Source of the DNA: Rahnella aquatilis CIP 78.65 = ATCC 33071 | GTDB taxonomy: Bacteria; Pseudomonadota; Gammaproteobacteria; Enterobacterales; Enterobacteriaceae | Length of the DNA: 64,000 nucleotides | Reading direction: 5' to 3' | Assembly (NCBI RefSeq): GCF_000241955.1 | Contig: NC_016818.1 | Location: 2,046,001-2,110,000, forward strand | Part shown: positions 1 through 64,000 of the stretch, in pieces | How positions within the stretch are numbered: position 1 is the stretch's first letter | Layout of the letters: each line of letters opens with the position of its first letter | Translations under genes and position numbers: made by a program | Notes under the pieces: model-generated | The model's input: the letters and a program-made list of their open reading frames with translations, nothing else | Databases searched by the model: none | What the model was told of the DNA's origin: nothing

Positions 1-1
1 G

Positions 2-790
2 CTGCATTCTGCGCCCGGCGCGCAGTTGCGTGAAATGGCGAAACTGGCGCGCCGTTTAGGCATCCGGCTGCACAGTCATTTGTCGGAAACCGTGGATTAT
101 CTTGATGCGGCGCGCGCTAAATTCGACATGACGCCGGTGCAGTTTTGTGCGGAACACGACTGGCTGGGGGACGACGTGTGGTTTGCGCATCTGGTGAAGT
201 TACTGCCGCAGGAGATTGCGATACTGGGACAAACCCGCACCGGCATTGCGCATTGTCCGCAAAGCAACGGGCGTCTGGGCAGCGGCATCGCCGATCTGCT
301 GGCGCTGGAGCAGGCTGGCGTTCCGGTTTCGCTGGGCGTTGACGGCGCGGCATCGAACGAAGCCGCGGATATGCAAAGTGAGGCGCATGCCGCGTGGCTG
401 TTGCAACGTGCCCGAAAAGGCATGCTGGCGAAGCCGCGCTATGACGGCGGCACCTTTGAAGGCGGCGGCGATGCGGCATCCATCGAAGACGTGGTGCGCT
501 GGGGCAGCGCGGGCGGGGCGCAAATCCTCGGCCTGCAACAGAGCGGCACCGTGCAGGTGGGCATGCTGGCAGATATCGCCATTTACCGGCTGGACGACCC
601 ACGTTACTTCGGCCTGCATGACATGGCGATCGGGCCGGTAGCCTGCGGCGGCCGCGCGTCACTTAAGGCGCTGATGATCAAGGGCCGCGTTATCGTCGAA
701 AACGATGTCATCCCCGGTCTTGATCTGGAGGCCATGCGCCACGAGGCAATGTCTGCCGTCCGAACCCTGCAACAGCGCGCTGCGGGTTGA
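2..790 (+). CDS. 8-oxoguanine deaminase-like amidohydrolase (5' end cut by the window edge)
   Basis: C-terminal part of a metal-dependent amidohydrolase of the TRZ/ATZ/cytosine-deaminase group. The reading frame is open from base 2, so the start lies outside the window. Visible active-site elements are an HSHLSE segment near bases 71-88, a FAHLVKL histidine near base 187 and a GVDGAASNE segment whose metal-binding Asp is at 341-343. These fit the 8-oxoguanine deaminase branch, which converts 8-oxoguanine to urate plus ammonia in the cytosol. An oxygenase gene follows after about 27 bases, suggesting one transcript. Family membership is secure; the exact substrate is inferred from resemblance. 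Confidence 0.8.
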   Translation: MHSAPGAQLREMAKLARRLGIRLHSHLSETVDYLDAARAKFDMTPVQFCAEHDWLGDDVWFAHLVKLLPQEIAILGQTRTGIAHCPQSNGRLGSGIADLLALEQAGVPVSLGVDGAASNEAADMQSEAHAAWLLQRARKGMLAKPRYDGGTFEGGGDAASIEDVVRWGSAGGAQILGLQQSGTVQVGMLADIAIYRLDDPRYFGLHDMAIGPVACGGRASLKALMIKGRVIVENDVIPGLDLEAMRHEAMSAVRTLQQRAAG

Positions 791-817
791 ACCCTATTGA
801 TTATGAAGGATAAAAAA

Positions 818-1822
818 ATGACACAATCCACTCACACCTCATCCGCTCAGGCATCAGGTTATGCATTACAGGAACTGGAAAAAGAAGCGGGAATGGGCGC
901 GATGGGCGAAGAGACGTTTGCCCGCGAAGTTCGCTGCATCGATCTCTCTGATTTCGAAAACCGTAAAAGCGAGATCGCCGATGAACTCTGGCTGGCAGCC
1001 GTCGAAATCGGTTTCTTTCAGGTGAGCAACCACGGCATTGCGCTGGACGATATTCGTCAGGCATTCAGCATGACGGAAGATTTCTTCTCGCTGCCCGACG
1101 AAGTCAAAGCGCAATATCCGCTGGCGCGTAACGCCGGCTGGGAAAATAAGTCTCAGGTGCGCCCGTCGACCAAAACGCCGGATCAGAAAGAGTCCTATCA
1201 GATCACCCGTCCGCTGATGGCGTCGCTGTGGCCCGGCGAACAGGAGTTGCCTGCTTTTAAACAGACCATGCTGAGTTTTGAGTCACAGTGCTGGCAACTG
1301 GGCATGAAATTGCTTTCCTGTTTTGCGCTCAAGCTGGGTTTCCCGGAGCACTTTTTCGAGCAGGCGCACAATCCAGATCAGCAAAGCTATCAGAGTACGC
1401 TGCGCATGCTGCACTACTATGCTACCGAACAATCGGAGCAGGGGATGTGGCGTGCCGGTGCGCACACTGATTTCGATTGCCTGACACTGCTTTTCCAGCG
1501 TCCCGGTCAGGGCGGCTTACAGGTGTGTCCGGGCAAAGATCGCGAAAGTCAGCAGTGGACCAGTATCGAACCGCGCGAAGAGGTGATCACCTGCAATATT
1601 GGCGACATGCTGATGCGCTGGAGCGACGATCAGTTGCCTTCCAATTTCCATCGGGTAAGAAACCCGCTGCCCGGCGAATATCAGGGCGCGCGCTACAGCC
1701 TGGCGTTTTTCTGCCAGGCCAACAAAGACGTCGAAATTCTGGGACCGCAGGCGAAATATCCGGCCATCAGCGCCGAAGACTATCTGCAGCAGCGAATTCA
1801 GGCGAATTTCGCGAAAGGATAA
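818..1822 (+). CDS. isopenicillin N synthase-like 2-oxoglutarate/Fe(II) oxygenase
   Basis: 334-residue non-haem iron oxygenase of the IPNS/2OG family. The iron triad is visible as H216-T-D218 (GAHTDFD) and H278 (FHRVRNP), with R292-x-S294 in place to bind a co-substrate. The N-terminal DIOX_N region includes GFFQVSNHG. I choose the ATG at 818 because AAGGA lies 7 bases upstream; an in-frame TTG at 797 is less likely. It follows the 8-oxoguanine deaminase gene closely, so a role in oxidising a purine or related nitrogen heterocycle is an inference. The substrate is unknown. The gene ends at a strong terminator. Confidence 0.85.
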   Translation: MTQSTHTSSAQASGYALQELEKEAGMGAMGEETFAREVRCIDLSDFENRKSEIADELWLAAVEIGFFQVSNHGIALDDIRQAFSMTEDFFSLPDEVKAQYPLARNAGWENKSQVRPSTKTPDQKESYQITRPLMASLWPGEQELPAFKQTMLSFESQCWQLGMKLLSCFALKLGFPEHFFEQAHNPDQQSYQSTLRMLHYYATEQSEQGMWRAGAHTDFDCLTLLFQRPGQGGLQVCPGKDRESQQWTSIEPREEVITCNIGDMLMRWSDDQLPSNFHRVRNPLPGEYQGARYSLAFFCQANKDVEILGPQAKYPAISAEDYLQQRIQANFAKG

Positions 1823-1835
1823 GGGGATCTGAAAG

Positions 1836-1875
1836 CAAAAAAAGCCCGCTGAGTTTACTCACGCGGGCTTTTTTG
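1836..1875. terminator. bidirectional intrinsic terminator
   Basis: Stem AAGCCCGC (1842-1849) pairs with GCGGGCTT (1863-1870). An A-run precedes and a T-run follows it, so it can end the oxygenase transcript on the + strand and the YjfB-like gene on the - strand. Confidence 0.85.
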
Positions 1876-1881
1876 TATCAG

Positions 1882-2070
1882 TCAGGCGGTGGTATTGATA
1901 TTGCGACCGATTGCCGGATTAGCAGGTAACGCGGGGATCGAGTCAATCATGCTGGTCACTGCCGTCTGCTGACTATCCAGCGACTTTTTCAGCAGGATGT
2001 TGTTGACCTGAGTGCTGGTATCCAGGCTATTAAGGCTGGTCGCCAGCGATGCAATTTGCGAAACATCCAT
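1882..2070 (-). CDS. YjfB-like small putative motility protein
   Basis: 62-residue protein starting MDVSQIASLAT, matching the small YjfB family annotated as putative motility proteins. Its function is not established. It has no signal peptide or membrane segment. Residues are mostly small and polar, and the C-terminus carries the GRNINTTA segment typical of the family. The ATG at 2070 is preceded by GGAG in good register. It is transcribed alone toward the shared terminator. Confidence 0.7.
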   Translation of the reverse strand: MDVSQIASLATSLNSLDTSTQVNNILLKKSLDSQQTAVTSMIDSIPALPANPAIGRNINTTA

Positions 2071-2294
2071 TTTGTTCTCCTGTTCGGTACAACATAAAAG
2101 GAACTGCTCCGGGCGTGGAGCTGTAAGGTTATCGGCAGTTTGCGCAATAACTGTAGAGGTAAATACTGTTGAGGTCGCAGTCGCTTAAAGGCTCTCCCGA
2201 TCCCGGACGCAAGGGGAAAAGGCCCGGTAGCCTGTATCGCCTCAGGAATTACGGTTATAATCGCACAAATTATTCAACGGATTTAGAAACGAAA

Positions 2295-2834
2295 ATGACA
2301 AAACTCTCCTTACAAGAACAACTGCTGAAAGCGGGATTAGTGACCAGCAAAAAGATGGACAAAGTGCAGAGAACGGCGAAAAAATCACGCGTTCAGGCAC
2401 GCGAGGCCAGAGAGGCGGTGGAAGAAAATAAAAAAGCGCAGATGGAACGTGACAGGCAGCTGAGCGAACAACAAAAACAAGCCGCGTTATCTAAAGAATA
2501 TAAAGCGCAGGTGAAGCAACTGATTGAAATGAATAAAATCGTCATTTCAGCAGGGAATATTGATTTTAACTTCACCGATAATAATCTGATTAAAAAATTG
2601 GTGGTGGATAAGGCAACGCAGTCTCAGCTGATCAGTGGCCGTCTTGCCATCGCACGTCTGGTGGCTGATAACCGTGGCGAAAGTCAGTACGCCATTATCC
2701 CCGCCAGCGTCGCAGATAAAATTGCCCAGCGTGATGCCAGCAGTATTGTCTTAAACAGTGCGCTGAGTCAGGAAGAGCAGGATGAAGAAGATCCGTATGC
2801 TGATTTCAAAGTGCCTGATGATCTGATGTGGTAA
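2295..2834 (+). CDS. yaiL: YaiL, DUF2058 nucleoprotein/polynucleotide-associated protein
   Basis: 179-residue cytosolic protein closely resembling E. coli YaiL over its full length. It starts MTKLSLQEQLLKAG, has a basic coiled-coil stretch rich in K/R/E at residues ~20-75, then a conserved globular part, and ends in ADFKVPDDLMW. The frame is open further upstream, but the ATG at 2295 matches the family N-terminus. The molecular role is unknown; the family name reflects association with nucleic acid. It stands alone between the YjfB-like gene and a LysR gene. Confidence 0.92.
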   Translation: MTKLSLQEQLLKAGLVTSKKMDKVQRTAKKSRVQAREAREAVEENKKAQMERDRQLSEQQKQAALSKEYKAQVKQLIEMNKIVISAGNIDFNFTDNNLIKKLVVDKATQSQLISGRLAIARLVADNRGESQYAIIPASVADKIAQRDASSIVLNSALSQEEQDEEDPYADFKVPDDLMW

Positions 2835-2889
2835 TGGCGATTTCCTCGGGAGATCTACCGAATAAATAACGGGCATTAAACGGGATAAT

Positions 2890-3798
2890 TCAATTATCCA
2901 GATGAGGTTGCATCAGGGTCTCAAACCATGAATGGAAGACCGCCAGTCTCCTGGAGCGCTGGCGGCGATGCGGATAGATAAAGGATACCGGCATAGAGGC
3001 CGCCCGATAATCTGGCATGACCTCCACCAAATCTCCTGACGCCAGCAGGTGTTGCACATCAAAGCGGGGGATTTGTATCAGCCCAAGGCCTGCCAGGCAG
3101 CAGGCGATATAACTTTCTGCATTGTTAACGGCAACCTGGTGGGGGATATCGACACGGTGCAGGTGCCCGTCCTTTGACTGATACTCCCAGGGTAATTCTT
3201 TGCCCGCTTTGGATGAGGTATAACCGATGGTCAGATGTCCTGCGGCGAGATCGTCCGGCCTTGTGGGCAGGCCATGTTCGCGCAGATAAGCCGGGCTGGC
3301 GCAGTTGATCAGGGTTATGTGACCCAGTGAACGCATGACTAGACTGCTGTCATGCAAGACGCCCACACGGATGGCACAATCCACGCCATCCTGCACCAAA
3401 TCGATAGCCCTGTCCGATGAGCCGAGAACCAGTTGTAAACGGGGGTGGCATCGCAATAATTCCGGCAGGGCCGGGGCTATCAGGCGACGGGCAATACGGC
3501 TGGGTACATCGATGGTAAGCTTCCCTGAAACATGGCGCTGACTGAGCTGAAATGACTGGTCGATATCCTCGACTTCTGCCAGTAAAGGGCGCACCCGTTC
3601 GAGCAACTGCTCGCCGTCGGCCGTCAGCCGCACCGTGCGGGTTGTGCGGTGCAGCAGCCTCACCCCCAGTTGCGATTCTAATTGCTGGATGGCGGCAGAA
3701 ACTGAGGCTCGCGGTACAGAGAGTGCGCTGGCGGCCCGAACAAAACTTCCCATTTCAGCTACCTGCGCGAAGACGCGGTATTGGTTGAACCTGTCCAT
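2890..3798 (-). CDS. LysR-family transcriptional regulator
   Basis: 302 residues. The N-terminal winged HTH (residues ~1-60, MDRFNQYRVFAQVAEMGSF then ASVSAAIQQLE) is followed by a LysR substrate-binding domain from ~90. It belongs to the DsdC/CrgA-like group that opens MDRF. It lies downstream of an SDR gene in the same direction (gap 135 bases) rather than divergent from one, so its target is not obvious; the upstream SDR gene is the best candidate. The effector is unknown. Confidence 0.9.
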   Translation of the reverse strand: MDRFNQYRVFAQVAEMGSFVRAASALSVPRASVSAAIQQLESQLGVRLLHRTTRTVRLTADGEQLLERVRPLLAEVEDIDQSFQLSQRHVSGKLTIDVPSRIARRLIAPALPELLRCHPRLQLVLGSSDRAIDLVQDGVDCAIRVGVLHDSSLVMRSLGHITLINCASPAYLREHGLPTRPDDLAAGHLTIGYTSSKAGKELPWEYQSKDGHLHRVDIPHQVAVNNAESYIACCLAGLGLIQIPRFDVQHLLASGDLVEVMPDYRAASMPVSFIYPHRRQRSRRLAVFHSWFETLMQPHLDN

Positions 3799-3933
3799 TT
3801 TTGCTGTCTCGTGGTTATTCCTGACAAAAGAAAATGCACTATTTCTCTTTGTTTGCGCAAGGAGGGGGGATATTTCAGGTTCCCCGGCCTGTCACCCCCT
3901 CTTTCTTTCAGGACGATATGCCGATGCCAGCGG

Positions 3934-4707
3934 TTATTTGGTGGTATAGCCGCCGTTGATCAAAATGGTCTGGCCGGTGATCCACCAGCCGTCGCTCACC
4001 AGATGACGAATGAAAGGCACCACATCTTCAATATCGGTCAGACCCGTTTTGCTGAAAGCGGAAAGTGCGGCTGCCGTCTTATGATATGCCACAGCGTCAG
4101 CGCCTTCTGCAGGATAAAAGAAGGGCGTATCCATCGGGCCAGGCCCTACAGCCGTGACCGAAATACCCCGCGCGCCAAATTCTTTGGAAGCCGCCCGTGT
4201 GTAATGCTCTACCGGGGCTTTCGTGCCCGCGTAAGCCGCATAAAACGGGGTAAAAGCGCCAAGAAGCGAGGTGACTACCGTGCAGATTTTACCGTTGTCG
4301 TTGAGATTTTTACCCGCTTCCTTGAGGAAAAAGAAAGCGGTTTTCGCGTTAACGGATGCCATCTCGTCGTATTCAGTTTCGCTTATTTCCGCCATAGGTT
4401 TTTTGAGTACTTTGCCGACGGTATTGATAGCGATATCCGGCTTGCCAATGGCGGCGATGGTGTCGGCAAAGAGTTTTTCAACGGCGGCAGCGGTCGTCAG
4501 ATCGGCCTGCAATGCCACCGCTCTGGCACCGGCGGCTTCGATGGCGGCCAGCGTTTCATCGGCATCTGCTTTTGAGGAGGCGCTGTTGTAATGAATGGCG
4601 ATGGCTTTTGCCCCCTGAGCGGCTAAATCGCGGGCGATCAAACCGCCGAGATTTTTGGCACCGCCCGCGATGATCACAACTTTGTCTTTAATAGAATGGT
4701 CTGCCAT
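3934..4707 (-). CDS. SDR-family oxidoreductase
   Basis: 257-residue classical short-chain dehydrogenase/reductase. The nucleotide-binding glycine motif is AGGAKNLGG (~residues 14-22), the NAG-type motif is degenerate (INTVGKV), and the catalytic Tyr and Lys are in YAGTK after TSLLG. The C-terminus TGQTILINGGY is typical of the 3-oxoacyl-ACP-reductase-like branch. The glycine motif AGGAKNLGG is a variant of TGxxxGxG, so cofactor preference is uncertain. It lies 117 bases downstream of an HxlR regulator gene on the same strand. Confidence 0.88.
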   Translation of the reverse strand: MADHSIKDKVVIIAGGAKNLGGLIARDLAAQGAKAIAIHYNSASSKADADETLAAIEAAGARAVALQADLTTAAAVEKLFADTIAAIGKPDIAINTVGKVLKKPMAEISETEYDEMASVNAKTAFFFLKEAGKNLNDNGKICTVVTSLLGAFTPFYAAYAGTKAPVEHYTRAASKEFGARGISVTAVGPGPMDTPFFYPAEGADAVAYHKTAAALSAFSKTGLTDIEDVVPFIRHLVSDGWWITGQTILINGGYTTK

Positions 4708-4824
4708 GGTGTGCTCCTTAGGTATCTGTCAGAAAGCTGAGTCTAGACATTAATCCCCTTGAAATAAGCACCCCAACGCTGAATAGACAATCCAGAAAAT
4801 CAGTCTAATGAAAGACAGTCCGGC

Positions 4825-5214
4825 TCAGGGAGTTTCAGCATCCTTCAGGGAGGAAGGCTCGCGGCGGGCGAAAATGCCAGCCATTTCTTCACTATTCTCC
4901 GTTCCCCAGGCACACAGCGGCATGATGGCCTCGGCCAGACTGCGACCAAGCGGGGTCAGGGCGTAGTCAACGCGCGGCGGTACTTCCTGATAATCAGTCC
5001 TTGCCAGAACCTTATCGGCCTCGAGATCCTTCAGTTGCTGGATCAGCACCTTATTGCTGACGCCAGCGATCAAACGCCTGAGCTCACCATAACGCTTCGG
5101 GCCGTCACGCAGGAAAAAAAGAACCAGCGGCTTCCACTTGCCCGAGATGATACGCAGCGTCGTGTTCAGCCCGCAGCCGGTTCCGCAGATTTCAGTTTGA
5201 AAATTTGTTGTCAT
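4825..5214 (-). CDS. HxlR-family winged-helix regulator
   Basis: 129-residue HxlR/MarR-like regulator. The diagnostic parts are ISGKWKPLVLFFLRDGP followed by RYGELRRLI and the wing region around RTDYQEVPPRVDYALT. A Cys pair near the N-terminus (CGTGC, residues ~10-14) is typical of HxlR proteins that sense electrophiles or disulfide stress; sensing is an inference here. It is divergent from an SDR gene at 5327, the likely target, and an SDR gene lies downstream as well. Confidence 0.88.
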   Translation of the reverse strand: MTTNFQTEICGTGCGLNTTLRIISGKWKPLVLFFLRDGPKRYGELRRLIAGVSNKVLIQQLKDLEADKVLARTDYQEVPPRVDYALTPLGRSLAEAIMPLCAWGTENSEEMAGIFARREPSSLKDAETP

Positions 5215-5221
5215 TTTAGGT

Positions 5222-5258
5222 GGTTACCAAAAGGTGCATACTTGACCAGAGGTTACCA
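5222..5258. promoter_or_regulatory. candidate HxlR operator: direct repeats
   Basis: GGTTACCA occurs at 5222-5229 and again at 5251-5258 between the divergent HxlR and SDR genes. Direct repeats 29 bases apart, start to start, are a plausible regulator site. No binding data can be inferred beyond position. Confidence 0.4.
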
Positions 5259-5326
5259 CGGTCGCACACTGGCCCGCAAGCAGGCCGTTCCCTGCTTCCG
5301 TACTCCCCACAAGAAGGAACCATGAC

Positions 5327-6061
5327 ATGAACAGACTGACTGGAAAAACCGCCGTGATCACCGGCGGCGCGACCGGCATCGGCTTTGCCGCGGCCAGGCG
5401 CTTTATCGAGGAGGGCGCTTTCGTCTTCATCTTTGGCCGCCGGCAGGCAGTGCTTGACGCTGCCGTGGCGGAACTTGGCAGCCATGCCCGCGCAGTCAAA
5501 GGCTCGGTTTCTGATGAGGGCGATCTCGACCGGCTTTACGCAGCCGTGCGGGCCGAGCGTGGCACGCTCGACATCGTTTTCGCCAATGCCGGGGCGGGAA
5601 GCCCGCTTCCGCTCGGCCAGCTCACCGCCGAACATATTGACGAAGCCTTCGATACCAATGTGAAAGGGACGATCTTTACCGTCCAGAAGGCGCTGCCGCT
5701 GATGGGGCCCGGCGGGTCGATTATCCTGACCGGTTCGAGCGCGGGCACCACCGGCGCCCCGGCATTCAGTGCCTACAGTGCCAGCAAGGCGGCGGTGCGG
5801 AACCTCGCACGGACCTGGGCGGAAGACCTGAAGGGAACCGGTATCCGGGTAAACGTGCTCTCGCCCGGCGCAACCGCGACCGAACTTGCCAAAGACGCGC
5901 TGGGGGAGGAGGGCCAGAAGGCCTTCGCCGCGATGACACCGTTGCAGCGTATGGCTGAACCTGCGGAGATCGGTGCGGTGGCTGCCTTTCTCGCCTCGCA
6001 GGACAGCAGCTTCATGACGGCCAGCGAAGTTGCCGTTGACGGTGGCCTGGCGCAACTCTGA
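5327..6061 (+). CDS. SDR-family oxidoreductase
   Basis: 244 residues. Classical SDR with the TGGATGIGFA nucleotide-binding motif at ~residues 12-21, NAGAGSP at ~86, and catalytic Ser with YSASK at ~150. It ends with a typical DGGLAQL tail. The start ATG at 5327 follows AAGGAACC. The gene is visibly more GC-rich than its neighbours, which hints at separate ancestry. It is divergent from the HxlR gene, which probably controls it; the substrate is unknown. Confidence 0.9.
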   Translation: MNRLTGKTAVITGGATGIGFAAARRFIEEGAFVFIFGRRQAVLDAAVAELGSHARAVKGSVSDEGDLDRLYAAVRAERGTLDIVFANAGAGSPLPLGQLTAEHIDEAFDTNVKGTIFTVQKALPLMGPGGSIILTGSSAGTTGAPAFSAYSASKAAVRNLARTWAEDLKGTGIRVNVLSPGATATELAKDALGEEGQKAFAAMTPLQRMAEPAEIGAVAAFLASQDSSFMTASEVAVDGGLAQL

Positions 6062-6130
6062 AACATCAGGCCCGGCAGTGCAATATGAGTATCTGGCGCG
6101 GCGCGGGCTATGTTAACCAAAGGAATAAAT

Positions 6131-6730
6131 ATGAAATACGCCATTATCGGCTTCGGCCAGATTGGTCAGGCACTTGCCAGGGCATTTGCCCGCAGCGGTA
6201 TCGAAGTCTCCGTGGCGACCACGCGGGACCCGGAAAGTTTTGCCTCTGATGCCGCCGCGATCGGGCCTGGGATCATTACGCAAAAACTGGCAGACGTGGT
6301 TCAGGCCGACGTCATCTTTTTGGCTGTGCGTTTTGAGTCTCACCCGGACGTTGCGAAGACGTTGCCGGACTGGAAGGGCAAGATCATTATCGATGTGACC
6401 AATGCCTACGGCGTCCATCCTGAGAAACTAGGAGGCCAGCCTTCTTCCTGCGTAGTGGCCCAGGCTTTTGCCGGAGGAAGACTGGTCAAAGGCTTTAATC
6501 ATCTGGGCGCAGGCGTTCTCAGTCAGGATCCGGCGGTGCAGGGTGGCAGAAGAGTCGTGTTCCTGGCGAGCGACGATGATGATGCAGCAGATGAAATCAG
6601 TGCGCTTGCGGAGCGGCTCGGTTTCTCTCCGGTCAAGCTTGGCGGACTGATGGCGGGGGGACTGCTTGTGCAGGCACGCGGAAATAGCTGGGGACAACTG
6701 ATCTTTAAAGACCTGGTCAGTTTTGACTGA
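6131..6730 (+). CDS. NAD(P)-binding reductase, F420-oxidoreductase-like family
   Basis: 199 residues. The Rossmann N-terminus MKYAIIGFGQIGQALARAF has GxGxxG at residues 7-12. It continues with DVIFLAV and a C-terminal half like that of the NADP-dependent F420 reductase/dinucleotide-binding family widespread in bacteria lacking F420. The ATG at 6131 has AAGGA 6 bases upstream; the ATG at 6110 lacks this. It follows the SDR gene by about 70 bases and may be co-transcribed. Reaction unknown, presumably NADPH-dependent reduction. Confidence 0.82.
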   Translation: MKYAIIGFGQIGQALARAFARSGIEVSVATTRDPESFASDAAAIGPGIITQKLADVVQADVIFLAVRFESHPDVAKTLPDWKGKIIIDVTNAYGVHPEKLGGQPSSCVVAQAFAGGRLVKGFNHLGAGVLSQDPAVQGGRRVVFLASDDDDAADEISALAERLGFSPVKLGGLMAGGLLVQARGNSWGQLIFKDLVSFD

Positions 6731-6797
6731 CGTATCCTGGTTTTCAAACGCGCGTGATCCCGGTATAGCTTATGAGGAGTCTGCGGCTCCCTCTGTT

Positions 6798-7688
6798 TTA
6801 TGCCTTGTAACGCAAGGCATCAGCGACCCGTGAAAACGCGGGAGAGGGTTGTTTACGGCTGGGATAATACAGGTAATATCCGGGAAATGGATGGCACCAT
6901 GGTTCAAGCACGCGTATCAGGCGACCCTCCTTAATATGTGATTCAAACTCTTCTTCCGGTAGAAAAGCAATGCCAAGCCCGGCTAACGCTGCGTCCACCA
7001 TGTGTGCTGAAGTATTGAACGTCAGTTGCCCGGTGACCCGCACGTTTACCGGGCCTTCGTCATTCTCGAACTCCCAAATGTAAAGCCCCCCTGATGTCGT
7101 TTGTCGCATATTAATGCAATTGTGCTGGAGAAGATCGTGTGGCGTCTGCGGCACCGTATGGGTAGCGAAATACTCAGGCGATGCAACCGCAGCCATTTGC
7201 AACTTCGGACTAATCGGCATCGCTATCATGTCTTTATCAATGGTGTCACCCAGACGTACACCCGCATCAAACCTGTCGGCGACGATGTTGCGAAAACCGT
7301 GGTTAGCATCAAACTCCAGTCTGATATCAGGATATTCTTTCAGCAGAGGAGATAATTTGGGCAACAGTATCGTTTTCAGAACATGGGGACCGCAGGTGAT
7401 GCGAACAGTCCCTGCGGGTTTATCACGCATCTCAGTCAGCATGTCTAACTCGGCGAGTATTTCATCAACCCGATCGCCTATGTTCAGTAGCAATCGCTCT
7501 CCGGCAGCGGTCGGCGATACGCTACGGGTCGTGCGTGTCAGCAGGCGAATTTGCATCTCCTCTTCAAGTGCAGAAATCGCCTGACTCAGTGCGGGTTGGG
7601 TGACACCCAGCTTTGCAGCGGCGCGGGTGAAACTGCTTTCACGGGCAACCGTAATAAAATAAAGAAGATCGTTTAGGTTGCGTTTCAT
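6798..7688 (-). CDS. LysR-family transcriptional regulator
   Basis: 296 residues. The HTH is at residues ~1-60 (NDLLYFITVARESSFTRAA, QPALSQAISALE) with a C-terminal effector-binding domain. It is divergent from a major-facilitator pump gene and a hydrolase gene at 7918-10153, the likely targets. The intergenic region carries several short palindromes. Confidence 0.9.
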   Translation of the reverse strand: MKRNLNDLLYFITVARESSFTRAAAKLGVTQPALSQAISALEEEMQIRLLTRTTRSVSPTAAGERLLLNIGDRVDEILAELDMLTEMRDKPAGTVRITCGPHVLKTILLPKLSPLLKEYPDIRLEFDANHGFRNIVADRFDAGVRLGDTIDKDMIAMPISPKLQMAAVASPEYFATHTVPQTPHDLLQHNCINMRQTTSGGLYIWEFENDEGPVNVRVTGQLTFNTSAHMVDAALAGLGIAFLPEEEFESHIKEGRLIRVLEPWCHPFPGYYLYYPSRKQPSPAFSRVADALRYKA

Positions 7689-7702
7689 AACGTCAGTCCC
7701 GT

Positions 7703-7755
7703 CTTATTAATAAGTACCGCTTATAAGCCCATTAAGTATCCATTAGCTAGTAATG
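7703..7755. promoter_or_regulatory. palindrome-rich LysR/MFS intergenic control region
   Basis: Three short inverted repeats lie between the divergent genes: CTTATTAATAAG (7703-7714), GCTTATAAGC (7719-7728) and CATTA-GCTAG-TAATG (7741-7755). They are plausible binding sites for the LysR protein or RNA polymerase-overlapping elements. The call rests on position and symmetry only. Confidence 0.4.
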
Positions 7756-7917
7756 ATGCACACCGCGTGTAAAATTTTCAACAAGAGCTTATTCAGCGAT
7801 GAAGGATAAACGCTCTTATTTTTTCATCTTCCTTTCACTTTTTATCTTTTACGTTATTTCTGCGAATAGCGTTCGGCTTATATGAAAACAGCCAGGGATT
7901 ATTTGGAGATAATATTT

Positions 7918-9114
7918 ATGCCGCCATTGTCGGGTAATACAACACGTCAAAAAGAGCGCGCTTACTGGAGCGGGGTTTTCGCTATGACGTTATGTGTCTT
8001 TGCACTCGTCGCTTCGGAATTTATGCCTGTGAGCTTGCTGACACCTATTTCAGCAGATTTAGGTGTCAGTGAGGGAAGCGTGGGTCAGGGGATCGCAATT
8101 TCCGGGCTGTTTGCGGTACTGACCAGTCTTTCCATCTCTGCACTGGCCGGTGCATTCAACCGTAAGATATTGCTGCTGAGCATGACGCTGCTGATGGCCT
8201 TTTCCGGTGCAATTATCGCGCTGGCGTCCGGCTATCTGATTTACATGGCAGGCCGCGCCTTACTGGGTATCGCGATAGGAGGATTCTGGTCACTTTCTGC
8301 CGCTACGGCTATTCGGCTGGTCCCGGCGCATCGGGTTTCGCGGGCATTGGCTATTTTTAACGGCGGTAATGCGCTGGCAACGGTGATAGCCGCCCCGCTG
8401 GGAAGTTATCTGGGGTCTGTTATCGGCTGGAGAGGGACGTTCTTTTGCATCGTTCCGGTCGCGGGCATTGCCTTTGTATGGCAGCTGTTCAGCCTGCCCG
8501 CAATGACAACCGATAAAGCCGATAAGGGAACTGCCAATGTTTTTCGTCTTTTTGCTAACCCGCTTGTGACCGTTGGTCTTGCAGCCTGCGGATTGTTTTT
8601 TATGGGGCAGTTTGCCTTATTCACCTATTTGCGCCCGTTCCTTGAGACGGTAACGCAGGCAGATATCACCACGTTATCGCTCATTTTGCTGACCCTCGGT
8701 GTGGCTGGCTTTATCGGTACGCTGGTGATTAGCACGTTTTTGAATAGTGCCTTTTATCTGACACTTATCTTCATTCCCTTGCTGATGGCAGTCATCGCCG
8801 GAGCGCTGATCGCGTTTGGGAACAGTGTATGGATTGTTGCGCCGCTGCTGAGTTTATGGGGGTTAATCGCCACTGCGGCCCCCACCGGATGGTGGACATG
8901 GATTGCCAGAACACTCCCGGACAATGCGGAAGCTGGCGGAGGCCTTATGGTTGCCATCGTGCAACTGTCAATTGCAATGGGCTCTACCCTCGGGGGCTTT
9001 GCTTTTGACCATCATGGCTATCAAAGCACTTTCACCATCAGCGCTATTTTACTCGTCATCGCGGCTGCCCTGGCTTTATTAACGTCACGTAAAGATATTC
9101 ACCAAACCCACTGA
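7918..9114 (+). CDS. MFS efflux transporter, NepI/AraJ-like (DHA1 family)
   Basis: 398-residue inner-membrane protein with about 12 hydrophobic segments. Motifs such as SEFMPVSLLTPISADLG and GRALLGIAIGGFWSLSA closely resemble the purine-nucleoside exporter NepI and related DHA1 drug/sugar exporters. The ATG at 7918 has GGAG 9 bases upstream; an ATG at 7882 is possible. It is co-directional with a hydrolase gene 10 bases downstream and divergent from a LysR gene, so the three form one regulated unit. The exported compound is not predictable. Confidence 0.85.
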   Translation: MPPLSGNTTRQKERAYWSGVFAMTLCVFALVASEFMPVSLLTPISADLGVSEGSVGQGIAISGLFAVLTSLSISALAGAFNRKILLLSMTLLMAFSGAIIALASGYLIYMAGRALLGIAIGGFWSLSAATAIRLVPAHRVSRALAIFNGGNALATVIAAPLGSYLGSVIGWRGTFFCIVPVAGIAFVWQLFSLPAMTTDKADKGTANVFRLFANPLVTVGLAACGLFFMGQFALFTYLRPFLETVTQADITTLSLILLTLGVAGFIGTLVISTFLNSAFYLTLIFIPLLMAVIAGALIAFGNSVWIVAPLLSLWGLIATAAPTGWWTWIARTLPDNAEAGGGLMVAIVQLSIAMGSTLGGFAFDHHGYQSTFTISAILLVIAAALALLTSRKDIHQTH

Positions 9115-9124
9115 GGATTAACCC

Positions 9125-10153
9125 ATGAAAATACTTACCCTGCTGTTTGGGCTGTTAATTAGCTCATTTGCTGCGACAGGAGCCGATATGTCTAACGGAG
9201 CAGATAACTTTTATAAAAGTGATAAAGTCACACAGCAAAAAGTGACCTTTAAAAACCAGTATCAAATGAAAGTCGTCGGTAATTTGTTTATACCGAAAGG
9301 GATGAAGCAAAACGCACAGAATCCCGCTATTGTCATTGGCCATCCGATGGGGGCCGTGAAAGAGCAAAGCTCAAATTTATATGCCCAGAAACTGGCAGAA
9401 CAAGGGTTTGTGACACTGGCAATTGATCTTTCCTTCTGGGGTGAGAGTGACGGAAAACCCGGCCATCTGATTTCCCCTGAAATTTATGCAGATGATTTTA
9501 GCGCAGCAGTCGATTATCTCAGCACCCAGCCTTATGTTGATCCGCAGAGAATTGGCGCACTGGGTATTTGTGGTAGCGGTAGCTTCGTTATCAGTGCTGC
9601 TAAAATTGACCCGAGAATGAAGGCCATTGCCACGGTCAGTATGTATGACATGGGGTCTGTATTCCGTAATGGTCTTAATCATTCAGTGACACCTGAACAG
9701 CGTAAAGTATTGATTAAGTCCGCTGCAGAACAACGTTTAGCCGAGTTTAAAGGCGGGGATATCGCCTATATTCCCGGCACCGTGAACAAGCTTGATGATT
9801 CAACCTCTGCGATTCAGCGCGAATTCTTCGATTTCTATCGCACATCCCGGGGGGGTTATACGCCACAGGGCGAGAAAGAAGAGCTCACCACAAAACCGAT
9901 GCTGAGCAGCATAGGGAAGTTTATGAACTTCTATCCGTTCAATGATATCGAGACGATTTCTCCGCGCCCGATGCTTTTTATCACCGGCGACCAGGCGCAT
10001 TCGAAGGAATTTAGCGAAGATGCGTACAAACGTGCCGGACAGCCGAAGGAGTTGTACATCGTCCCGGGGGCGGGTCATGTCGATTTGTACGACCGTACCG
10101 ATTTGATACCTTTCGCTAAGCTGGCGTCATTCTTTAAAACTAACCTCAGATAA
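9125..10153 (+). CDS. secreted alpha/beta hydrolase with a cysteine nucleophile motif
   Basis: 342 residues with an N-terminal signal-like segment (ISSFAATGA, cleavage near residue 20). The fold is alpha/beta hydrolase of the dienelactone-hydrolase type. The nucleophile elbow reads GICGSGS with Cys in place of Ser, the acid is likely in GDQAHSKE, and the His is in GAGHVDLYD. Cys nucleophiles are known in dienelactone hydrolases. It lies 10 bases after the MFS gene, so a combined hydrolysis/export role is an inference. The substrate is unknown. Confidence 0.8.
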   Translation: MKILTLLFGLLISSFAATGADMSNGADNFYKSDKVTQQKVTFKNQYQMKVVGNLFIPKGMKQNAQNPAIVIGHPMGAVKEQSSNLYAQKLAEQGFVTLAIDLSFWGESDGKPGHLISPEIYADDFSAAVDYLSTQPYVDPQRIGALGICGSGSFVISAAKIDPRMKAIATVSMYDMGSVFRNGLNHSVTPEQRKVLIKSAAEQRLAEFKGGDIAYIPGTVNKLDDSTSAIQREFFDFYRTSRGGYTPQGEKEELTTKPMLSSIGKFMNFYPFNDIETISPRPMLFITGDQAHSKEFSEDAYKRAGQPKELYIVPGAGHVDLYDRTDLIPFAKLASFFKTNLR

Positions 10154-10192
10154 TCAGCAAAGCCACATTCTGCCGGGTGTGGCTGCTCTTGC

Positions 10193-10216
10193 CCTCCGGC
10201 CCTGCGAGGCCGGAGG
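10193..10216. terminator. hairpin between convergent genes
   Basis: Perfect 9-bp stem CCTCCGGCC / GGCCGGAGG with a 6-base loop between the converging hydrolase and darcynin genes. There is no long T-run, so termination strength is uncertain. Confidence 0.5.
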
Positions 10217-10251
10217 AGCATTCAGTTAGGTGATCTTATGTTGTCCGCAAC

Positions 10252-10569
10252 TCAGGACGCTTTTTCAAACGCTTTATATCCATTCTCGAGGGAGGGAATG
10301 ATATCCACCATTTCGAAATAGGGTTTGGTAATAAGCTCTGAGTCTCTTAAACGTTCGATAGCAAAGTAGAATGACTCCATGTCTTCTGCCTCGAACATGG
10401 CGACATCCGTGCATTTTGTGGTAAATGCCTCGGCATCAAACATCCTTAATGTCACCTTGTTATCAGGCAGAACGGTTGATAACACCGTATCCGCAATCCG
10501 GTTTCTTTCGCTTCTTTCCAGTCGAAGCCATTCCCGGGTGGTTTTAAGTAAAACAAAAACGGTAATCAT
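10252..10569 (-). CDS. darcynin-family protein
   Basis: 105-residue soluble protein. MITVFVLLKTTREWLRL, the central LRMFDAEAFTTKCTDVAMFEAED and the ending YFEMVDIIPSLENGYKAFE are the family hallmarks. The family has no established function; its ferredoxin-like pattern resembles small heme-degrading or monooxygenase-like folds, but that is speculation. A good RBS (AGGAG) precedes the ATG. It stands alone. Confidence 0.75.
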   Translation of the reverse strand: MITVFVLLKTTREWLRLERSERNRIADTVLSTVLPDNKVTLRMFDAEAFTTKCTDVAMFEAEDMESFYFAIERLRDSELITKPYFEMVDIIPSLENGYKAFEKAS

Positions 10570-10753
10570 AATCTCTCCTTGTTTGTGTAGAGGAGAACGC
10601 TAACATCTTTTTAAGAGAAAGATTTATCTGGCCTATCGTCAATTGGTAACAAAGTTTCTGAATGTTCTCTCAATGTAATTTCATCTTACGGCAGCGGTAA
10701 AGTGGCCTTGTTTTCTAACAGGCGGGGAGGCAGTACATCTCAGTTGACAGAAC

Positions 10754-10779
10754 AACGGCCGCCAGGCCGTTTTATTTTT
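10754..10779 (+). terminator. orphan intrinsic terminator
   Basis: Stem AACGGCC (10754-10760), loop GCCA, stem GGCCGTT (10765-10771), then TTATTTTT. No coding gene ends just upstream on the + strand; the darcynin gene runs the other way. It may end a small untranslated RNA of roughly 100-150 bases. Confidence 0.55.
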
Positions 10780-11435
10780 ATTCTATTTGGTTTTTAGAAA
10801 TCACTCAGTTTGTACCAGTCTCATAGAAACTCTTTGTAATTTCGATCAAAGAAATGAAGGCGACAAACAATCTTATAGGGCATCTTCCAAGCAAGCCCTA
10901 TCTCAATTACACCGAGTATGCACCATGCTGTTGAGGAAGAAGGTGCTCAAAAATATTGTTTCAATGCGAGCGTCAAAAAGATGCAATTGTTTGGCCTGTA
11001 AGTTGTGGGTCCACGGTAAACGTCCTTCGTGAAAGAAACAGGAAACAAACAGTTAGCCACAGTTAGTTCCGTTAAAAAATGATATAGCCTGATTGGTAGC
11101 CGCTTGAAAAACTAAAAGTATCCTACTATAAGGGCTTCCCCGAACAGTCAACGCCGGTTTTTAATTTCTGTCTGTTCATCAATGAAAGGCAAGGGATGAA
11201 ACTGCACTACTATAAACGGTCACGCTGAATCGCTATTGATTCGGACCCTGATGAAAGACGCTCGTGAGATCCTCCTTCGTTAATCGGATAGTGATATCCA
11301 GTAGGATATGCAGATACTTCTCGCGGGGGTCTAACCATTTACCATCAACGAGTTACAGTTCAGTTACTACTCAGTTTAATTTTCACGTTGTTGAATACAG
11401 TCTGAAGTCACCGCCGTAATGTAATGATGCCCAGC
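10780..11435. other. gene-poor stretch with no recognised feature
   Basis: I read both strands and found no frame that looks like a real protein. The 81-codon frame near 10787 has an unconvincing composition and no family resemblance. It borders an insertion-sequence remnant, so it is probably decayed DNA. Confidence 0.5.
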
Positions 11436-11709
11436 ACAGCCTCACAAATAGCTATCGCATCAGTTGCATCATTTTTCCCGGTCTTACCCGCCATGCAATT
11501 GGGTGAGACAAATTTCGATGCCATCAACCGGACATCATGGCCATACTGCCTGAATAATCTTGCCCAATAGTGGCACCCGAGCAGGCTTCCATTCCAATGA
11601 CACAGGGAGGTAAACCAGCGATGAGTTCAGAAAGTGCTGCACGCGACACCTTGGGTTTAACCAGAACTGCTTTACCATTTTGGTCAACGCAGTGAACAGC
11701 AAACACATT
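11436..11709 (-). mobile_element. IS110-family transposase remnant (N-terminal part, frameshifted)
   Basis: On the - strand VFAVHCVDQNGKAVLV through GMEACSGA reads in one frame. After a missing base near 11580 it continues as HYWARLFRQYGHDVRLM, KFVSPNCMAGKTGKNDA and DAIAICEAV in the next frame. This is the N-terminal DEDD catalytic part of IS110-type transposases. The C-terminal transposase_20 domain and the element ends are missing. It is a dead fragment whose upstream edge abuts a TetR-tail remnant at 11710. Confidence 0.8.
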
Positions 11710-11710
11710 G

Positions 11711-11878
11711 TTTGAACGGGCAGCTTTGCGTGGCGAGGCTGGCTATGAGGGGCAGCGCAGAGCCATTCTTGAAACGCTTATTGCTCCTGTCTGGTTCAGA
11801 ATTCTGATTACTCAGGAGTCTGTAGATGAGGAATATCTGGTGGCAAATATCAGCCGAGTTTTAGAGCAGATGTTTTGA
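11711..11878 (+). pseudogene. TetR/AcrR regulator C-terminal remnant
   Basis: An open frame without a start reads GYEGQRRAILETL, IAPVWFRILITQESVDEEY and ISRVLEQMF then stop. This pattern (small aromatic stretch, RILIT, then a hydrophobic helix before the stop) is like the last ~50 residues of TetR-family ligand-binding domains. It begins exactly where the IS110 remnant ends, so an insertion/deletion event probably removed the front of the gene. Confidence 0.6.
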
Positions 11879-12171
11879 TCGCGTTTTTTATTAAGACCGA
11901 ACTCGGGATGATAAAGCTCGCTATTTTGAGATAAAACAGATTAAAGACACTTTCAGAAACAGCGGTATGTCCGCTTTACGCTCACCGCCGACCTGACGAT
12001 CCTTCAGATATGTTAATGAAGAGTATGCCGTCACTTTCTTCTCCCCAAGATTGATTCTTACACTACATATAGTCGAGCGAAGAAAACTTACGACCTCAAT
12101 CGTGTTCCAGGACGCCCGGATACCGAACCTGATATATACAAGTTGCACAATTCATCTCTACAGGATTATTT

Positions 12172-13263
12172 ATGATGTGCATACGCGCTTTTTGTTTATT
12201 GTCGGTGTTCCTTTACTGCATACAAGTGCAGGCATCTCCAGGCTTTCGTCAGATAACGCTATCAGACTCAAAGTTCGAAACTCTACATGTCACTGTGTGG
12301 TATCCGGCTTCTACTGAGGGAAGAACAGTTGATATAGGCAGTAATCCTGCTTTCGTCGGCGTTACGGTGAACCCCGATGCGCCACCATTACCCGGAGTAC
12401 ATCCTCTCCTGGTTATTTCACACGGATACAACGGAAACTGGCGGAATCTGTCCTGGATTGCAGCGGCCATGGCTGCAGAGGGATATATTGTTGCCGCCCC
12501 GGATCATCCAGGCACTACTACTTTTGATCAGAATCCGACAGAAGCTAAAAAGTTGTGGCGACGTCCGCACGATATTTCCCGGGTTATTGATTTCGTCATA
12601 GATTCTCCCGCACTTTTCGGGGCGACGGACAAGGGACGTATTGCTGCTTTAGGGCATTCTCTTGGCGGATGGACAGTCATGTCGCTCGCGGGTGCGCGAT
12701 TTAAACCCTCCCTGTTTATCGACGATTGTCATAACCATCCCAAACGGGGCGACTGCCGGTTAACAGAAAAACTTGGCATCAATGAAACGCTTTCCCAGGA
12801 AAAAATATCCGCAAATAACAGGGATGCAAGGATCCGGGCCGTCGTCTCTCTTGATCTGGGATTAGCACCTGGTTTTACCCCTCAGAGTCTGAATGCTATT
12901 AATATTCCCGTCCTGATTTTAGCTGCACAGGCGGACCGACTGGCAGACTTACCCGCAGGACAGGAGTCCGGATACCTTGCTGCCAAAATGAATCCAAACA
13001 GGAGGCAATATGAGATCATTGAAGGCGCGACACATTTTAGTTTTATGCAGCTTTGTAAACCCGGCGCTGAAAATATCCTAAACGAAGAATCACCGGGCGA
13101 CGATATTGTTTGCCAGGATGGCCTCCATGCCAAGAGATCAAATATTCATCAAAATCTGGTGAGTAAGATCAGTGCATTCCTGAATTCTGCACTTGATTAC
13201 ACTGCATCTTCTGTCGGAACAAAGTCGGTGACAGGCCTGAAACTCGCAGAAATTCACGATTAA
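12172..13263 (+). CDS. secreted dienelactone hydrolase-like protein (COG4188-type)
   Basis: 363 residues with a signal peptide (cleavage after VQA, residue ~21). The alpha/beta-hydrolase core shows the oxyanion region ISHGYNGN, the nucleophile in GHSLGG (Ser ~162) and a C-terminal His in GATHFSFMQLC. It resembles predicted dienelactone hydrolases that act on ester or lactone substrates outside the cytosol. The start is ATG 12172 or the ATG right after it, behind AGGA. Its last 95 bases overlap the end of the convergent AraC-type gene. Confidence 0.82.
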   Translation: MMCIRAFCLLSVFLYCIQVQASPGFRQITLSDSKFETLHVTVWYPASTEGRTVDIGSNPAFVGVTVNPDAPPLPGVHPLLVISHGYNGNWRNLSWIAAAMAAEGYIVAAPDHPGTTTFDQNPTEAKKLWRRPHDISRVIDFVIDSPALFGATDKGRIAALGHSLGGWTVMSLAGARFKPSLFIDDCHNHPKRGDCRLTEKLGINETLSQEKISANNRDARIRAVVSLDLGLAPGFTPQSLNAINIPVLILAAQADRLADLPAGQESGYLAAKMNPNRRQYEIIEGATHFSFMQLCKPGAENILNEESPGDDIVCQDGLHAKRSNIHQNLVSKISAFLNSALDYTASSVGTKSVTGLKLAEIHD

Positions 13264-14206
13264 AATTTGATTTAGTGGTGAATCCCGATTCCAACATTAT
13301 ATCCGTCACAGGCAATGGGGTGTTTAACAGCAGTTCCTTTGCCCATTCAATCCTGAAGCCATTGATCCACTGCGAGACATTGCACTGACTGACAGAATTG
13401 ACTGCACCTGAAAGATGTCGTGCTGGTATGCCTGTTTTTCTGGCCAGAAGACTCAGTGTCAGGTCGGGATTGAGATAAATTTTTGTTTCACGAACTTGTT
13501 TCTCGAGTTTACTGTAAATCCCCTCAAACTCTCCCGCGGGTACCACAATACTCTCGGGGGACGTTTCTTCCCGCTTATCATTTCCTGATACAGTTGTCCT
13601 TCCCGCACTGACAATAGCTGCGGTGATGAGAGGAAGCAGTGTCATCTGGAAAATGACAATCATACCCGGAGCCTGTTTTCCGCCGGTGATGCTGAAGTCA
13701 AATGCAACCGCAAGATCTGTCAGTGCAGATATACACAGAAAGCAGCCTGCGAAAAAAGCCATCTTTACCGTATGTGTTGATTCCGCCAGTCGGTTCAGCG
13801 TGAAGTGACGCTCCCCCAGCCATGCAATACGAAAGAGGTCACATCCGTATCCTGTAAAAATGATAAATAGGATGAAATCAGTCGCAGCCGGCCAAACCAT
13901 CCTGAGCAATAAGGCAATGGTTGGGGGTAAAAGCAGCAATACCCGGCGACGCTGCTTGCTGGTTTCAGTCATTGAGATGAAACTGTGCCATGCGAGAGGG
14001 GGCAGAAGTATTGCCAGGACGGATTGAATGTTCCTGAGCATGGCTGACTCGTATTCCCAGCGCAGCGTGCTTACCGAAAGAAGGACTGTGCAGGCGATAA
14101 GAAAACGCAGTGTACCGCGGTGGCGATTTTTTTCAGGAAATAGCGCCATCACTATTAAAACCAATAGCGCAAACAAAGTAATAACAGGAAAGGGAACAGA
14201 AAACAT
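13169..14206 (-). CDS. membrane-anchored AraC-family regulator
   Basis: About 345 residues. The N-terminal ~200 residues hold six or seven hydrophobic segments, and the C-terminus holds an AraC-type HTH (SLLARKTGIPARHLSGAVN then ITDIM-type second helix and FNREFLRVSGLSP). Membrane-bound AraC proteins often sense extracytoplasmic signals. I take ATG 14206; a GTG at 14248 would add 14 residues and has a distant GGAG. The 3' end overlaps the hydrolase gene by 95 bases. A siderophore receptor gene starts ~470 bases away in the opposite direction and is a possible target. Confidence 0.82.
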   Translation of the reverse strand: MFSVPFPVITLFALLVLIVMALFPEKNRHRGTLRFLIACTVLLSVSTLRWEYESAMLRNIQSVLAILLPPLAWHSFISMTETSKQRRRVLLLLPPTIALLLRMVWPAATDFILFIIFTGYGCDLFRIAWLGERHFTLNRLAESTHTVKMAFFAGCFLCISALTDLAVAFDFSITGGKQAPGMIVIFQMTLLPLITAAIVSAGRTTVSGNDKREETSPESIVVPAGEFEGIYSKLEKQVRETKIYLNPDLTLSLLARKTGIPARHLSGAVNSVSQCNVSQWINGFRIEWAKELLLNTPLPVTDIMLESGFTTKSNFNREFLRVSGLSPTLFRQKMQCNQVQNSGMH

Positions 14207-14290
14207 AACCACAGTACCATCATAAAAATTTACAACGAATATTTGCACACATGAAGGTAATTTGTCTCCTTCAACGTAATTCCCCGAACT

Positions 14291-14518
14291 TTAGGGGCCG
14301 TCACTGGAAGGGTCAGCGCGATTAAAAAGATCACTGTCCCCGTTTAAAACTTTATTAGCGAAACTTTCGACTATGGAATGATTCTTTTTGCCTTCAGCTA
14401 CGTTCGTGAAATAGTTAAAGTCCGTATCTATCCAGGTCTGAAGCCTGGACTCGTAGTCCTCTGGATATTGTGATTGTTCTACTGCTGGCAGTCGTGAAAA
14501 CTGATCCTGCGGCGCATT
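14291..14518 (-). pseudogene. unrecognised coding fragment without a start codon
   Basis: The - strand carries a 75-codon frame bounded by stops. Parts read PAVEQSQYPEDYESRLQTW, TDFNYFTNVAEGKKNHS and SFANKVLNGDSDLFNRAD. Composition is protein-like, with regular charged/aromatic spacing, but there is no ATG/GTG/TTG near the front. It is probably the C-terminal remnant of a lost gene. I do not recognise the family. Confidence 0.4.
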
Positions 14519-14631
14519 TTAGCCACTGCCACCGGCATGGTTCACAGCGTGGTGGCGCTGGCGCTTCCACGGGAGGCTATAAATACGCGCTGACTCGACG
14601 GGTAATAATGTGTTACATTTTCAATGAGAAT

Positions 14632-14650
14632 GATAATGATAGTAATTACT
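14632..14650 (+). promoter_or_regulatory. Fur-box-like site upstream of the siderophore receptor
   Basis: The 19-mer starting GATAATGATAGTAAT matches 15 of 19 positions of the Fur consensus. It sits 22 bases before the receptor start, within an overlapping run GAGAATGATAATGATAG. This implies iron-dependent repression by Fur. Confidence 0.7.
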
Positions 14651-14672
14651 GTTACCCAAGGGATTCACCAAA

Positions 14673-16820
14673 ATGCCATCCGTTTTCACACCAGCCAAAC
14701 TCAAGACTACTTTTAAGCCCTTAACATTGTTCATCTTTCCCACCATTCTGATCAGTACTCCCACTCATGCCGAAACGCAAACAGTCACAGAAGACAATAT
14801 CACGGTGACTGCCGTTGCACCGGAAGACAGTACCGATTATCTGCAGGGTTATGTGGCCACTAAAAATCTCAGTGCCACCAAAGCGGATACTTCGATTATT
14901 CGTACACCGCAGTCGGTTTCTGTGGTCACTGCCGATGAAATGAAAGCCCGACAGACTGATACCCTGGCCGATGCTTTCAAATACACCCCCGGTTTTCTGG
15001 CACAACCGAACGGCTTTAGCCGCGCCGCAGACGACTATACGATCCGCGGTTTCAACGTGGGCTCCGGTACGGGTGGCATACTGAAAGATGGCATGAAGAT
15101 GCAGGCCAGCGTGTATGACGGCGGTCTTGAACCTTATGCATTTGAACGTATTGAAATGATTAAAGGGGCCGCTTCTGTTTTATACGGACAATTATCGCCG
15201 GGCGGCTTAATCAACGCCGTGACTAAACGCCCTTCCACCATTCCCTGGCATGAACTGAATGTGGAATATGGCAGCTATGATCGCAAACAGATTTCGGGCG
15301 ATTTCTCCGGTCCGATCGATGATGAAGGCAAATATTCTTACCGCTTAACGGGCCTGCTACGCGATAGTGACACGCAAACCGACTATATCAACGACGATAA
15401 GCAGTATCTGGCACCGGCATTTACCTGGCGGCCGAATGACAGCACGAGTCTGACACTCCTTGCCAGTTACCAGAAAATTAAGACCAAATTTGCCACCCCT
15501 CTGAATTATAACATGACGACATACAGTAAAACGGCAGGTGCAAAAATTGCACGTGATCAGTTTGTCGGCGAACCGGATTTTGACCGTTTTGATACCGAGA
15601 TGAAGAGTCTGGGTTATCTCTTAACCCATCAGTTTTCTGACTCGCTGAAGCTCAGTCATGCGCTGCGTTATATGAATGCAGAAGGCGACTTTGACTATAT
15701 GAATGCCAATGCTATCCGAGGTAATACCCTGACGCGCTATTACAGTAAGCGTCATGAGAAGTCCTCGGGATTAACCACTGATAGCAATCTGACCTGGACG
15801 CTCGATGGCGGCGACTGGGAACACCAGATATTGGCGGGAACCGATTATTACCATAAAACCTATGATTCCTGGCGTTACATCGGTTTAGGCTCCCCGCTGG
15901 ATTTAACCAACATTCAGTATGGTAATAATCCTGCGGTGACCGCCACCGACAGTGGATCAAGGCTGACCAGCGATCAATTTGGTATTTACTTACAAGATCA
16001 GATTACCTGGAATAAAAAATGGGTACTGTTGCTGAGCGGTCGTAACGACTGGTCAGAAAGCCGCACGACGAAACATAGTAATCAAGCGCAAACCATTCAA
16101 AGCGATCATAAAGCCACGGGCCGTATAGGTGCTGTCTACCTGGCCGATAATGGTCTGGCACCGTATATCAGCTATAGCCAGTCATTCAATCCGACATCGG
16201 GTACCGACAGGCAAGGTAACAGCTTTCGTCCAACGGAAGGTGAGCAGTATGAGGCGGGCGTTCGCTTCCAGCCACCAGAAAGCAAAACCATTATCAGTAT
16301 GGCGCTTTATCAGCTCACCCAAAACAATGCCCTGACTTCAGACCCTGTCGATAGCAGTTATAACGTGCAGACGGGTGAAATACGTTCCCGGGGCCTGGAA
16401 CTGGAGATGAAGAGTGAGATAACGTCAAACCTCAATTTTATCACCTCCTACGCTTACACGGATGCGCGAGTGACGAAAGACAATAACACGTTGAAAAACG
16501 GCAGCCGGGTAGAAGGCGTGCCGTACAACACGGCCAGCATCTGGAGTGATTATCGTCTTGCCAGCCTGGGATTACCACAGGTGACGGTGGGGGCGGGCGC
16601 TCGCTACATCGGTACAACCAAAACCTCGCCGTCGATCAGCAGTGATAAGATCCCGGCGTATACGCTGTTTGATACCAAAATCAGCTACCAGCCGGTCAAC
16701 AACCTGACCGTGTCCCTGAAGGTACAAAACCTGACTAACGAGAAATACCTCTATTGCAACACGGTTTGCCGCTACGGTGATGAACGCTCTGTTATTGGTG
16801 GGGTCAGTTATCAGTGGTAG
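14673..16820 (+). CDS. TonB-dependent hydroxamate siderophore receptor (FhuA/FoxA-like)
   Basis: 715-residue outer-membrane receptor. It has a signal peptide (cleavage near THA, residue ~33), a TonB box region ITVTAVAP, a plug domain (IRTPQSVSVVTADEMKAR to GGLINAVTKRPS, residues ~70-190) and a beta-barrel ending in aromatic SYQW. The late CNTVCRYGDERSV segment resembles the Cys-containing loop of the FhuA/FoxA group, so ferrichrome-, ferrioxamine- or similar hydroxamate uptake is likely. A Fur-like site precedes it. Its end overlaps fhuF by 17 bases in convergent orientation. Confidence 0.92.
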   Translation: MPSVFTPAKLKTTFKPLTLFIFPTILISTPTHAETQTVTEDNITVTAVAPEDSTDYLQGYVATKNLSATKADTSIIRTPQSVSVVTADEMKARQTDTLADAFKYTPGFLAQPNGFSRAADDYTIRGFNVGSGTGGILKDGMKMQASVYDGGLEPYAFERIEMIKGAASVLYGQLSPGGLINAVTKRPSTIPWHELNVEYGSYDRKQISGDFSGPIDDEGKYSYRLTGLLRDSDTQTDYINDDKQYLAPAFTWRPNDSTSLTLLASYQKIKTKFATPLNYNMTTYSKTAGAKIARDQFVGEPDFDRFDTEMKSLGYLLTHQFSDSLKLSHALRYMNAEGDFDYMNANAIRGNTLTRYYSKRHEKSSGLTTDSNLTWTLDGGDWEHQILAGTDYYHKTYDSWRYIGLGSPLDLTNIQYGNNPAVTATDSGSRLTSDQFGIYLQDQITWNKKWVLLLSGRNDWSESRTTKHSNQAQTIQSDHKATGRIGAVYLADNGLAPYISYSQSFNPTSGTDRQGNSFRPTEGEQYEAGVRFQPPESKTIISMALYQLTQNNALTSDPVDSSYNVQTGEIRSRGLELEMKSEITSNLNFITSYAYTDARVTKDNNTLKNGSRVEGVPYNTASIWSDYRLASLGLPQVTVGAGARYIGTTKTSPSISSDKIPAYTLFDTKISYQPVNNLTVSLKVQNLTNEKYLYCNTVCRYGDERSVIGGVSYQW

Positions 16821-17571
16821 AAGGTAGATAGTTTGCCTGCCACGCTTGTGGCAGGCAGCAATTTTTGCAGTAGCCCATCTCTGGCAATAAATAGCGCAGG
16901 CAGCATCCTTTACGCAGCTTCACCGCCTCGCCATCCGGTGACAGCCGTACAAATACCGATCGATACATCAGATTACGTGCCCCATCTGGCCAGCATTTTT
17001 CTGTAAACAACGCGGCGATGGCCTGCTCTTTTTCCGGCGACAGATAACCCGACGCGCTGAGCAAATGACGCAGCGCCTCAACGCCGTTGGCGATATTGCT
17101 CCATAGCACCGGCGCTTTTACGCCCGTTACAGCACTGAGTGCCACGAAGTGTGCATCAATATGCTGTTGAAAAAGAACCGAGAAATCTTCGACAGTTCTT
17201 ACTGGCGCTACGGGTTTCCCCTCATCTGGTACGACAACCGCCGTTACCTGACCGTCAGCATCGAGCAATAACAGCAGATCCTTTAGATCAGCAGGCAACA
17301 GGGTATCGTATAGTATGCGTGCAAATAACCAACCGCCGGAAAATAGCGATAAGTAATGTTTACTCCACATGGAGGCAACGGCAGTGGCGTCCTGCTGCTC
17401 CCAGCTATGCTGGCGTGCAAAACCTTTAAGCTGCTGTGCGATAAATTCGTGTTGCAGCAGATATGTGGCGGGAAGTAAGCGATCGTTGCTCATGCTGGCA
17501 TCGGGCAGGGTAACGCCTCTTACTAAAGGAAGAAATGCCGGGGTGAGTGGGGCAAACAGTTTCAGCATCAT
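16804..17571 (-). CDS. fhuF: FhuF siderophore-iron reductase
   Basis: 255 residues. The C-terminal GCCLRYLLPEMGYCKNCCL gives the C-C-x10-C-x2-C pattern that binds the unusual [2Fe-2S] cluster of FhuF proteins. FhuF reduces iron in hydroxamate siderophores in the cytosol, releasing it. It starts with ATG-ATG one base after the fhuB stop, so it is translated from the same fhuD-fhuB-fhuF message. This linkage differs from E. coli, where fhuF lies apart. Confidence 0.92.
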   Translation of the reverse strand: MMLKLFAPLTPAFLPLVRGVTLPDASMSNDRLLPATYLLQHEFIAQQLKGFARQHSWEQQDATAVASMWSKHYLSLFSGGWLFARILYDTLLPADLKDLLLLLDADGQVTAVVVPDEGKPVAPVRTVEDFSVLFQQHIDAHFVALSAVTGVKAPVLWSNIANGVEALRHLLSASGYLSPEKEQAIAALFTEKCWPDGARNLMYRSVFVRLSPDGEAVKLRKGCCLRYLLPEMGYCKNCCLPQAWQANYLPSTTDN

Positions 17572-17572
17572 T

Positions 17573-19567
17573 TCATCGGCCTCTGCGTCGCATCATCCAC
17601 ATGAAATAGGGCGAACCAATGAAGGTAGCGCAAAGTCCTGCGGGGATCTGGAAGGGATAAAGCAGGTTACGTCCCACCCAATCGGCAAAGAGTAACAAAA
17701 TTGCTCCCATGAGTGCCGATGCAATGAGCCGGGTGACTCCGCGCTGGAGCCCCATCATCACCACGATATGGGGTGCCAGCAACCCAACAAAACTAAGCGG
17801 GCCGGTCAGTAACGTAGCGCTGGCACAGAGTATCGCCGTCAGTAGTATAATCAGCAGCCGACTTCTGCCCACAGGCATGCCGGTGGCGCGCATCACGGTT
17901 TCTCCTAAGGGAAAACTGTCCAGCCAGCGAACCAGCAGCGGTAAAATCGCTAACGCAGCCAATAGAATCACGATAGCCACATACGCTTCGGGACTCGTCA
18001 CGCGATAAGTGGAACCCGCCATCCAGTTCATTAGCAGTAGCGAACGATCATCCCCACTGGCGATATATAAAGTAGAGAAGGTATTACAGGCGGTGCCGGT
18101 GGCTATACCGGTCAGCAGCACACGTTCAGGTGAGAAAGAGGATTTACGGCTGATCACTATCATCAATATCATGGTGGCCATCGCGCCTGACGTTGCCGCA
18201 AAGAGCATCCACGCCGGGCTTGATGTCTGTGTGAACATAAACAACACGACCACACCGAATGCTGCACCGGAGCTGATACCTAATACTTCCGGGCTGGCCA
18301 TCGCGTTAGTCGTCATTCTTTGCATCAGCGTGCCAGCCACTGCAAGCATAGCTCCGGCGGCGACAGCAGCCATTACTCTTGGCGCCCGCCATGTCAGTAA
18401 TTGCCGGAATTGATCACGCTGAGAAAACGCCCAACCTTCGGGCATACGCCCAAATGCCAGCGCTATCCAAATGAGAATAATCAGCAGTAAAAGCAGAAAC
18501 GCCATTAACCACCACGGTGACCGCACCCGTAACAGGGAAAAAGAAGACGCTGAGGATGAGGATGAAAGCTGTCGCTCTCTCAGATGTGGTATCAACAATA
18601 ACAACAGCGGAGCTCCTGTTATCGCTGTTGCCAGCCCGGTGGGGATAGTAACGCCGACATACTGGCTGAGAGTCTGTACAAGTAAATCGGTAAAACTCAG
18701 CATCAGTGCACCCGTGAGCGGCACCAGAAACAGGCGAACAGACTGACGATGAATGCCACACAATCTCACGGCGGCAGGCGCCGCCAGACCGATAAAACTG
18801 ATAACACCGACCCGGCTGACTACCATCGAACTTAACCACGCGGCAATCAACAACAACAGCAGACGGAAATAACGCACGGTGAGTCCCACACTGTGCGCTG
18901 TCTGCTCATTCATGCTCAGCAATTGCAGCGGCCGGCTCGTTGCGATAATCAGCAGGGTGACAATGCCCATTTGTAACGCCAGCCATTGCGCAGTATCCCA
19001 ATTATTTTGCTCCAGCGACCCGGTTTGCCAGATAAAAAGATCCATCAGCGCGGCATGATTGAACAACATCATCATCGAGCTGGCACTCGAACAGAAGAGC
19101 GTCACGACCATACCACCAAGGATCAGTGATAAGGGGGATAATCCGCGTCCTTTCGCCAGCAGCATCACCAGCATCAATGTTACTGCGGATCCACCAAAAG
19201 CAATCCATTCACGCCCCGCGGCTAACGCAAAGGGAAACCATAAACCCATGACGACCATGGCAAGCCAGGCTCCGGCGGAGATACCCAGCGTCGCAGGCTC
19301 AGCCAGCGGATTACGTAATACCTGCTGGAAAATAAATCCGGCCAGCCCCAATGCTGCGCCCGCCAGCAAGCTCACCGCCAGACGAGGGAGAAGACTATAG
19401 TGAAAAATAAGCTGCTTATACGAAGTATCGTCCGGTGACCATATCGCATCCGACAGATCATGGGAGGAAAAATGATAGGCTGGATTTTGCATTAACAGCA
19501 GAATGGAACCCATCAGTAATACGCCGGATAGCAAGGTAAAACTCATAACGCTAGCGCGGGATCTCAT
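17573..19567 (-). CDS. fhuB: FhuB, fused iron-hydroxamate ABC permease
   Basis: 664-residue inner-membrane permease made of two FecCD domains (residues ~30-330 and ~350-660), each with about ten membrane segments and a conserved GLAAPAAVRL / GLLAPHIVVM coupling region. Such fusion is specific to FhuB. I set the start at ATG 19567, whose ATGA overlaps the fhuD stop, a translational-coupling arrangement; an in-frame start at 19696 would lie deep inside fhuD. The partner ATPase FhuC is not encoded nearby. Confidence 0.93.
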   Translation of the reverse strand: MRSRASVMSFTLLSGVLLMGSILLLMQNPAYHFSSHDLSDAIWSPDDTSYKQLIFHYSLLPRLAVSLLAGAALGLAGFIFQQVLRNPLAEPATLGISAGAWLAMVVMGLWFPFALAAGREWIAFGGSAVTLMLVMLLAKGRGLSPLSLILGGMVVTLFCSSASSMMMLFNHAALMDLFIWQTGSLEQNNWDTAQWLALQMGIVTLLIIATSRPLQLLSMNEQTAHSVGLTVRYFRLLLLLIAAWLSSMVVSRVGVISFIGLAAPAAVRLCGIHRQSVRLFLVPLTGALMLSFTDLLVQTLSQYVGVTIPTGLATAITGAPLLLLLIPHLRERQLSSSSSASSFSLLRVRSPWWLMAFLLLLLIILIWIALAFGRMPEGWAFSQRDQFRQLLTWRAPRVMAAVAAGAMLAVAGTLMQRMTTNAMASPEVLGISSGAAFGVVVLFMFTQTSSPAWMLFAATSGAMATMILMIVISRKSSFSPERVLLTGIATGTACNTFSTLYIASGDDRSLLLMNWMAGSTYRVTSPEAYVAIVILLAALAILPLLVRWLDSFPLGETVMRATGMPVGRSRLLIILLTAILCASATLLTGPLSFVGLLAPHIVVMMGLQRGVTRLIASALMGAILLLFADWVGRNLLYPFQIPAGLCATFIGSPYFMWMMRRRGR

Positions 19568-20445
19568 ACCGTTTGCCCCGGCATGGCGGTTTCCAGCTCG
19601 CGAAGAAAATGCATAGCAGACAGCAACCCGCCGCTGGGATAAAGACGGTTTATGGCGCTGTAGCGGCCCTCGCGTATCAAAGGAATTGATTTCCAAAGTG
19701 GCGAACTTAACAGTGCCTCTACAGTATGCCGATCGCCGCGATTACTGAAGAAAACCAGCCGCGCTTCCGGCTGGCTTAGGAGATGATCCAGCCCAACGAT
19801 GGCTCCGCCCCAGGCGTTAGTTTTACCCTCATACGCATTATGAAAGCCCATTCTTTGCAGCAGGTCATCGTACATACCGTGACGACCAAAAAGTAACAAA
19901 TGGCGTCCGTCTTCGTTAATTCGGGCCAAAAATAGTGGACGTGTTCGAAATTTTTGCAAACGCACGCCGACATTATGTAACTGGTCTGACGCTTCCTGAA
20001 CCAGCTTTTCAGCACGTTCGCGTCTCGATGCGAAAACACCAAGCTGGGTTATCATCTGTTGCGCCAACAGCCAGGGCGAGCTGTCCGGCTGGAAAATGTC
20101 CATCGTGACTACCGGGGCAACGTGCTGCAGGCGGGTATTGACCTGCATCTGACTCCGGGTCGCGCAAATAAGGTCGGGTTTAAGCATCTCCAGCAACTCC
20201 AGATTGGGTTCATCAGGCAGCCCAATCTCACGTACAAACCCCGGGAGAGGCGGGTTTACAATAAAATTCTCATACCAACGTTTATTTGCAACAGCGAGTG
20301 GGATCACCCCAAGACCCAACAGGCTTTCGGTGATGGCTAAATCCAGCGAGACTATGCGTAATTGAGACGGGGCAACGGCGGCGAAGAGTGTTTTTGCCGG
20401 AAGCAACGTGAGGGCTGTCAGTAAAAGTGTTCGTCGGGTTAACAA
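19564..20445 (-). CDS. fhuD: FhuD, periplasmic hydroxamate-siderophore binding protein
   Basis: 293 residues. The N-terminal TRRTLLLTALTLLP with cleavage near LFAA looks like a Tat- or Sec-type signal. The mature part follows E. coli FhuD in layout: LRIVSLD, EPNLELLEMLKPDLI, WGGAIVGLDHL and the ending LLSAMHFLREL. It delivers ferric hydroxamates to FhuB. The start appears to be TTG at 20445 because an in-frame stop lies just upstream. It overlaps the fhuB start by 4 bases. Confidence 0.92.
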   Translation of the reverse strand: MLTRRTLLLTALTLLPAKTLFAAVAPSQLRIVSLDLAITESLLGLGVIPLAVANKRWYENFIVNPPLPGFVREIGLPDEPNLELLEMLKPDLICATRSQMQVNTRLQHVAPVVTMDIFQPDSSPWLLAQQMITQLGVFASRRERAEKLVQEASDQLHNVGVRLQKFRTRPLFLARINEDGRHLLLFGRHGMYDDLLQRMGFHNAYEGKTNAWGGAIVGLDHLLSQPEARLVFFSNRGDRHTVEALLSSPLWKSIPLIREGRYSAINRLYPSGGLLSAMHFLRELETAMPGQTV

Positions 20446-20469
20446 AACAGAATCCCATCAACTATAAAA

Positions 20470-20488
20470 GGAAATGATAATCATTCAT
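20470..20488 (-). promoter_or_regulatory. Fur-box-like site upstream of fhuDBF
   Basis: A perfect palindromic core ATGATAATCATT lies at 20474-20485, 25 bases before the fhuD start. The 19-mer matches 14 of 19 Fur consensus positions. This suggests iron-repressed expression together with the receptor gene. Confidence 0.7.
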
Positions 20489-20600
20489 TAAGACAAAAAA
20501 CACCAGAGCGCACAAGTCGTAATAAAGTGAACCGCATGATGTGATCGCCGGAACATGCCAGGCGCACTGGATTAACTAAAAGGGATAGCCGGTGTGAATC

Positions 20601-20637
20601 GGAAACTTTGAAAGGTTTTTCAGAAGGCTTGGGACTG
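20601..20637 (+). repeat. dispersed 37-bp repeat, copy 1
   Basis: GGAAACTTTGAAAGG followed by TTTTTCAGAAGGCTTGG. It matches the copy at 44889-44925 at 31 of 37 positions and a more diverged copy at 21104. All three lie in non-coding DNA. Confidence 0.55.
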
Positions 20638-20827
20638 CGGGTTATTTTAGTTTGGCTCCCCTGACTGGGATCGCCTTTGTCAGTAACTGGCTAATAAATA
20701 AGCTAAACCTGAGTTCCCTTTCTGACAAGACCACCAGAATGACCAACAATAGCTGTAGGTTACCTAAATCTGGTTTGAGCGCTCTGCTGTAGGGGGTGAT
20801 TATCCTGCGTGCGCTGGTGAGAGAGCG

Positions 20828-21001
20828 ATGGAGCAGGGTTTCGGTCGTGGGTTCTTGTGGCGCAGCAAGGCTGAGGATAGCCGTCGCGATCCACCACGTG
20901 ACGTAGATTATCTGACCTGGGAATTATTGCGTACAGACTATCGAATAAAGCCTTTACTGGGCCAGATTTATTATTTAATTCAGCGAATTAATCATCGATG
21001 A
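20828..21001 (+). CDS. possible 57-residue protein or gene fragment
   Basis: A short open frame reads MEQGFGRGFLWRSKAE, then DVDYLTWELLRTDYRIK and LLGQIYYLIQRINHR. The amphipathic C-terminal half looks protein-like, but there is no clear ribosome binding site and I do not recognise it. It may be the tail of a decayed gene. It lies in the otherwise empty 20446-21257 stretch. Confidence 0.3.
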   Translation: MEQGFGRGFLWRSKAEDSRRDPPRDVDYLTWELLRTDYRIKPLLGQIYYLIQRINHR

Positions 21002-21103
21002 TACTTTTTTGAAATCAAGTTAAGATCCGTTTTACCGCCGTCGGCGTTACCCGCAGCTAAACATCTCCCAGGATTGACTAAAATATAAAGGTCTTATCCC
21101 TCA

Positions 21104-21139
21104 GGGACGTTGAAAGGATTTATAGAAGGTTTGAATCGT
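21104..21139 (+). repeat. dispersed repeat, diverged copy 2
   Basis: GGGACGTTGAAAGGATTT then ATAGAAGGTTTG is a weaker match to the 37-bp repeat seen at 20601 and 44889. It supports a repeat family but is the least certain member. Confidence 0.4.
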
Positions 21140-21257
21140 GCTAATTATTTGAATCATAGTCACATTATGATTCGCAAAAGGCATGAAAATAAAGCAAAAA
21201 GCCCGCTTAAGAAGTTGCCCCGCCATCGTGGTAGACAACACCTCAATCTTAAAGTAA

Positions 21258-21273
21258 TCTACCATCTAGTAGG
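21258..21273 (+). promoter_or_regulatory. TetR-type operator, site 1 (osmC-like gene)
   Basis: TCTACCATCTAGTAGG matches the local consensus TCTACCAACTAGTAGG at 15 of 16 positions. It ends about 58 bases before the OsmC-like gene start. Core promoter hexamers here are poor. Confidence 0.75.
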
Positions 21274-21331
21274 TTGATTGCGTTTAGCACCAGCCTTATC
21301 TTTGAGATCACTCGACACTTCAGGAGTTGTC

Positions 21332-21889
21332 ATGACTAATTCAAAAAAACCTTTTGCTGACGCTAATGTTATTCGCGGTACACGAGAAGCTATTCGCCAG
21401 CAGCCAGAGCTGGGCAATCTCACCTTTAACATGAAGAGTAAATCCAACGGTGGGGTATCCGTCCGTGTGGAAACTCATGCGACTATCCAGAACGGCCAGG
21501 TTGATACCCGTCGCTCCGGAAAATTTGCTAATGTTGGCGATGAACCTGCTGATTTATCGGGTACTGATAGCGGTATGGGCCCGGCTGAGTACATTTTGCA
21601 GGCACTTGCCGGCTGTTATACCGCGACTCTGACTGTGATGGCGGCAGAAAAGGGCATTGAGCTTGATGGTATTGAACTTGACCTGAACTTCGACATTAAT
21701 CTGAACGGTTTCCTGGGTCTTGACGAAAAAGTTCGCAACGGGGCGAAAGCGATCCGTGTTGGCGTTAAGCTCTCCAGTCCGACCGCCAGCCGTGAACAGC
21801 TTGATGAAATGGTTCGTGCACTGCCAGAAAGCTCGCCGATCCACGATACGTTGGCGAACCCGGTCAATATTGATACTCGGTTGGTGTAG
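21332..21889 (+). CDS. OsmC-family peroxiredoxin-like protein
   Basis: 185 residues of the OsmC/Ohr superfamily, which uses two Cys to reduce organic hydroperoxides. The peroxidatic-type Cys in ALAGCYTATLTVMA is clear. The first conserved Cys of classical Ohr is not visible, so peroxidase activity is uncertain. The ATG at 21332 follows CAGGAG; an upstream frame extension overlaps the operator and is unlikely. It is the first member of the TetR-controlled thiol cluster. Confidence 0.85.
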   Translation: MTNSKKPFADANVIRGTREAIRQQPELGNLTFNMKSKSNGGVSVRVETHATIQNGQVDTRRSGKFANVGDEPADLSGTDSGMGPAEYILQALAGCYTATLTVMAAEKGIELDGIELDLNFDINLNGFLGLDEKVRNGAKAIRVGVKLSSPTASREQLDEMVRALPESSPIHDTLANPVNIDTRLV

Positions 21890-21902
21890 GTAAAGCTCAG
21901 AG

Positions 21903-21932
21903 AGGGAAATGCCTGAACACTGTCATTTCCCT
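21903..21932 (+). terminator. hairpin after the OsmC-like gene
   Basis: Perfect 9-bp stem AGGGAAATG / CATTTCCCT with a 12-base loop, 13 bases after the stop codon. It lacks a long T-run, so it may be a weak terminator or an mRNA-stabilising structure. Confidence 0.45.
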
Positions 21933-22037
21933 ACTGCCTGATGGCTATTAACTCCGACCAAAACGCGTTATCAGAGAAGGTTAAATTACTGTTGTGAACT
22001 GATGTCCCCTTGCAGGGAACAACAGGCGCAGATAATA

Positions 22038-22060
22038 TCTACCAACTAGTAGATTATAAT
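22038..22060 (+). promoter_or_regulatory. TetR-type operator, site 2, with -10 box (tetR autoregulation)
   Basis: TCTACCAACTAGTAGA (22038-22053; arms TCTAC/GTAGA) matches consensus at 15 of 16 positions. It is followed directly by a perfect -10 TATAAT (22055-22060), so the operator fills the spacer region of the regulator's own promoter. The -35 region is weak. Confidence 0.8.
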
Positions 22061-22072
22061 TGTGAGGATTAT

Positions 22073-22642
22073 ATGTCAGTCATGACACGAGAAAGGCTTC
22101 TGAATGAAGCGGACCATCTGATGCGCGAACGGGGTTACTCTGCATTCAGCTATGCTGATTTGTCAAAGAGCATTGGTATCACTAAGGCCAGTATTCATCA
22201 CCACTTCCCAACCAAAGACGTTTTGGGCGAACAAGTGGTGATTCAGGCCCATACCGATACCAAAAACCGATTTGAACAGATTGAAGCGACGGAGAATACG
22301 GTTGCGCAGATGCTTACCGCCTACGTAGAGCTTTTCATCGAAAGCTATCGCACGTCGCGTATGCCGCTGTGCTGTGCTTTGTCTTCGGAAATGGCCAATC
22401 TGCCACCGAATATCAGAGTACAGGCGACCGAATATTTCGATATGCAGATTGCCTGGCTGACCAAGATTGTCAGCCGTGGCGTTGATGCAGGGGAGCTGAC
22501 TGCTGACTTGCCGCCATCAAAAATGGCGCTGCTTATTTTGAATTTATGCGAAGGCGCTAGCGTTGTTTCCCGGGCAATTAACAAGCCTGAGCTTTTCAAC
22601 GATACGCTTGAACAGATCCTAATGATTGTTAAAAGAAAATAA
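22073..22642 (+). CDS. TetR-family regulator with a Cys-Cys pair (candidate electrophile/redox sensor)
   Basis: 189 residues. The TetR HTH is at ~26-50 (YADLSKSIGITKASIHHHF). The ligand domain carries adjacent Cys100-Cys101 in MPLCCALSSE and another Cys at ~159. Cys-based sensing is known for NemR-type TetR repressors that control OYE genes; applying it here is inference from context. ATG 22073 follows GTGAGGA. The operator overlaps its promoter, so it is probably autorepressed. The AhpD-like gene follows by 16 bases. Confidence 0.88.
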   Translation: MSVMTRERLLNEADHLMRERGYSAFSYADLSKSIGITKASIHHHFPTKDVLGEQVVIQAHTDTKNRFEQIEATENTVAQMLTAYVELFIESYRTSRMPLCCALSSEMANLPPNIRVQATEYFDMQIAWLTKIVSRGVDAGELTADLPPSKMALLILNLCEGASVVSRAINKPELFNDTLEQILMIVKRK

Positions 22643-22658
22643 TTCTGGAGATAACCCC

Positions 22659-22997
22659 ATGTTAGATTGGAATGAATACCGCTCAGAAGTGATGCAACGT
22701 GTTGGTGACCTGGGTAAATTGGCCCCGGATACGTTAAAAGGCGTTATGGCTCTGGGCAACGCCGGCAATAAGACCAACCTTCTTGGCGCGAAAGTGCGTG
22801 AACTGATTGCACTGGCTTGTGCGGTGACGACTCGCTGTGATGGTTGCATTGCCGTTCATGCCGAAGCTGCCGTTAAAGCTGGCGCCACAGAAGAAGAAAT
22901 TGCTGAAGCCCTGGGTGTGGCAATCAACCTGAATGCAGGTGCTGCCGTGGTCTATTCCGCACGTACGCTGGATGCGATTAAGCAACTGAAAGCGTAA
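22659..22997 (+). CDS. AhpD-like carboxymuconolactone decarboxylase-family protein
   Basis: 112-residue all-helical protein with the AhpD-type redox centre RCDGCIAVH (CxxC then His three residues on), typical of alkylhydroperoxidase D-like disulfide reductases. It acts in the cytosol, probably on peroxides or as a thiol-disulfide partner. ATG 22659 is preceded by GGAG. It is the second gene of the tetR operon, consistent with a redox response. Confidence 0.88.
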   Translation: MLDWNEYRSEVMQRVGDLGKLAPDTLKGVMALGNAGNKTNLLGAKVRELIALACAVTTRCDGCIAVHAEAAVKAGATEEEIAEALGVAINLNAGAAVVYSARTLDAIKQLKA

Positions 22998-23018
22998 TAG
23001 TTATCGCGTTGAAAATAT

Positions 23019-23042
23019 AAAAGGGCATTACTGCCCTTTTTT
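23019..23042. terminator. bidirectional terminator between ahpD-like and thioredoxin genes
   Basis: AAAAGGGCA pairs with TGCCCTTTTTT. The hairpin overlaps the stop codon of the convergent thioredoxin-like gene and can serve both strands. Confidence 0.75.
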
Positions 23043-23360
23043 CAGCTCTGACAATGCTTGCTGATAAAACCCTGCCGATTTAACACCCGGTATACGCTGG
23101 ACCAACTGCCCATCCTTGAACATCAGTACGGACGGCAGTCCCCAAATTTCATATTTGGTGGTCAGTACCGGTGCCAGATCCACATTCACTTTGCCGACTT
23201 TGACGTCGCTTTCAATCTGCTCGGCAAAATGGTTAAAAATGTCCTCGCTCATCTGACAAGGTGGGCACCAGGGGGCAGAGAAGCGCACCACCGCAACCCC
23301 TTCATGCCTCTCGATTTCTCTAAAATTATCTTCATTGTAAAGGGTTAATTCACGCATCAT
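23028..23360 (-). CDS. thioredoxin-like protein (CPPC active site)
   Basis: 110 residues of thioredoxin fold with active site FSAPWCPPCQMS at ~29-40 and the cis-Pro region GLPSVLMF. The CPPC motif replaces the usual CGPC and should shift redox potential. It is cytosolic and could recycle the AhpD/OsmC-type proteins encoded nearby. Its promoter carries operator site 3. The start ATG is doubled (23360 or 23357). Confidence 0.9.
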   Translation of the reverse strand: MMRELTLYNEDNFREIERHEGVAVVRFSAPWCPPCQMSEDIFNHFAEQIESDVKVGKVNVDLAPVLTTKYEIWGLPSVLMFKDGQLVQRIPGVKSAGFYQQALSELKKGQ

Positions 23361-23388
23361 TCACTCCAGCAGGATGTAACTTGATAGT

Positions 23389-23411
23389 AATTCTACCTAC
23401 CAGTTGGTAGA
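23389..23411 (-). promoter_or_regulatory. TetR-type operator, site 3, with -10 box (thioredoxin gene)
   Basis: On the - strand TCTACCAACTGGTAGG (23396-23411) matches consensus at 15 of 16 positions. It is followed by a -10-like TAGAAT (23389-23394). The operator thus lies immediately upstream of the -10 box of the thioredoxin promoter. Confidence 0.78.
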
Positions 23412-23645
23412 ATTAATTGACATAAAAAGCTATCATCAATAGAAAGGTACTTAAGCGAAGACAATGCCATTTTTTATCAATGGTTAAGCGTCACGTTATG
23501 TGAACGGGGTGCTGCGGATTATGATAATTCACTCCATCTCACTGAGAAAACTGACGTATCGTAAGGTCGGGATAGCTTGATAAAAAAGCGAGCCCATTTA
23601 TAAGGGGTCAGCCTACAGGGCAACCCCACTCCTTTACGGAAGGCG

Positions 23646-24491
23646 ATGATGGAAAGAACCCTGTCCAGTCGTATCAATGTGGGCAGTACAGCGCATGTGC
23701 TGCATACACAACCCCTGATGATGCGTCATATCACTGTTGATGAACCCACAATCATCCTGGTCCGCCATGGCAGGAAAATAATCCGCTGGGCGCAAGAGGA
23801 GATAACGCTGGAAGCGGGGGACGCGGTGGTCATCGGTGAGGGGCACTCTTTTGATATCATCAATACACCATCACCTTTAACGGGTACTTACGAAGCATCA
23901 TGGCTGAGTTTTTGTGCCGATTTCGTCCAAAACTACTGCTTCATGCATGCCCCACGTATGAGCATGCACGAAGCAAATAAAATGGCGAAGCCAGGCAACA
24001 GTTTTCGCCAGGCCTTTTATCACACCGCAGAGGCCATTACCGATACTGAAAACATACCTGAAAGTATCGTGGCCAGGCGTATGGAAGAGATGCTGAGTTG
24101 GCTGGATGAATACCGCATTTTCTTCGCGCTGAAACAGCATTCCGGACTGGCGATAAAAATCCGCAAACTCGTTGCAGCAGACATATCACAAGACTGGAAT
24201 ACTGCGCAGGTAGCGGCTGAATTGGGTATGTCGGCCACCACCCTGAGACGCCATCTGCATGCCGAAAATACGTCATTCACCCATCTGGTGACTGACATTC
24301 GCATGTGCCGCGCCCTGACACTTTTGCAGGTGACCGATCTTTCAGTCACCCGCATATCCCTGGAAGTCGGCTATGAAAATCCGTCTAAGTTCGCCGCCAG
24401 ATTTCGAACCCGCTTCGGATTCAGCCCCAGCCTGGTCCGGGTTTCCGGCCAGGCTATCGGCAACCTGGCTGCGGTTAGCGGCCCTGCGTAA
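23646..24491 (+). CDS. AraC-family transcriptional regulator
   Basis: 281 residues. The N-terminal cupin-like sensor part (~1-150) is followed by a double AraC HTH from ~175 (QVAAELGMSATTLRRHL; ISLEVGYENPSKFAARF; RFGFSPS). No recognisable target is divergent from it. Its last 17 bases overlap the convergent PEBP gene. No TetR operator precedes it, so it is likely outside the local regulon. Confidence 0.85.
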   Translation: MMERTLSSRINVGSTAHVLHTQPLMMRHITVDEPTIILVRHGRKIIRWAQEEITLEAGDAVVIGEGHSFDIINTPSPLTGTYEASWLSFCADFVQNYCFMHAPRMSMHEANKMAKPGNSFRQAFYHTAEAITDTENIPESIVARRMEEMLSWLDEYRIFFALKQHSGLAIKIRKLVAADISQDWNTAQVAAELGMSATTLRRHLHAENTSFTHLVTDIRMCRALTLLQVTDLSVTRISLEVGYENPSKFAARFRTRFGFSPSLVRVSGQAIGNLAAVSGPA

Positions 24492-25038
24492 TCTGAAGAT
24501 GCGCTTCGCCCAGTGAGTTCGCTTTTGCCATAAAGCCGACCAGGGCGGGCGTCGAGTCCGCCGTTATTCCCGGAAGTTTGTCGACACGAAGTGCCGTCAG
24601 CGTGATCTCATAACGGTGCGTTTCACCCTTCGGCGGGCAAGGGCCGCCATAACCCGGGATACCGAAATCAGTCCGGGTCTGAAGAGCCCCTTGCGGGAGA
24701 TTTTTGTTATCCGCCGTTATCCCGGCCGGTAACGAGTGAAGGGATGAGGGAATATTCACCACCTGCCAGTGGATCCAACCCAGACCTGTCGGCGCATCCC
24801 TGTCATAAATTTTGAGAGCGAAGCTTTGGGTTCCTGCCGGCGCGCCGCTCCAGTTAAAAGAGGGGGCAAGGTTTCCACCGCTGCACCCAAATCCATAAGG
24901 TGAACTCAGGGTCTGAGCTGCGGGGAAATGGTTTTTTTCAAGCTCATGGCTTGTCAGCGTAAAACTGGCTGAAAAAGCGACCTGGCTCGACAACGCCAGG
25001 CATAATGTACTGATAACAGTAAGGTGAAGTTTGGACAT
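24475..25038 (-). CDS. periplasmic YbhB/YbcL-type PEBP protein
   Basis: 187 residues. Signal peptide (cleavage near AFSA, residue ~23) followed by a phosphatidylethanolamine-binding (Raf-kinase-inhibitor-like) fold. Signature parts are APSFNWSGAPAGTQSFAL, YDRDAP, IHWQVVNIP and GPCPPKGETHRYEIT. The secreted form resembles E. coli YbcL. The molecular role in bacteria is unclear. It converges on the AraC gene with a 17-base overlap. Confidence 0.9.
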   Translation of the reverse strand: MSKLHLTVISTLCLALSSQVAFSASFTLTSHELEKNHFPAAQTLSSPYGFGCSGGNLAPSFNWSGAPAGTQSFALKIYDRDAPTGLGWIHWQVVNIPSSLHSLPAGITADNKNLPQGALQTRTDFGIPGYGGPCPPKGETHRYEITLTALRVDKLPGITADSTPALVGFMAKANSLGEAHLQITQGR

Positions 25039-25265
25039 TTACTCTTCTCCATCGGGGTGATTAATATCCCAATGATAAGGGGAGAGAACGACTCCTCGCC
25101 GCCCTGAACCGGCCAGTCTTAGCTCCATAACGCCCAATAATGATATTGGTAATTCCCTGATTTCACAGGATGACGACCCTCTCGCCGACGGTAGATCACC
25201 TTACACAGCATTCCCTGTGCCTGTCTCCGGTGACTAAAGGACAGCATGATTTGTTCTTTTACCTG

Positions 25266-25295
25266 TTGACCAATCAACTAGTAGGTAGGTATAGT
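25266..25295 (+). promoter_or_regulatory. OYE promoter with TetR-type operator, site 4, in the spacer
   Basis: -35 TTGACC (25266-25271), 18-bp spacer and -10 TATAGT (25290-25295). The operator-like CCAATCAACTAGTAGG (25270-25285; 13 of 16) fills the spacer, the classic layout for steric repression. Confidence 0.8.
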
Positions 25296-25363
25296 GCAGC
25301 CATACGCTTAACCGGCATCAGGAAGCGATCGTCAGCTCCCCGGCCCGCTAAGTATTAACTCCG

Positions 25364-25388
25364 GCCCCGGCGGGGCTTTTCTCTCTTT
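25364..25388 (+). terminator. terminator-like hairpin in the OYE leader
   Basis: GCCCC-GGC-GGGGC followed by TTTT and a pyrimidine run lies between the promoter at 25266-25295 and the OYE start at 25407. It could attenuate the transcript. The stem is short, so strength is uncertain. Confidence 0.45.
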
Positions 25389-25406
25389 CGCCTTGCGAGG
25401 TATACG

Positions 25407-26513
25407 ATGAGTAAGTTGTTCACCCCCTACAATCTGTCAGGCATGCAGTTAAAAAACCGTGTGGTCATGGCCCCGATGACCCGCACCCGCACAATGAACG
25501 ACGTGCCGGATGACGTCGTTGCACTTTACTACGCCCAGCGCGCCTCTGCGGGGCTGCTTATCACCGAAGGCATGCCTGTTTCTGAAGAAGGGCGCGGCTA
25601 TCTGTATACCCCGGGGATCTACAACGCTGCGCACGTTCAGGGCTGGCGCAAAGTGACCGATGCGGTACATGCGAAGGGCGGCCGTATTTTTGCTCAGTTG
25701 TGGCATGTGGGCCGGATGTCTCATACCTCAATTCAGCCGGGCAACATCGCGCCCGTTTCCGCCGGTACCGTACAAGCGGTTAACACCACCGTCTTTGCAC
25801 TGACAGAGTCTGGCGAACCGGGGCCTGTCGTTCCAGGCCAGCCGCGTGCGCTTGAAACCGCAGAAGTTCGACGCGTTACCGCTGACTTTGTCCATTCAGC
25901 GCGTCTGGCAATGGAGGCCGGGTTTGACGGCGTGGAAATCATGGCGGCGAACGGCTTCATTTTCGACCAGTTCCTCAGCAGTGAACTGAACCCTCGCACT
26001 GATGAATACGGTGGATCTGTGGAAAACCGTCAGCGGTTCCTGCTGGAAACGGTTGATGCCATCTCTGCGGCTATTGGTAGCAATAAGGTGGGCTTGCGCA
26101 TTTCACCGTTCGGGCGGCTTTACGACCTGGCTCCTTATGAAGGTGAAGAAGAGATTTGGGCCAGTATCGCTGCGGCCCTCGGCCAACGTGAGCTGGCTTA
26201 TGTGCACCTCTATTATCAACCTGTTTATACCCAGGCACCGGTACCTGCCGGTTTCAAAGCCGCGTTCCGTAAAACTCTGGGGGGCACCGTTATTGCCGCC
26301 GGCGGCTTCACCCGCGAGATTGCCGAAACCGCACTTGAGGCAGACGAACTGGATCTTGTTGCGTTTGGCGTGCCGTACATCGCCAACCCTGATCTGGTCG
26401 AAAGAATGCAGAACGGCTGGCCGCTGGCTGAAAGCGATCGCACGACGTATTACGGCGTGACGGGGGCGCTGGAAAAAGGCTACACCGATTATCCCGCCTG
26501 GGAAGCCAACTAA
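25407..26513 (+). CDS. old yellow enzyme-family ene-reductase with altered active-site histidine
   Basis: 368-residue FMN oxidoreductase of the NemA/OYE group, which reduces electrophilic alkenes, quinones and nitro compounds with NADPH. The TIM-barrel hallmarks are VVMAPMTR, FAQLWHVGRMSH and DEYGGSVENR. The substrate-binding pair, usually His-x-x-Asn/His, reads EIMAANGF: the first His is Met, although the Asn remains. The paralog at 59291 keeps the His. It heads an operon with a FrnE-like gene and an SDR gene under operator site 4. Confidence 0.9.
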   Translation: MSKLFTPYNLSGMQLKNRVVMAPMTRTRTMNDVPDDVVALYYAQRASAGLLITEGMPVSEEGRGYLYTPGIYNAAHVQGWRKVTDAVHAKGGRIFAQLWHVGRMSHTSIQPGNIAPVSAGTVQAVNTTVFALTESGEPGPVVPGQPRALETAEVRRVTADFVHSARLAMEAGFDGVEIMAANGFIFDQFLSSELNPRTDEYGGSVENRQRFLLETVDAISAAIGSNKVGLRISPFGRLYDLAPYEGEEEIWASIAAALGQRELAYVHLYYQPVYTQAPVPAGFKAAFRKTLGGTVIAAGGFTREIAETALEADELDLVAFGVPYIANPDLVERMQNGWPLAESDRTTYYGVTGALEKGYTDYPAWEAN

Positions 26514-26594
26514 CGCCACGTAGCTGGTGGTATTTGCGGTGCCCACATAAAGAGGCACCGCCAGACGACATTAATGAGGTATTCAGGAGCCAAT

Positions 26595-27296
26595 ATGCAA
26601 ACCCTTAAGTCGATTATTACGATAGATATCTGGTCAGATCTGGTCTGCCCCTGGTGCTGGATAGCCAAAAAGCGTTTCGAACAGGGCCTTGCCGCCTTTG
26701 AACACAAAGAACAGGTCGTGGTCCGCCACCACAGTTTCCGTATTTCCGGCGACCGGCCTGCCGTGCCGTTCCGCAAAGCCCTTTACAAGAAGTTTGGCGG
26801 GGAACATGGGGCGGAACTGATGATGAATCAGGTGGGCACGGCCGGGAAGGCAGAAGGGCTCCAGTATAACTTTGACACCATGCTCTTTGGCGATACCGAA
26901 GATGCCCATACGCTGCTCGCGGCTGCACGTCACGCCAATATGGGCGACGCCATGGCAGAACGGTTTTATCGGGCCAGTGTGACTGAGGGCCGTTCCATTT
27001 TCGATCCGCAGGAGCTCATTGCGTTAGCTACAGAAGTGGGCATGTCCAGAGCCGACGCTGAAAGTGCCCTTGCCAATGAGGCCTTCCGTGCATCGGTGGC
27101 TGAAGATGAAGCCCATGCCCGGTCGATCGGGGTCAGCGGTGTCCCGCTGTTTCTGCTCAATGAAAAATATGCCATCAGCGGCGCGCAATCTGCGGACAAC
27201 TTCCTGAACGCGCTGAAGCAAGTCTGGGAAGAAAAAGCGGCTGAACTGGCAAAAACCGACGGCCAGACCTGCGGCGCTGACGGTTGCAGCATCTGA
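26595..27296 (+). CDS. FrnE-like DsbA-family oxidoreductase
   Basis: 233 residues, cytosolic (no signal peptide). Thioredoxin fold with a CPWC active site near residue 17 ([14 protein letters not shown]), a helical insertion, and the cis-Pro segment [11 protein letters not shown]. The C-terminus has extra cysteines in [11 protein letters not shown], typical of FrnE proteins, which handle protein disulfides under oxidative stress. ATG 26595 follows CAGGAG. Second gene of the OYE operon. Confidence 0.9.
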
Positions 27297-27358
27297 AACC
27301 TGAACGAGCCGGCTGCATGACTGCCGGCAAATCTACCCTGCAAATAACGGAGTTCAAA

Positions 27359-28132
27359 ATGAGCGATGACTTTAAAGGCAAAAAACTGCTTGTCGTGGGT
27401 GGCACCAGCGGCATGGGTCTGGAAACGGCGCGTATGGTGCTGAAAGCCGGTGGCAGCGTGGTACTGACGGGCAATAAAAAAGACAAGGCAGAAGCGGTTC
27501 AGAAAGAGCTGAGCCCACTGGGTTCCGTGTCCGTGATTGCGGCAAACCTGATGACCGAAGAGGGCATGAACGCCATTCGTCAGGAGATTAATGCTAATCA
27601 TCGCGATATTAGCCTGATGGTCAATGCGGCCGGGATCTTCATGCCGAAAGGCTTTACCGAGCATTTGGAAGCCGATTACGACATGTACCTGATGTTGAAC
27701 CGGGCAACCTTCTTCATCACGCAGGACGTGGTGAAGAACATGCTGGCCGACGGCCGTGAAGGGGCGATTGTGAACGTGGGCTCCATTGGCGCGCAAGCCG
27801 CACTCGGCGACTCACCGGCTTCCGCGTACTCCATGGCCAAAGCCGGTCTCCATGCCTTGACACGCAACCTGGCCATTGAGCTGGCCAGTGCGGGTATCCG
27901 CGTGAACGCGGTCTCGCCAGGGATCGTGCATACCCCGATTTATGAAGGCTTCATGGCGAAAGAAGACATTGCCGGCGCAATGCAATCGCTGAACGCTTTC
28001 CATCCGCTGGGGCGTGTCGGCACGCCGGAAGATGTGGCCAATACCATCTTCTTCCTGTTGTCCGACAAAGCCTCTTGGGTGACTGGCGCCATCTGGGATG
28101 TCGATGCCGGTATCATGGCCGTTCGCAGATAA
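27359..28132 (+). CDS. SDR-family oxidoreductase
   Basis: 257 residues. Glycine motif [11 protein letters not shown] at ~14-24, NAAG at ~90, active-site Ser and YSMAK at ~160, and an SDR tail [11 protein letters not shown]. The ATG at 27359 follows ACGGAG. Third gene of the OYE operon (63-base gap), so it may reduce or detoxify carbonyl products handled by the ene-reductase. The substrate is not known. Confidence 0.9.
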
Positions 28133-28151
28133 GTTCGTCGTAACCTCGCAA

Positions 28152-28174
28152 AGCCGCCCCATGATGGGGCGGCT
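28152..28174 (+). terminator. hairpin after the OYE operon
   Basis: Perfect 9-bp GC-rich stem AGCCGCCCC / GGGGCGGCT, loop ATGAT, between the SDR gene and a hydrolase gene. It has no T-run, so it may only partly separate the two. Confidence 0.5.
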
Positions 28175-28219
28175 GATAGGCATCTTGCTTGTAATTCAAC
28201 CATTCTGAAAGTTAACATA

Positions 28220-28972
28220 ATGAAAAAATTGAAATTTACCTTCAAAAATGCAGAAGGTGAGGAACTTGCCGGGTTGCTTGAATTGCCAGAAAATCCAAAA
28301 GCCTTTGCCCTGTTGGCGCACTGCTTTACCTGCGGGAAGGATCTGAAAGGAGCTGCACGCATTGCCAGGAAACTGACAGAAAATTCAATTGCGGTGCTTC
28401 GCTTTGATTTCACCGGGTTAGGCAACAGCGAAGGCGATTTTTCCAATACTAATTTTTCCTCGAATATTTCTGACCTGCTGTGCGCGGTCGATTATCTTCG
28501 TCGGGAATACGAGGCTCCTTCGCTGCTGATTGGTCACAGCCTTGGCGGTTCGGCAATCCTCTCTATTGCAGCCAAAGTGCCTGAAGCCAGAGCGGTCGTA
28601 ACCATCGGTTCGCCAGGCGAATTGACGCATGTACAGCGGTTGTTCAAAGACAATATCGAAGATATCAGGAACCATGGCGCTTTCCCGGTAGAGCTTGCAG
28701 GCCGGGTATTCACGCTCAAAAAGCAAATGCTGGATAACATTCAGGAGCATAAAATAGCGGAGAAGGTATTTACCATGAATAAGCCGCTGCTGATTTTTCA
28801 TGCTCCCAATGATGATACCGTGCTGATTGAACAGGCAGAGAAAATTTTTAAAGCCGCCAGACACCCCAAAAGCTTTATCTCACTGGGTGAAGCAGATCAT
28901 CTTCTGACGCATCCTCAGGATGCGGAATATGTTGCCGGGATTATCGTTGCCTGGAGTTCTGCTTACATTTAA
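28220..28972 (+). CDS. alpha/beta hydrolase of the type often fused to OsmC
   Basis: 250 residues. Alpha/beta-hydrolase core with the LLAHCFTCGKDLKGA region, the FDFTGLGNSEG turn and the nucleophile in GHSLGG (~Ser 110); catalytic His in EADHLLTHP. The AHCFTC element is characteristic of the N-terminal half of bifunctional hydrolase/OsmC proteins. Here it stands alone, while a separate OsmC-like gene sits 7 kb upstream. It may be partly co-transcribed with the OYE operon. Substrate unknown. Confidence 0.82.
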   Translation: MKKLKFTFKNAEGEELAGLLELPENPKAFALLAHCFTCGKDLKGAARIARKLTENSIAVLRFDFTGLGNSEGDFSNTNFSSNISDLLCAVDYLRREYEAPSLLIGHSLGGSAILSIAAKVPEARAVVTIGSPGELTHVQRLFKDNIEDIRNHGAFPVELAGRVFTLKKQMLDNIQEHKIAEKVFTMNKPLLIFHAPNDDTVLIEQAEKIFKAARHPKSFISLGEADHLLTHPQDAEYVAGIIVAWSSAYI

Positions 28973-29082
28973 AGGGCGTGTAAAGCTTCGTGAAGCTGCA
29001 GGTGCTATCGTTGGCCACTGAATAAACGGGCGTAGCATTTTGGTTGCACATACAAGACTGCGTAGCATGCTTTCTTTACGCG

Positions 29083-29109
29083 AAAAAAGCCCTGCTTAGA
29101 TGCAGGGCT
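29083..29109 (-). terminator. intrinsic terminator of the - strand thioredoxin-like gene
   Basis: Read on the - strand: AGCCCTGC, loop ATCTAA, GCAGGGCT, then TTTTT. It lies ~110 bases after the stop of the 29217-29711 gene. Confidence 0.75.
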
Positions 29110-29216
29110 AAGGGCATTGTTGCTATGGTTTATTTTTATTATTTCCCTGGCATTGCTCAACTTCCAGGTTTATTACCTTCAAGTTGAGATTCAATTAATT
29201 TAACTTTAACGCTCTC

Positions 29217-29711
29217 TTATTTTCCTGGAAAAATTGAAGTCACTTCGCGGGCGGTATCGACCAGAAGCTCACCGTTTTTGTACCTCTCGCTCACTTCTCC
29301 ATTCTTGCCGGTAGCATTTTCAGGTCGTTCAATAAACTGCCCCAGCGGAGTCGCGTTCTCATCCAGTACCACGGCAAACGGAATTTTGACTTTATCGACA
29401 CCAAAGTGTGCCTTAAAGACGGCTTCAGCCTTGTCGCGGGTGATAATACCCAGACGTATTGCTGGCGCTGACGCGGCAATGGCATGGATTACAGGCAAGT
29501 TTTTATGGCAGTCGGGGCACCACATTTCAGCAGCTACCAGAATGCTGTACGAACCCGGAAGTTGCGAGAGCTTACTAATGACATCGTCAGGTAATGCCTC
29601 GTTGGCAAGCCCCTCAAAATGCCGCAATGCGTTGCGGTCTTCTTCTGCTCCGCTGCCAACAAATTCGTTATAATCTGATGCTGCTTCGAGCAGTACGTTG
29701 AAATCTTGCAT
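29217..29711 (-). CDS. thioredoxin-family protein (WCPDC active site)
   Basis: 164-residue cytosolic thioredoxin-like protein. The active site is AAEMWCPDCHKNLP (~60-72) and the cis-Pro is in KIPFAVVLDEN. The family is often annotated as thioredoxin family protein and is suggested to act on bacillithiol- or glutathione-type mixed disulfides, an inference here. The start ATG follows AGGAG. It is divergent from an EamA transporter gene across operator site 5. Confidence 0.85.
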   Translation of the reverse strand: MQDFNVLLEAASDYNEFVGSGAEEDRNALRHFEGLANEALPDDVISKLSQLPGSYSILVAAEMWCPDCHKNLPVIHAIAASAPAIRLGIITRDKAEAVFKAHFGVDKVKIPFAVVLDENATPLGQFIERPENATGKNGEVSERYKNGELLVDTAREVTSIFPGK

Positions 29712-29834
29712 ATGTTCTCCTTTGTTAGTAGCGGGTCTACGGCTTCACATAAATCTGGCAATGATAAAGGTCAATGCTCCAGGCATGACCTGAAAAGGGG
29801 TACCATTTTAGTGTCTGGCTACCATAAGTAGATA

Positions 29835-29863
29835 TTGCCATCCTACCTACTAATTGATAGATT
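29835..29863 (+). promoter_or_regulatory. EamA promoter with TetR-type operator, site 5, in the spacer
   Basis: -35 TTGCCA (29835-29840), 17-bp spacer, -10-like TAGATT (29858-29863). The reverse-oriented operator CCTACTAATTGATAGA (29846-29861; 14 of 16) fills the spacer. It could also affect the divergent thioredoxin-like gene. Confidence 0.75.
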
Positions 29864-29898
29864 ATCACGTAATTTATTAATTTTGAGGCGTCACGCTG

Positions 29899-30747
29899 AT
29901 GGGGCGGTCTGTTGGATTCAAGATAGTGATAGCAATGATGGCATTCGCAGCCAATTCTGTGCTCTGTCGGATTGCGTTGAAAGGCGAACATATTGACCCG
30001 GTGACGTTCAGTGACCTTCGCCTGATGAGCGGGGCGGTGGTCTTGTTACCACTGTTGTTGAGACGTGAGGGGAAAAAGCAGGGCGTCTGGAGCTTGAAAA
30101 GCGGGTTCTTTCTTATGGCCTACGCCCTGTGTTTCTCCCTTGCCTATATCCATTTGGATACAGGAACAGGTGCTTTGCTCTTGTTTGGCGTTGTGCAACT
30201 GGCGATGGTGGCTCATGGCCTTTTCCATGGGGAAAGGCTGTCTTTTTCCAGAGCAACGGGGCTTGGGCTGGCTGTAGCCGGCATGGCTGCTCTTCTCTTA
30301 CCTGGTGCCAAAACGCCCCCCTTGGGCAGCGCTGTTCTGATGGCGCTTTCAGGCCTTGCCTGGGCGGCTTATACCCTTTGCGGAAAGCGCTCTCCCAATG
30401 CAGCGCAGGCCACTGCGGCAAATTTCATCCTTGCTGTACCTTTTGCCCTGGTGTTGTCGCCGTTCATTAGCCAGGGAGCGCACTTCGACGGTATCGGAAT
30501 TCTCCTGGCAGTGCTCTCTGGTGCGGGTGCTTCTGCAGGAGCCTATGTGCTGTGGTATTCACTTTTACCTCGTCTTGAGTCTGTTGCAGCCAGTACGGTT
30601 CAGTTGAGTGTGCCCTGTCTGGCGATGCTGGGAGGCGTAACATTTTTGGGCGAGTCATTGAGCCTCAGAATGGCATTTTCAACGCTGGCAGTCCTTGCGG
30701 GCATTCTGTTGGTGATCAAGGCACCGGGTCAGAAAATACGGCAGTGA
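29899..30747 (+). CDS. EamA-family (DMT) transporter
   Basis: 282-residue inner-membrane protein with ten hydrophobic segments arranged as two EamA repeats (~5-140 and ~150-275). Family members usually export metabolites or amino-acid derivatives. The gene starts 38 bases after operator site 5, so export of an electrophile conjugate or thiol compound is a reasonable but unproven guess. Confidence 0.85.
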   Translation: MGRSVGFKIVIAMMAFAANSVLCRIALKGEHIDPVTFSDLRLMSGAVVLLPLLLRREGKKQGVWSLKSGFFLMAYALCFSLAYIHLDTGTGALLLFGVVQLAMVAHGLFHGERLSFSRATGLGLAVAGMAALLLPGAKTPPLGSAVLMALSGLAWAAYTLCGKRSPNAAQATAANFILAVPFALVLSPFISQGAHFDGIGILLAVLSGAGASAGAYVLWYSLLPRLESVAASTVQLSVPCLAMLGGVTFLGESLSLRMAFSTLAVLAGILLVIKAPGQKIRQ

Positions 30748-30877
30748 TATCAACGTGCCAGTCATGACTTGATCACTCTGCAAATGGTTTTTTAGGTTTT
30801 AAAGCAATGGAATATCTAATCGTTAGCAAAATCAGTGACGCTGTGACCTCTTTGGATAAACTAATCGGGTAACCTCT

Positions 30878-32101
30878 ATGAAATACGATTTTGATGAAGC
30901 AGTGGACAGGGCAGGGACAGACAGCTTAACCATCGACGGCTGGCGTGAATATATGTTTGGTGCCCATGAAGGCCCCGCGCCGGAAGTACCGGCCAATGGT
31001 TTTATAAACCTCTGGGTAGCAGACATGGCTTTTTCCACCCCCGAGCCGGTGCTTGAAGCCATACGTTCCCGGTTAGATAAAAAAATTCTTGGCTACACCC
31101 GCATTTATGACAGGGATTACTATGAGATTTTTGGGGCCTGGTGTGAAAGGAATTACGGATACCGGTTTCAGGAAGAAAGCATTGTTTTCTCCCCGGGTAT
31201 TATCCCTGCGCTTAACCGATTGGTGCCGTTACTGACCCACGAAGAAGACAGCATCCTCATCCTGACCCCTTCTTACGCACCGTTTAAAAAAGCCGGAGAC
31301 TATAGCGGTCGTCGCGTCGTCGATTGCCCGCTTAGAAATAACGAAGGCCACTGGGCGGTAGATTTTGAGGCAATGGAACAAGCCCTGAGCGATGACCAGC
31401 AGCGAATTAAAGCCTTCTTTCTCTGTAACCCGCATAATCCCACCGGGCGAGTTTGGCGACGTGATGAGTTGCAGAAAATGATAGCGTTATGCCTTAAACA
31501 TGATGTGTGGGTTATTTCTGATGAAATCCACTGTGATTTATCCCGCTCGGGCGTCACGCATATCCCCGCCGCGTCAATTTTTCCTGAAAATCATAAAATT
31601 ATCACCTGCATGTCGACCAGCAAAACGTTCAACCTGGCGGGTAACCTGCTTGCAAACATCATGATCCCTGATGCCTCAGTGAGAGCCGAATGGCTTCGCC
31701 TGCATGATGATTTTATCTCTCCGCTGAGCCTGGTGGCTAACAAGGCCGCCTGGTCCGAGTGCGATGAGTGGTTGACTCAGGTCAGGCACTACATTGACGA
31801 GAACTTCCGTTTTCTGCAGGACTACCTGGGGACATATCATCCGCTGGCCCGTTTTATCATTCCGGAAGGGACTTATCTTGCCTGGATTGATATCTCTCGT
31901 CTGGTAGATGTCAGTAATCAGGAAGAAGTAACCCTCTTTTTTGCCAGACATGCGGGTGTATTGCTTGAAGGGGGGCAAATGTTTGTCAGTAACGGCGACG
32001 GGCACATCCGCCTTAATCTGGCTTGTCCACGCGCTATGCTTGCTGAGGGGCTCAACCGCATAAGCAAGGCATTGAGTGCCAGTTCTGGCGATGCTACCTG
32101 A
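30878..32101 (+). CDS. PatB/MalY-type PLP-dependent C-S lyase
   Basis: 407-residue class I/II aminotransferase-fold enzyme. Motifs are NLWVADMAFSTP, FLCNPHNPTGR, SDEIHCDL and the PLP-lysine in STSKTFNLAG (~Lys 250). PatB/MalY enzymes cleave cystathionine or cysteine conjugates to thiol, pyruvate and ammonia. It is next to a thiol-stress cluster and dsbG, which fits sulfur chemistry. A role in processing S-conjugates is inference. Confidence 0.88.
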   Translation: MKYDFDEAVDRAGTDSLTIDGWREYMFGAHEGPAPEVPANGFINLWVADMAFSTPEPVLEAIRSRLDKKILGYTRIYDRDYYEIFGAWCERNYGYRFQEESIVFSPGIIPALNRLVPLLTHEEDSILILTPSYAPFKKAGDYSGRRVVDCPLRNNEGHWAVDFEAMEQALSDDQQRIKAFFLCNPHNPTGRVWRRDELQKMIALCLKHDVWVISDEIHCDLSRSGVTHIPAASIFPENHKIITCMSTSKTFNLAGNLLANIMIPDASVRAEWLRLHDDFISPLSLVANKAAWSECDEWLTQVRHYIDENFRFLQDYLGTYHPLARFIIPEGTYLAWIDISRLVDVSNQEEVTLFFARHAGVLLEGGQMFVSNGDGHIRLNLACPRAMLAEGLNRISKALSASSGDAT

Positions 32102-32162
32102 ATTTTGAAAGCAGCAGTACCTACAACGGTTCGTAACAGGGCCGTATTATATGGAGATAAGA

Positions 32163-32924
32163 ATGAACAAATACATCCTCGCGTTATCTGCTGCACTTAT
32201 CGGCTCGCAGGTTCAGGCAGCAACGCCCGCAGCGCTTCCCGCACCGATCAAGCAGTTGGAAAAACAAGGTATAGAAATAATCAAACCTTTCACGGCTCCC
32301 GGCGGGGTCCAGGGCTGGTTGGGAAAATATCAGGGAACGGGGGTGACAATTTATCTGACCCCCGATAAAAAACATGCCATATCAGGTTATATGTACGATG
32401 AGAATGGAAGTAACCTCAGCGAACAGGTCATAAAAGAGGAGATTTACATCCCTGCTGGCCGCGAGATGTGGAAAACACTCTCCAAAGCTGCCGGTATCAC
32501 GGAAGGCAGTAATAATGCAAATTGCCAGATTATCGTGTTTGCCGATCCTTTCTGTCCTTACTGTACAAAATTCAGACAGGAAGTGCAGCCCTATATTAAG
32601 GACAATAAAATCGCTATGAAAACGCAGTTAGTGGGTGTCATGCAGCCCGACAGTGGCCGTTACGCGGCTGCGATATTGTCTTCTGAAAACCCCGCGAAGG
32701 TCTGGCAGGATTTCGAGTTGTCGGGTGGCAAAAACAAGCCTGCACTTTTGGAGAAAACGCCGCAGCCGATTTTCTCGCAGATCCAATACAACCAGAAATT
32801 GATGGAAGATGTGGGGGCAAGCGGTACTCCAGCAATTTATTATCTTAACCACGCCAACATGCTTCAACAGATCGTCGGTCTGCCGGACCAGGAACAGATG
32901 GCCAATCTTATAGCGTGTAAATAG
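32163..32924 (+). CDS. dsbG: DsbG, periplasmic thiol:disulfide interchange protein
   Basis: 253 residues. Signal peptide (cleavage after VQA, ~19), an N-terminal DsbC/G dimerisation domain, and a C-terminal thioredoxin fold with DPFCPYCTKF (CPYC) and cis-Pro GASGTPAIYYLN. DsbG protects single cysteines of periplasmic proteins from over-oxidation. ATG 32163 follows GGAGATAAGA. It lies 61 bases after the C-S lyase gene and is probably co-transcribed. Confidence 0.9.
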   Translation: MNKYILALSAALIGSQVQAATPAALPAPIKQLEKQGIEIIKPFTAPGGVQGWLGKYQGTGVTIYLTPDKKHAISGYMYDENGSNLSEQVIKEEIYIPAGREMWKTLSKAAGITEGSNNANCQIIVFADPFCPYCTKFRQEVQPYIKDNKIAMKTQLVGVMQPDSGRYAAAILSSENPAKVWQDFELSGGKNKPALLEKTPQPIFSQIQYNQKLMEDVGASGTPAIYYLNHANMLQQIVGLPDQEQMANLIACK

Positions 32925-33148
32925 TTTCTTAGTCACTGGCTACGAAATGGGTAAATTCACACATGGATGTGGGAATTTCATAAGTGCATCCCTTAAAATT
33001 CTATGTTTTATCTTGCACCTAAGTGGCTATCAGATCTTTTCGCTATGTGTTTTGTACTGATTTAGAATGGCGCAGCGCAAAGTGAACGGATTGAAATATA
33101 AATCAGCTACCCTAACTAACGAAACCCGATGCAACCTGGAGAAAAGAC

Positions 33149-33460
33149 ATGAACAGAGCTCAATTGTTTTCTTATCTTTTTTTAACGGGATTTTCCGTTA
33201 TAGCGTTTGCCTGTCAGGGAGGTGAAGGCGGGAAAGGCGGAACTGGAGGAAAAGGGGGATCCGTGGTAATCGGTAATCAAAACGGTGGGGCTGGTCTTAA
33301 TGGAAAAAACGGAAAATCTGGGATGAATGGTTGTCCCGGTGGAACTCAGGCCGCACCCGATGGGCATTTTTATCTGCGAGGAACACATGAGCAATGTAAC
33401 CCGTTTCACGCCAAAAAACAGAAATCACAGGCCTCAGCGTCACTGATTGAGAGCACATAA
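33149..33460 (+). CDS. small secreted glycine-rich protein, unknown function
   Basis: 103 residues. A hydrophobic signal region ends near AFAC (residue ~22), followed by a low-complexity stretch GGEGGKGGTGGKGG and GLNGKNGKSGMNGCPGG, then a polar tail with Cys. RBS GGAG precedes the ATG. Three cysteines in an otherwise Gly/Lys-rich protein are unusual. I do not recognise a family; surface or envelope location is inferred from the signal sequence. Confidence 0.7.
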   Translation: MNRAQLFSYLFLTGFSVIAFACQGGEGGKGGTGGKGGSVVIGNQNGGAGLNGKNGKSGMNGCPGGTQAAPDGHFYLRGTHEQCNPFHAKKQKSQASASLIEST

Positions 33461-33553
33461 TGTAAAGCCTTGCCACCGTCTAAAAAACTCTGGTCTCTTC
33501 ACCCATTATCATCAGCTGTGTCAGCTATCACACCGCCAAAAGATAAGACTCAT

Positions 33554-33573
33554 TTGCTCATGTCAAAAGAGCA
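33554..33573 (+). promoter_or_regulatory. SorC-type operator candidate upstream of the regulator gene
   Basis: TTGCTCATGTCAAAAGAGCA resembles the sites at 34888 and 44535. A further palindrome TACTCTTATGAGTA follows at 33584-33597. The sites are 70-90 bases before the SorC-family gene and suggest autoregulation. Confidence 0.5.
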
Positions 33574-33640
33574 GGTAAAAGTGTACTCTTATGAGTAAAT
33601 TGCAGGGGTAACAGTTTAACTCAGCTGATATTGTCTTTGG

Positions 33641-34627
33641 ATGAAGATGGAATGCTCTATGCCTAAACGTATAAAAAACAGCCGCTGGTCAGGTTACGAT
33701 CCCCGCTATATCTACTCTCTCGTCGTCCGACGTTACTTTGTTGAGATGAAGACCAAAACTGAGATTGCTGAAGAACTCGAGATTTCGAGATTTAAAGCGG
33801 CGCGTCTTATCGATGAGGCAATAAAGGAAGAGTATGTGAAGTTTCTCTTTCCAAAGCAGCAACTGCTTGACGAAGAGATCGCACTTAATCTCTGCGGAAA
33901 GTATGGTCTGCAGAAGGCAATCGTGCTTTCCGTGTCAGAATCCTGGTCCAATCAGGAAGAACTGAATGAGAAGCTGGGTGGTATCACTGCAAGTTATCTC
34001 AACAATAATCTCGCTGAGGGAATGAAGGTTGGTATTGCCTGGGGACGCGTTTTATCCAGCACAGTGAGTCAACTCACCAGCTTGCCGGCATTAGATGTTG
34101 TTCAGCTATCTGGCGTTCATCCCGGCATTGAATTTAGCCAGGGCCCGATCGACCTTATCCACAGACTGTCGACTATCTCTCAGGGCAAGGCTCATCCTAT
34201 GTATGTGCCGATGTGGGTGGATGATGAAAGCCTGGCCCAAAAACTGGCCAGTGATCCGGCTGTGGTGGATACCCAACAATATTATTCTCAGCTGGATGTT
34301 GTCATCACCGGTATTGGCGCCTGGAAAACGGGCTCATCCAGTTTGTGTGATATTTTTCCCGAGTCGTGGCAAAAAAATCTGTTTGAGAAAGATATCGCTG
34401 CGGATGTCTGCATTACTCTCGTTAACAGTAAAGGCGAGATCCTTGATAGCCCGATGAGCCGTCTTGGGTTTGGTATTTCAACCGAACAATTGCGTAACAC
34501 GAAAACCGTGATTGGTGTGGCGGGGGGAGAACAGAAGTATGAAGGCATCGTCGCTTCCCTGAAGTCAGGCCTTTTAGATGTGTTAATCACTGACTTCGAT
34601 ACTGCGGTGAAGCTTGTCAATTCCTGA
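33641..34627 (+). CDS. SorC/DeoR-family sugar-binding transcriptional regulator
   Basis: About 325 residues. N-terminal HTH (~35-65: TKTEIAEELEISRFKAARLIDEA) and a SorC-type sugar-phosphate-binding domain from ~75 (GMKVGIAWGRVL, VVITGIGAW, IGVAGGEQKYEGIVASLKSG). Such proteins bind phosphorylated sugars and control nearby PTS or polyol operons. Start candidates are 33641, 33647 and 33659. It directly precedes the PTS operon and is its likely regulator. Confidence 0.9.
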   Translation: MKMECSMPKRIKNSRWSGYDPRYIYSLVVRRYFVEMKTKTEIAEELEISRFKAARLIDEAIKEEYVKFLFPKQQLLDEEIALNLCGKYGLQKAIVLSVSESWSNQEELNEKLGGITASYLNNNLAEGMKVGIAWGRVLSSTVSQLTSLPALDVVQLSGVHPGIEFSQGPIDLIHRLSTISQGKAHPMYVPMWVDDESLAQKLASDPAVVDTQQYYSQLDVVITGIGAWKTGSSSLCDIFPESWQKNLFEKDIAADVCITLVNSKGEILDSPMSRLGFGISTEQLRNTKTVIGVAGGEQKYEGIVASLKSGLLDVLITDFDTAVKLVNS

Positions 34628-34887
34628 TTGAAATAGATCCCGGAACATCAGCAACAGGGGCGTAGCCCGCGCCCTTGATCACCTTCCTCTCAGGCATGCA
34701 TTAGGCACTTCTATCAGTCATTCAGTAAACCCTCATGACTTAGATCAGAGCATGGCCAAATCCTCTGACATAGGTCAGTTCGCATATATAAACCTTCAAA
34801 AAATCTATTATCCGTCTGATTTATAAGAAAAACTTTACTTCCCCTCTCCGGTTGACTTGATTGATCTAAAAGATGAATTACTCGATG

Positions 34888-34903
34888 TTGCTCATGTGAG
34901 CAA
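34888..34903. promoter_or_regulatory. SorC-type operator candidate (perfect inverted repeat)
   Basis: TTGCTCA-TG-TGAGCAA has perfect 7-bp arms and a 2-bp centre. It is about 100 bases upstream of the paired sites at the PTS promoter, so looping between sites is conceivable. Confidence 0.65.
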
Positions 34904-34986
34904 TTATTTGCGTGCACTTATGCATTTATTTTGTGATCAGCTTATAACTTTTGCATGTTTTCTGTTTGCGCGGAAAATTGGCATGC

Positions 34987-35029
34987 TATAACTGCTCATG
35001 TGATCGATAACAATTGCTCTAATGAGCAA
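34987..35029 (+). promoter_or_regulatory. PTS operon promoter with two SorC-type operators
   Basis: -10-like TATAAC at 34987-34992 is overlapped by CTGCTCATGTGATCGA (34992-35007). It is followed 22 bases on (start to start) by the palindrome TTGCTCTAATGAGCAA (35014-35029). Both lie just upstream of the IIA start at 35047. Confidence 0.65.
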
Positions 35030-35046
35030 AAAGGCGAGGTGAAAAG

Positions 35047-35496
35047 GTGAGTACAGTCACTATTAATGTTGCAGATGGTGCAGCATTCAAAAATTACGAT
35101 GAGGTGCTGCAGCACATCCATGAAAAGCTGTATTCAGAAGGGATAGTGAAAAAGACCTATCTGGCAGCACTGCGTGAACGCGAAGCCCTGTATCCAACCG
35201 GTATTTTGCTTGATGGTTATTCTGTGGCGATCCCACATTGCGACAGCAACCAGGCCAACAGCCCGTCGATTTATATTATTCGCTTACCTGAACCGGTTCA
35301 GGTTGATCAGGCTGATGGCGACGATAAATTGTGGGTCAAACTCATTATCAATTTGGTCGTTACCGATCCGGCTAATCAGCTGCAACTGCTGAAGGCCCTT
35401 TTTAGTCATCTTCAAATGGAAGACTTTTATCAAAATTTACTTGAGCTTCCTTCCGAGAAAGCGCAGGCACTTTTTATTTCCACCGTCATGCAATAA
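35047..35496 (+). CDS. PTS IIA component, fructose/galactitol-type
   Basis: 149 residues starting at GTG 35047 behind AGGCGAGG. The phosphorylatable His is in YSVAIPHCDS (~Residue 64), the usual IIA fold of the Fru/Gat class. It accepts phosphate from HPr and passes it to the IIB encoded next. It starts the PTS operon. Confidence 0.9.
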   Translation: MSTVTINVADGAAFKNYDEVLQHIHEKLYSEGIVKKTYLAALREREALYPTGILLDGYSVAIPHCDSNQANSPSIYIIRLPEPVQVDQADGDDKLWVKLIINLVVTDPANQLQLLKALFSHLQMEDFYQNLLELPSEKAQALFISTVMQ

Positions 35497-35511
35497 GAGT
35501 TCAGGAGCATA

Positions 35512-35808
35512 ATGATGATTAATATCCTCGTAGCCTGCGGGAGCGGTGTCGCAACGTCAACTATCGCTGCTGATGAAGTGAAATCCGTGTGTACAGAATA
35601 TGGCATTACTCAGTTCAAAATAAATAAATGCAGCATGTCAGAACTTCCTTCTGAATTACAGAATGCTGATGTTGTGTTAACCACGAATAACTACAAAGGT
35701 GATATCGGAAAACCGCATATGAGTGTGGCCGGGTTTATCACCGGGATTAATGAAGCTGTGTTACGAAAAAAACTAGGGGATTTATTAACAGAGCTGGCTA
35801 AAAACTAA
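35512..35808 (+). CDS. PTS IIB component, galactitol-type
   Basis: 98 residues. The phosphocysteine lies in ILVACGSGVATSTIAAD (Cys ~9), and the fold and length fit galactitol IIB proteins. It takes phosphate from IIA and phosphorylates the sugar at the IIC. The start is ATG 35512 or the adjacent ATG. It is 15 bases after the IIA gene. Confidence 0.9.
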   Translation: MMINILVACGSGVATSTIAADEVKSVCTEYGITQFKINKCSMSELPSELQNADVVLTTNNYKGDIGKPHMSVAGFITGINEAVLRKKLGDLLTELAKN

Positions 35809-35832
35809 TAAGAAAACACAGGGGATGACAAG

Positions 35833-37086
35833 ATGGACATGTTAAAAAACATAATGCTAACGATAACAAGCATGGGGGCAACGGCAATCCTACCACTTGT
35901 CATCTTCATTTTGGGTTTGGTTTTCCGCATGAAAGTCGGTGCTGCCATTAAGTCTGGTATCACCGTGGGTATCGGTTTTATTGGTTTAGGTTTGGTTGTT
36001 AATCTGTTGAGTACATCCCTGCAACCGGCAATTGCCTACTATTCAAAACTGGGAAGCGGATTCACTGTGGCTGATATCGGATGGCCTGCGGTGGGAGCGG
36101 CCGCATGGGTGGCACCCTTTGCCGCTTTAGTTGTTCCAGTGGGTATTATTCTTAATTTGCTACTTGTTCGTCTTAAATTAACCAAAACGCTGAACGTTGA
36201 TATCTGGAATTATATGCACTTCCTGGTTCCCGGCGCGCTGGCCTATTTCGTGTTTGACAGCTTCTTTATCGGTTTTGGCGTGGCAGTCGCACTTAGCGTT
36301 ATCGCTCTGTTTATTGGCGATTTAATTGCTCCCCGTTGGCAGAAATATTATGGCCTGGAAGGGACGACCTGTACCACCATGATCCATATAGGCTGGACAT
36401 TACCTTTTGCACTGCTGGTCAATAAAATTATCGACCTGATCCCCGGCCTGAACAAGCTCGATGTTGATTTGGAGAGCGTACAGAAACGTCTGGGTGTGTT
36501 TGGTGAACCCGCTATCATCGGTGTCATTGTAGGTTGTCTGCTTGGACTGCTGACGAAACAGCCTGTGACCACTATTGTCCCGATGGCAATGGGGGTGGCT
36601 GCGGTAATGGTGCTCCTGCCTAAAGTGGTGGGTGTCCTGATGGAAGGACTGTCTCCAATTGGGAAAAGTGCCAAAGATATTATGCAAAAGCAGATGGGTA
36701 AAGACGCCGAACTGAACATCGGTATGGACTGTGCCCTGGCATTGGGCGACCCAGCGACCATCACCGTCACCGTTATCACCATTCCGTTGACCATGCTTTG
36801 CGCACTGATTTTACCGGGCATCATGATTTTCCCAATCGGCGTTCTGATGTCAATCATCTATATGACAACCATGACCGTAATGGCCAGCAACGGAAACGTC
36901 ATCCGCTCAATTATTTCAACCTTACTGTTCAGTATTGTCGTGATGTATTTAGGCGGGTATGTGGCTCCGGGTGCAACCCAATTCCTGCATGGCGCAGGCG
37001 TCGGCTTGCAGGGGCAGGGTACTGACTTTGTACTGACTGGCCCGTGGGAAGTATTGACGTATTGGTTGAGCACTGTATTCCATTGA
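35833..37086 (+). CDS. PTS IIC component, galactitol-type permease
   Basis: 417-residue inner-membrane permease with about ten hydrophobic segments and the conserved AAAWVAPFAALVVPVGIILN region of GatC/SgcC-type IIC proteins. It forms the sugar channel of the IIA-IIB-IIC system. The imported sugar is not known; the class transports hexitols, pentitols and related polyols. Confidence 0.9.
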   Translation: MDMLKNIMLTITSMGATAILPLVIFILGLVFRMKVGAAIKSGITVGIGFIGLGLVVNLLSTSLQPAIAYYSKLGSGFTVADIGWPAVGAAAWVAPFAALVVPVGIILNLLLVRLKLTKTLNVDIWNYMHFLVPGALAYFVFDSFFIGFGVAVALSVIALFIGDLIAPRWQKYYGLEGTTCTTMIHIGWTLPFALLVNKIIDLIPGLNKLDVDLESVQKRLGVFGEPAIIGVIVGCLLGLLTKQPVTTIVPMAMGVAAVMVLLPKVVGVLMEGLSPIGKSAKDIMQKQMGKDAELNIGMDCALALGDPATITVTVITIPLTMLCALILPGIMIFPIGVLMSIIYMTTMTVMASNGNVIRSIISTLLFSIVVMYLGGYVAPGATQFLHGAGVGLQGQGTDFVLTGPWEVLTYWLSTVFH

Positions 37087-37110
37087 TTTTAAAAATGAGG
37101 TTTGCTTACC

Positions 37111-37755
37111 ATGGCACAGATTTTACCATCAATTTTTGGCGCGAATATCTTAAGTCTGCAAGATGAGCTCCGCTTTTTAGAAGAAGAGAATACTGAAATA
37201 TTGCATGTTGATTTAATGGATGGAACCTTTGTAAATAATATTGCCTTTGGGCCGAATCAAATTGCTGCAATGAAAAAAGCCAGCAAAATGACTTTCGACG
37301 TACACATGATGCTGGCTAATCCTGAAAGACATATTGATGATGTTATCAATACCGGCGCAGAAATGATCTCAGTGCATTATGAATCAACGTCGCATGTGCA
37401 TTTTATTTTACAGAAAATAAAAAAGGCCGGGCGAAAAGCCGGTGTGGTCATCAATCCGGGTACGCCTGAAAGTGTTCTGGAATATTTGTTGGACGATATT
37501 GATTACATCCTGATTATGACCATTAACCCGGGGCAACCTGGGCAGACTTTCATCGAGAAAAGCCTCGAGAAAATTAAGAAAACCAAAGAAATGATTGCTG
37601 GCCGGCACATTCAAATTGAAGTCGACGGTGGCGTTAATCTGGAAATAGCGGAAAAAGTACAGGAGGCGGGTGCTGATTTAATTGTTGTCGGTGGCGCATT
37701 ATTTAATGACAACCCTAAAGCAAGCTATCAGGCCTTAAAGTCTGTCATGCATTAA
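37111..37755 (+). CDS. ribulose-phosphate 3-epimerase-family protein
   Basis: 214-residue TIM barrel. The RPE motifs are present: HVDLMDGTFVNN, FDVHMMLANPE, INPGTPE, MTINPGQPGQ and EVDGGVN, with the metal-binding His/Asp residues in these. Homologs include RPE, AlsE and SgcE; this one is probably specific for the phosphorylated sugar made by the PTS. ATG 37111 is the internal start after GAGG. Regulated with the operon. Confidence 0.88.
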   Translation: MAQILPSIFGANILSLQDELRFLEEENTEILHVDLMDGTFVNNIAFGPNQIAAMKKASKMTFDVHMMLANPERHIDDVINTGAEMISVHYESTSHVHFILQKIKKAGRKAGVVINPGTPESVLEYLLDDIDYILIMTINPGQPGQTFIEKSLEKIKKTKEMIAGRHIQIEVDGGVNLEIAEKVQEAGADLIVVGGALFNDNPKASYQALKSVMH

Positions 37756-37772
37756 GTATCCAACATACATTC

Positions 37773-37794
37773 ACGCGCTCTTAATTGAGCGCGT
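37773..37794 (+). terminator. intercistronic hairpin in the PTS operon
   Basis: Perfect stem ACGCGCTC / GAGCGCGT with loop TTAATT between the epimerase and SDR genes. There is no T-run; it may stabilise or attenuate the message. Confidence 0.45.
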
Positions 37795-37864
37795 AATCAT
37801 TATGTAGACCGCAGACGTGGGGGATTTCTCTCACGTTAAGTACAAAGATTCAGGAGAACAACCG

Positions 37865-38617
37865 ATGAGTCATTTTGAAGGTAAAGTTGCGCTAATTACC
37901 GGTGGTGCGCATGGGATTGGTAAAGGAATTGCAAAACAATTCGCCGAACGCGGTGCGCATACCGTCATTGTCGATTATAACGAGGCTAATGGCATCAAAA
38001 CTGCGCAAGAACTGACCTTTGGCAATGTTAAATCGCTCTTTGTCAAAACGGACGTCTCTGATCCGCAGGCACTGGCTGAAGTGCGCAGAAAAGTTATCGA
38101 AACTTATGGCCGTATCGACATTCTGGTTTTGAACGCAGGTGTCGCTTTTGCCAATAAAGTCAAAGACATTACTTTCGAAGAGTGGAACAAAACACTCTCA
38201 ATCAACCTGACGGGTTTATTCAATACGGTCAAAGCATTCTACGATGACTTCTTAACTAACCAGGGTTCAATCGTTTACATCTCCTCCGGTTCTGCGCTGT
38301 CAGGTACTGGCGGGGGGGTGAGCTATCCGGCCAGTAAAGCGGGGGGGGAAGGCCTTATTCGTGGTCTGGCAAAGGAGTTGGGTCCAAAAGGTGTTAACGT
38401 CAACGCTATCGCGCCGCGTCTTATCGACACCGGCGAAATGATGCGTGTTAATTACCCGACGCAGGCAGATTTAGACGCAGTACTGGAGAAAATTCCGGTC
38501 CGTCGTCTGGGTACAATCGATGATGTCGCAAACCTGGCCATCTTCCTTGCTGATAAGTCAAATTCTTACATCCAGGGACAGACGATCCTCATGGATGGTG
38601 GCCGTACAATTGCCTGA
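37865..38617 (+). CDS. SDR-family sugar/polyol-phosphate dehydrogenase candidate
   Basis: 250 residues. Glycine motif TGGAHGIGKGI at ~12-22, NAGVAF at ~88, the Ser in SSGSALSG, YPASK at ~158 and a DGGRTIA tail. Placed in the PTS operon, it probably oxidises a phosphorylated polyol to a keto sugar phosphate; this is inference from context. Start ATG 37865 follows AGGAG. Confidence 0.85.
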   Translation: MSHFEGKVALITGGAHGIGKGIAKQFAERGAHTVIVDYNEANGIKTAQELTFGNVKSLFVKTDVSDPQALAEVRRKVIETYGRIDILVLNAGVAFANKVKDITFEEWNKTLSINLTGLFNTVKAFYDDFLTNQGSIVYISSGSALSGTGGGVSYPASKAGGEGLIRGLAKELGPKGVNVNAIAPRLIDTGEMMRVNYPTQADLDAVLEKIPVRRLGTIDDVANLAIFLADKSNSYIQGQTILMDGGRTIA

Positions 38618-38632
38618 CCGGAGGAAAAAAAA

Positions 38633-39193
38633 ATGGGTGTTCAAGAAAATACTGTTAGTATTCTCAGGGAACTAGAACAAAACGCGCTCAATATCGACAA
38701 TGATCAGGCACAGCATTTTATCGGGAAGATCCGTAATGCGAAGCATATTTTCCTGCAAGGTGCAGGGCGCAGCGGTATTGCCATCCGCGCGTTCGCTAAC
38801 CGTTTATTGCATTTAGGCTTCTCGGTCAGCGTAGTCGGGGAAATTTCATCACCTCATACGAAAGCGGGTGATTTGTTAATTATTGGTTCAGGCAGTGGCG
38901 AAACAGGCAGTCTCAAGAGCCTGGCGCAGAAAGCCGTTGAGTGTGGTGTCGACGTGGCGCTGGTTACCATGAAGAAAGACTCTGCGATTGGTCAGTTGGC
39001 CAACTGCGTGCTGGTATTACCGGGAACGGTCAAAACTGAAAACGATCGCACACCGGGCCAGTTTTCGCAGCCAATGGGTTCCTCTTTCGAGCAACTCTGC
39101 TTTATCACCTATGATGCCATCGTGCTGGAACTCATGGAACAACTGCGTGAAACCAGTGAAACCATGTTCAAACGACACGCTGATTTTGAGTAA
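38633..39193 (+). CDS. SIS-domain isomerase, 6-phospho-3-hexuloisomerase-like
   Basis: 186 residues with a single SIS domain. The N-terminal IFLQGAGRSGIAIRAFANRL and the catalytic GSGSGETGSLKSLA and SSFEQL segments match 6-phospho-3-hexuloisomerase (HxlB/PHI), which converts 3-hexulose-6-phosphate to fructose-6-phosphate in RuMP-pathway organisms. No hexulose-6-phosphate synthase is present, so it probably serves the sugar pathway of this operon instead. It has a strong GGAGG site. Confidence 0.85.
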   Translation: MGVQENTVSILRELEQNALNIDNDQAQHFIGKIRNAKHIFLQGAGRSGIAIRAFANRLLHLGFSVSVVGEISSPHTKAGDLLIIGSGSGETGSLKSLAQKAVECGVDVALVTMKKDSAIGQLANCVLVLPGTVKTENDRTPGQFSQPMGSSFEQLCFITYDAIVLELMEQLRETSETMFKRHADFE

Positions 39194-39200
39194 TGACACT

Positions 39201-39222
39201 GAGCGCTTCGCCGGAAGCGCTC
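39201..39222 (+). terminator. terminator hairpin at the end of the PTS operon
   Basis: Stem GAGCGCTTC / GAAGCGCTC with a 4-base loop just after the last stop of the operon. The T-run is weak, but the position is right. Confidence 0.6.
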
Positions 39223-39356
39223 ATTCGCTTATAACATCGCATCATTAAAATTAACGTGCTGAATGTGTTGCCCTGCATTGTCTCTGCGCATACCCGAGAT
39301 GTAAAAGTCTGCCATTTTTTTGCCCTCTCGCCGCTGGCACGTTAATTAAACGCTGA

Positions 39357-39385
39357 AACAAAAACGGCCAGCTTAGCTGGCCGTT
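39357..39385 (-). terminator. intrinsic terminator of the ABC sugar operon
   Basis: On the - strand AACGGCCAGC pairs with GCTGGCCGTT, followed by TTTT. It lies 31 bases after the ATPase stop. Confidence 0.8.
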
Positions 39386-39415
39386 GGATGCGTTCTGTTC
39401 CGGGGATTGAGTGCC

Positions 39416-40927
39416 CTAAGCCTGGGCTTCAGCATGCTCCCATGCGGCTTTGCGAAGATCTGCGGGTTTAAGGTCGCGTGCAGGAATAATCACACCATCG
39501 CATTTACCCTGTCGGAACACCGTAATGGTATCTGCCACGTCCAGCAATTCCTCTTCCTCACTCGATACCACGATGACGCAGCAGCCTTTATCCGCCAGCT
39601 GATGGATGATGCGATAAATATCCGCTTTTGCCCCAATGTCGACGCCTTTGGTCGGCTCATCCAGCAATACCAGATTGGCGTTTTGCGCAATGACCCTGGC
39701 GAGCAGAACTTTTTGCTGATTGCCGCCGGAAAGCGATTTAATCGGTCCGCTCAGCGTTCCCAGCGTATTCATCTTGCTCAGCAACTCAGCGGCGGCCTGC
39801 CGCGCCGCGCTGTGACTGACAAATCCGCCAGAACGGAATTTTTTCAGAACCGGCAGCATGGCGTTGGCATAGCTCGACATCTGAGGAATGAAGCCATCTT
39901 TTTTACGTTCTTCTGTCAGGTAAGCAATCCCCTTATCAATGGCTTTTGCCGGTGAAGAAGGATGGTATTCTTTGTGACCCAGCCGGATGTCACCACCGGT
40001 AACGGTTTCCAACCCAAACAGCGTCTGGCACAAGCGCGTTCGCCCTGCGCCGGCCAGCCCGTATATACCCAAAATTTCCCCGCGATATGCCTCAAGGTTG
40101 ATGCCTTTCAGGCGATCAGTCTGCAGGTTGGTGACCGAGAGCCAGGGGTTGCCCATCGCGCCGCGTATCAGACTACGGCTGTTAGACGGCGCCTGATAGG
40201 CATTTGCATCGCCCACAATAGCGTCAATGATGGCGCTTTTGCTCAGCGTCTTTTTGCCTTCGTTGTAAATCACCCGGCCGCCGCACATGACGGTCGCTTC
40301 ATCACAAACACCCAACACTTCGTCTAATTTATGAGAGACCAGCACTACGCCAATCTGCTTTTCGCGTGCGATACGTTGTACTGCCTGCAGCAGTTCTTCT
40401 GCCTGCGCACCTTCCAGCGCGGTTGTCGGTTCATCGAGGAAAAGAAAACGGGCGTCACGATCAAGGTTAGAAACCACCTCCAGCATCTGCTTTTCAGGAT
40501 GTGACAAATTTTTGACCAGCGCGGTAGCGCTGAAACTCAGATGGTAATCATTCAGTACTTTCTCGGTATGCGCGATCATACTTGCATCATCTATAAAGCC
40601 ACTGCCTTTACGACATTCACGTCCGAGAAAAAGGTTTTGCCAGACGCTCATGCCGGGAATGAGACGGAGTTCCTGATACACACAAGCAATGCCTTTGTTG
40701 AGTGCATCCCGTGGCGAAGCAAGGTGCACCGGCGTTTCGCCGATCATCAGCTCTCCACTATCCTGCGTGTTAACGCCCGCCAGGATTTTCAGTAGCGTTG
40801 ATTTACCCGCTCCATTATGGCCAAAGAGGCCGTGGATCTCGCCAGGCTTTACGCTGAAATCCACACCGTGGAGAACCTGCACACCCGAAAAACCGATTTT
40901 GACCTGCTTCGCCACATAATTCATCAT
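39416..40927 (-). CDS. sugar ABC transporter ATPase, RbsA/MglA/XylG-type
   Basis: 503 residues with two ATPase domains. Domain 1: Walker A GHNGAGKST (~36-44), Walker B FLFLDEPTT. Domain 2: signature SLSGGNQQK and LVLLDEPTKG. This is the tandem form used by CUT2 importers for pentoses and similar sugars. It powers the permease 41969-42994. It is the last gene of the operon. Confidence 0.92.
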   Translation of the reverse strand: MMNYVAKQVKIGFSGVQVLHGVDFSVKPGEIHGLFGHNGAGKSTLLKILAGVNTQDSGELMIGETPVHLASPRDALNKGIACVYQELRLIPGMSVWQNLFLGRECRKGSGFIDDASMIAHTEKVLNDYHLSFSATALVKNLSHPEKQMLEVVSNLDRDARFLFLDEPTTALEGAQAEELLQAVQRIAREKQIGVVLVSHKLDEVLGVCDEATVMCGGRVIYNEGKKTLSKSAIIDAIVGDANAYQAPSNSRSLIRGAMGNPWLSVTNLQTDRLKGINLEAYRGEILGIYGLAGAGRTRLCQTLFGLETVTGGDIRLGHKEYHPSSPAKAIDKGIAYLTEERKKDGFIPQMSSYANAMLPVLKKFRSGGFVSHSAARQAAAELLSKMNTLGTLSGPIKSLSGGNQQKVLLARVIAQNANLVLLDEPTKGVDIGAKADIYRIIHQLADKGCCVIVVSSEEEELLDVADTITVFRQGKCDGVIIPARDLKPADLRKAAWEHAEAQA

Positions 40928-40946
40928 TCTTCGCCTTTCACTTAAG

Positions 40947-41927
40947 TCAGTATGCTGAACCCATTACCGATGCTGCGTTGTCTTTGGTGACCAGCAGCGG
41001 TGGGTTGTTGATCATGGCTGGAACCTGTTCACCGTTCAGACTCTTCCTGGCATTTTCAACCAGCAACTGAGCCAGTTTAACCGGCTCCTGAATCGCACCG
41101 GCTTTCAATATGCTGTTGTTCTGAACGGCTTTGACGCCTTCTTTATCCACAAACGCATACAGCTTCACTTTGTCACTGACACCCAGTTGCTGGATTGCCG
41201 CCAGTGACCCGAGCGCGGAAGGTTCGGTGTCTGAGTACACGACGTTAATTTCTGGCCTGCCCTGCAGCATTTCAGTGGTGACTTTCAGGGAGGTTGTTTC
41301 TTCTACTTTGCCATTGACCAGCGCGACGAACTTAATGTTTTTGTTGGATGCCACGGCTTCCCTGAAGCCTTCATCACGTGCATTTGCGGCAATGGAGGTT
41401 GGTTCTCCCACGATACCCACTGTCGCCGTGCCATTTTCACCAATGTCTTTCAACAACTGCTGGCCAATGAGCTTGCCGCCTTCACGCTGATCGGTCTGAA
41501 CACCTTGAACCAGCGTGACGTTTTGCTGCTTCATCCCCTCGGTATCCGGCAGGATGTTGATGGCAAACGCCGGAATTTTTGCCTGATTAAGCTGGTTTAT
41601 GATCGACACGCACGGGCCTGAGGAGACGCAGTTCACTGCGACAGCATCCACCTTCTGTTCAATGAAGTTCTGCACCTGCGAAAGTTGCTTGGCGTCGTCA
41701 TTATCAGCAATCGAAATTTTTACGTTCAGGCCCTGTGCCGCTGCATTGTCTTCAAAGCTTTTTTTCATGGCAACGTAATAAGGGTTGGTGAGGTTCGGCA
41801 GCGTAACGCCCAATGTTTTTTTGCCGGCACCCACGGTGCTTTCAGTACCCTCACGGTTACAGCCGGCGAGCATGCAGGACAGTGCGACTATCGCTGCACC
41901 TAAGGTGATTGTGGTACGGAGTTTCAT
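40947..41927 (-). CDS. sugar ABC transporter substrate-binding lipoprotein-like protein (RbsB family)
   Basis: 326 residues. A signal with a lipobox-like LAGC at ~23 is followed by a periplasmic-binding-protein type 1 fold (KTLGVTLPNLTNPYYVAMKKSF, VDAVAVNCVSSGP, EINVVYSDTEPSALG). It captures the sugar for the CUT2 importer. The Cys suggests possible lipid anchoring, unusual for enterobacterial RbsB proteins. Third gene of the operon. Confidence 0.9.
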   Translation of the reverse strand: MKLRTTITLGAAIVALSCMLAGCNREGTESTVGAGKKTLGVTLPNLTNPYYVAMKKSFEDNAAAQGLNVKISIADNDDAKQLSQVQNFIEQKVDAVAVNCVSSGPCVSIINQLNQAKIPAFAINILPDTEGMKQQNVTLVQGVQTDQREGGKLIGQQLLKDIGENGTATVGIVGEPTSIAANARDEGFREAVASNKNIKFVALVNGKVEETTSLKVTTEMLQGRPEINVVYSDTEPSALGSLAAIQQLGVSDKVKLYAFVDKEGVKAVQNNSILKAGAIQEPVKLAQLLVENARKSLNGEQVPAMINNPPLLVTKDNAASVMGSAY

Positions 41928-41968
41928 GTTTATCTCCTGGATATACGTAGGTCAGGGTTTAAGAAGCG

Positions 41969-42994
41969 TTATTGTTGTGTTTTGCGTGACTTCCTGACTT
42001 TAAGCCAGGGGATCACGATTTTTTTCGAGGTACGTAAGGTATCGAAAGTGACGCCGAACAGGATGATCAGGCCGATGACCAGCGGCTGCCAGTAGGCACT
42101 GACGTTCAGCACGTTCATCAGATTCGATATTGAGGCAATAAGCATGGCGCCAATCATCGCGCCGATAAGGCTGCCGGTGCCGCCAAACAGACTGACGCCA
42201 CCGACCACCGCACCCGCGATTGAGAAGAACAGTTCGTCACCACGGCCCGCCGTCGGATAGCCTGTCATCAGACGCGATCCATAAATCAGGCCGCCGCATG
42301 CCGCACAAAGTCCGGAAATTGCATACACCAACAGGGTGATGCGTGGAATGCTGATCCCCGATAAGCGTGCAGCATCTGCGTTACCGCCGACCGCATAGAT
42401 GTGAGTCCCGGTGATGGTGCGGCGCAGGAAGATGACACCAATAACAATGGCCAGCAGCAGCGCTATGACGGGGAACGGAATACCCAGCGGTTTTGACTGA
42501 CCGATGAGGCTGTAACCAATTTGCGTCACGCGTATCGATTCGGCGCCGGTGATAATTTGTGGTATGGATGCCGCAACCCCCATCATCGCAAAGGTGACAA
42601 TGAATGGCGGCACGCCAGTGCGTTCGATTATCAGACCATTTACCAGCCCACTCAGCGCACCCACCGCCAACACGATGGGTACGGCAAGCTGCCACGGAAT
42701 GCCAAATTTCTCCATCAGCAACGCCGCAACCACGCAGGTCATCGCCACGATGGAGCCGCAGGAGAGGTCGATACCCCCGGTCAGCAGGACAAAGGATTGT
42801 CCCAGGCAAAGGAAGCCGATGACCGCGCCGTTCAGAAGCAACACCATCATGTTCGAAACAGTCAGGAAGTTAGGCGTGGCGATAAACCCGCCCAGCATGA
42901 CCAGTAAGAAAACCACGGCGATGCCCGCTTCTGCAGGGACTTTGAGCGGCTGCTTAGGCGGTTTGATTTTGGCAGGGGTAGTTATTGAAATCAT
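41969..42994 (-). CDS. sugar ABC transporter permease, RbsC-type
   Basis: 341-residue inner-membrane protein with about ten hydrophobic segments and the conserved LAVGGNADAARLSGI-like coupling region (AVGGNADAARLSGISIPR). It forms the CUT2 channel. Its start overlaps the kinase stop by 4 bases, indicating translational coupling. Confidence 0.9.
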   Translation of the reverse strand: MISITTPAKIKPPKQPLKVPAEAGIAVVFLLVMLGGFIATPNFLTVSNMMVLLLNGAVIGFLCLGQSFVLLTGGIDLSCGSIVAMTCVVAALLMEKFGIPWQLAVPIVLAVGALSGLVNGLIIERTGVPPFIVTFAMMGVAASIPQIITGAESIRVTQIGYSLIGQSKPLGIPFPVIALLLAIVIGVIFLRRTITGTHIYAVGGNADAARLSGISIPRITLLVYAISGLCAACGGLIYGSRLMTGYPTAGRGDELFFSIAGAVVGGVSLFGGTGSLIGAMIGAMLIASISNLMNVLNVSAYWQPLVIGLIILFGVTFDTLRTSKKIVIPWLKVRKSRKTQQ

Positions 42995-44439
42995 TGCAGC
43001 TCTCCTGATAATGCATTGGCATAGGTAACGTAAGCGTCCAGGACATGGCGCGCATCTTGTTGTGGCCCGGCCACTTTCTCAAGCGGCACACTCCAGCGAT
43101 CGGCCATTTCAATATTTGTGCATCCCAGCACGGCAGCGGCAGCCTGAATGGCTGCACCCGCGGCTGCCGTTTCACCCACCGGAGAAATCCATACGGGCTT
43201 GCCCGTCAGGTCAGCCAGAATCTGACGATAGGCTCGTGACTTTGCGCCGCCGCCGGTGACAATAATGCGACCGTCGTCAGTGAAACCGTGTTGTTTCAGT
43301 ACCAGACCGCCCGCCAGCAGGCCGCACAACACGCCTTCCACGGTGGCGCGTGCCATATCCTGCATCGTTGTGGTGGTACGTAATCCACGCATGTGTCCCG
43401 TGGCGTCAGGAAGGTTGGGCGTGCGCTCGCCGTCCAGCCACGGAACAAGCTGAAGACCGTTGGCGCCGGGTGGGGAACTCAGCGCGAGCTCGTCGAATTC
43501 GTCAGGGGTAACGCGCAGCATTTTGCGAAATGTATCGGTGACTTTGGCGGCGTTCAGCGTAGTAATCATGGGGATAAAGCGATCGGCCGCATCGGCATAA
43601 CCGTTGATGGTGCCGGTGCTGTCGGTAATACCTTTGTTGGTGATGCCATATAACGTACCGCTGGTCCCGATAGAGATACCGGTATCACCGGTTTTCAGGT
43701 TCATCCCTAACGCGGCGGACATGTTATCGCCGGTCCCGACACCCACGATTGCCCCCGCCAGTCCAGCCAGTTCGGGCATTAACTTCACAACGCCAGCCGG
43801 TTGATGCGACGGGATGATAGTGGGCCAGCGGGAAATCCAGTCAATTTGACTGTTAACCACCGCTGCCAGCTGTGGTTCCCAGCTATTGGTGAAGGGGTTG
43901 AAGTAACCCGTACCGGATGCCCCGCCGCGCTCGCACACAAAGCTACCGCTCAGACGGTAAACCAGATAATCAAACGGCAGCATGATGCGGTGGGCTTTTT
44001 CCAGCAGCCCCGGATAATTTTGTTCTGTCCAGGCCAGTTTAGAAATGGTCATTGCCGGCCCCGGAACGGAACCCGTCAGGCGTGCCCATTCTTCCGGAGC
44101 AATCTTCTCGCACAATTCACGCGCCTGCGGTGCAGACTCCGTGTCATTCCACAGCTTCGCAGGACGCAACGGACGATCGTGATTATCAAGCATGACGAGG
44201 CCGTGCCCCTGGCCACCGACAGCCAGACCTGCAATACGTGGCCACCACTGTTTTAATTCAGTGAGCGCGGAGACTAAAGCATCCCACCAGGCTTGCGGAT
44301 CCTGCTCGCTACACGGCGGCGTGGTCGGTGGGTGCAACTTACGCGCCTGTGCGATCACCTTGCCATTTTCAAGACTACGCAGCATGACGGTACAAGACTG
44401 GGTGGAGGAATCTATACCCGCTACAAGGTCCTGTTTCAT
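42991..44439 (-). CDS. FGGY-family carbohydrate kinase, xylulokinase-like
   Basis: 482 residues. N-terminal GIDSSTQSCTV (phosphate-binding loop), QDPQAWW, GQGHGLVMLD, the catalytic Asp in VPWLDGERTPN, and the C-terminal ATP-binding GGGAKSRAYRQILADLTG. This matches XylB-type kinases that make ketopentose-5-phosphates. Its product could feed the epimerase of the PTS operon. It heads the ABC operon, and SorC-type operators lie ~95-245 bases upstream. Substrate not certain. Confidence 0.9.
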   Translation of the reverse strand: MKQDLVAGIDSSTQSCTVMLRSLENGKVIAQARKLHPPTTPPCSEQDPQAWWDALVSALTELKQWWPRIAGLAVGGQGHGLVMLDNHDRPLRPAKLWNDTESAPQARELCEKIAPEEWARLTGSVPGPAMTISKLAWTEQNYPGLLEKAHRIMLPFDYLVYRLSGSFVCERGGASGTGYFNPFTNSWEPQLAAVVNSQIDWISRWPTIIPSHQPAGVVKLMPELAGLAGAIVGVGTGDNMSAALGMNLKTGDTGISIGTSGTLYGITNKGITDSTGTINGYADAADRFIPMITTLNAAKVTDTFRKMLRVTPDEFDELALSSPPGANGLQLVPWLDGERTPNLPDATGHMRGLRTTTTMQDMARATVEGVLCGLLAGGLVLKQHGFTDDGRIIVTGGGAKSRAYRQILADLTGKPVWISPVGETAAAGAAIQAAAAVLGCTNIEMADRWSVPLEKVAGPQQDARHVLDAYVTYANALSGELQ

Positions 44440-44534
44440 TGAACTACCTCTGAACTATCGTTAAGAAATGACAGAGCTGAAAGCGATAACTGAATGACAA
44501 GCAAACTGGGTTATGGTTTTAGATACTCAGCTTT

Positions 44535-44562
44535 TTGCTCATATGATCAGTTTTGTTTGCTC
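44535..44562 (-). promoter_or_regulatory. SorC-type operators upstream of the ABC/kinase operon
   Basis: TTGCTCATATGATCAG (44535-44550) and TTGCTC (44557-44562, continuing GTTTG) are 22 bases apart, the same spacing as at the PTS promoter. They lie ~100 bases upstream of the kinase start. Confidence 0.6.
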
Positions 44563-44668
44563 GTTTGTAAGATATAGACAATACCCACGGCAAAACATTC
44601 GTCAATTGTCGTGTTAAGGGAACGTTACACAGCTCTCACTTTTAGTTTCACCTGACAGCTCTGACGGT

Positions 44669-44684
44669 TTGTTCATTTGATCAG
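44669..44684. promoter_or_regulatory. additional SorC-type operator candidate
   Basis: TTGTTCATTTGATCAG matches the 44535 site at 14 of 16 positions. It lies about 230 bases before the kinase start and may be a secondary site. Confidence 0.5.
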
Positions 44685-44888
44685 TGGAAAAACCTTAATT
44701 TTTTGCAGTAGGGTAGAAATTAGCGCTGAGAGTCATCTTCTGTTCGGTGTTTAAGATTGTTTATTTTGGCGAGGGCAGTGATGTGAAGAGGTTTTATTTG
44801 CAAATAATCAGGTGAGATGAACGTGCCGGGGATGTGGTACAGAAAGCTCATAATAAATCGTCTCAATGTTGAAGAGACGGTTAATCTC

Positions 44889-44925
44889 GGAGACTTTAAA
44901 GGGTTTATCAGAAGGCCTGAGACTG
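44889..44925 (+). repeat. dispersed 37-bp repeat, copy 3
   Basis: GGAGACTTTAAAGGGTTT then ATCAGAAGGCCTGAGACTG matches the copy at 20601 at 31 of 37 positions. The surrounding 44700-45040 stretch holds no recognisable gene. Confidence 0.55.
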
Positions 44926-45040
44926 CTCATTTATTTATCATCCGGAGACATTGGGTAGTCACGCCATCATCGAACCGCAAATGCCACCCGGTCTGAGCAC
45001 CAATCGACGCTGATGAGCGAATCAGGGGGCTGGGATGTCA

Positions 45041-45961
45041 TTACTTATTGTTGGAATGGGGGACATGCTGCTGCATCAATTCAACGATCCAATCAATAAA
45101 AACTCGCAGTCTGGCGCTGACATGGCGGTTTGGCGGAAATGCCAGGTACAGGGGCATTGGATTAATACGCCAATTTTCAAATAGCGGAATCAGGGAGCCA
45201 CAAGCCTGATGTGCTGCCGCCATATAGACTGGCAGCGCAATCACGCCTAACCCGGCCAGCCCAGCTTCGAGGTAAGCATTGCCATCATCCACTGCAAGCA
45301 CATAACTGCTCTTGATTTCAATATGTTCACTCTCACAGTGCAGTAACAGAGAATCAATCTTGCCGGTGCGTGAGGACAAGAATCCCACTATGCGATGGTC
45401 AGTGTTTTCCAGCTCTCGCGGATGCGCAGGGGCACCAAGGCGTTCCACATAACTGGGGGCGACGTAGACGCCGATTTGCAAATCGCCGACATGACGGGCG
45501 ATCAGGGACTGGTCGTTGATTTCGCCACCGCGCAGGACGCAGTCCACATTGTCGCCGATCAGATCCACCACCCGGTCACTCACGCCCATGTCGAACTGGA
45601 TATCAGGGTAGCGCGCGTGGAAAGCCGGTAGCGCCGGCACCAGCACAAGGCGGGCCAGCGGACTGGGCACATCCACCCGTAGCCGTCCTCCGGGCGTAAT
45701 CGCCGTACTTGACAGGCTGTTTTCAGCATCATCCATGTCCGCCAGCAGGCGAAGGACGCGCTCGTAGTACGCCGCTCCATCAGGAGTGACACCAAGCTTG
45801 CGGGTGGTGCGATGGAGTAACCTGACGCGCAGCCGCGCTTCCAACTGCTGAATGAGTTGTGTCACCGTGGTTTTGCTCATATGAAGTGTTTGGGCAGCCT
45901 TTGTGAAGCTACCTGCTTCCACTACCCGAGCAAAGGCGCGCATCGCATCGAAACGATCCAT
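45041..45961 (-). CDS. LysR-family transcriptional regulator
   Basis: 306 residues, MDRFDAMRAFARVVEAGSF opening and HTH KTTVTQLIQQLEARLRVRLL (~30-50), then a substrate domain. Divergent from the Rid-protein and quinone-oxidoreductase genes at 46103-47601, which it probably controls. Effector unknown. Confidence 0.9.
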   Translation of the reverse strand: MDRFDAMRAFARVVEAGSFTKAAQTLHMSKTTVTQLIQQLEARLRVRLLHRTTRKLGVTPDGAAYYERVLRLLADMDDAENSLSSTAITPGGRLRVDVPSPLARLVLVPALPAFHARYPDIQFDMGVSDRVVDLIGDNVDCVLRGGEINDQSLIARHVGDLQIGVYVAPSYVERLGAPAHPRELENTDHRIVGFLSSRTGKIDSLLLHCESEHIEIKSSYVLAVDDGNAYLEAGLAGLGVIALPVYMAAAHQACGSLIPLFENWRINPMPLYLAFPPNRHVSARLRVFIDWIVELMQQHVPHSNNK

Positions 45962-46102
45962 TCCTTACCCTCTCTTTTCACCGATTGTTTGGATTTTACA
46001 AACAATGATGAACAAAGTCGCTTGTTTATCCACCCGATCTGGCACCTGTAAAGTGTCTTTATATTCATCGGGCAGATTTCGTCCCATTACAAAGGTACAA
46101 AC

Positions 46103-46492
46103 ATGACAACACGCGAAGCAGTTTTTCCCTTCGGGCGACAGGCGCTCTATGAGCGCAACCGGTATTCACCGGCCATCAAATCTAACGGTTTCTTGTTTGT
46201 TTCGGGGCAGGTGGGTAGCCGGGAGGACGGTTCGCCTGAACAGGATCTTAAAGAGCAGATCAGGCTGGCATTCGATAACCTTAATGCTGTTCTCACGGCT
46301 GCGGGCTGCACGTTCGGTGACGTGGTTGACGTTACCCTCTTTGTCGTCGATCCCGAGTCAAACCTCGACGCTATCTGGAGTATCCTGCCAGAATATTGGG
46401 GGGAAGCGCCTTACCCTACGTTGACCGGGATCGGCGTGACGTGGCTTTACGGATTCAAGTTTGAGATTAAGGTGATTGCCAGGCTACCCTGA
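46103..46492 (+). CDS. Rid-family protein lacking the catalytic arginine
   Basis: 129 residues of the RidA/YjgF superfamily (FLFVSGQVG, QDLKEQIRLAFDNL). RidA enzymes hydrolyse reactive enamine/imine intermediates using an Arg in the C-terminal PAR motif. Here the aligned stretch reads PYPTLTGIGVTWL, with Leu where Arg is expected. So it is likely a non-deaminase subfamily member (Rid4-7-like). The substrate is unknown. It probably forms a transcription unit with the quinone oxidoreductase gene. Confidence 0.85.
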   Translation: MTTREAVFPFGRQALYERNRYSPAIKSNGFLFVSGQVGSREDGSPEQDLKEQIRLAFDNLNAVLTAAGCTFGDVVDVTLFVVDPESNLDAIWSILPEYWGEAPYPTLTGIGVTWLYGFKFEIKVIARLP

Positions 46493-46641
46493 GCGTTACG
46501 GGTCTTTCCGCCCGTCGAAAATTCAACAGGGCAGCCCGCGCTGCCTGTAAAGGCAACAGAGAGATTTCTGACGTGCTATAGGCCGGACCGGGATGGTTTG
46601 CCGGACGGGGCCGCATTGACTAATAAGACAGAGGAAAATTT

Positions 46642-47601
46642 ATGAAAGCAGCGGTTTATGACGTGGAAGGCGCTCCCGGCGTCCTGAAATATGTCGATAT
46701 CCCCGATCCGGTCACAGGGCCTGACGACATCCTGATTTCTGTCGAGGCTATCTCGATTGAAGGTGGGGATCTGATCAACCGCCGTTCAACTCCGCCGCCT
46801 CATCCTTTATGGATCGTCGGCTACGCGGCCGCGGGCACAGTTATTGCAGTCGGATCGAAAGTCAGTAGCCGTAAGGTTGGGGACAGAGTCGCCGCTTTTA
46901 ACATACAGGGATCACATGCGGAACGTTGGGCTGTGCCTGCGGAACGAACCTGGCTGATACCCGACGGGGTGGATACGGCAGAAGCGGCGGTGTTACCGAT
47001 TTCTTTTGGAACCGCGCATCATTGCCTTTTCACACGAGGCATGCTCCGGCACGGGGAAACCGTCCTTATTCAGGCAGCAGCGGGTGGCGTGGGGCTCGCG
47101 GCCGTTCAGCTTGCCTCACAAGCAGGCGCGACGGTCATCGCCGTGGCAAGCGGGACGCAGCGAAGAAGCCGGTTGCTTGAACTTGGTGCCCATCATGTCG
47201 TGGATCGTGCAGAGAATAACGTCGTGGACAGTGTCCGACAGTACACCCATGGCACCGGTGTTGACCTCGTCATCGATCCGGTGGGGACGACGTTGCCTGC
47301 TTCGCTTTCTGCACTCGCTCCGCAAGGACGTCTCGTCTTCGTCGGTAATGCGGGCGGTGGCAGCCTGACTGTCGACTTGTGGCCGCCAATGCAGTCTAAC
47401 CAGACACTCATGGGGGTATTTATGGGACCCCTTTTTGAAAGGCCCGGAGTCCGGGCAAGTGTGGACGACATGTTGCAGGCTCTAGCCGCAGGGCGCATCA
47501 GGGTTGTCATTGACCGCATCTTCCCCCTGGCCAGCGCTGCCGAAGCCCACGAATTCGCCGAGACCGCGAAACCGCTTGGCCGCATCGTTATGAAGCCATG
47601 A
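46642..47601 (+). CDS. zinc-independent quinone oxidoreductase-like MDR protein
   Basis: 319 residues of the medium-chain dehydrogenase superfamily. The N-terminal GroES-like part is followed by a Rossmann domain with QAAAGGVGLAAVQLA at ~150 and the family-specific GRLVFVGNAGG. Structural zinc cysteines are absent, so it is the NADPH quinone-reductase/enoyl-reductase branch. ATG 46642 follows GAGGAAAA. It is downstream of the Rid gene under the same LysR. Confidence 0.88.
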   Translation: MKAAVYDVEGAPGVLKYVDIPDPVTGPDDILISVEAISIEGGDLINRRSTPPPHPLWIVGYAAAGTVIAVGSKVSSRKVGDRVAAFNIQGSHAERWAVPAERTWLIPDGVDTAEAAVLPISFGTAHHCLFTRGMLRHGETVLIQAAAGGVGLAAVQLASQAGATVIAVASGTQRRSRLLELGAHHVVDRAENNVVDSVRQYTHGTGVDLVIDPVGTTLPASLSALAPQGRLVFVGNAGGGSLTVDLWPPMQSNQTLMGVFMGPLFERPGVRASVDDMLQALAAGRIRVVIDRIFPLASAAEAHEFAETAKPLGRIVMKP

Positions 47602-47694
47602 GGTGCGTTTGACCAGTATGAGTGCGCTGGGCTAATTACTGGGTTCTGGTATCAAGGCTAAGTTCAGATGTCAGGGGTAGGGCAAAGCTGAAAT

Positions 47695-47720
47695 GCCCGC
47701 TCTGTGCCAAAGCAGACATT
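47695..47720 (+). repeat. GTCCGCT/AGCGGAC repeat, right-half copy
   Basis: CCGCTCTGTGCCAAAGCAGACATT matches the right end of the copy at 63809-63871. The left end is absent. Non-coding. Confidence 0.5.
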
Positions 47721-47775
47721 GCTAGCTCTACACTGCATTAATTATTGGGGAACATGTCAGTTCGTTATCTCAGGC

Positions 47776-48678
47776 TCATTTCATTGAGTTCTGAACTTTG
47801 AAGCCGGGATTTTTTTCAAAAATCTCAGCAACAAAATCCATGAACACAATCGCCCGTTTTGGTAAAAGTCGATTAGCAACATAAACGGCTTGAATGGGAA
47901 CGAGCGATGCAGTGTAATCAGTCAGTAATAATTGTAAATTGCCACTTTCCAGTCCCTCCTCGAACAACCATTCTGGGCCCTGTGCGATCCCAATCCCTGC
48001 ATTGACAAATTTCTGTACTGCTTCGGGTGAATTGACCCTGAGCCGACCAGAAACAGGAACATTGATATCTTGAAATCTCCAGGTAGCTCCTGTTGTCAGC
48101 AAGGTATAAATCAAACAATCATGTTTTTTTAAATCCTCGGGGGTATTAGGGGTTCCACGTTTCGCTAAGTACTTGTTACTGGCAACACAGACTCGCTCAA
48201 ACATGCCAAGTCTGCGGGCACGCATAGCACTGTCCTCCAGGTGTCCAATGCGGATTGCCAGCTCAGCCCCTTCATCAACGAGATTGATATAGCGGTCATT
48301 AATCTGTAGATCGAGTGTTATCTCAGGGTAGCGTTCTAAAAAATCTGAGATGTGCGGGACTAAGAATGTGTGAGCCAATGCTGTGGGGCAGGCAACGCGT
48401 AATAGCCCTGTGGGTGTAACATTTCCTCTGAAAGAAGACTCTGACTCTTCGACCGCTTCCAGAATACGCCTTGCTTCCAAATAATAACGTTCTCCTTCAG
48501 GAGTCAGGGAAAGCTTGCGGGTTGATCTGTGAAGTAATCTGGTCTGCAAATGCTCTTCGAGGGCTGCAATATGACGACTCACGTTCGGTTGCCCTAAGCC
48601 CAAATCCCTGCCGGCTGCGGAAAAGCTGCCTGTTTCAGCGGTACGGACAAAGCATGTCATCAACAGTAATCTATCCAT
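47776..48678 (-). CDS. LysR-family transcriptional regulator
   Basis: 300 residues from the inner ATG (MDRLLLMTCFVRTAETGSF); HTH at ~1-60 with QPNVSRHIAALEEHLQTRLL, then a substrate domain. An ATG at 48690 adds four residues. Divergent from the SDR gene at 48816, its likely target. Confidence 0.9.
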   Translation of the reverse strand: MDRLLLMTCFVRTAETGSFSAAGRDLGLGQPNVSRHIAALEEHLQTRLLHRSTRKLSLTPEGERYYLEARRILEAVEESESSFRGNVTPTGLLRVACPTALAHTFLVPHISDFLERYPEITLDLQINDRYINLVDEGAELAIRIGHLEDSAMRARRLGMFERVCVASNKYLAKRGTPNTPEDLKKHDCLIYTLLTTGATWRFQDINVPVSGRLRVNSPEAVQKFVNAGIGIAQGPEWLFEEGLESGNLQLLLTDYTASLVPIQAVYVANRLLPKRAIVFMDFVAEIFEKNPGFKVQNSMK

Positions 48679-48815
48679 CCTAAAACCCATTTATGCTTTT
48701 AATGCATGAAAGATATTTAAAAATACAATCTTATCACTATCTGAGCATGAGCATACAGTGGCTATCAAATCGGTCATTCGCCGGTCAGTAGTTAAAACTA
48801 ACAGGAGATAGTTAT

Positions 48816-49562
48816 ATGGCTAGATTACAAGGTAAACGCGCACTGATCACGGGTGGAACAAGTGGTATTGGTCTTGAAACAGCGAAGCTGTTTGTTGCAG
48901 AAGGTGCACGCGTAATTGTTACGGGTGTTAACCCTGATTCTATCGCAAAGGCGAAAGTAGAACTGGGTAATGACGTGTTAGTCGTGAGTGCTGATTCCGC
49001 TGATGTGAACGCACAGAAAGCGCTGGCTCAGACAGTTCAGGAACACTTTGGACAACTGGATATCGCTTTTCTGAATGCGGGTATATCAATGTATATGCCA
49101 ATTGAGGTATGGACAGAAGAGCAGTTCGACCGCATTTATGATATCAACGTTAAAGGTCCTTACTTCTTGATGCAGGCGCTGCTGCCAGTGTTCGCAAGCT
49201 CTGCATCAGTGGTCTTTAATACCTCTGTAAATGCTCACACGGGACCGGTGAACTCTTCAGTTTATGGCTCAACAAAAGCAGCATTACTGAACATGTCGAA
49301 AACACTTTCCAACGAGTTACTTTCTCGTGGGATCCGTATCAACGCAGTGAGCCCTGGCCCTGTTGATACACCGCTTTACGATAAGGCGGGGATCCCAGTG
49401 GAATATCATGATCAAGTGATGAAAGATATCGTTGCAACCATCCCTGCCGGTCGTTTTGGTAAGCCTCAGGAAGTAGCACAAGCGGTACTTTACTTCGCAT
49501 CTGATGAGTCTGCCTGGACCGTGGGTTCAGAAATCATCATCGACGGCGGCGTTTCAATCTAA
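48816..49562 (+). CDS. SDR-family oxidoreductase
   Basis: 248 residues. TGGTSGIGLETA at ~12-23, NAGISM at ~87, YGSTK at ~150 after NTSVNAHTG, and a DGGVSI tail. ATG 48816 follows AGGAGAT. Divergent from a LysR gene; a terminator follows. The substrate is unknown. Confidence 0.9.
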   Translation: MARLQGKRALITGGTSGIGLETAKLFVAEGARVIVTGVNPDSIAKAKVELGNDVLVVSADSADVNAQKALAQTVQEHFGQLDIAFLNAGISMYMPIEVWTEEQFDRIYDINVKGPYFLMQALLPVFASSASVVFNTSVNAHTGPVNSSVYGSTKAALLNMSKTLSNELLSRGIRINAVSPGPVDTPLYDKAGIPVEYHDQVMKDIVATIPAGRFGKPQEVAQAVLYFASDESAWTVGSEIIIDGGVSI

Positions 49563-49591
49563 GCCACCAAAATAAGATTTACAATTCATCA

Positions 49592-49628
49592 AGCCCGCCA
49601 CCTTTTATAGCGGCGGGCTATCTTTTTA
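49592..49628 (+). terminator. intrinsic terminator after the SDR gene
   Basis: AGCCCGCC pairs with GGCGGGCT, followed by ATCTTTTTAT. It should end the SDR message before the GST gene. Confidence 0.8.
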
Positions 49629-49641
49629 TCTGGAGTCTGAG

Positions 49642-50315
49642 ATGTCTACCTGTGACCTGACACTTATTAGCCACCTACTGTGCCCCTTTGTGCAGCGTTC
49701 AGCGATCGTTCTTCTCGAGAAAAATGTGCTATTTGAACGCGTAAATGTAGACTTATCGGCAAACCTGACTGGTTTCTTGCTCTGTCACCCACTGGCAAGG
49801 TGCCGCTACTTAAAGTGTGTCAGGAAAATGGTGAAGGTGCTCTTATTTTCGAGAGCATGGTGATCTGCGAGTACCTTAATGAAACACAGGACGGTTATTC
49901 GATGTATGCTGACGATGCATTAGTAAGAGCCAGACAGCGCGCATGGATCGAGTTCTCTACATCAATGCTTGGAAATGCATGGCAATTTTTAAATGCGACT
50001 GATCAGGTCATTGCAGACAGCAAACGCGCGGTGTTCCGTGAGCAGCTTGAACGTATTGAATCTGAATTGAGCCTGGGACCTTATTTCTCTGGTGCCGAAT
50101 TCAGTATGGTTGATGCGGTCTACGCTCCTGTTTTCCGTTACTTCTCCATCATCGATGCATCAGTCTCTGAGGCGATTTTTGAGGGGCTTCCACGTGCTTT
50201 AGCGTGGAAAGCTGCACTTGCGAAAAGGGAAAGTGTACAAGCCGCTGTATCATCAGATTATGCAGAACTTTTCCAAAATCATCTTCGTCAGCATTCCGCA
50301 ATTCTCGCTGCCTGA
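49642..50315 (+). pseudogene. glutathione S-transferase gene, frameshifted
   Basis: The first frame reads MSTCDLTLISHLLCPFVQRS with the CPF active-site motif of Cys-type (omega/YfcF-like) GSTs, then VNVDLSAN. After a missing base near 49763 the second frame resumes as the expected VPLLKVCQENGEGALIFESM and continues to a complete C-terminal helical domain. One base would restore a ~224-residue GST. It may be a true pseudogene or a sequencing error. RBS GGAG precedes the start. Confidence 0.85.
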
Positions 50316-50409
50316 AGATATTCGCTGGGAAACCGTGACCTGTTTCCCGCTGATTAAAACACTGCAATGTTAGTAATTCCTCCACCAACTGAGAGAACAA
50401 TTTTGAACT

Positions 50410-50637
50410 TCTGCTTTTCGCTCAGGCTGTGTGAAAACCCTAGTCCAAAACTGATGTGAGCGTGTCTACGCAAAATCTGAAATTAATCGACCGGTTAGTA
50501 GAGCCGAATTTTACGTATGAGCGCGGTTTTCAGCTCTGTTTTTGGCAGTTTCAGCGGCCAAAAAAGTTTTCACACAGCCTGCGCTCTCAGCAGACCTTCA
50601 GCGTCACGTATTTGTCTGCTGTGTGCCAGAAGCGGAC
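50410..50637 (+). repeat. GTCCGCT/AGCGGAC repeat interrupted by a MITE
   Basis: Left part TTCTGCTTTTCGCT (50410-50422) and right part from 50582 to AGCGGAC (50631-50637) form one copy of the repeat, split by the MITE at 50423-50581. Joining the parts gives a sequence matching the intact copy at 59103-59165. Confidence 0.6.
50423..50581. mobile_element. 159-bp MITE with perfect 16-bp terminal inverted repeats
   Basis: CAGGCTGTGTGAAAAC at the left end and its exact reverse complement GTTTTCACACAGCCTG at the right end enclose 127 non-coding bases. CGCT flanks both ends (50419-50422 and 50582-50585) as a 4-bp target duplication. No transposase is encoded, so it must move with a transposase supplied in trans. 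Confidence 0.8.
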
Positions 50638-50714
50638 GTTGTATCTTTGCACGCTGCGATAACTTTTTGATAATTTTGCAAACGCATTAAAAAGACAATT
50701 ATCAGAGTGGCCTC

Positions 50715-51632
50715 TTAAGTGTTCTTATGCAGATTGCGGTAGCCTCCTGGCGTTCTTCCGGTATGACGTTTGAATGCCAGCGAAAAAGAGGGAACAGATT
50801 TATATCCGGTTAATCTTGCTATCTCACTAATACTTAAGTGATGTTTCCTGAGTTCAGCGCATGCCAGCTCCATTCGCCATGACGTCAGATAATTCCCGGG
50901 CGTTGAACCGGTAAGCTGGTGAAACCGACTAGCGAACGCACTGCGGGACATGGCTGATTTAGCAGACAGACTTGCCAGCGTCCAGTCTGCAGATGGAGAA
51001 GAATGTATCAGTGACAGTGCGGTTCCTATTTTCCTGTCACCGAGCGCTTTCAGCCAGGATGTCCCTTTCTGATTACCCTCTAAGTATTCCCTCAGCATCT
51101 GCACCAGAACAAGTATTGCCATGCTACTGGCCACAATGTCGTGTCCGGGACGAAGCGCTGATGTTTCATGCGAAAGCAAAGTGATAAGGGCGGTGAGTGC
51201 AGGAGAAGAACTTTCCTCTCGTCGTGAAACCAGAACCGGAGGCAGATGTTTTAAAAGCAGCGGGCTGGAAGCCTCCTCAAATACGAATCTTCCCCCAATC
51301 CCCTCACTGATAAGTTCTCCCTGGCCGTAGCGGACCACGCCATCCGCTTCACGGTGAGAAGAGAATATCTGCCGTCCGTCACTCACCATCAATGCCGGAC
51401 TTGAGCCACAGCAGTAAGCGTCACCCGAGGTCAGAAGATAGAAGTCCCCTTTTTCAAGCAGCAGAGGCTGCATTCCGACCATCCAGAGCCAGAAGTTCCC
51501 CTCAAGCACAGTGCCGAACTTAATGTGTTTATAAGAGGGAAACCGCATTGCCCAGGGGCCACGTGCTTCCATACGGGCCGTAAGAATGGCCTCTACCTTC
51601 AGGAGTGAAAGAATATCAGACAGCGGATCCAT
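50715..51632 (-). CDS. AraC-family regulator with cupin sensor domain
   Basis: 305 residues. An AraC-binding/cupin domain (~10-200; LLLEKGDFYLLTSGDAYCC) and a C-terminal AraC HTH (SAKSAMSRSAFASRFHQLTG; ISEIARLTGYKSVPSFSLAF). Such cupin_6 regulators usually control a divergent oxidoreductase; here the aldo/keto reductase gene starts ~100 bases away on the other strand. Confidence 0.88.
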   Translation of the reverse strand: MDPLSDILSLLKVEAILTARMEARGPWAMRFPSYKHIKFGTVLEGNFWLWMVGMQPLLLEKGDFYLLTSGDAYCCGSSPALMVSDGRQIFSSHREADGVVRYGQGELISEGIGGRFVFEEASSPLLLKHLPPVLVSRREESSSPALTALITLLSHETSALRPGHDIVASSMAILVLVQMLREYLEGNQKGTSWLKALGDRKIGTALSLIHSSPSADWTLASLSAKSAMSRSAFASRFHQLTGSTPGNYLTSWRMELACAELRKHHLSISEIARLTGYKSVPSFSLAFKRHTGRTPGGYRNLHKNT

Positions 51633-51730
51633 AACATCCTGGACGAATGAATAATAAAAAAGGGATTTCTATAATAAAAGAAAGCTTTTATCTGCGTCAT
51701 TATCATTTGGAGCTTAACGGAGAAAACCAA

Positions 51731-52798
51731 ATGAAATACGCAGAACTGGGTAAAACAGGGGTTTATGTTTCACGCATTTGTCTCGGGACGATGACATTTG
51801 GCGGGGCGGATAATGCCGCCGGTAATGCCATCGGCCGTCTGACGGGCAAAGAGGCGGATATTATCGTTGGTGAGGCGCTGGACGCCGGCATCAATTTTAT
51901 TGATACCGCCGATGTCTATGGTTCGGGGGGCTCTGAAAGCGTGCTGGGCGAAGTGCTGGCGCAGCGCCGCGGTCAGGTTTTCCTTGCAACAAAAGCGCAC
52001 AGCAGAATGAATGCGGGCCCAAATGATGCAGGCCAGTCGCGCTATCACTTGATGCAGGCGCTTGAAGCCAGCCTGCGGCGGCTTAAAACCGATCACATTG
52101 ACTTATATCAGGTTCACAACTTTGATGCTGCAACGCCGCCTGAAGAGGTTTTACGGACACTGGATGATATGGTGCGACAGGGTAAGGTCAGGTATATCGG
52201 CTGTTCGAATTATGCGGGCTGGCAGCTTGCCAAAGCCCTGGGTGTCTCGGCTGAACATAAGCTTGAGAAATTTGTCAGCGTACAGTCTTTTTATTCGCTG
52301 GCCTGCCGCGACATTGAGCATGAACTCCTGCCGGCAATCAAGGACAGCCACAGCGGACTTCTGTGCTGGAGTCCACTGGCAGGCGGGCTGCTTTCAGGCA
52401 AGTTTGATCGCAGCGGCAATCATGACGCTTCGGGCAGGCGCGCGAAGATCGAATTTCCACCCGTCGACAAGAACCAGGCATGGGATATCGTGGATGTGCT
52501 CAGAGCAGTTTCTGAAAAACACAACACCACACCAGCCTGCATTGCGCTCGCCTGGCTGCTTTCGTCACCGCAGGTGACCAGCGTTATAGCGGGCGTGCGT
52601 AATGTGGAGCAACTCAGGGGCAACCTCTGCGCACTGTCTGTTGAGCTCAGTGAAGAAGAAAAAGGAATGCTCGATGAGGTCAGTCATCCAGGGATTCGTT
52701 ATCCGGGCTGGATACAGTCATATAATGCCGCGAGTCGTTTCCCTGCGGGCTTTACCGATACCGGACCCAGTTGGGTGCTGGGCGAGTCACCCGTCTGA
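51731..52798 (+). CDS. aldo/keto reductase
   Basis: 355 residues, a TIM-barrel NADPH-dependent carbonyl reductase. Catalytic tetrad: Asp and Tyr in DTADVYGSGGSE, Lys in LATKAHS and His in YQVHNFD. The start is the ATG at 51731 behind GGAG; an upstream in-frame extension starting at 51647 is unlikely. Divergent from the AraC gene. It probably reduces aldehydes or ketones. Confidence 0.9.
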   Translation: MKYAELGKTGVYVSRICLGTMTFGGADNAAGNAIGRLTGKEADIIVGEALDAGINFIDTADVYGSGGSESVLGEVLAQRRGQVFLATKAHSRMNAGPNDAGQSRYHLMQALEASLRRLKTDHIDLYQVHNFDAATPPEEVLRTLDDMVRQGKVRYIGCSNYAGWQLAKALGVSAEHKLEKFVSVQSFYSLACRDIEHELLPAIKDSHSGLLCWSPLAGGLLSGKFDRSGNHDASGRRAKIEFPPVDKNQAWDIVDVLRAVSEKHNTTPACIALAWLLSSPQVTSVIAGVRNVEQLRGNLCALSVELSEEEKGMLDEVSHPGIRYPGWIQSYNAASRFPAGFTDTGPSWVLGESPV

Positions 52799-52893
52799 AA
52801 TAAAATATATATGGGATGTCCGGTTCGTATTTAGGCCGAAAAGGGCTGGTACAAAATAAATGCCAGTAGAAGCTGAATATCTCAGTGTCAAAG

Positions 52894-52958
52894 ATCCGCT
52901 GCTCGCTCGAAGCAGCCTGATGGGCTTCACCTACAGCAGTTTGGTGCCAGAAGCGGAC
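52894..52958 (+). repeat. GTCCGCT/AGCGGAC repeat, full copy
   Basis: ATCCGCTGCTCGCTC at the left and TGCCAGAAGCGGAC at the right, 65 bases in all, with partly palindromic interior. Non-coding. Confidence 0.55.
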
Positions 52959-53022
52959 ATTACTGGCAGACTGAAGCAGATAAAGTCCTGCCCGCATGCG
53001 GCAATTAGAGCTCTCACATTGT

Positions 53023-53874
53023 TTATGCTGCAAACCGGCTTTCTGGTAAACCGGCAAAGACTGCAGATTCGGCCTTCAGTAAAGCACCGTCATAAATTGA
53101 TGGCGCAGAAAGCCCCACAGAAGCAGTGGTGCAGTAGAGGTTGGTGAAGCCCTCACCGGCCAGTATCGGACAGGTGCTCTGGATACCAGGGGATGGCAGG
53201 ATAGTGTCTGTGGTCCCATCCGGACTGTAACGAACAATACGATTCCCTCCCCATTCAGCATTCCATAAATAGCCCATCGCATCCACGCAGGAGCCGTCAG
53301 GTGCACCATTGCCTGCTGTTTCGGTGAACACGCGCGGGTTCTCCAGAGATGGATAATCGCAGCAGAATATTTTGCCCTGCATCGAGTCGCTGTAATAGAT
53401 CGTGCAGCCATCGGGGCTGAAACAGATGCTGTTCGGGATGGCGACCTCGGGCAGCGCAAGCGTTTCAACAGTCAGCGTTGCAGCATTTAGTCGGTGAAAC
53501 TTACCGATGACTTTTACGGGATAACCTTCATCCATAGTCCCAAAGACAAAATTACCGGCACGGTCGCACCGTCCGTCACCTGTGCGGGTGCCTGTTTCTC
53601 CCGGTGAGGCTGCCACCGTTGTAAGAATACCGGTGTTGAGATCATAGAAAGCCAGCCTGGACGCGAGTCCCATCAGCAGAATGTGACTCTTTTCGGTCAG
53701 GGCAAAGGATCCAAGGCGTTCTGGCAGCGACCAGCGCATCACAGCGTCATCGCCTTCTTCTAAGGCGAGTAGTTCACTGCATTCAATGTCAGTCCAATAG
53801 AGTCTGCATGTTCTTTCACACCACAGGGGGCACTCTCCCAGCGTATTCCTGACATCAGCTGCAATTGAAAACAT
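53023..53874 (-). CDS. SMP-30/gluconolactonase-family lactonase
   Basis: 283 residues from ATG 53874, which follows GGAGG. Six-bladed propeller hallmarks: GECPLW with the metal Glu, TRTGDGRCDRAGNFVFG, IPNSICFSPDG with metal Asn, and NGAPDGSCVDAMGYLWNAEW with metal Asp. These bind the divalent metal of sugar lactonases. It is the last gene of an operon with an amidohydrolase and a YdcZ-type protein, so a lactone or lactam intermediate is a plausible substrate. Confidence 0.9.
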   Translation of the reverse strand: MFSIAADVRNTLGECPLWCERTCRLYWTDIECSELLALEEGDDAVMRWSLPERLGSFALTEKSHILLMGLASRLAFYDLNTGILTTVAASPGETGTRTGDGRCDRAGNFVFGTMDEGYPVKVIGKFHRLNAATLTVETLALPEVAIPNSICFSPDGCTIYYSDSMQGKIFCCDYPSLENPRVFTETAGNGAPDGSCVDAMGYLWNAEWGGNRIVRYSPDGTTDTILPSPGIQSTCPILAGEGFTNLYCTTASVGLSAPSIYDGALLKAESAVFAGLPESRFAA

Positions 53875-53961
53875 GTTAATCCTCCGGATAAATAAAGGTC
53901 GTACTGCACATTGAGCGTGACTCACCCGCGTCTGCGCTGTGGTAAACGTGGGTAAACGCAG

Positions 53962-54444
53962 TTACTGCAGATAACGCGCAGAAAGTCGATCGCTGAAAAG
54001 CATGACGGCAAGTCCGATCAGCATAACCAGCATTCCCCCCAGCCTGAGTAACGAAACCGGACGCCGCACAGCGCCCAACAAGCCAAAATGATCAATCATC
54101 TGCGAGGAAAGTAACTGTCCGACAATCGCCAGCCCGAGCAGAGCTGAAAACCCAATTTTCGGCGCAAGCACGACATAGCTGAACAGTGCACATGCACCTA
54201 TCATTCCGCCCGCCAGACTCCAGAGGGGTTGCGACGGGATCGCCGCTAGCGATGTCATCAACCCACCCCGCAGCAGCGCGTAAATCCCTAGACTGAACGC
54301 GCCCGCCGTAAATGAAAACAGCGCCGCAGTGACCGGGTCGCCGCCCAGTCCCTTTGCCAGCTGGCTGTTCAGGGTCGTCTGCAGGGTGATCCCCAGACCT
54401 GCGGCAAAAGCGATTACGTAATAGGTCATGCCCATGCTTTTCAT
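53962..54444 (-). CDS. YdcZ-type DMT-family inner membrane protein
   Basis: 160 residues with five hydrophobic segments, matching the short YdcZ (DUF606) half-size DMT transporters (GLGITLQTTLNSQLAK, GGMIGACALF). Such proteins often act as pairs. It starts 5 bases after the amidohydrolase stop, so they are co-transcribed. Solute unknown. Confidence 0.85.
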   Translation of the reverse strand: MKSMGMTYYVIAFAAGLGITLQTTLNSQLAKGLGGDPVTAALFSFTAGAFSLGIYALLRGGLMTSLAAIPSQPLWSLAGGMIGACALFSYVVLAPKIGFSALLGLAIVGQLLSSQMIDHFGLLGAVRRPVSLLRLGGMLVMLIGLAVMLFSDRLSARYLQ

Positions 54445-54449
54445 CCTGG

Positions 54450-55847
54450 TCAGTCGGCCTGCACCAGCGGCAGGAAGGTGTCAGCAAAAATGTCAGGCTG
54501 GTAGCCAGAGGCTGCAAAAAGGTGCTCACGCGACTCATCAATCGCCGCACGTAGTCGCGCGCTGTCTACGCCCAGCACCTTACCGTTCTGTTTAACGATG
54601 CGTCCGCCGATCATGACGGTGTCGATGTTGCTGCGCTCGGCGGCATGAACCACCGTGCCAAAGGCATTGCCGGACGGGTAAAGATTGAGATCACTGACGC
54701 TAATCAGCACCAGGTCGGCTTGTTTGCCTGGCGTCAGGCTGCCAACTTTGTCCTGCAGCCCTGCACAGGCAGCGCCATCAAGAGTCGCGGCTTTAAGGAG
54801 TTGCGCCGCCGGAAGCGTTTTCAGCGCATGTTCAGAATCGCAGCACTGCTGCTGATGCATGCCCATCACGCGCTGCAGGTAAAAGGCGACGCGCATCTCC
54901 ATAAACATATCGGTGCTGTACGACGTTTCATTGTCTACGCTCAGGCCAGGGTTGATGCCATGACGCTGCGCGGCCTCAATGGCGAACATCCCGCTTTCGA
55001 TGCCATAGTGCGAATCTGAGCGCGGGCAGACGTTCACCCGGACACCGGCCTCCCGCAGAATTTCCCATCCCCTGTCGGGCAGCGCCGTGCAGTGATTGAA
55101 AATATTGTCCGGACCCAGAAGCCCCTGCTGATGCAGCGACTCAAGTTCAGACCCCATCTCAGCGCCAAAGAACTCAGTGACAATCGACAGTCCCAGCCGG
55201 CGGGCTTCGGCCCACAACTCCGGCTCCAGCTGGGCCATGACGGCGAGAGAGACCAGGCTTTCAGGGTTGTCGGTGAAATACTTATCCTGCAGACGCTGCC
55301 AGTTTCCCGGCCAGTGCGCTTTATCCCATTCGCCAGCTACCGGTGCGCCGGAAGCATGAATGGCACGAATGCCGGTATCAAGCAGGGCCTCGACGGCGGC
55401 ATCGGAATGCGCTGCGGTTCGGCTGTTGTGCGAGTTATCGATCATTGTGGTGATGCCCGCGTCAATAGCGCCCAGCGCCGTCAGCAGGTTGCCAACATAG
55501 ATATCGGCAGGACGGTAATATTTAGCGAAGGAGAAGTGCGTGGCGTTGCTGTAGTCGTCCAGGCAGGTGGCGTTTGGGTTAATGCGGCGCAACTGTCCTT
55601 CCCATGCGTGACGATGAGAATCGACCATTCCCGGCATGGCGATCATGTTGGTGGCATCAATGACATGCGCACCAGGCACATCCAGGTTCTGGCCCACGGC
55701 GGTAATAGTTGAGCCGTTGATGAGAATATCGCCGTGCTCAATGTTACCGACGCTCCCATCCATGCTCAGTATCGTGGCGCCACGAATCAACGTAGCCTGT
55801 GAAGTACTATTCTGATTATTAACAATATTTCGGATGTATTTGGTCAT
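54450..55847 (-). CDS. TRZ/ATZ-family amidohydrolase
   Basis: 465 residues from ATG 55847 (upstream frame extension is unlikely; GGCAGG precedes). Metal motifs: SHRHAWE, HCTALPD and DNETS. Family members deaminate or dechlorinate ring nitrogen compounds, or hydrolyse cyclic amides. It shares its operon with a transporter and a lactonase, and its regulator is a divergent LysR. Substrate unknown. Confidence 0.85.
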   Translation of the reverse strand: MTKYIRNIVNNQNSTSQATLIRGATILSMDGSVGNIEHGDILINGSTITAVGQNLDVPGAHVIDATNMIAMPGMVDSHRHAWEGQLRRINPNATCLDDYSNATHFSFAKYYRPADIYVGNLLTALGAIDAGITTMIDNSHNSRTAAHSDAAVEALLDTGIRAIHASGAPVAGEWDKAHWPGNWQRLQDKYFTDNPESLVSLAVMAQLEPELWAEARRLGLSIVTEFFGAEMGSELESLHQQGLLGPDNIFNHCTALPDRGWEILREAGVRVNVCPRSDSHYGIESGMFAIEAAQRHGINPGLSVDNETSYSTDMFMEMRVAFYLQRVMGMHQQQCCDSEHALKTLPAAQLLKAATLDGAACAGLQDKVGSLTPGKQADLVLISVSDLNLYPSGNAFGTVVHAAERSNIDTVMIGGRIVKQNGKVLGVDSARLRAAIDESREHLFAASGYQPDIFADTFLPLVQAD

Positions 55848-55977
55848 TAAACCTGCCTCTTTCCTGATTAATGGGGAAACGATACACCACGTTATTAGCC
55901 TGAATAAGATGCTTAAAGCGTTTTCATAATTCATAATTCGCGAATAATCAGACTCACTTTTACCCAGGAGCAGGACG

Positions 55978-56895
55978 ATGGATCGGATTCAGGCTATGCA
56001 GGTTTTTATAAGGGTTGCTGAAGCCGGAAGCTTTGTGCGCGCGGCAGAGACACTGTCACTGCCAGCTTCCACCGTCACCAGCACGATTAAAAATCTGGAG
56101 AAATACCTGCAGGTACGTCTGCTTAACCGGACAACAAGACGGGTCAGCCTCACACCTGAAGGACTGCAGTATCTGGTGCAGTGCCGGGAGATCCTGTCGC
56201 TAATTGAACTTAGTGAATCCAGCCTGAGTGATTCCGTCAGGCGACCCCAGGGACGGCTGCGGGTTGATATGCCAGGGGGTATCGCCCACTTCGTCGTCAT
56301 GCCCAATCTGAAAGAATTTTACCGGCTCTATCCGGATATTTACCTGATGATTGGCGTCAGCGACCGGCAGGTCGATCTTGTTCAGGAAGGGATAGATTGC
56401 GTGATCCGAACCGGAGAATTAACCGACTCCACGCTGGTTGCGCGGCCACTTGGCCGGTTTCGCTGGGTGACCTGCGCCTCGCCTGACTATCTCAGGCAAT
56501 ACGGTGTGCCTGAGACGCCGGAAGCGTTGTCGCTGCATCGGGCGATTCATTACTTTTCCGGTTCGGGAAGACGCACTAATGAACTGCGTTTCACACGAGG
56601 CACTGAGGCCTTCTCTGTGCCGGTTGAGGGGGATGCAGCCGTTAACGAAACGGGACTCTATATCAGACTGTGCCTTGAGGGTTTTGGGCTGGCGCAGCTT
56701 GCTGAGAATGTGATTTCGGAGAATCTGCGGCAAGGCAAACTGGTCGAGGTTCTGGCGGACTGGCAGCCACCTTCCGTGCCGGTGACGATGCTCTATCCGC
56801 ATCAGCGTTTTCTCTCTCCCGCCGTGCGTGCTTTTGCTGACTGGGTCGGCGAACTTTTCAACGATGTCGCAGGTGAGAAACGGCCTTCCCGGTAA
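55978..56895 (+). CDS. LysR-family transcriptional regulator
   Basis: 305 residues; MDRIQAMQVFIRVAEAGSF opening, HTH ~30-50 (STVTSTIKNLEKYLQVRLL), substrate domain to the end. Divergent from the amidohydrolase operon, which it probably controls. Confidence 0.9.
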   Translation: MDRIQAMQVFIRVAEAGSFVRAAETLSLPASTVTSTIKNLEKYLQVRLLNRTTRRVSLTPEGLQYLVQCREILSLIELSESSLSDSVRRPQGRLRVDMPGGIAHFVVMPNLKEFYRLYPDIYLMIGVSDRQVDLVQEGIDCVIRTGELTDSTLVARPLGRFRWVTCASPDYLRQYGVPETPEALSLHRAIHYFSGSGRRTNELRFTRGTEAFSVPVEGDAAVNETGLYIRLCLEGFGLAQLAENVISENLRQGKLVEVLADWQPPSVPVTMLYPHQRFLSPAVRAFADWVGELFNDVAGEKRPSR

Positions 56896-56988
56896 GAGAT
56901 GGTCTTGAGAGCAAGAGTACGCTTCAGAACGATAATGGACAGCATCCACAGCAGAGGAACCGATCGTTCCCCTGTGGTGCCAGCCAAT

Positions 56989-58179
56989 TCAGCCCGTCTG
57001 CTGTACAGGTTCCAGATGCGCATTTCGTCCGGCAGCCATTCCGGTGCAGGCACCTGCGACCGCGATTGCTGCGGTCATCAGTAATGGCAATGTCCAGCCT
57101 CCGGACAACTCCTGTACTTTGCCCAGCAGCAGCGGACCCATCGCCGCCATCAGATAACCGACGCTCTGCGCCATGCCTGACAGCGCGGCGGCGTCACCGG
57201 CATTTTTGGTACGAAGTCCGATGAAGGTCAGGCCCAGCATCATACTGGCACCCGAGCTGAAGTCGAGAAGAGCAGCCCACAGCATCGCCAGATTCGGCAG
57301 GTACATGATGCCGATAAAGGACGCAGCGGTTAACAGGCTGACGCCGGCAGCGGCTGCTTTCTGATCGTTGAGGCGACGCAGCGTGGCGGCCAGAATCAGG
57401 CCGGGAATGGCGGTGGTCAGCTGAAGAATGCCGTGTACTTCACCGGCCTGGGCTGAGGAGAGTCCACTGTCCGTTAGAATGGCGGGCAGCCAGCCGACAG
57501 CAACATAAAACGGCATCGCATTCAGGCCCATAAACAAGGTGACCTGCCATGCCAGAGGCGAGCGCCAGACCGCGACGGTCGCCGTTGTTTTCTCACCCGC
57601 TGCTGGCAACTGATGCTTCATCTTTAACTGGGGCAACCATAAAAGCAACGCAAGCAGCGGTGCAATAACCAACATGGCTAACGCGATGTTCCAGCCCCAG
57701 TTCTGCGTCAGAGGAATGACAACGGCTGAACCAATAGCACCAGCCGCGCCCATGGTGATGGAATATGCCCCCGTCACGGAAGCCACGTTGCCAGAAAAGT
57801 CGCGTTTGATAAGGCCAGGCAACAGGACATTGCCGAGGGCAATCCCGATACCTATCAATATGGTTCCGCCATAAAGCGCCCAGACACTGCCTGTGGAGCG
57901 AAGCAGGATGCCAGCTGAAATCACGGCCAGGGCACCAAAAAGGGTGCGTTCAAGACCGTACTTGTGTGAGATGGATGCGCTCAGCGGTGAAAAGGCGGCA
58001 AATGCCAGTAAAGGCAGCGAGTTAAGCAACCCAACGGCAGTAATACTTAGCCCAAAATCATGGCGAATAGACTCTAAAACGGGTGCGATAGCGGTAAAAG
58101 GAACACGCAGGTTGATAGCTATAAAAAGGATGCCGGTCACAAGTATGATTGAAGACCACTTGTTCGTAGTGTGGGACAT
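56989..58179 (-). CDS. nimT: CynX/NimT-family MFS transporter
   Basis: 396 residues with ~12 membrane segments. FIAINLRVPFTAIAPVLESIRHDFGLS and LRTKNAGDAAALSGMAQSVGY match the CynX/NimT family; E. coli NimT exports 2-nitroimidazole-type compounds. It is divergent from a NimR-like AraC regulator with the same arrangement as in E. coli. ATG 58179 is the internal start. Confidence 0.82.
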   Translation of the reverse strand: MSHTTNKWSSIILVTGILFIAINLRVPFTAIAPVLESIRHDFGLSITAVGLLNSLPLLAFAAFSPLSASISHKYGLERTLFGALAVISAGILLRSTGSVWALYGGTILIGIGIALGNVLLPGLIKRDFSGNVASVTGAYSITMGAAGAIGSAVVIPLTQNWGWNIALAMLVIAPLLALLLWLPQLKMKHQLPAAGEKTTATVAVWRSPLAWQVTLFMGLNAMPFYVAVGWLPAILTDSGLSSAQAGEVHGILQLTTAIPGLILAATLRRLNDQKAAAAGVSLLTAASFIGIMYLPNLAMLWAALLDFSSGASMMLGLTFIGLRTKNAGDAAALSGMAQSVGYLMAAMGPLLLGKVQELSGGWTLPLLMTAAIAVAGACTGMAAGRNAHLEPVQQTG

Positions 58180-58266
58180 AAATTTTGCTTTCTCTGGTAA
58201 AAAGAAAGACTTTAAAGGACGCATGAGTTACAGAATATAGATAACCTGACAACATATAACTAAATC

Positions 58267-59061
58267 ATGCCACTTAATAAAAAACCGGTGACCTCACCGG
58301 ATGAGTTTAATTCCGATGCTTTCAGTCAGGCTGCTATCGCGCTGCATGTATCATCGTCAGGCGAGTATGCAGGTCAGAGTCCGCACGCTCACCGTAAGGG
58401 ACAACTTATTATCTCTTTGCGCGGTGCAGTGAGCTGTGAGGTTGAGGATGCGCTGTGGCTTGTTCCACCCGGACATGCTGTCTGGGTTCCGGGTGAAATC
58501 CCCCACAGTTGCCGGGTCACGAAGAATGCAGATACCTGCTTTCTGTTTATCGAACCCGGCGCGGCAGCGATGCCGGAAATCTGTTGTACCCTGGCGATGA
58601 CTTCTCTGGTCCGCGAGCTTGTTCTGTATCTGGCAGAACAGGGACAGGCTTATTCTCCTGACAGTAAAACTGCCAGGCTCGCAGCGGTGCTGCTGGAGCA
58701 TATTCCGGATGTGCCGGTTGAAGCGCTCCATCTTCCCGTATCCGATCATCCTAAAATCCGGAATATGGCGGAGGCACTTTTTAATGAGCCTGATGATCGG
58801 CGAACGTTAAAGCAGTGGGCTGCACATCTGGTCACCAGCGAACGATCGCTGGCCAGGCTGATAAAAGAGGCGACAGGAATGAGCTTTGGTCGCTGGCGTC
58901 AGCAACTGCATTTGATGATTGCCCTGAGCCATCTGGCTGAAGGTCAGTCCGTGCAGCGCGTAGCCGGAACGCTGGGATATGATTCGGTCAGCGCATTTAT
59001 TACGATGTTCAGAAAAGCGCTGGGTAAATCACCGACGCAATATTTTTCGTCTCTAAACTAA
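58267..59061 (+). CDS. nimR: AraC-family regulator NimR-like
   Basis: 264 residues. N-terminal cupin (~30-120; SPHAHRKGQLIISLRGAV, VPPGHAVWVPGEIPHS) and a C-terminal AraC HTH (VTSERSLARLIKEATG; VAGTLGYDSVSAFITMF). It matches NimR/YeaM in organisation and lies divergent from the nimT-like gene. Confidence 0.82.
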   Translation: MPLNKKPVTSPDEFNSDAFSQAAIALHVSSSGEYAGQSPHAHRKGQLIISLRGAVSCEVEDALWLVPPGHAVWVPGEIPHSCRVTKNADTCFLFIEPGAAAMPEICCTLAMTSLVRELVLYLAEQGQAYSPDSKTARLAAVLLEHIPDVPVEALHLPVSDHPKIRNMAEALFNEPDDRRTLKQWAAHLVTSERSLARLIKEATGMSFGRWRQQLHLMIALSHLAEGQSVQRVAGTLGYDSVSAFITMFRKALGKSPTQYFSSLN

Positions 59062-59102
59062 TGCAAAACAACACAAACCGAATTTTTATAAAGAACCCCA
59101 GC

Positions 59103-59165
59103 GTCCGCTGTTCACTCTCAGCAGACCTTCAGCGTCACGTGTTTGTCTGCTGGTCAGGAGCGGAC
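59103..59165 (+). repeat. GTCCGCT/AGCGGAC repeat, full copy (MITE-free reference copy)
   Basis: GTCCGCTGTTCACTC at the left end and GAGCGGACG at the right. It is the closest relative of the MITE-interrupted copy at 50410-50637. Confidence 0.6.
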
Positions 59166-59290
59166 GTCACCAACAATTGAGTGTGCTACTCATAAGGGAG
59201 CAGATCAGACGAACTCAAAAATAGTTGTCGGGACCCTTAGCGAGCATGCGGATAGGATGCATTTCAGATGCATTTCTGTTTCAGGGAAGC

Positions 59291-60388
59291 TTAATCCACG
59301 TGATACGTGGGATAATCTATATAACCTGCATCTCGCCCGGTATAGAACGTATCCTTATCAGGAATAGCTATCGGCCACCCATTTTTCATGCGTTTAACGA
59401 GATCAGGATTGGCTATGAAAGGACGCCCAAATGCGATTAAGTCGGCATAACCTTCTCTGAGTGCCAGTTCTGCACGCTCCTGTGTATAGCTGCCCGCGAC
59501 GATGAGGGTACCTTCGTAGGCCTCGCGAAACTTTGTCAGAAAGCCAGCAGGAATGGCCTGAGCTCCCAGAGATTCCTGATCGCTCAAATGCACATATGCG
59601 AGATGTCGACGACGCAGTTCGATACCCAAAGATAACCAGGTATCCTGCTCATCATCAAAGCCATGCATATCCTGCAGGCGGCCAAAGGGTGCAATACGGA
59701 TACCTGTCAGATGACTCCCGATGGCTGCAGAGACGGCATCCACCGTTTCCAGCGTAAACCGCAGGCGATTAGCAATATTACCGCCATAGCGGTCTGTCCT
59801 GTCGTTAAGTCCACCATTGATAAATTGCTCGAAGATGTAGCCGTTAGCCGCGTGGATCTCCACACCGTCAAAACCCGCCTCGATAGCATTTTTAGCCGCC
59901 CGAACGAAATCCTGTGTCACCCGCGGGACTTCATCCGTTGCTAATGCGCGGGGCTGGCTGTGAAATACGCGTACAGACTGACAGTTATCACCGGGAATGT
60001 GAGTGGTGCAGCCTTCTGCAACGCGTGAGACGGAGCTGACCGGTGCCTGCCCATCAGGCTGGTGAGCAATGTGAGAGGAACGACCTACGTGCCAAAGCTG
60101 GATGAATATTCTCCCACCTTGCGCATGTACTGCCTCAGTCACCTTTTTCCAGCCCTCTATCTGTTCGTCAGTGTAAATTCCCGGCGTGTAAGCCTGTCCA
60201 CGGCCTTCCATTGAAACAGGTGAACCTTCGGAAACAATTAAACCTGCTGTTGCGCGCTGGCGATAGTAGGTGACCATACTGTCAGTGGGAACATGGTCAT
60301 AGGCCCGCGATCGGGTCATTGGTGCCATAACGACACGATTATTAAGCTTTATTCCATTCATTGTATAGATATTCAGTAACTCGCTCAT
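59291..60388 (-). CDS. old yellow enzyme-family ene-reductase (canonical active site)
   Basis: 365 residues from ATG 60388 behind AGGAG. OYE hallmarks: VVMAPMTRSRA, FIQLWHVGRSSH, EIHAANGYIFEQF (His and Asn both present), DRYGGNIANR. Divergent from a LysR regulator. It differs from the paralog at 25407 by retaining the active-site His, so it should be the more conventional enzyme. Confidence 0.9.
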   Translation of the reverse strand: MSELLNIYTMNGIKLNNRVVMAPMTRSRAYDHVPTDSMVTYYRQRATAGLIVSEGSPVSMEGRGQAYTPGIYTDEQIEGWKKVTEAVHAQGGRIFIQLWHVGRSSHIAHQPDGQAPVSSVSRVAEGCTTHIPGDNCQSVRVFHSQPRALATDEVPRVTQDFVRAAKNAIEAGFDGVEIHAANGYIFEQFINGGLNDRTDRYGGNIANRLRFTLETVDAVSAAIGSHLTGIRIAPFGRLQDMHGFDDEQDTWLSLGIELRRRHLAYVHLSDQESLGAQAIPAGFLTKFREAYEGTLIVAGSYTQERAELALREGYADLIAFGRPFIANPDLVKRMKNGWPIAIPDKDTFYTGRDAGYIDYPTYHVD

Positions 60389-60507
60389 TCTGTCTCCTGA
60401 AGCCATTTCATGGTAAAAATCTGTTAGCAACGATCTTATCCTTATTTGAAGGCCATGATTACCTGGGCAAAAAGACCCTCAGTGTTGAGATAAAGGAACC
60501 AATATTT

Positions 60508-61437
60508 GTGACGGCACAACTCAATGGCGTACAGGAATTTACTGAAGTCGTCAGAAAAGGCAGTTTCGTTGCTGCAGCTGAGGGTTTAGGCGTGACGCGT
60601 TCTGCACTCAGCAAAAGCATCAAGCGTCTGGAAATTCGGCTGGGGGTTCGCTTACTCAACCGCAGTACGCGAAGCCTGTCGCTGACACCGGAAGGTGAGA
60701 TCTATTTCAATCGCTGCACTGTTGCTCTGGATATGATTTCAGATGCCGAAAGCAGAATAGAGGCGGGGATAGTCGAGCCGTCTGGACTGATGCGGCTGAC
60801 GGTTCCCGTGGCCTTTGGGCACCTTTTCATTATGCCCTTACTCAATATCATGGCGTTAAAATACCGGGCCCTGAATATCGAAGTTGATTTCAGCGATCGG
60901 GTTCGCGACCCCGCGACAGACGGCTTTGACCTTGCACTGAGGCTTGGCCCCCTGCCTGACTCAGGTGATTTGGTTGCCACCCGCCTGGGCGAGCAAAGGC
61001 TTATCATTTGTGCCTCAGCGGGCTATCTGGAACGAGCAGGCATCCCCATTGATCTTCGTGAGCTTTCATCACACAGATGCATTTCAGGGTTACCATCAGA
61101 CGGGCAAACTTACTGGCTAATCCGGGGCAAAGAGGGGCACGTTGTAAGACATGTTGTTTCCTCAGCCTACCGTTTTAATAATGGTCAAGCCATGCTGGAA
61201 GCGGCTATCGCAGGATGTGGGGTGACGCAACTTCCGGACTGGTTATGCGGTGATGCCATCAAAAAGGGGCAGCTTCGTGCAATTCTACCCACCTTTCAGG
61301 CACCGCCCACCCCCATTTCTGCAATGTGGCCCAGGACTCACACGGTGCTTCCTAAAGTGAGAGCCTTGATTGAAGAACTGAAAAAAGAGTTGCCGGCACT
61401 GTTAACGAGCGCGCAGCGTTCATCTGTTACGAGATAA
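60508..61437 (+). CDS. LysR-family transcriptional regulator
   Basis: 309 residues from GTG 60508 behind AAGGA; the upstream frame extension overlaps the OYE gene start. HTH around TRSALSKSIKRLEIRLGVRLL and a C-terminal substrate domain. Divergent from the OYE gene, its likely target. Confidence 0.85.
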   Translation: MTAQLNGVQEFTEVVRKGSFVAAAEGLGVTRSALSKSIKRLEIRLGVRLLNRSTRSLSLTPEGEIYFNRCTVALDMISDAESRIEAGIVEPSGLMRLTVPVAFGHLFIMPLLNIMALKYRALNIEVDFSDRVRDPATDGFDLALRLGPLPDSGDLVATRLGEQRLIICASAGYLERAGIPIDLRELSSHRCISGLPSDGQTYWLIRGKEGHVVRHVVSSAYRFNNGQAMLEAAIAGCGVTQLPDWLCGDAIKKGQLRAILPTFQAPPTPISAMWPRTHTVLPKVRALIEELKKELPALLTSAQRSSVTR

Positions 61438-61578
61438 TGAGATATCAGTGCCTGATACATCAGCGACCGCAAGCCTGCCAGAATTATATTCGCTCAAGCA
61501 TATTGACCAATGATTGTGAGCGTCTGTTTCCATTCTTGCCCGGTAATGAGCACCGTAGATTTCGCCCCCCTGAGTCAT
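61420..61578 (-). CDS. possible 52-residue protein
   Basis: An ATG at 61578 behind AGGAG (7-base spacing) opens a frame reading MTQGGEIYGAHYRAR, then ETDAHNHWSICLSEYNSG. It overlaps the convergent LysR gene end by 18 bases. The RBS is good, but length and lack of family recognition make it uncertain. The rest of 61579-61804 shows only a hairpin (ACGGGCG/CGCCCGT) near 61765. Confidence 0.3.
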   Translation of the reverse strand: MTQGGEIYGAHYRARMETDAHNHWSICLSEYNSGRLAVADVSGTDISLSRNR

Positions 61579-61804
61579 ACGTTTTCTCCTGGATAATCCG
61601 GCCTATTATCAGGAAGGCCGACTGGTTAACCTTCAAGCGGCATAATAATAAAGCCGAAGGTCAGGCGGCCCAGGCGGAATACGCGCTTATATGCGCTATG
61701 TGAGGCAAGATCCGGCGGATAAGTGAGTTGTATCTGTAAATGGGGGATTTTCACTCCTGACGGGCGCAGTCAGTCGCGCCCGTTATTTAGTTCATCATTG
61801 ATGA

Positions 61805-62734
61805 TTACTTCGCAGCATCCCGCAGGACCTGCTTCATAAAGGCGACGGAGCTCTCCAGAGCCTGCACTGCTTCTGGCTGCAGCGTGGAGAAGAAATGCCA
61901 GGCGTGGAACATACCCGGCCAAACCTCCAAATTTACGCGAACCCGGTTATCACCCAGATGAGTTGCGAGCCGCATCGCGTCGCTCAGCATCAGTTCATTC
62001 TCGCCAATCTGAACCAGCACCGGCGGCAGACCCGTCACATCCGCAAACACCGGTGATGCCATTGGGTGATTAGGTAACGCATCGCCCAGGAAGGTGCGTG
62101 CCAGGAAATCCAGGCCGGCCTTGGTGTTCAGAGGATCAAGACCTTCCCGGTTGGTCATGGAGACGCCCGTATGCTCAAGGTTGGCCCATGGGGAAATGGA
62201 AACACCGCCGGCCGGAAGTGGCAGGCCTTTATTACGTGCAGCTACCATAATGGTAACCACCATTGCTCCGCCCGCAGACTCGCCCGCCAGTAAGATTTTG
62301 CTGGCATCAAAGCCCTGTTCAATCAACCACTCATACGCACGAACGGTATCGGTAACGGGCGTGGGGAAAGGATACTCCGGCGCCAGACGGTAATCCGGCA
62401 TGTAAACCCGTGCGCCCAGCATGCTGGCGTAGTTACCACCAATACCGTGATAGCCCGCCGGTTCGCCGACAATATAAGCCCCGCCGTGGATGTACATAAC
62501 GATGGCATCAGTTTCAAGTTTGTCAGGCGTCACCAGCGTGCCCGGTACGCCCCCCATGTCGACTTCAGTAAAACTGATACCGGAAGGTGCAGGATTTTTA
62601 GCCAGCATACGGGTATAGGCGTCACGTACCTCACTCATAGGCGTTACGGTATCCTCACCCGTAAGGATTGGACCCAGGCCGGCCAGGCTTTCTGACCATT
62701 CTTTTACGGCTTGTTTGGTTTGTTGATTCAGCAT
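61805..62734 (-). CDS. HSL-family alpha/beta hydrolase (esterase/lipase)
   Basis: 309 residues from ATG 62734 behind AGGA; the longer frame would include an implausible N-terminus. Oxyanion hole HGGAYIVG, nucleophile GESAGG (~Ser 155), acid in GENELML and His in GMFHAWHFF. Hormone-sensitive-lipase-type esterases act on short-chain esters. Divergent from a LysR gene. Confidence 0.9.
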   Translation of the reverse strand: MLNQQTKQAVKEWSESLAGLGPILTGEDTVTPMSEVRDAYTRMLAKNPAPSGISFTEVDMGGVPGTLVTPDKLETDAIVMYIHGGAYIVGEPAGYHGIGGNYASMLGARVYMPDYRLAPEYPFPTPVTDTVRAYEWLIEQGFDASKILLAGESAGGAMVVTIMVAARNKGLPLPAGGVSISPWANLEHTGVSMTNREGLDPLNTKAGLDFLARTFLGDALPNHPMASPVFADVTGLPPVLVQIGENELMLSDAMRLATHLGDNRVRVNLEVWPGMFHAWHFFSTLQPEAVQALESSVAFMKQVLRDAAK

Positions 62735-62855
62735 TTTTATTCCTGTTTGTATTTGCGTTAAAAAATAACAGGAACCTATAGTATATAAACATTTAGGGAA
62801 TGTGCTTCCCGTATCAGGGTACGTTAAAGCCCGTATTAAAGGAGATAAATAAAGC

Positions 62856-63764
62856 ATGGAGATCAACAGCATTGGTGATATCGCCGCATTCGTCGCGGCT
62901 GTAAAAGCCGGGAGTTACACCCACGCAGCGGGTTCCCTCGGGCTCACTCGTTCTGCCATTGGCAAGAGTATTGTCAGGCTCGAAACGCGTATGGGTGTTC
63001 GTCTCCTTAACCGTACCACCCGGAGTCTGAGTCTGACTGATGAAGGGAGGGTCATGTTCGACCGTTGCCGACAGATACTGGATGACCTGGAAGAGGTCGA
63101 TGCCGCCATGGCCATGCGCAGGGGGAAACCAACGGGGACTCTCCGGCTGAGTGCTCCGCTTTCTTTTGGGCAGCGCCATATCCTTCCCATTCTGGATGTT
63201 TATCTGAAAAAGTGGCCGGAACTTCGTGCGGAGGTGTCCTTTAGCGACAGGTTTGTTGATCTTATTGAAGAAGGCTTTGATATTGCCATTCGCATCGGTG
63301 AACCCCGCGATGACTCGCGCATTCTTACCCGAACGATTGCTTCGCAGCACATTGTCACTTGTGCATCTCCAGAATATTTGTCCTCACGGGGCGTTCCAGA
63401 AACGCCCGCAGACTTAACCGGGCATGACACTATTTTTCTTCTGAGTGCAGAAAAGAGACGCAGCTGGCGGTTTGCGACTCCGGAAGGTACTTTTGTGTAT
63501 GAAGGACCCGGGCGGCTAAACCTCGACAGTTCGGAAGCCATGCGGGCATCGGCAATTTCCGGATTTGGTATCGTTCACTTACCGACCTATTTGCTAGGGG
63601 AGGATTTACGTAGTGGTAAGCTGATACCGGTGCTTGAGGAGTATCCTTTCCCTCCGGAACCTATTCGGCTCATTTATCCCAGTAAACGACATTTATCCCC
63701 GCGAATTCGGGCCTTTATTGACCTGCTTGTGGAAAGCTGGGAGCAAGGTTTACCTTGGGAATAA
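62856..63764 (+). CDS. LysR-family transcriptional regulator
   Basis: 302 residues; HTH with TRSAIGKSIVRLETRMGVRLL and a substrate domain. ATG 62856 follows AGGAGAT. Divergent from the HSL esterase gene, its likely target. Confidence 0.9.
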   Translation: MEINSIGDIAAFVAAVKAGSYTHAAGSLGLTRSAIGKSIVRLETRMGVRLLNRTTRSLSLTDEGRVMFDRCRQILDDLEEVDAAMAMRRGKPTGTLRLSAPLSFGQRHILPILDVYLKKWPELRAEVSFSDRFVDLIEEGFDIAIRIGEPRDDSRILTRTIASQHIVTCASPEYLSSRGVPETPADLTGHDTIFLLSAEKRRSWRFATPEGTFVYEGPGRLNLDSSEAMRASAISGFGIVHLPTYLLGEDLRSGKLIPVLEEYPFPPEPIRLIYPSKRHLSPRIRAFIDLLVESWEQGLPWE

Positions 63765-63808
63765 AGTATATCCAAACGCAGTTGTCCGGCTACATTTTCA
63801 GGCACAAT

Positions 63809-63871
63809 GTCCGCTCCTCGCTCACAGCGGACCTTTCATAACCAGAGGTCCGCTCTGTGCCAAGAGCGGAA
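63809..63871 (+). repeat. GTCCGCT/AGCGGAC repeat, full copy
   Basis: GTCCGCTCCTCGCTC to TGCCAAGAGCGGA, with a second internal GTCCGCT at ~63848. The last ~130 bases of the window after it show no gene. Confidence 0.55.
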
Positions 63872-64000
63872 GTTAACTACGGATAAAATTCAGCGCCTCA
63901 CCTCCAGAGCCGCTGCATAATGGCAATAAGCTACACTTGTTCATTATTTCCAAAACAGGAAAGCCTTCCGCTGCTTCAACGGTGTGTGTTTGACATCGCG

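What the first reader, a model, noticed from the sequence alone, without database searches (positions are those of the whole stretch)
21258..29863. Five matching operators define a compact TetR redox regulon
Sites at 21258, 22038, 23396, 25270 and 29846 match TCTACCAACTAGTAGG at 15, 15, 15, 13 and 14 of 16 positions. At the OYE and EamA promoters, and by -10 position at tetR itself, the operator fills the -35/-10 spacer. All served genes concern thiols or electrophiles: OsmC-like, AhpD-like, thioredoxin, ene-reductase, FrnE-like, SDR, exporter. The regulator carries a Cys-Cys pair. The sequence shows the sites; the single-regulator model is inference.
Basis: partly seen in the sequence, partly recalled or inferred. 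Interest (0 to 1): 0.9.

Follow-up and report, generated by a model that had tools for sequence, protein, structure and literature searches.

The report
Operators of a garlic-toxin defence regulon
Five matching DNA switches sit before genes that very probably protect this bacterium from the sulfur toxins of garlic and onion, and the same switch recurs beside related regulator genes in many other bacteria.

Summary
All five sites exist with the stated match counts; chance gives 0.30 hits per window. The better description is a 20-bp palindrome, YCWACCWACYRGTWGGTWGR. In the whole genome, 4 of 4 places with at most 2 mismatches lie in this cluster. A matrix built only from these five sites found 40 sites in 10 related clusters (163.6 kb), 40 of 40 within 350 bp upstream of a cluster gene.

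Ten of the 11 cluster genes on the plasmid of the onion isolate Pantoea ananatis PNA 97-1R have counterparts here (gor is missing), and that cluster also carries five sites. From memory, it is the thiosulfinate (allicin) tolerance 'alt' cluster with TetR regulator AltR; the paper tools failed, so name and biology are recalled. Regulator residues C100, C101 and C159 occur in 16 of 16 regulators of 48% identity or more.

Of 12 loci with regulators 23-48% identical, 10 keep a strong site within 2.5 kb of the regulator gene. The single-regulator model is well supported by comparison; binding and inducer are untested. Ordinary in kind; the operator map and its reach are the interesting part.

The parts
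21258..21277 (.). operator 1, upstream of osmC-like gene
   Evidence: 20-mer, 1 mismatch; site centre 51-61 bp before the OsmC match in 9 of 10 other clusters, the tenth (L045) being cut by the contig end
21332..21889 (+). OsmC-family protein
   Evidence: PF02566, E 1.3e-18
22038..22057 (.). operator 2, before tetR itself; overlaps TATAAT at 22055-22060
   Evidence: 16-mer 1 mismatch; core TCTAYCWACTAGTAG in 8 of 8 aligned clusters
22073..22642 (+). TetR-family regulator (AltR-like) with C100, C101, C159
   Evidence: PF00440 and PF16925; relatives
22659..22997 (+). AhpD-like carboxymuconolactone decarboxylase family protein
   Evidence: PF02627, TIGR00778
23028..23360 (-). thioredoxin
   Evidence: PF00085
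23392..23411 (.). operator 3, upstream of the thioredoxin gene; exact 20-mer match
25266..25295 (+). OYE promoter-like TTGACC-18-TATAGT
   Evidence: hexamers largely conserved
25270..25289 (.). operator 4, in the spacer of the OYE promoter
25407..26513 (+). old yellow enzyme (alkene reductase)
   Evidence: PF00724
26595..27296 (+). DsbA/FrnE-like oxidoreductase
   Evidence: PF01323; no site-like sequence in the gap before it
27359..28132 (+). short-chain dehydrogenase
   Evidence: PF13561; no site-like sequence in the gap before it, so probably in the OYE unit
28220..28972 (+). alpha/beta hydrolase; no own site here
   Evidence: PF12146; best 5.6 bits in the gap before it
29217..29711 (-). thioredoxin-like protein (Thioredoxin_9)
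   Evidence: PF14595
29835..29863 (+). EamA promoter-like TTGCCA-17-TAGATT
29842..29861 (.). operator 5, between the divergent Trx9 and EamA genes
29899..30747 (+). EamA/DMT exporter
   Evidence: PF00892
30878..32101 (+). MalY/PatB-type C-S lyase, downstream of EamA, no own site
   Evidence: counterparts annotated MalY/PatB; syntenic; 2.4 bits in the gap before it

Best explanation
This is an alt-type thiosulfinate (allicin) tolerance cluster governed by one TetR repressor (AltR-like, 22073-22642). A dimer, perhaps two overlapping dimers, binds the 20-bp palindrome at five places, including before its own gene, and blocks RNA polymerase by covering the -35/-10 region. Thiosulfinates react with one or more of C100, C101 and C159, the repressor lets go, and the cell makes thioredoxins, OsmC, AhpD-like, DsbA-like, ene-reductase and SDR proteins, the exporter and the C-S lyase. 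Shown by computation: the sites, their conservation, their linkage with this regulator subfamily, gene-set match with the Pantoea cluster, conserved cysteines. Inferred: binding, repression, inducer, sensing by cysteine.
For: Sites above chance and confined to the cluster. Held-out test: 40 of 40 sites in 10 clusters lie within 350 bp upstream of a cluster gene; five of those clusters have regulators 99% identical to each other, so about six lineages. The P. ananatis PNA 97-1R plasmid cluster has counterparts of 10 window genes at 52-90% identity and five sites of 21.9-27.6 bits. In 59 related genomes 22 of 38 places with 2 mismatches or fewer lie near a relative of this regulator or in a split piece of the cluster (my count). 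10 of 12 loci with regulators 23-48% identical have a site of 20 bits or more within 2.5 kb of the regulator gene. The helix SIHHHFPTK, or a form with one to three changes, goes with the operator; E. coli NemR differs in helix and promoter box. C100, C101, C159 are in 16 of 16 regulators of 48% identity or more.
Against: No binding or expression data. The name alt/AltR and the link to thiosulfinates are recalled; no relevant paper could be opened. The window lacks gor. The matrix control is imperfect: of 200 column-permuted matrices the median found 2 sites, but 10 found 10 or more and one found 40; the three highest correlate with the true matrix (0.68-0.85), the next ones less. In 59 relatives the backward control pattern has 50 places against 38 for the pattern, so numbers alone show nothing, and 16 of the 38 have no listed relative of this regulator nearby (the list was cut). 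L051 and L055 carry the HHHFPTK helix but no site above 15.0 bits. Seven other TetR matches of the genome could bind.
Confidence: 0.76

Rival explanations
1. A general electrophile (NemR-like) regulon: the regulator senses quinones, aldehydes or hypochlorite, and the link to Allium toxins is incidental.
For: OYE, SDR and thioredoxins suit many electrophiles. Distant relatives sit beside cupin, SDR, OsmC, cytochrome b/molybdopterin or, by eye from the translations, NAD(P)-binding protein genes. NemR is rank 7 among the folds, and a palindrome before E. coli nemR, TAGACCGACTGGTCTA, shares the core ACCRACTGGT (that it is the NemR box is recalled). 8 of 15 listed... carriers outside onion include Brassica and Gypsophila Pantoea and many clinical plasmids.
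Against: The gene set matches the onion-isolate plasmid cluster, and 12 of the 18 listed Pantoea and Erwinia records name onion or Allium. A C-S lyase and OsmC point to organosulfur compounds (inference). The regulator is only 21-22% identical to NemR.
Confidence: 0.18
2. The operators are bound by another factor (the AraC-family protein at 23646-24491 or a second TetR), not by the 22073-22642 protein.
For: An AraC gene lies within the cluster; the genome has 7 further TetR matches.
Against: AraC is absent from the 10 clusters with 60-66% regulators, which keep the operators; sites go with this TetR subfamily in distant bacteria.
Confidence: 0.04
3. The repeats are chance or a mobile repeat element.
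For: The cluster is mobile.
Against: 6 hits against 0.30 in shuffles; in matching promoters of different clusters the flanks diverge while the palindrome is kept; 40 of 40 sites lie upstream of cluster genes.
Confidence: 0.01

Closest known systems
alt (allicin/thiosulfinate tolerance) cluster of Pantoea ananatis PNA 97-1R with AltR (name and function recalled)
   Same: OsmC, C-S lyase, EamA exporter, two thioredoxin-type proteins, TetR, AhpD-like, OYE, DsbA, SDR, at 52-90% identity; five operators
   Different: window lacks gor and has an alpha/beta hydrolase, AraC and YbhB; Trx and OYE have separate operators; chromosomal here (the window lies in a 4.86-Mb contig), on a plasmid there
NemR-nemA of Escherichia coli
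   Same: TetR repressor before an ene-reductase; similar fold; core ACCRACTGGT shared with the palindrome before nemR
   Different: 21-22% identity, different recognition helix, different outer half-sites. NemR C106 falls at the Pro98 column in one alignment but not in another, so cysteine correspondence is uncertain
Allicin-resistance islands of Pseudomonas (recalled)
   Same: recalled to hold similar redox genes with a TetR; pKLC102 has SDR, TetR, CMD and DsbA genes with two strong sites
   Different: regulator 39.8% identical, without C101 and C159; smaller gene set on pKLC102

Membership tests
alt thiosulfinate-tolerance cluster | gene set and regulator of the P. ananatis plasmid cluster | tested here: met
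   10 of its 11 genes have counterparts in the window; gor has none
alt thiosulfinate-tolerance cluster | confers growth in thiosulfinate/allicin | not testable with these tools
   needs an experiment
TetR family | TetR_N HTH plus all-helical ligand domain | tested here: met
   PF00440 E 5.8e-11; model pLDDT 89.9, TetR-family structures as top PDB matches
TetR family | palindromic operator at own and target promoters | tested here: met
   as sequence; binding itself untested
NemR | orthology to E. coli NemR | tested here: not met
   21-22% identity, different helix and operator flanks
NemR | cysteine corresponding to C106 (role recalled) | tested here: inconclusive
   two alignments place C106 differently
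single-regulator regulon | same operator before the target units and co-occurrence with the regulator | tested here: met
single-regulator regulon | the protein binds, and derepression coordinates all units | not testable with these tools
   needs gel shift and reporters

The most novel reading that the evidence does not exclude
A subfamily of TetR proteins with the helix SIHHHFPTK (or close forms) recognises nearly one and the same operator, about YCWACCWACTAGTWGGTWGR, across Gamma- and Alphaproteobacteria, Nitrospira, a cyanobacterium and a planctomycete, often beside redox or thiol genes; the alt lineage became a thiosulfinate sensor by gaining C101 and C159 beside an older C100 (C100 in 9 of 11 distant members, C101 in 1, C159 in none). 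The operator would then be a search key for organosulfur and electrophile regulons.
Probability: 0.5. Interest if true: 0.6.

Novelty: new member of a known kind. Interest (0 to 1): 0.5.

Why it matters
It defines, in one sequence pattern, which genes answer to the regulator of a mobile cluster whose TetR gene (E 1e-40 or better) is on 545 of 72,556 plasmid records, 280 of them Klebsiella. It makes the sensing of garlic and onion toxins directly testable and gives a pattern for finding such regulons elsewhere.

Tried and rejected
Rejected: chance repeats; NemR orthology; AraC as the binder. A search of 369 genomes of the class at E 1e-30 found only the own regulator, so it added no lineage. 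A shorter degenerate pattern, CTACCNACNNGTNG, was no better: 6 hits in the genome, 4 in the cluster, against 19 for its backward control. The promoter scan gave fewer hits than shuffles, so promoters other than OYE and EamA are not claimed. Flank DNA 19400-20450 matched only the own genome among 14 of the genus, so island borders could not be set. An earlier reading that the regulator lacks a cysteine at the NemR C106 position is withdrawn: it depends on the alignment.

Literature could not be checked: the paper search or paper reading failed. I therefore make no claim that the operator is unpublished.
Full report
What was checked. The 16-mer of the finding is present at all five places with exactly the stated match counts, and shuffles of the window give 0.30 hits on average against 6 found. 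Aligning the sites shows that the natural unit is a 20-bp palindrome, YCWACCWACYRGTWGGTWGR, at 21258, 22038, 23392, 25270 and 29842 with 1, 3, 0, 1 and 2 mismatches; the only other window place at 4 or fewer is 50483. I derived this pattern after looking at the window and other clusters, so it is descriptive. In the own genome it has 4 places at 2 mismatches or fewer, all 4 in the cluster, and 9 at 3 or fewer, 5 of them in the cluster; the backward control has 7 places at 3 or fewer.

The genes. Pfam and NCBIfam give OsmC, TetR, AhpD-like CMD, thioredoxin, OYE, DsbA-like, SDR, alpha/beta hydrolase, Thioredoxin_9 and EamA. A MalY/PatB-type C-S lyase follows EamA. The gaps before DsbA, SDR, alpha/beta hydrolase and MalY hold nothing site-like (best 5.6 bits), consistent with operons from OYE and EamA (inference).

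Relatives. The genus is probably Rahnella: G002 and G008 have contigs of the same length as named Rahnella contigs. The regulator is nearly identical in Raoultella, Enterobacter, Rahnella and Serratia, and 61-66% identical in Buttiauxella, Proteus, Pectobacterium, Erwinia, Vibrio furnissii, Kluyvera and Tatumella. At E 1e-40 or better it is on 545 of 72,556 plasmid records, 280 of them Klebsiella. It lies in 3 of 14 genomes of its genus (G000, G002, G008). The cluster of P. ananatis PNA 97-1R, an onion isolate, has 11 genes, of which 10 match window genes at 52-90% identity; gor has no counterpart in the window. I recall this as the alt cluster for thiosulfinate tolerance; this is memory, not a call. 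Of the 18 Pantoea and Erwinia records listed, 12 name onion or Allium.

Held-out test. A matrix from the five window sites only was run on ten clusters with 60-66% regulators (L036, L042-L049, L072; 163,620 bases). The near-identical clusters L035, L037-L041, L071 and the short L008 were left out. All 40 hits of 12 bits or more lie within 350 bp upstream of a cluster gene. The regulators of L036 and L046-L049 are 99% identical to that of L036, so there are about six lineages. Of 200 symmetric column permutations the mean was 3.07 hits and the median 2, but 10 gave 10 or more and one gave 40; the top three resemble the true matrix (correlation 0.85, 0.75, 0.68), the next ones less. The P. ananatis cluster, fetched later, has five sites of 21.9-27.6 bits.

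Promoters. In eight aligned OYE promoters the operator lies between TTGACC (7 of 8) and TATAGT (6 of 8; TATATT in one); Proteus differs at both. Before tetR the core TCTAYCWACTAGTAG is kept in 8 of 8. In the ten 60-66% clusters Trx and OYE share one operator, whereas in the window type AraC and YbhB lie between them and each side has its own.

Distant regulators. I scanned 12 loci not chosen for having sites (L050-L056, L085-L089; regulators 23-48% identical). Ten have at least one site of 20 bits or more, 17 such sites in all, each within 2.5 kb of the regulator gene; L051 (best 15.0) and L055 (13.8) do not. L057-L061, matching over the HTH only, were scanned only with the 16-mer and one variant: L061 had one hit far from the regulator, the other four none. 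In 59 related genomes 38 places have 2 mismatches or fewer; I count 22 near an AltR-like gene or in a split piece of the cluster (G000 4, G002 3, G008 4, G033 5, G001 3, G024 1, G049 2). For 16 I know of none, though the listing was cut. The backward control has 50 places, so the evidence is where the sites lie, not how many there are. The other ten genus members have no site. L090-L093 were then fetched because they hold sites, so they illustrate and do not test.

Helix and sensing. The segment SIHHHFPTK is shared, or differs by one to three residues, in the distant regulators aligned; L051 and L055 have HHHFPTK yet no strong site, which counts against a strict code. C100, C101 and C159 are in 16 of 16 regulators of 48% identity or more (11, 5 more); among 11 distant ones C100 is in 9, C101 in 1, C159 in none. 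The place of NemR C106 relative to these depends on the alignment. The AlphaFold model (pLDDT 89.9) puts C100 and C101 in helix 99-105 and C159 in helix 148-169; distances were not measured. The nearest folds are Legionella 3on4, Agrobacterium 2g7s and NemR 4yze.

Judgement. Best explanation: an AltR-type repressor controlling a thiosulfinate-tolerance regulon through five operators. Shown: sites, conservation, linkage. Inferred: binding, inducer, cysteine chemistry.

Noticed in passing
window 33641-39193: Sugar-type genes (by eye: SorC-type regulator, PTS IIC, epimerase, SDR, hexuloisomerase) follow the cluster; hxlB and sugar genes also adjoin it on the E. coli and Pantoea plasmids.
   Followed up: no
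window 20645-20744: About 100 bases match E. coli DNA at 90-92% in at least 12 of 19 records with a match (4 of the 19 not listed), mostly without an annotated gene.
   Followed up: no
window 17573-20445: FhuB/FhuD-like uptake genes (by eye) next to the cluster; DNA 19400-20450 is found in no other of 14 genus genomes.
   Followed up: partly
window 59294-60388: A second old yellow enzyme gene, 54% identical to the cluster's, lies on the - strand; the only window place of 10 bits or more outside the five sites is 50483, so it has no operator.
   Followed up: partly
L046 14423-15617: The MalY-like gene of the Vibrio furnissii cluster matches in three pieces and looks broken; described only.
   Followed up: no
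L089 3955-7004, L093 2427-4755: AltR-like regulators with the operator beside cytochrome b and molybdopterin-protein genes (annotated in L089, by eye in L093).
   Followed up: partly
L090 2112-4567, L091 4462-4957: In another genus member the operator lies before a small secreted protein gene that by eye looks YdgH/BhsA-like; no family search was made.
   Followed up: partly
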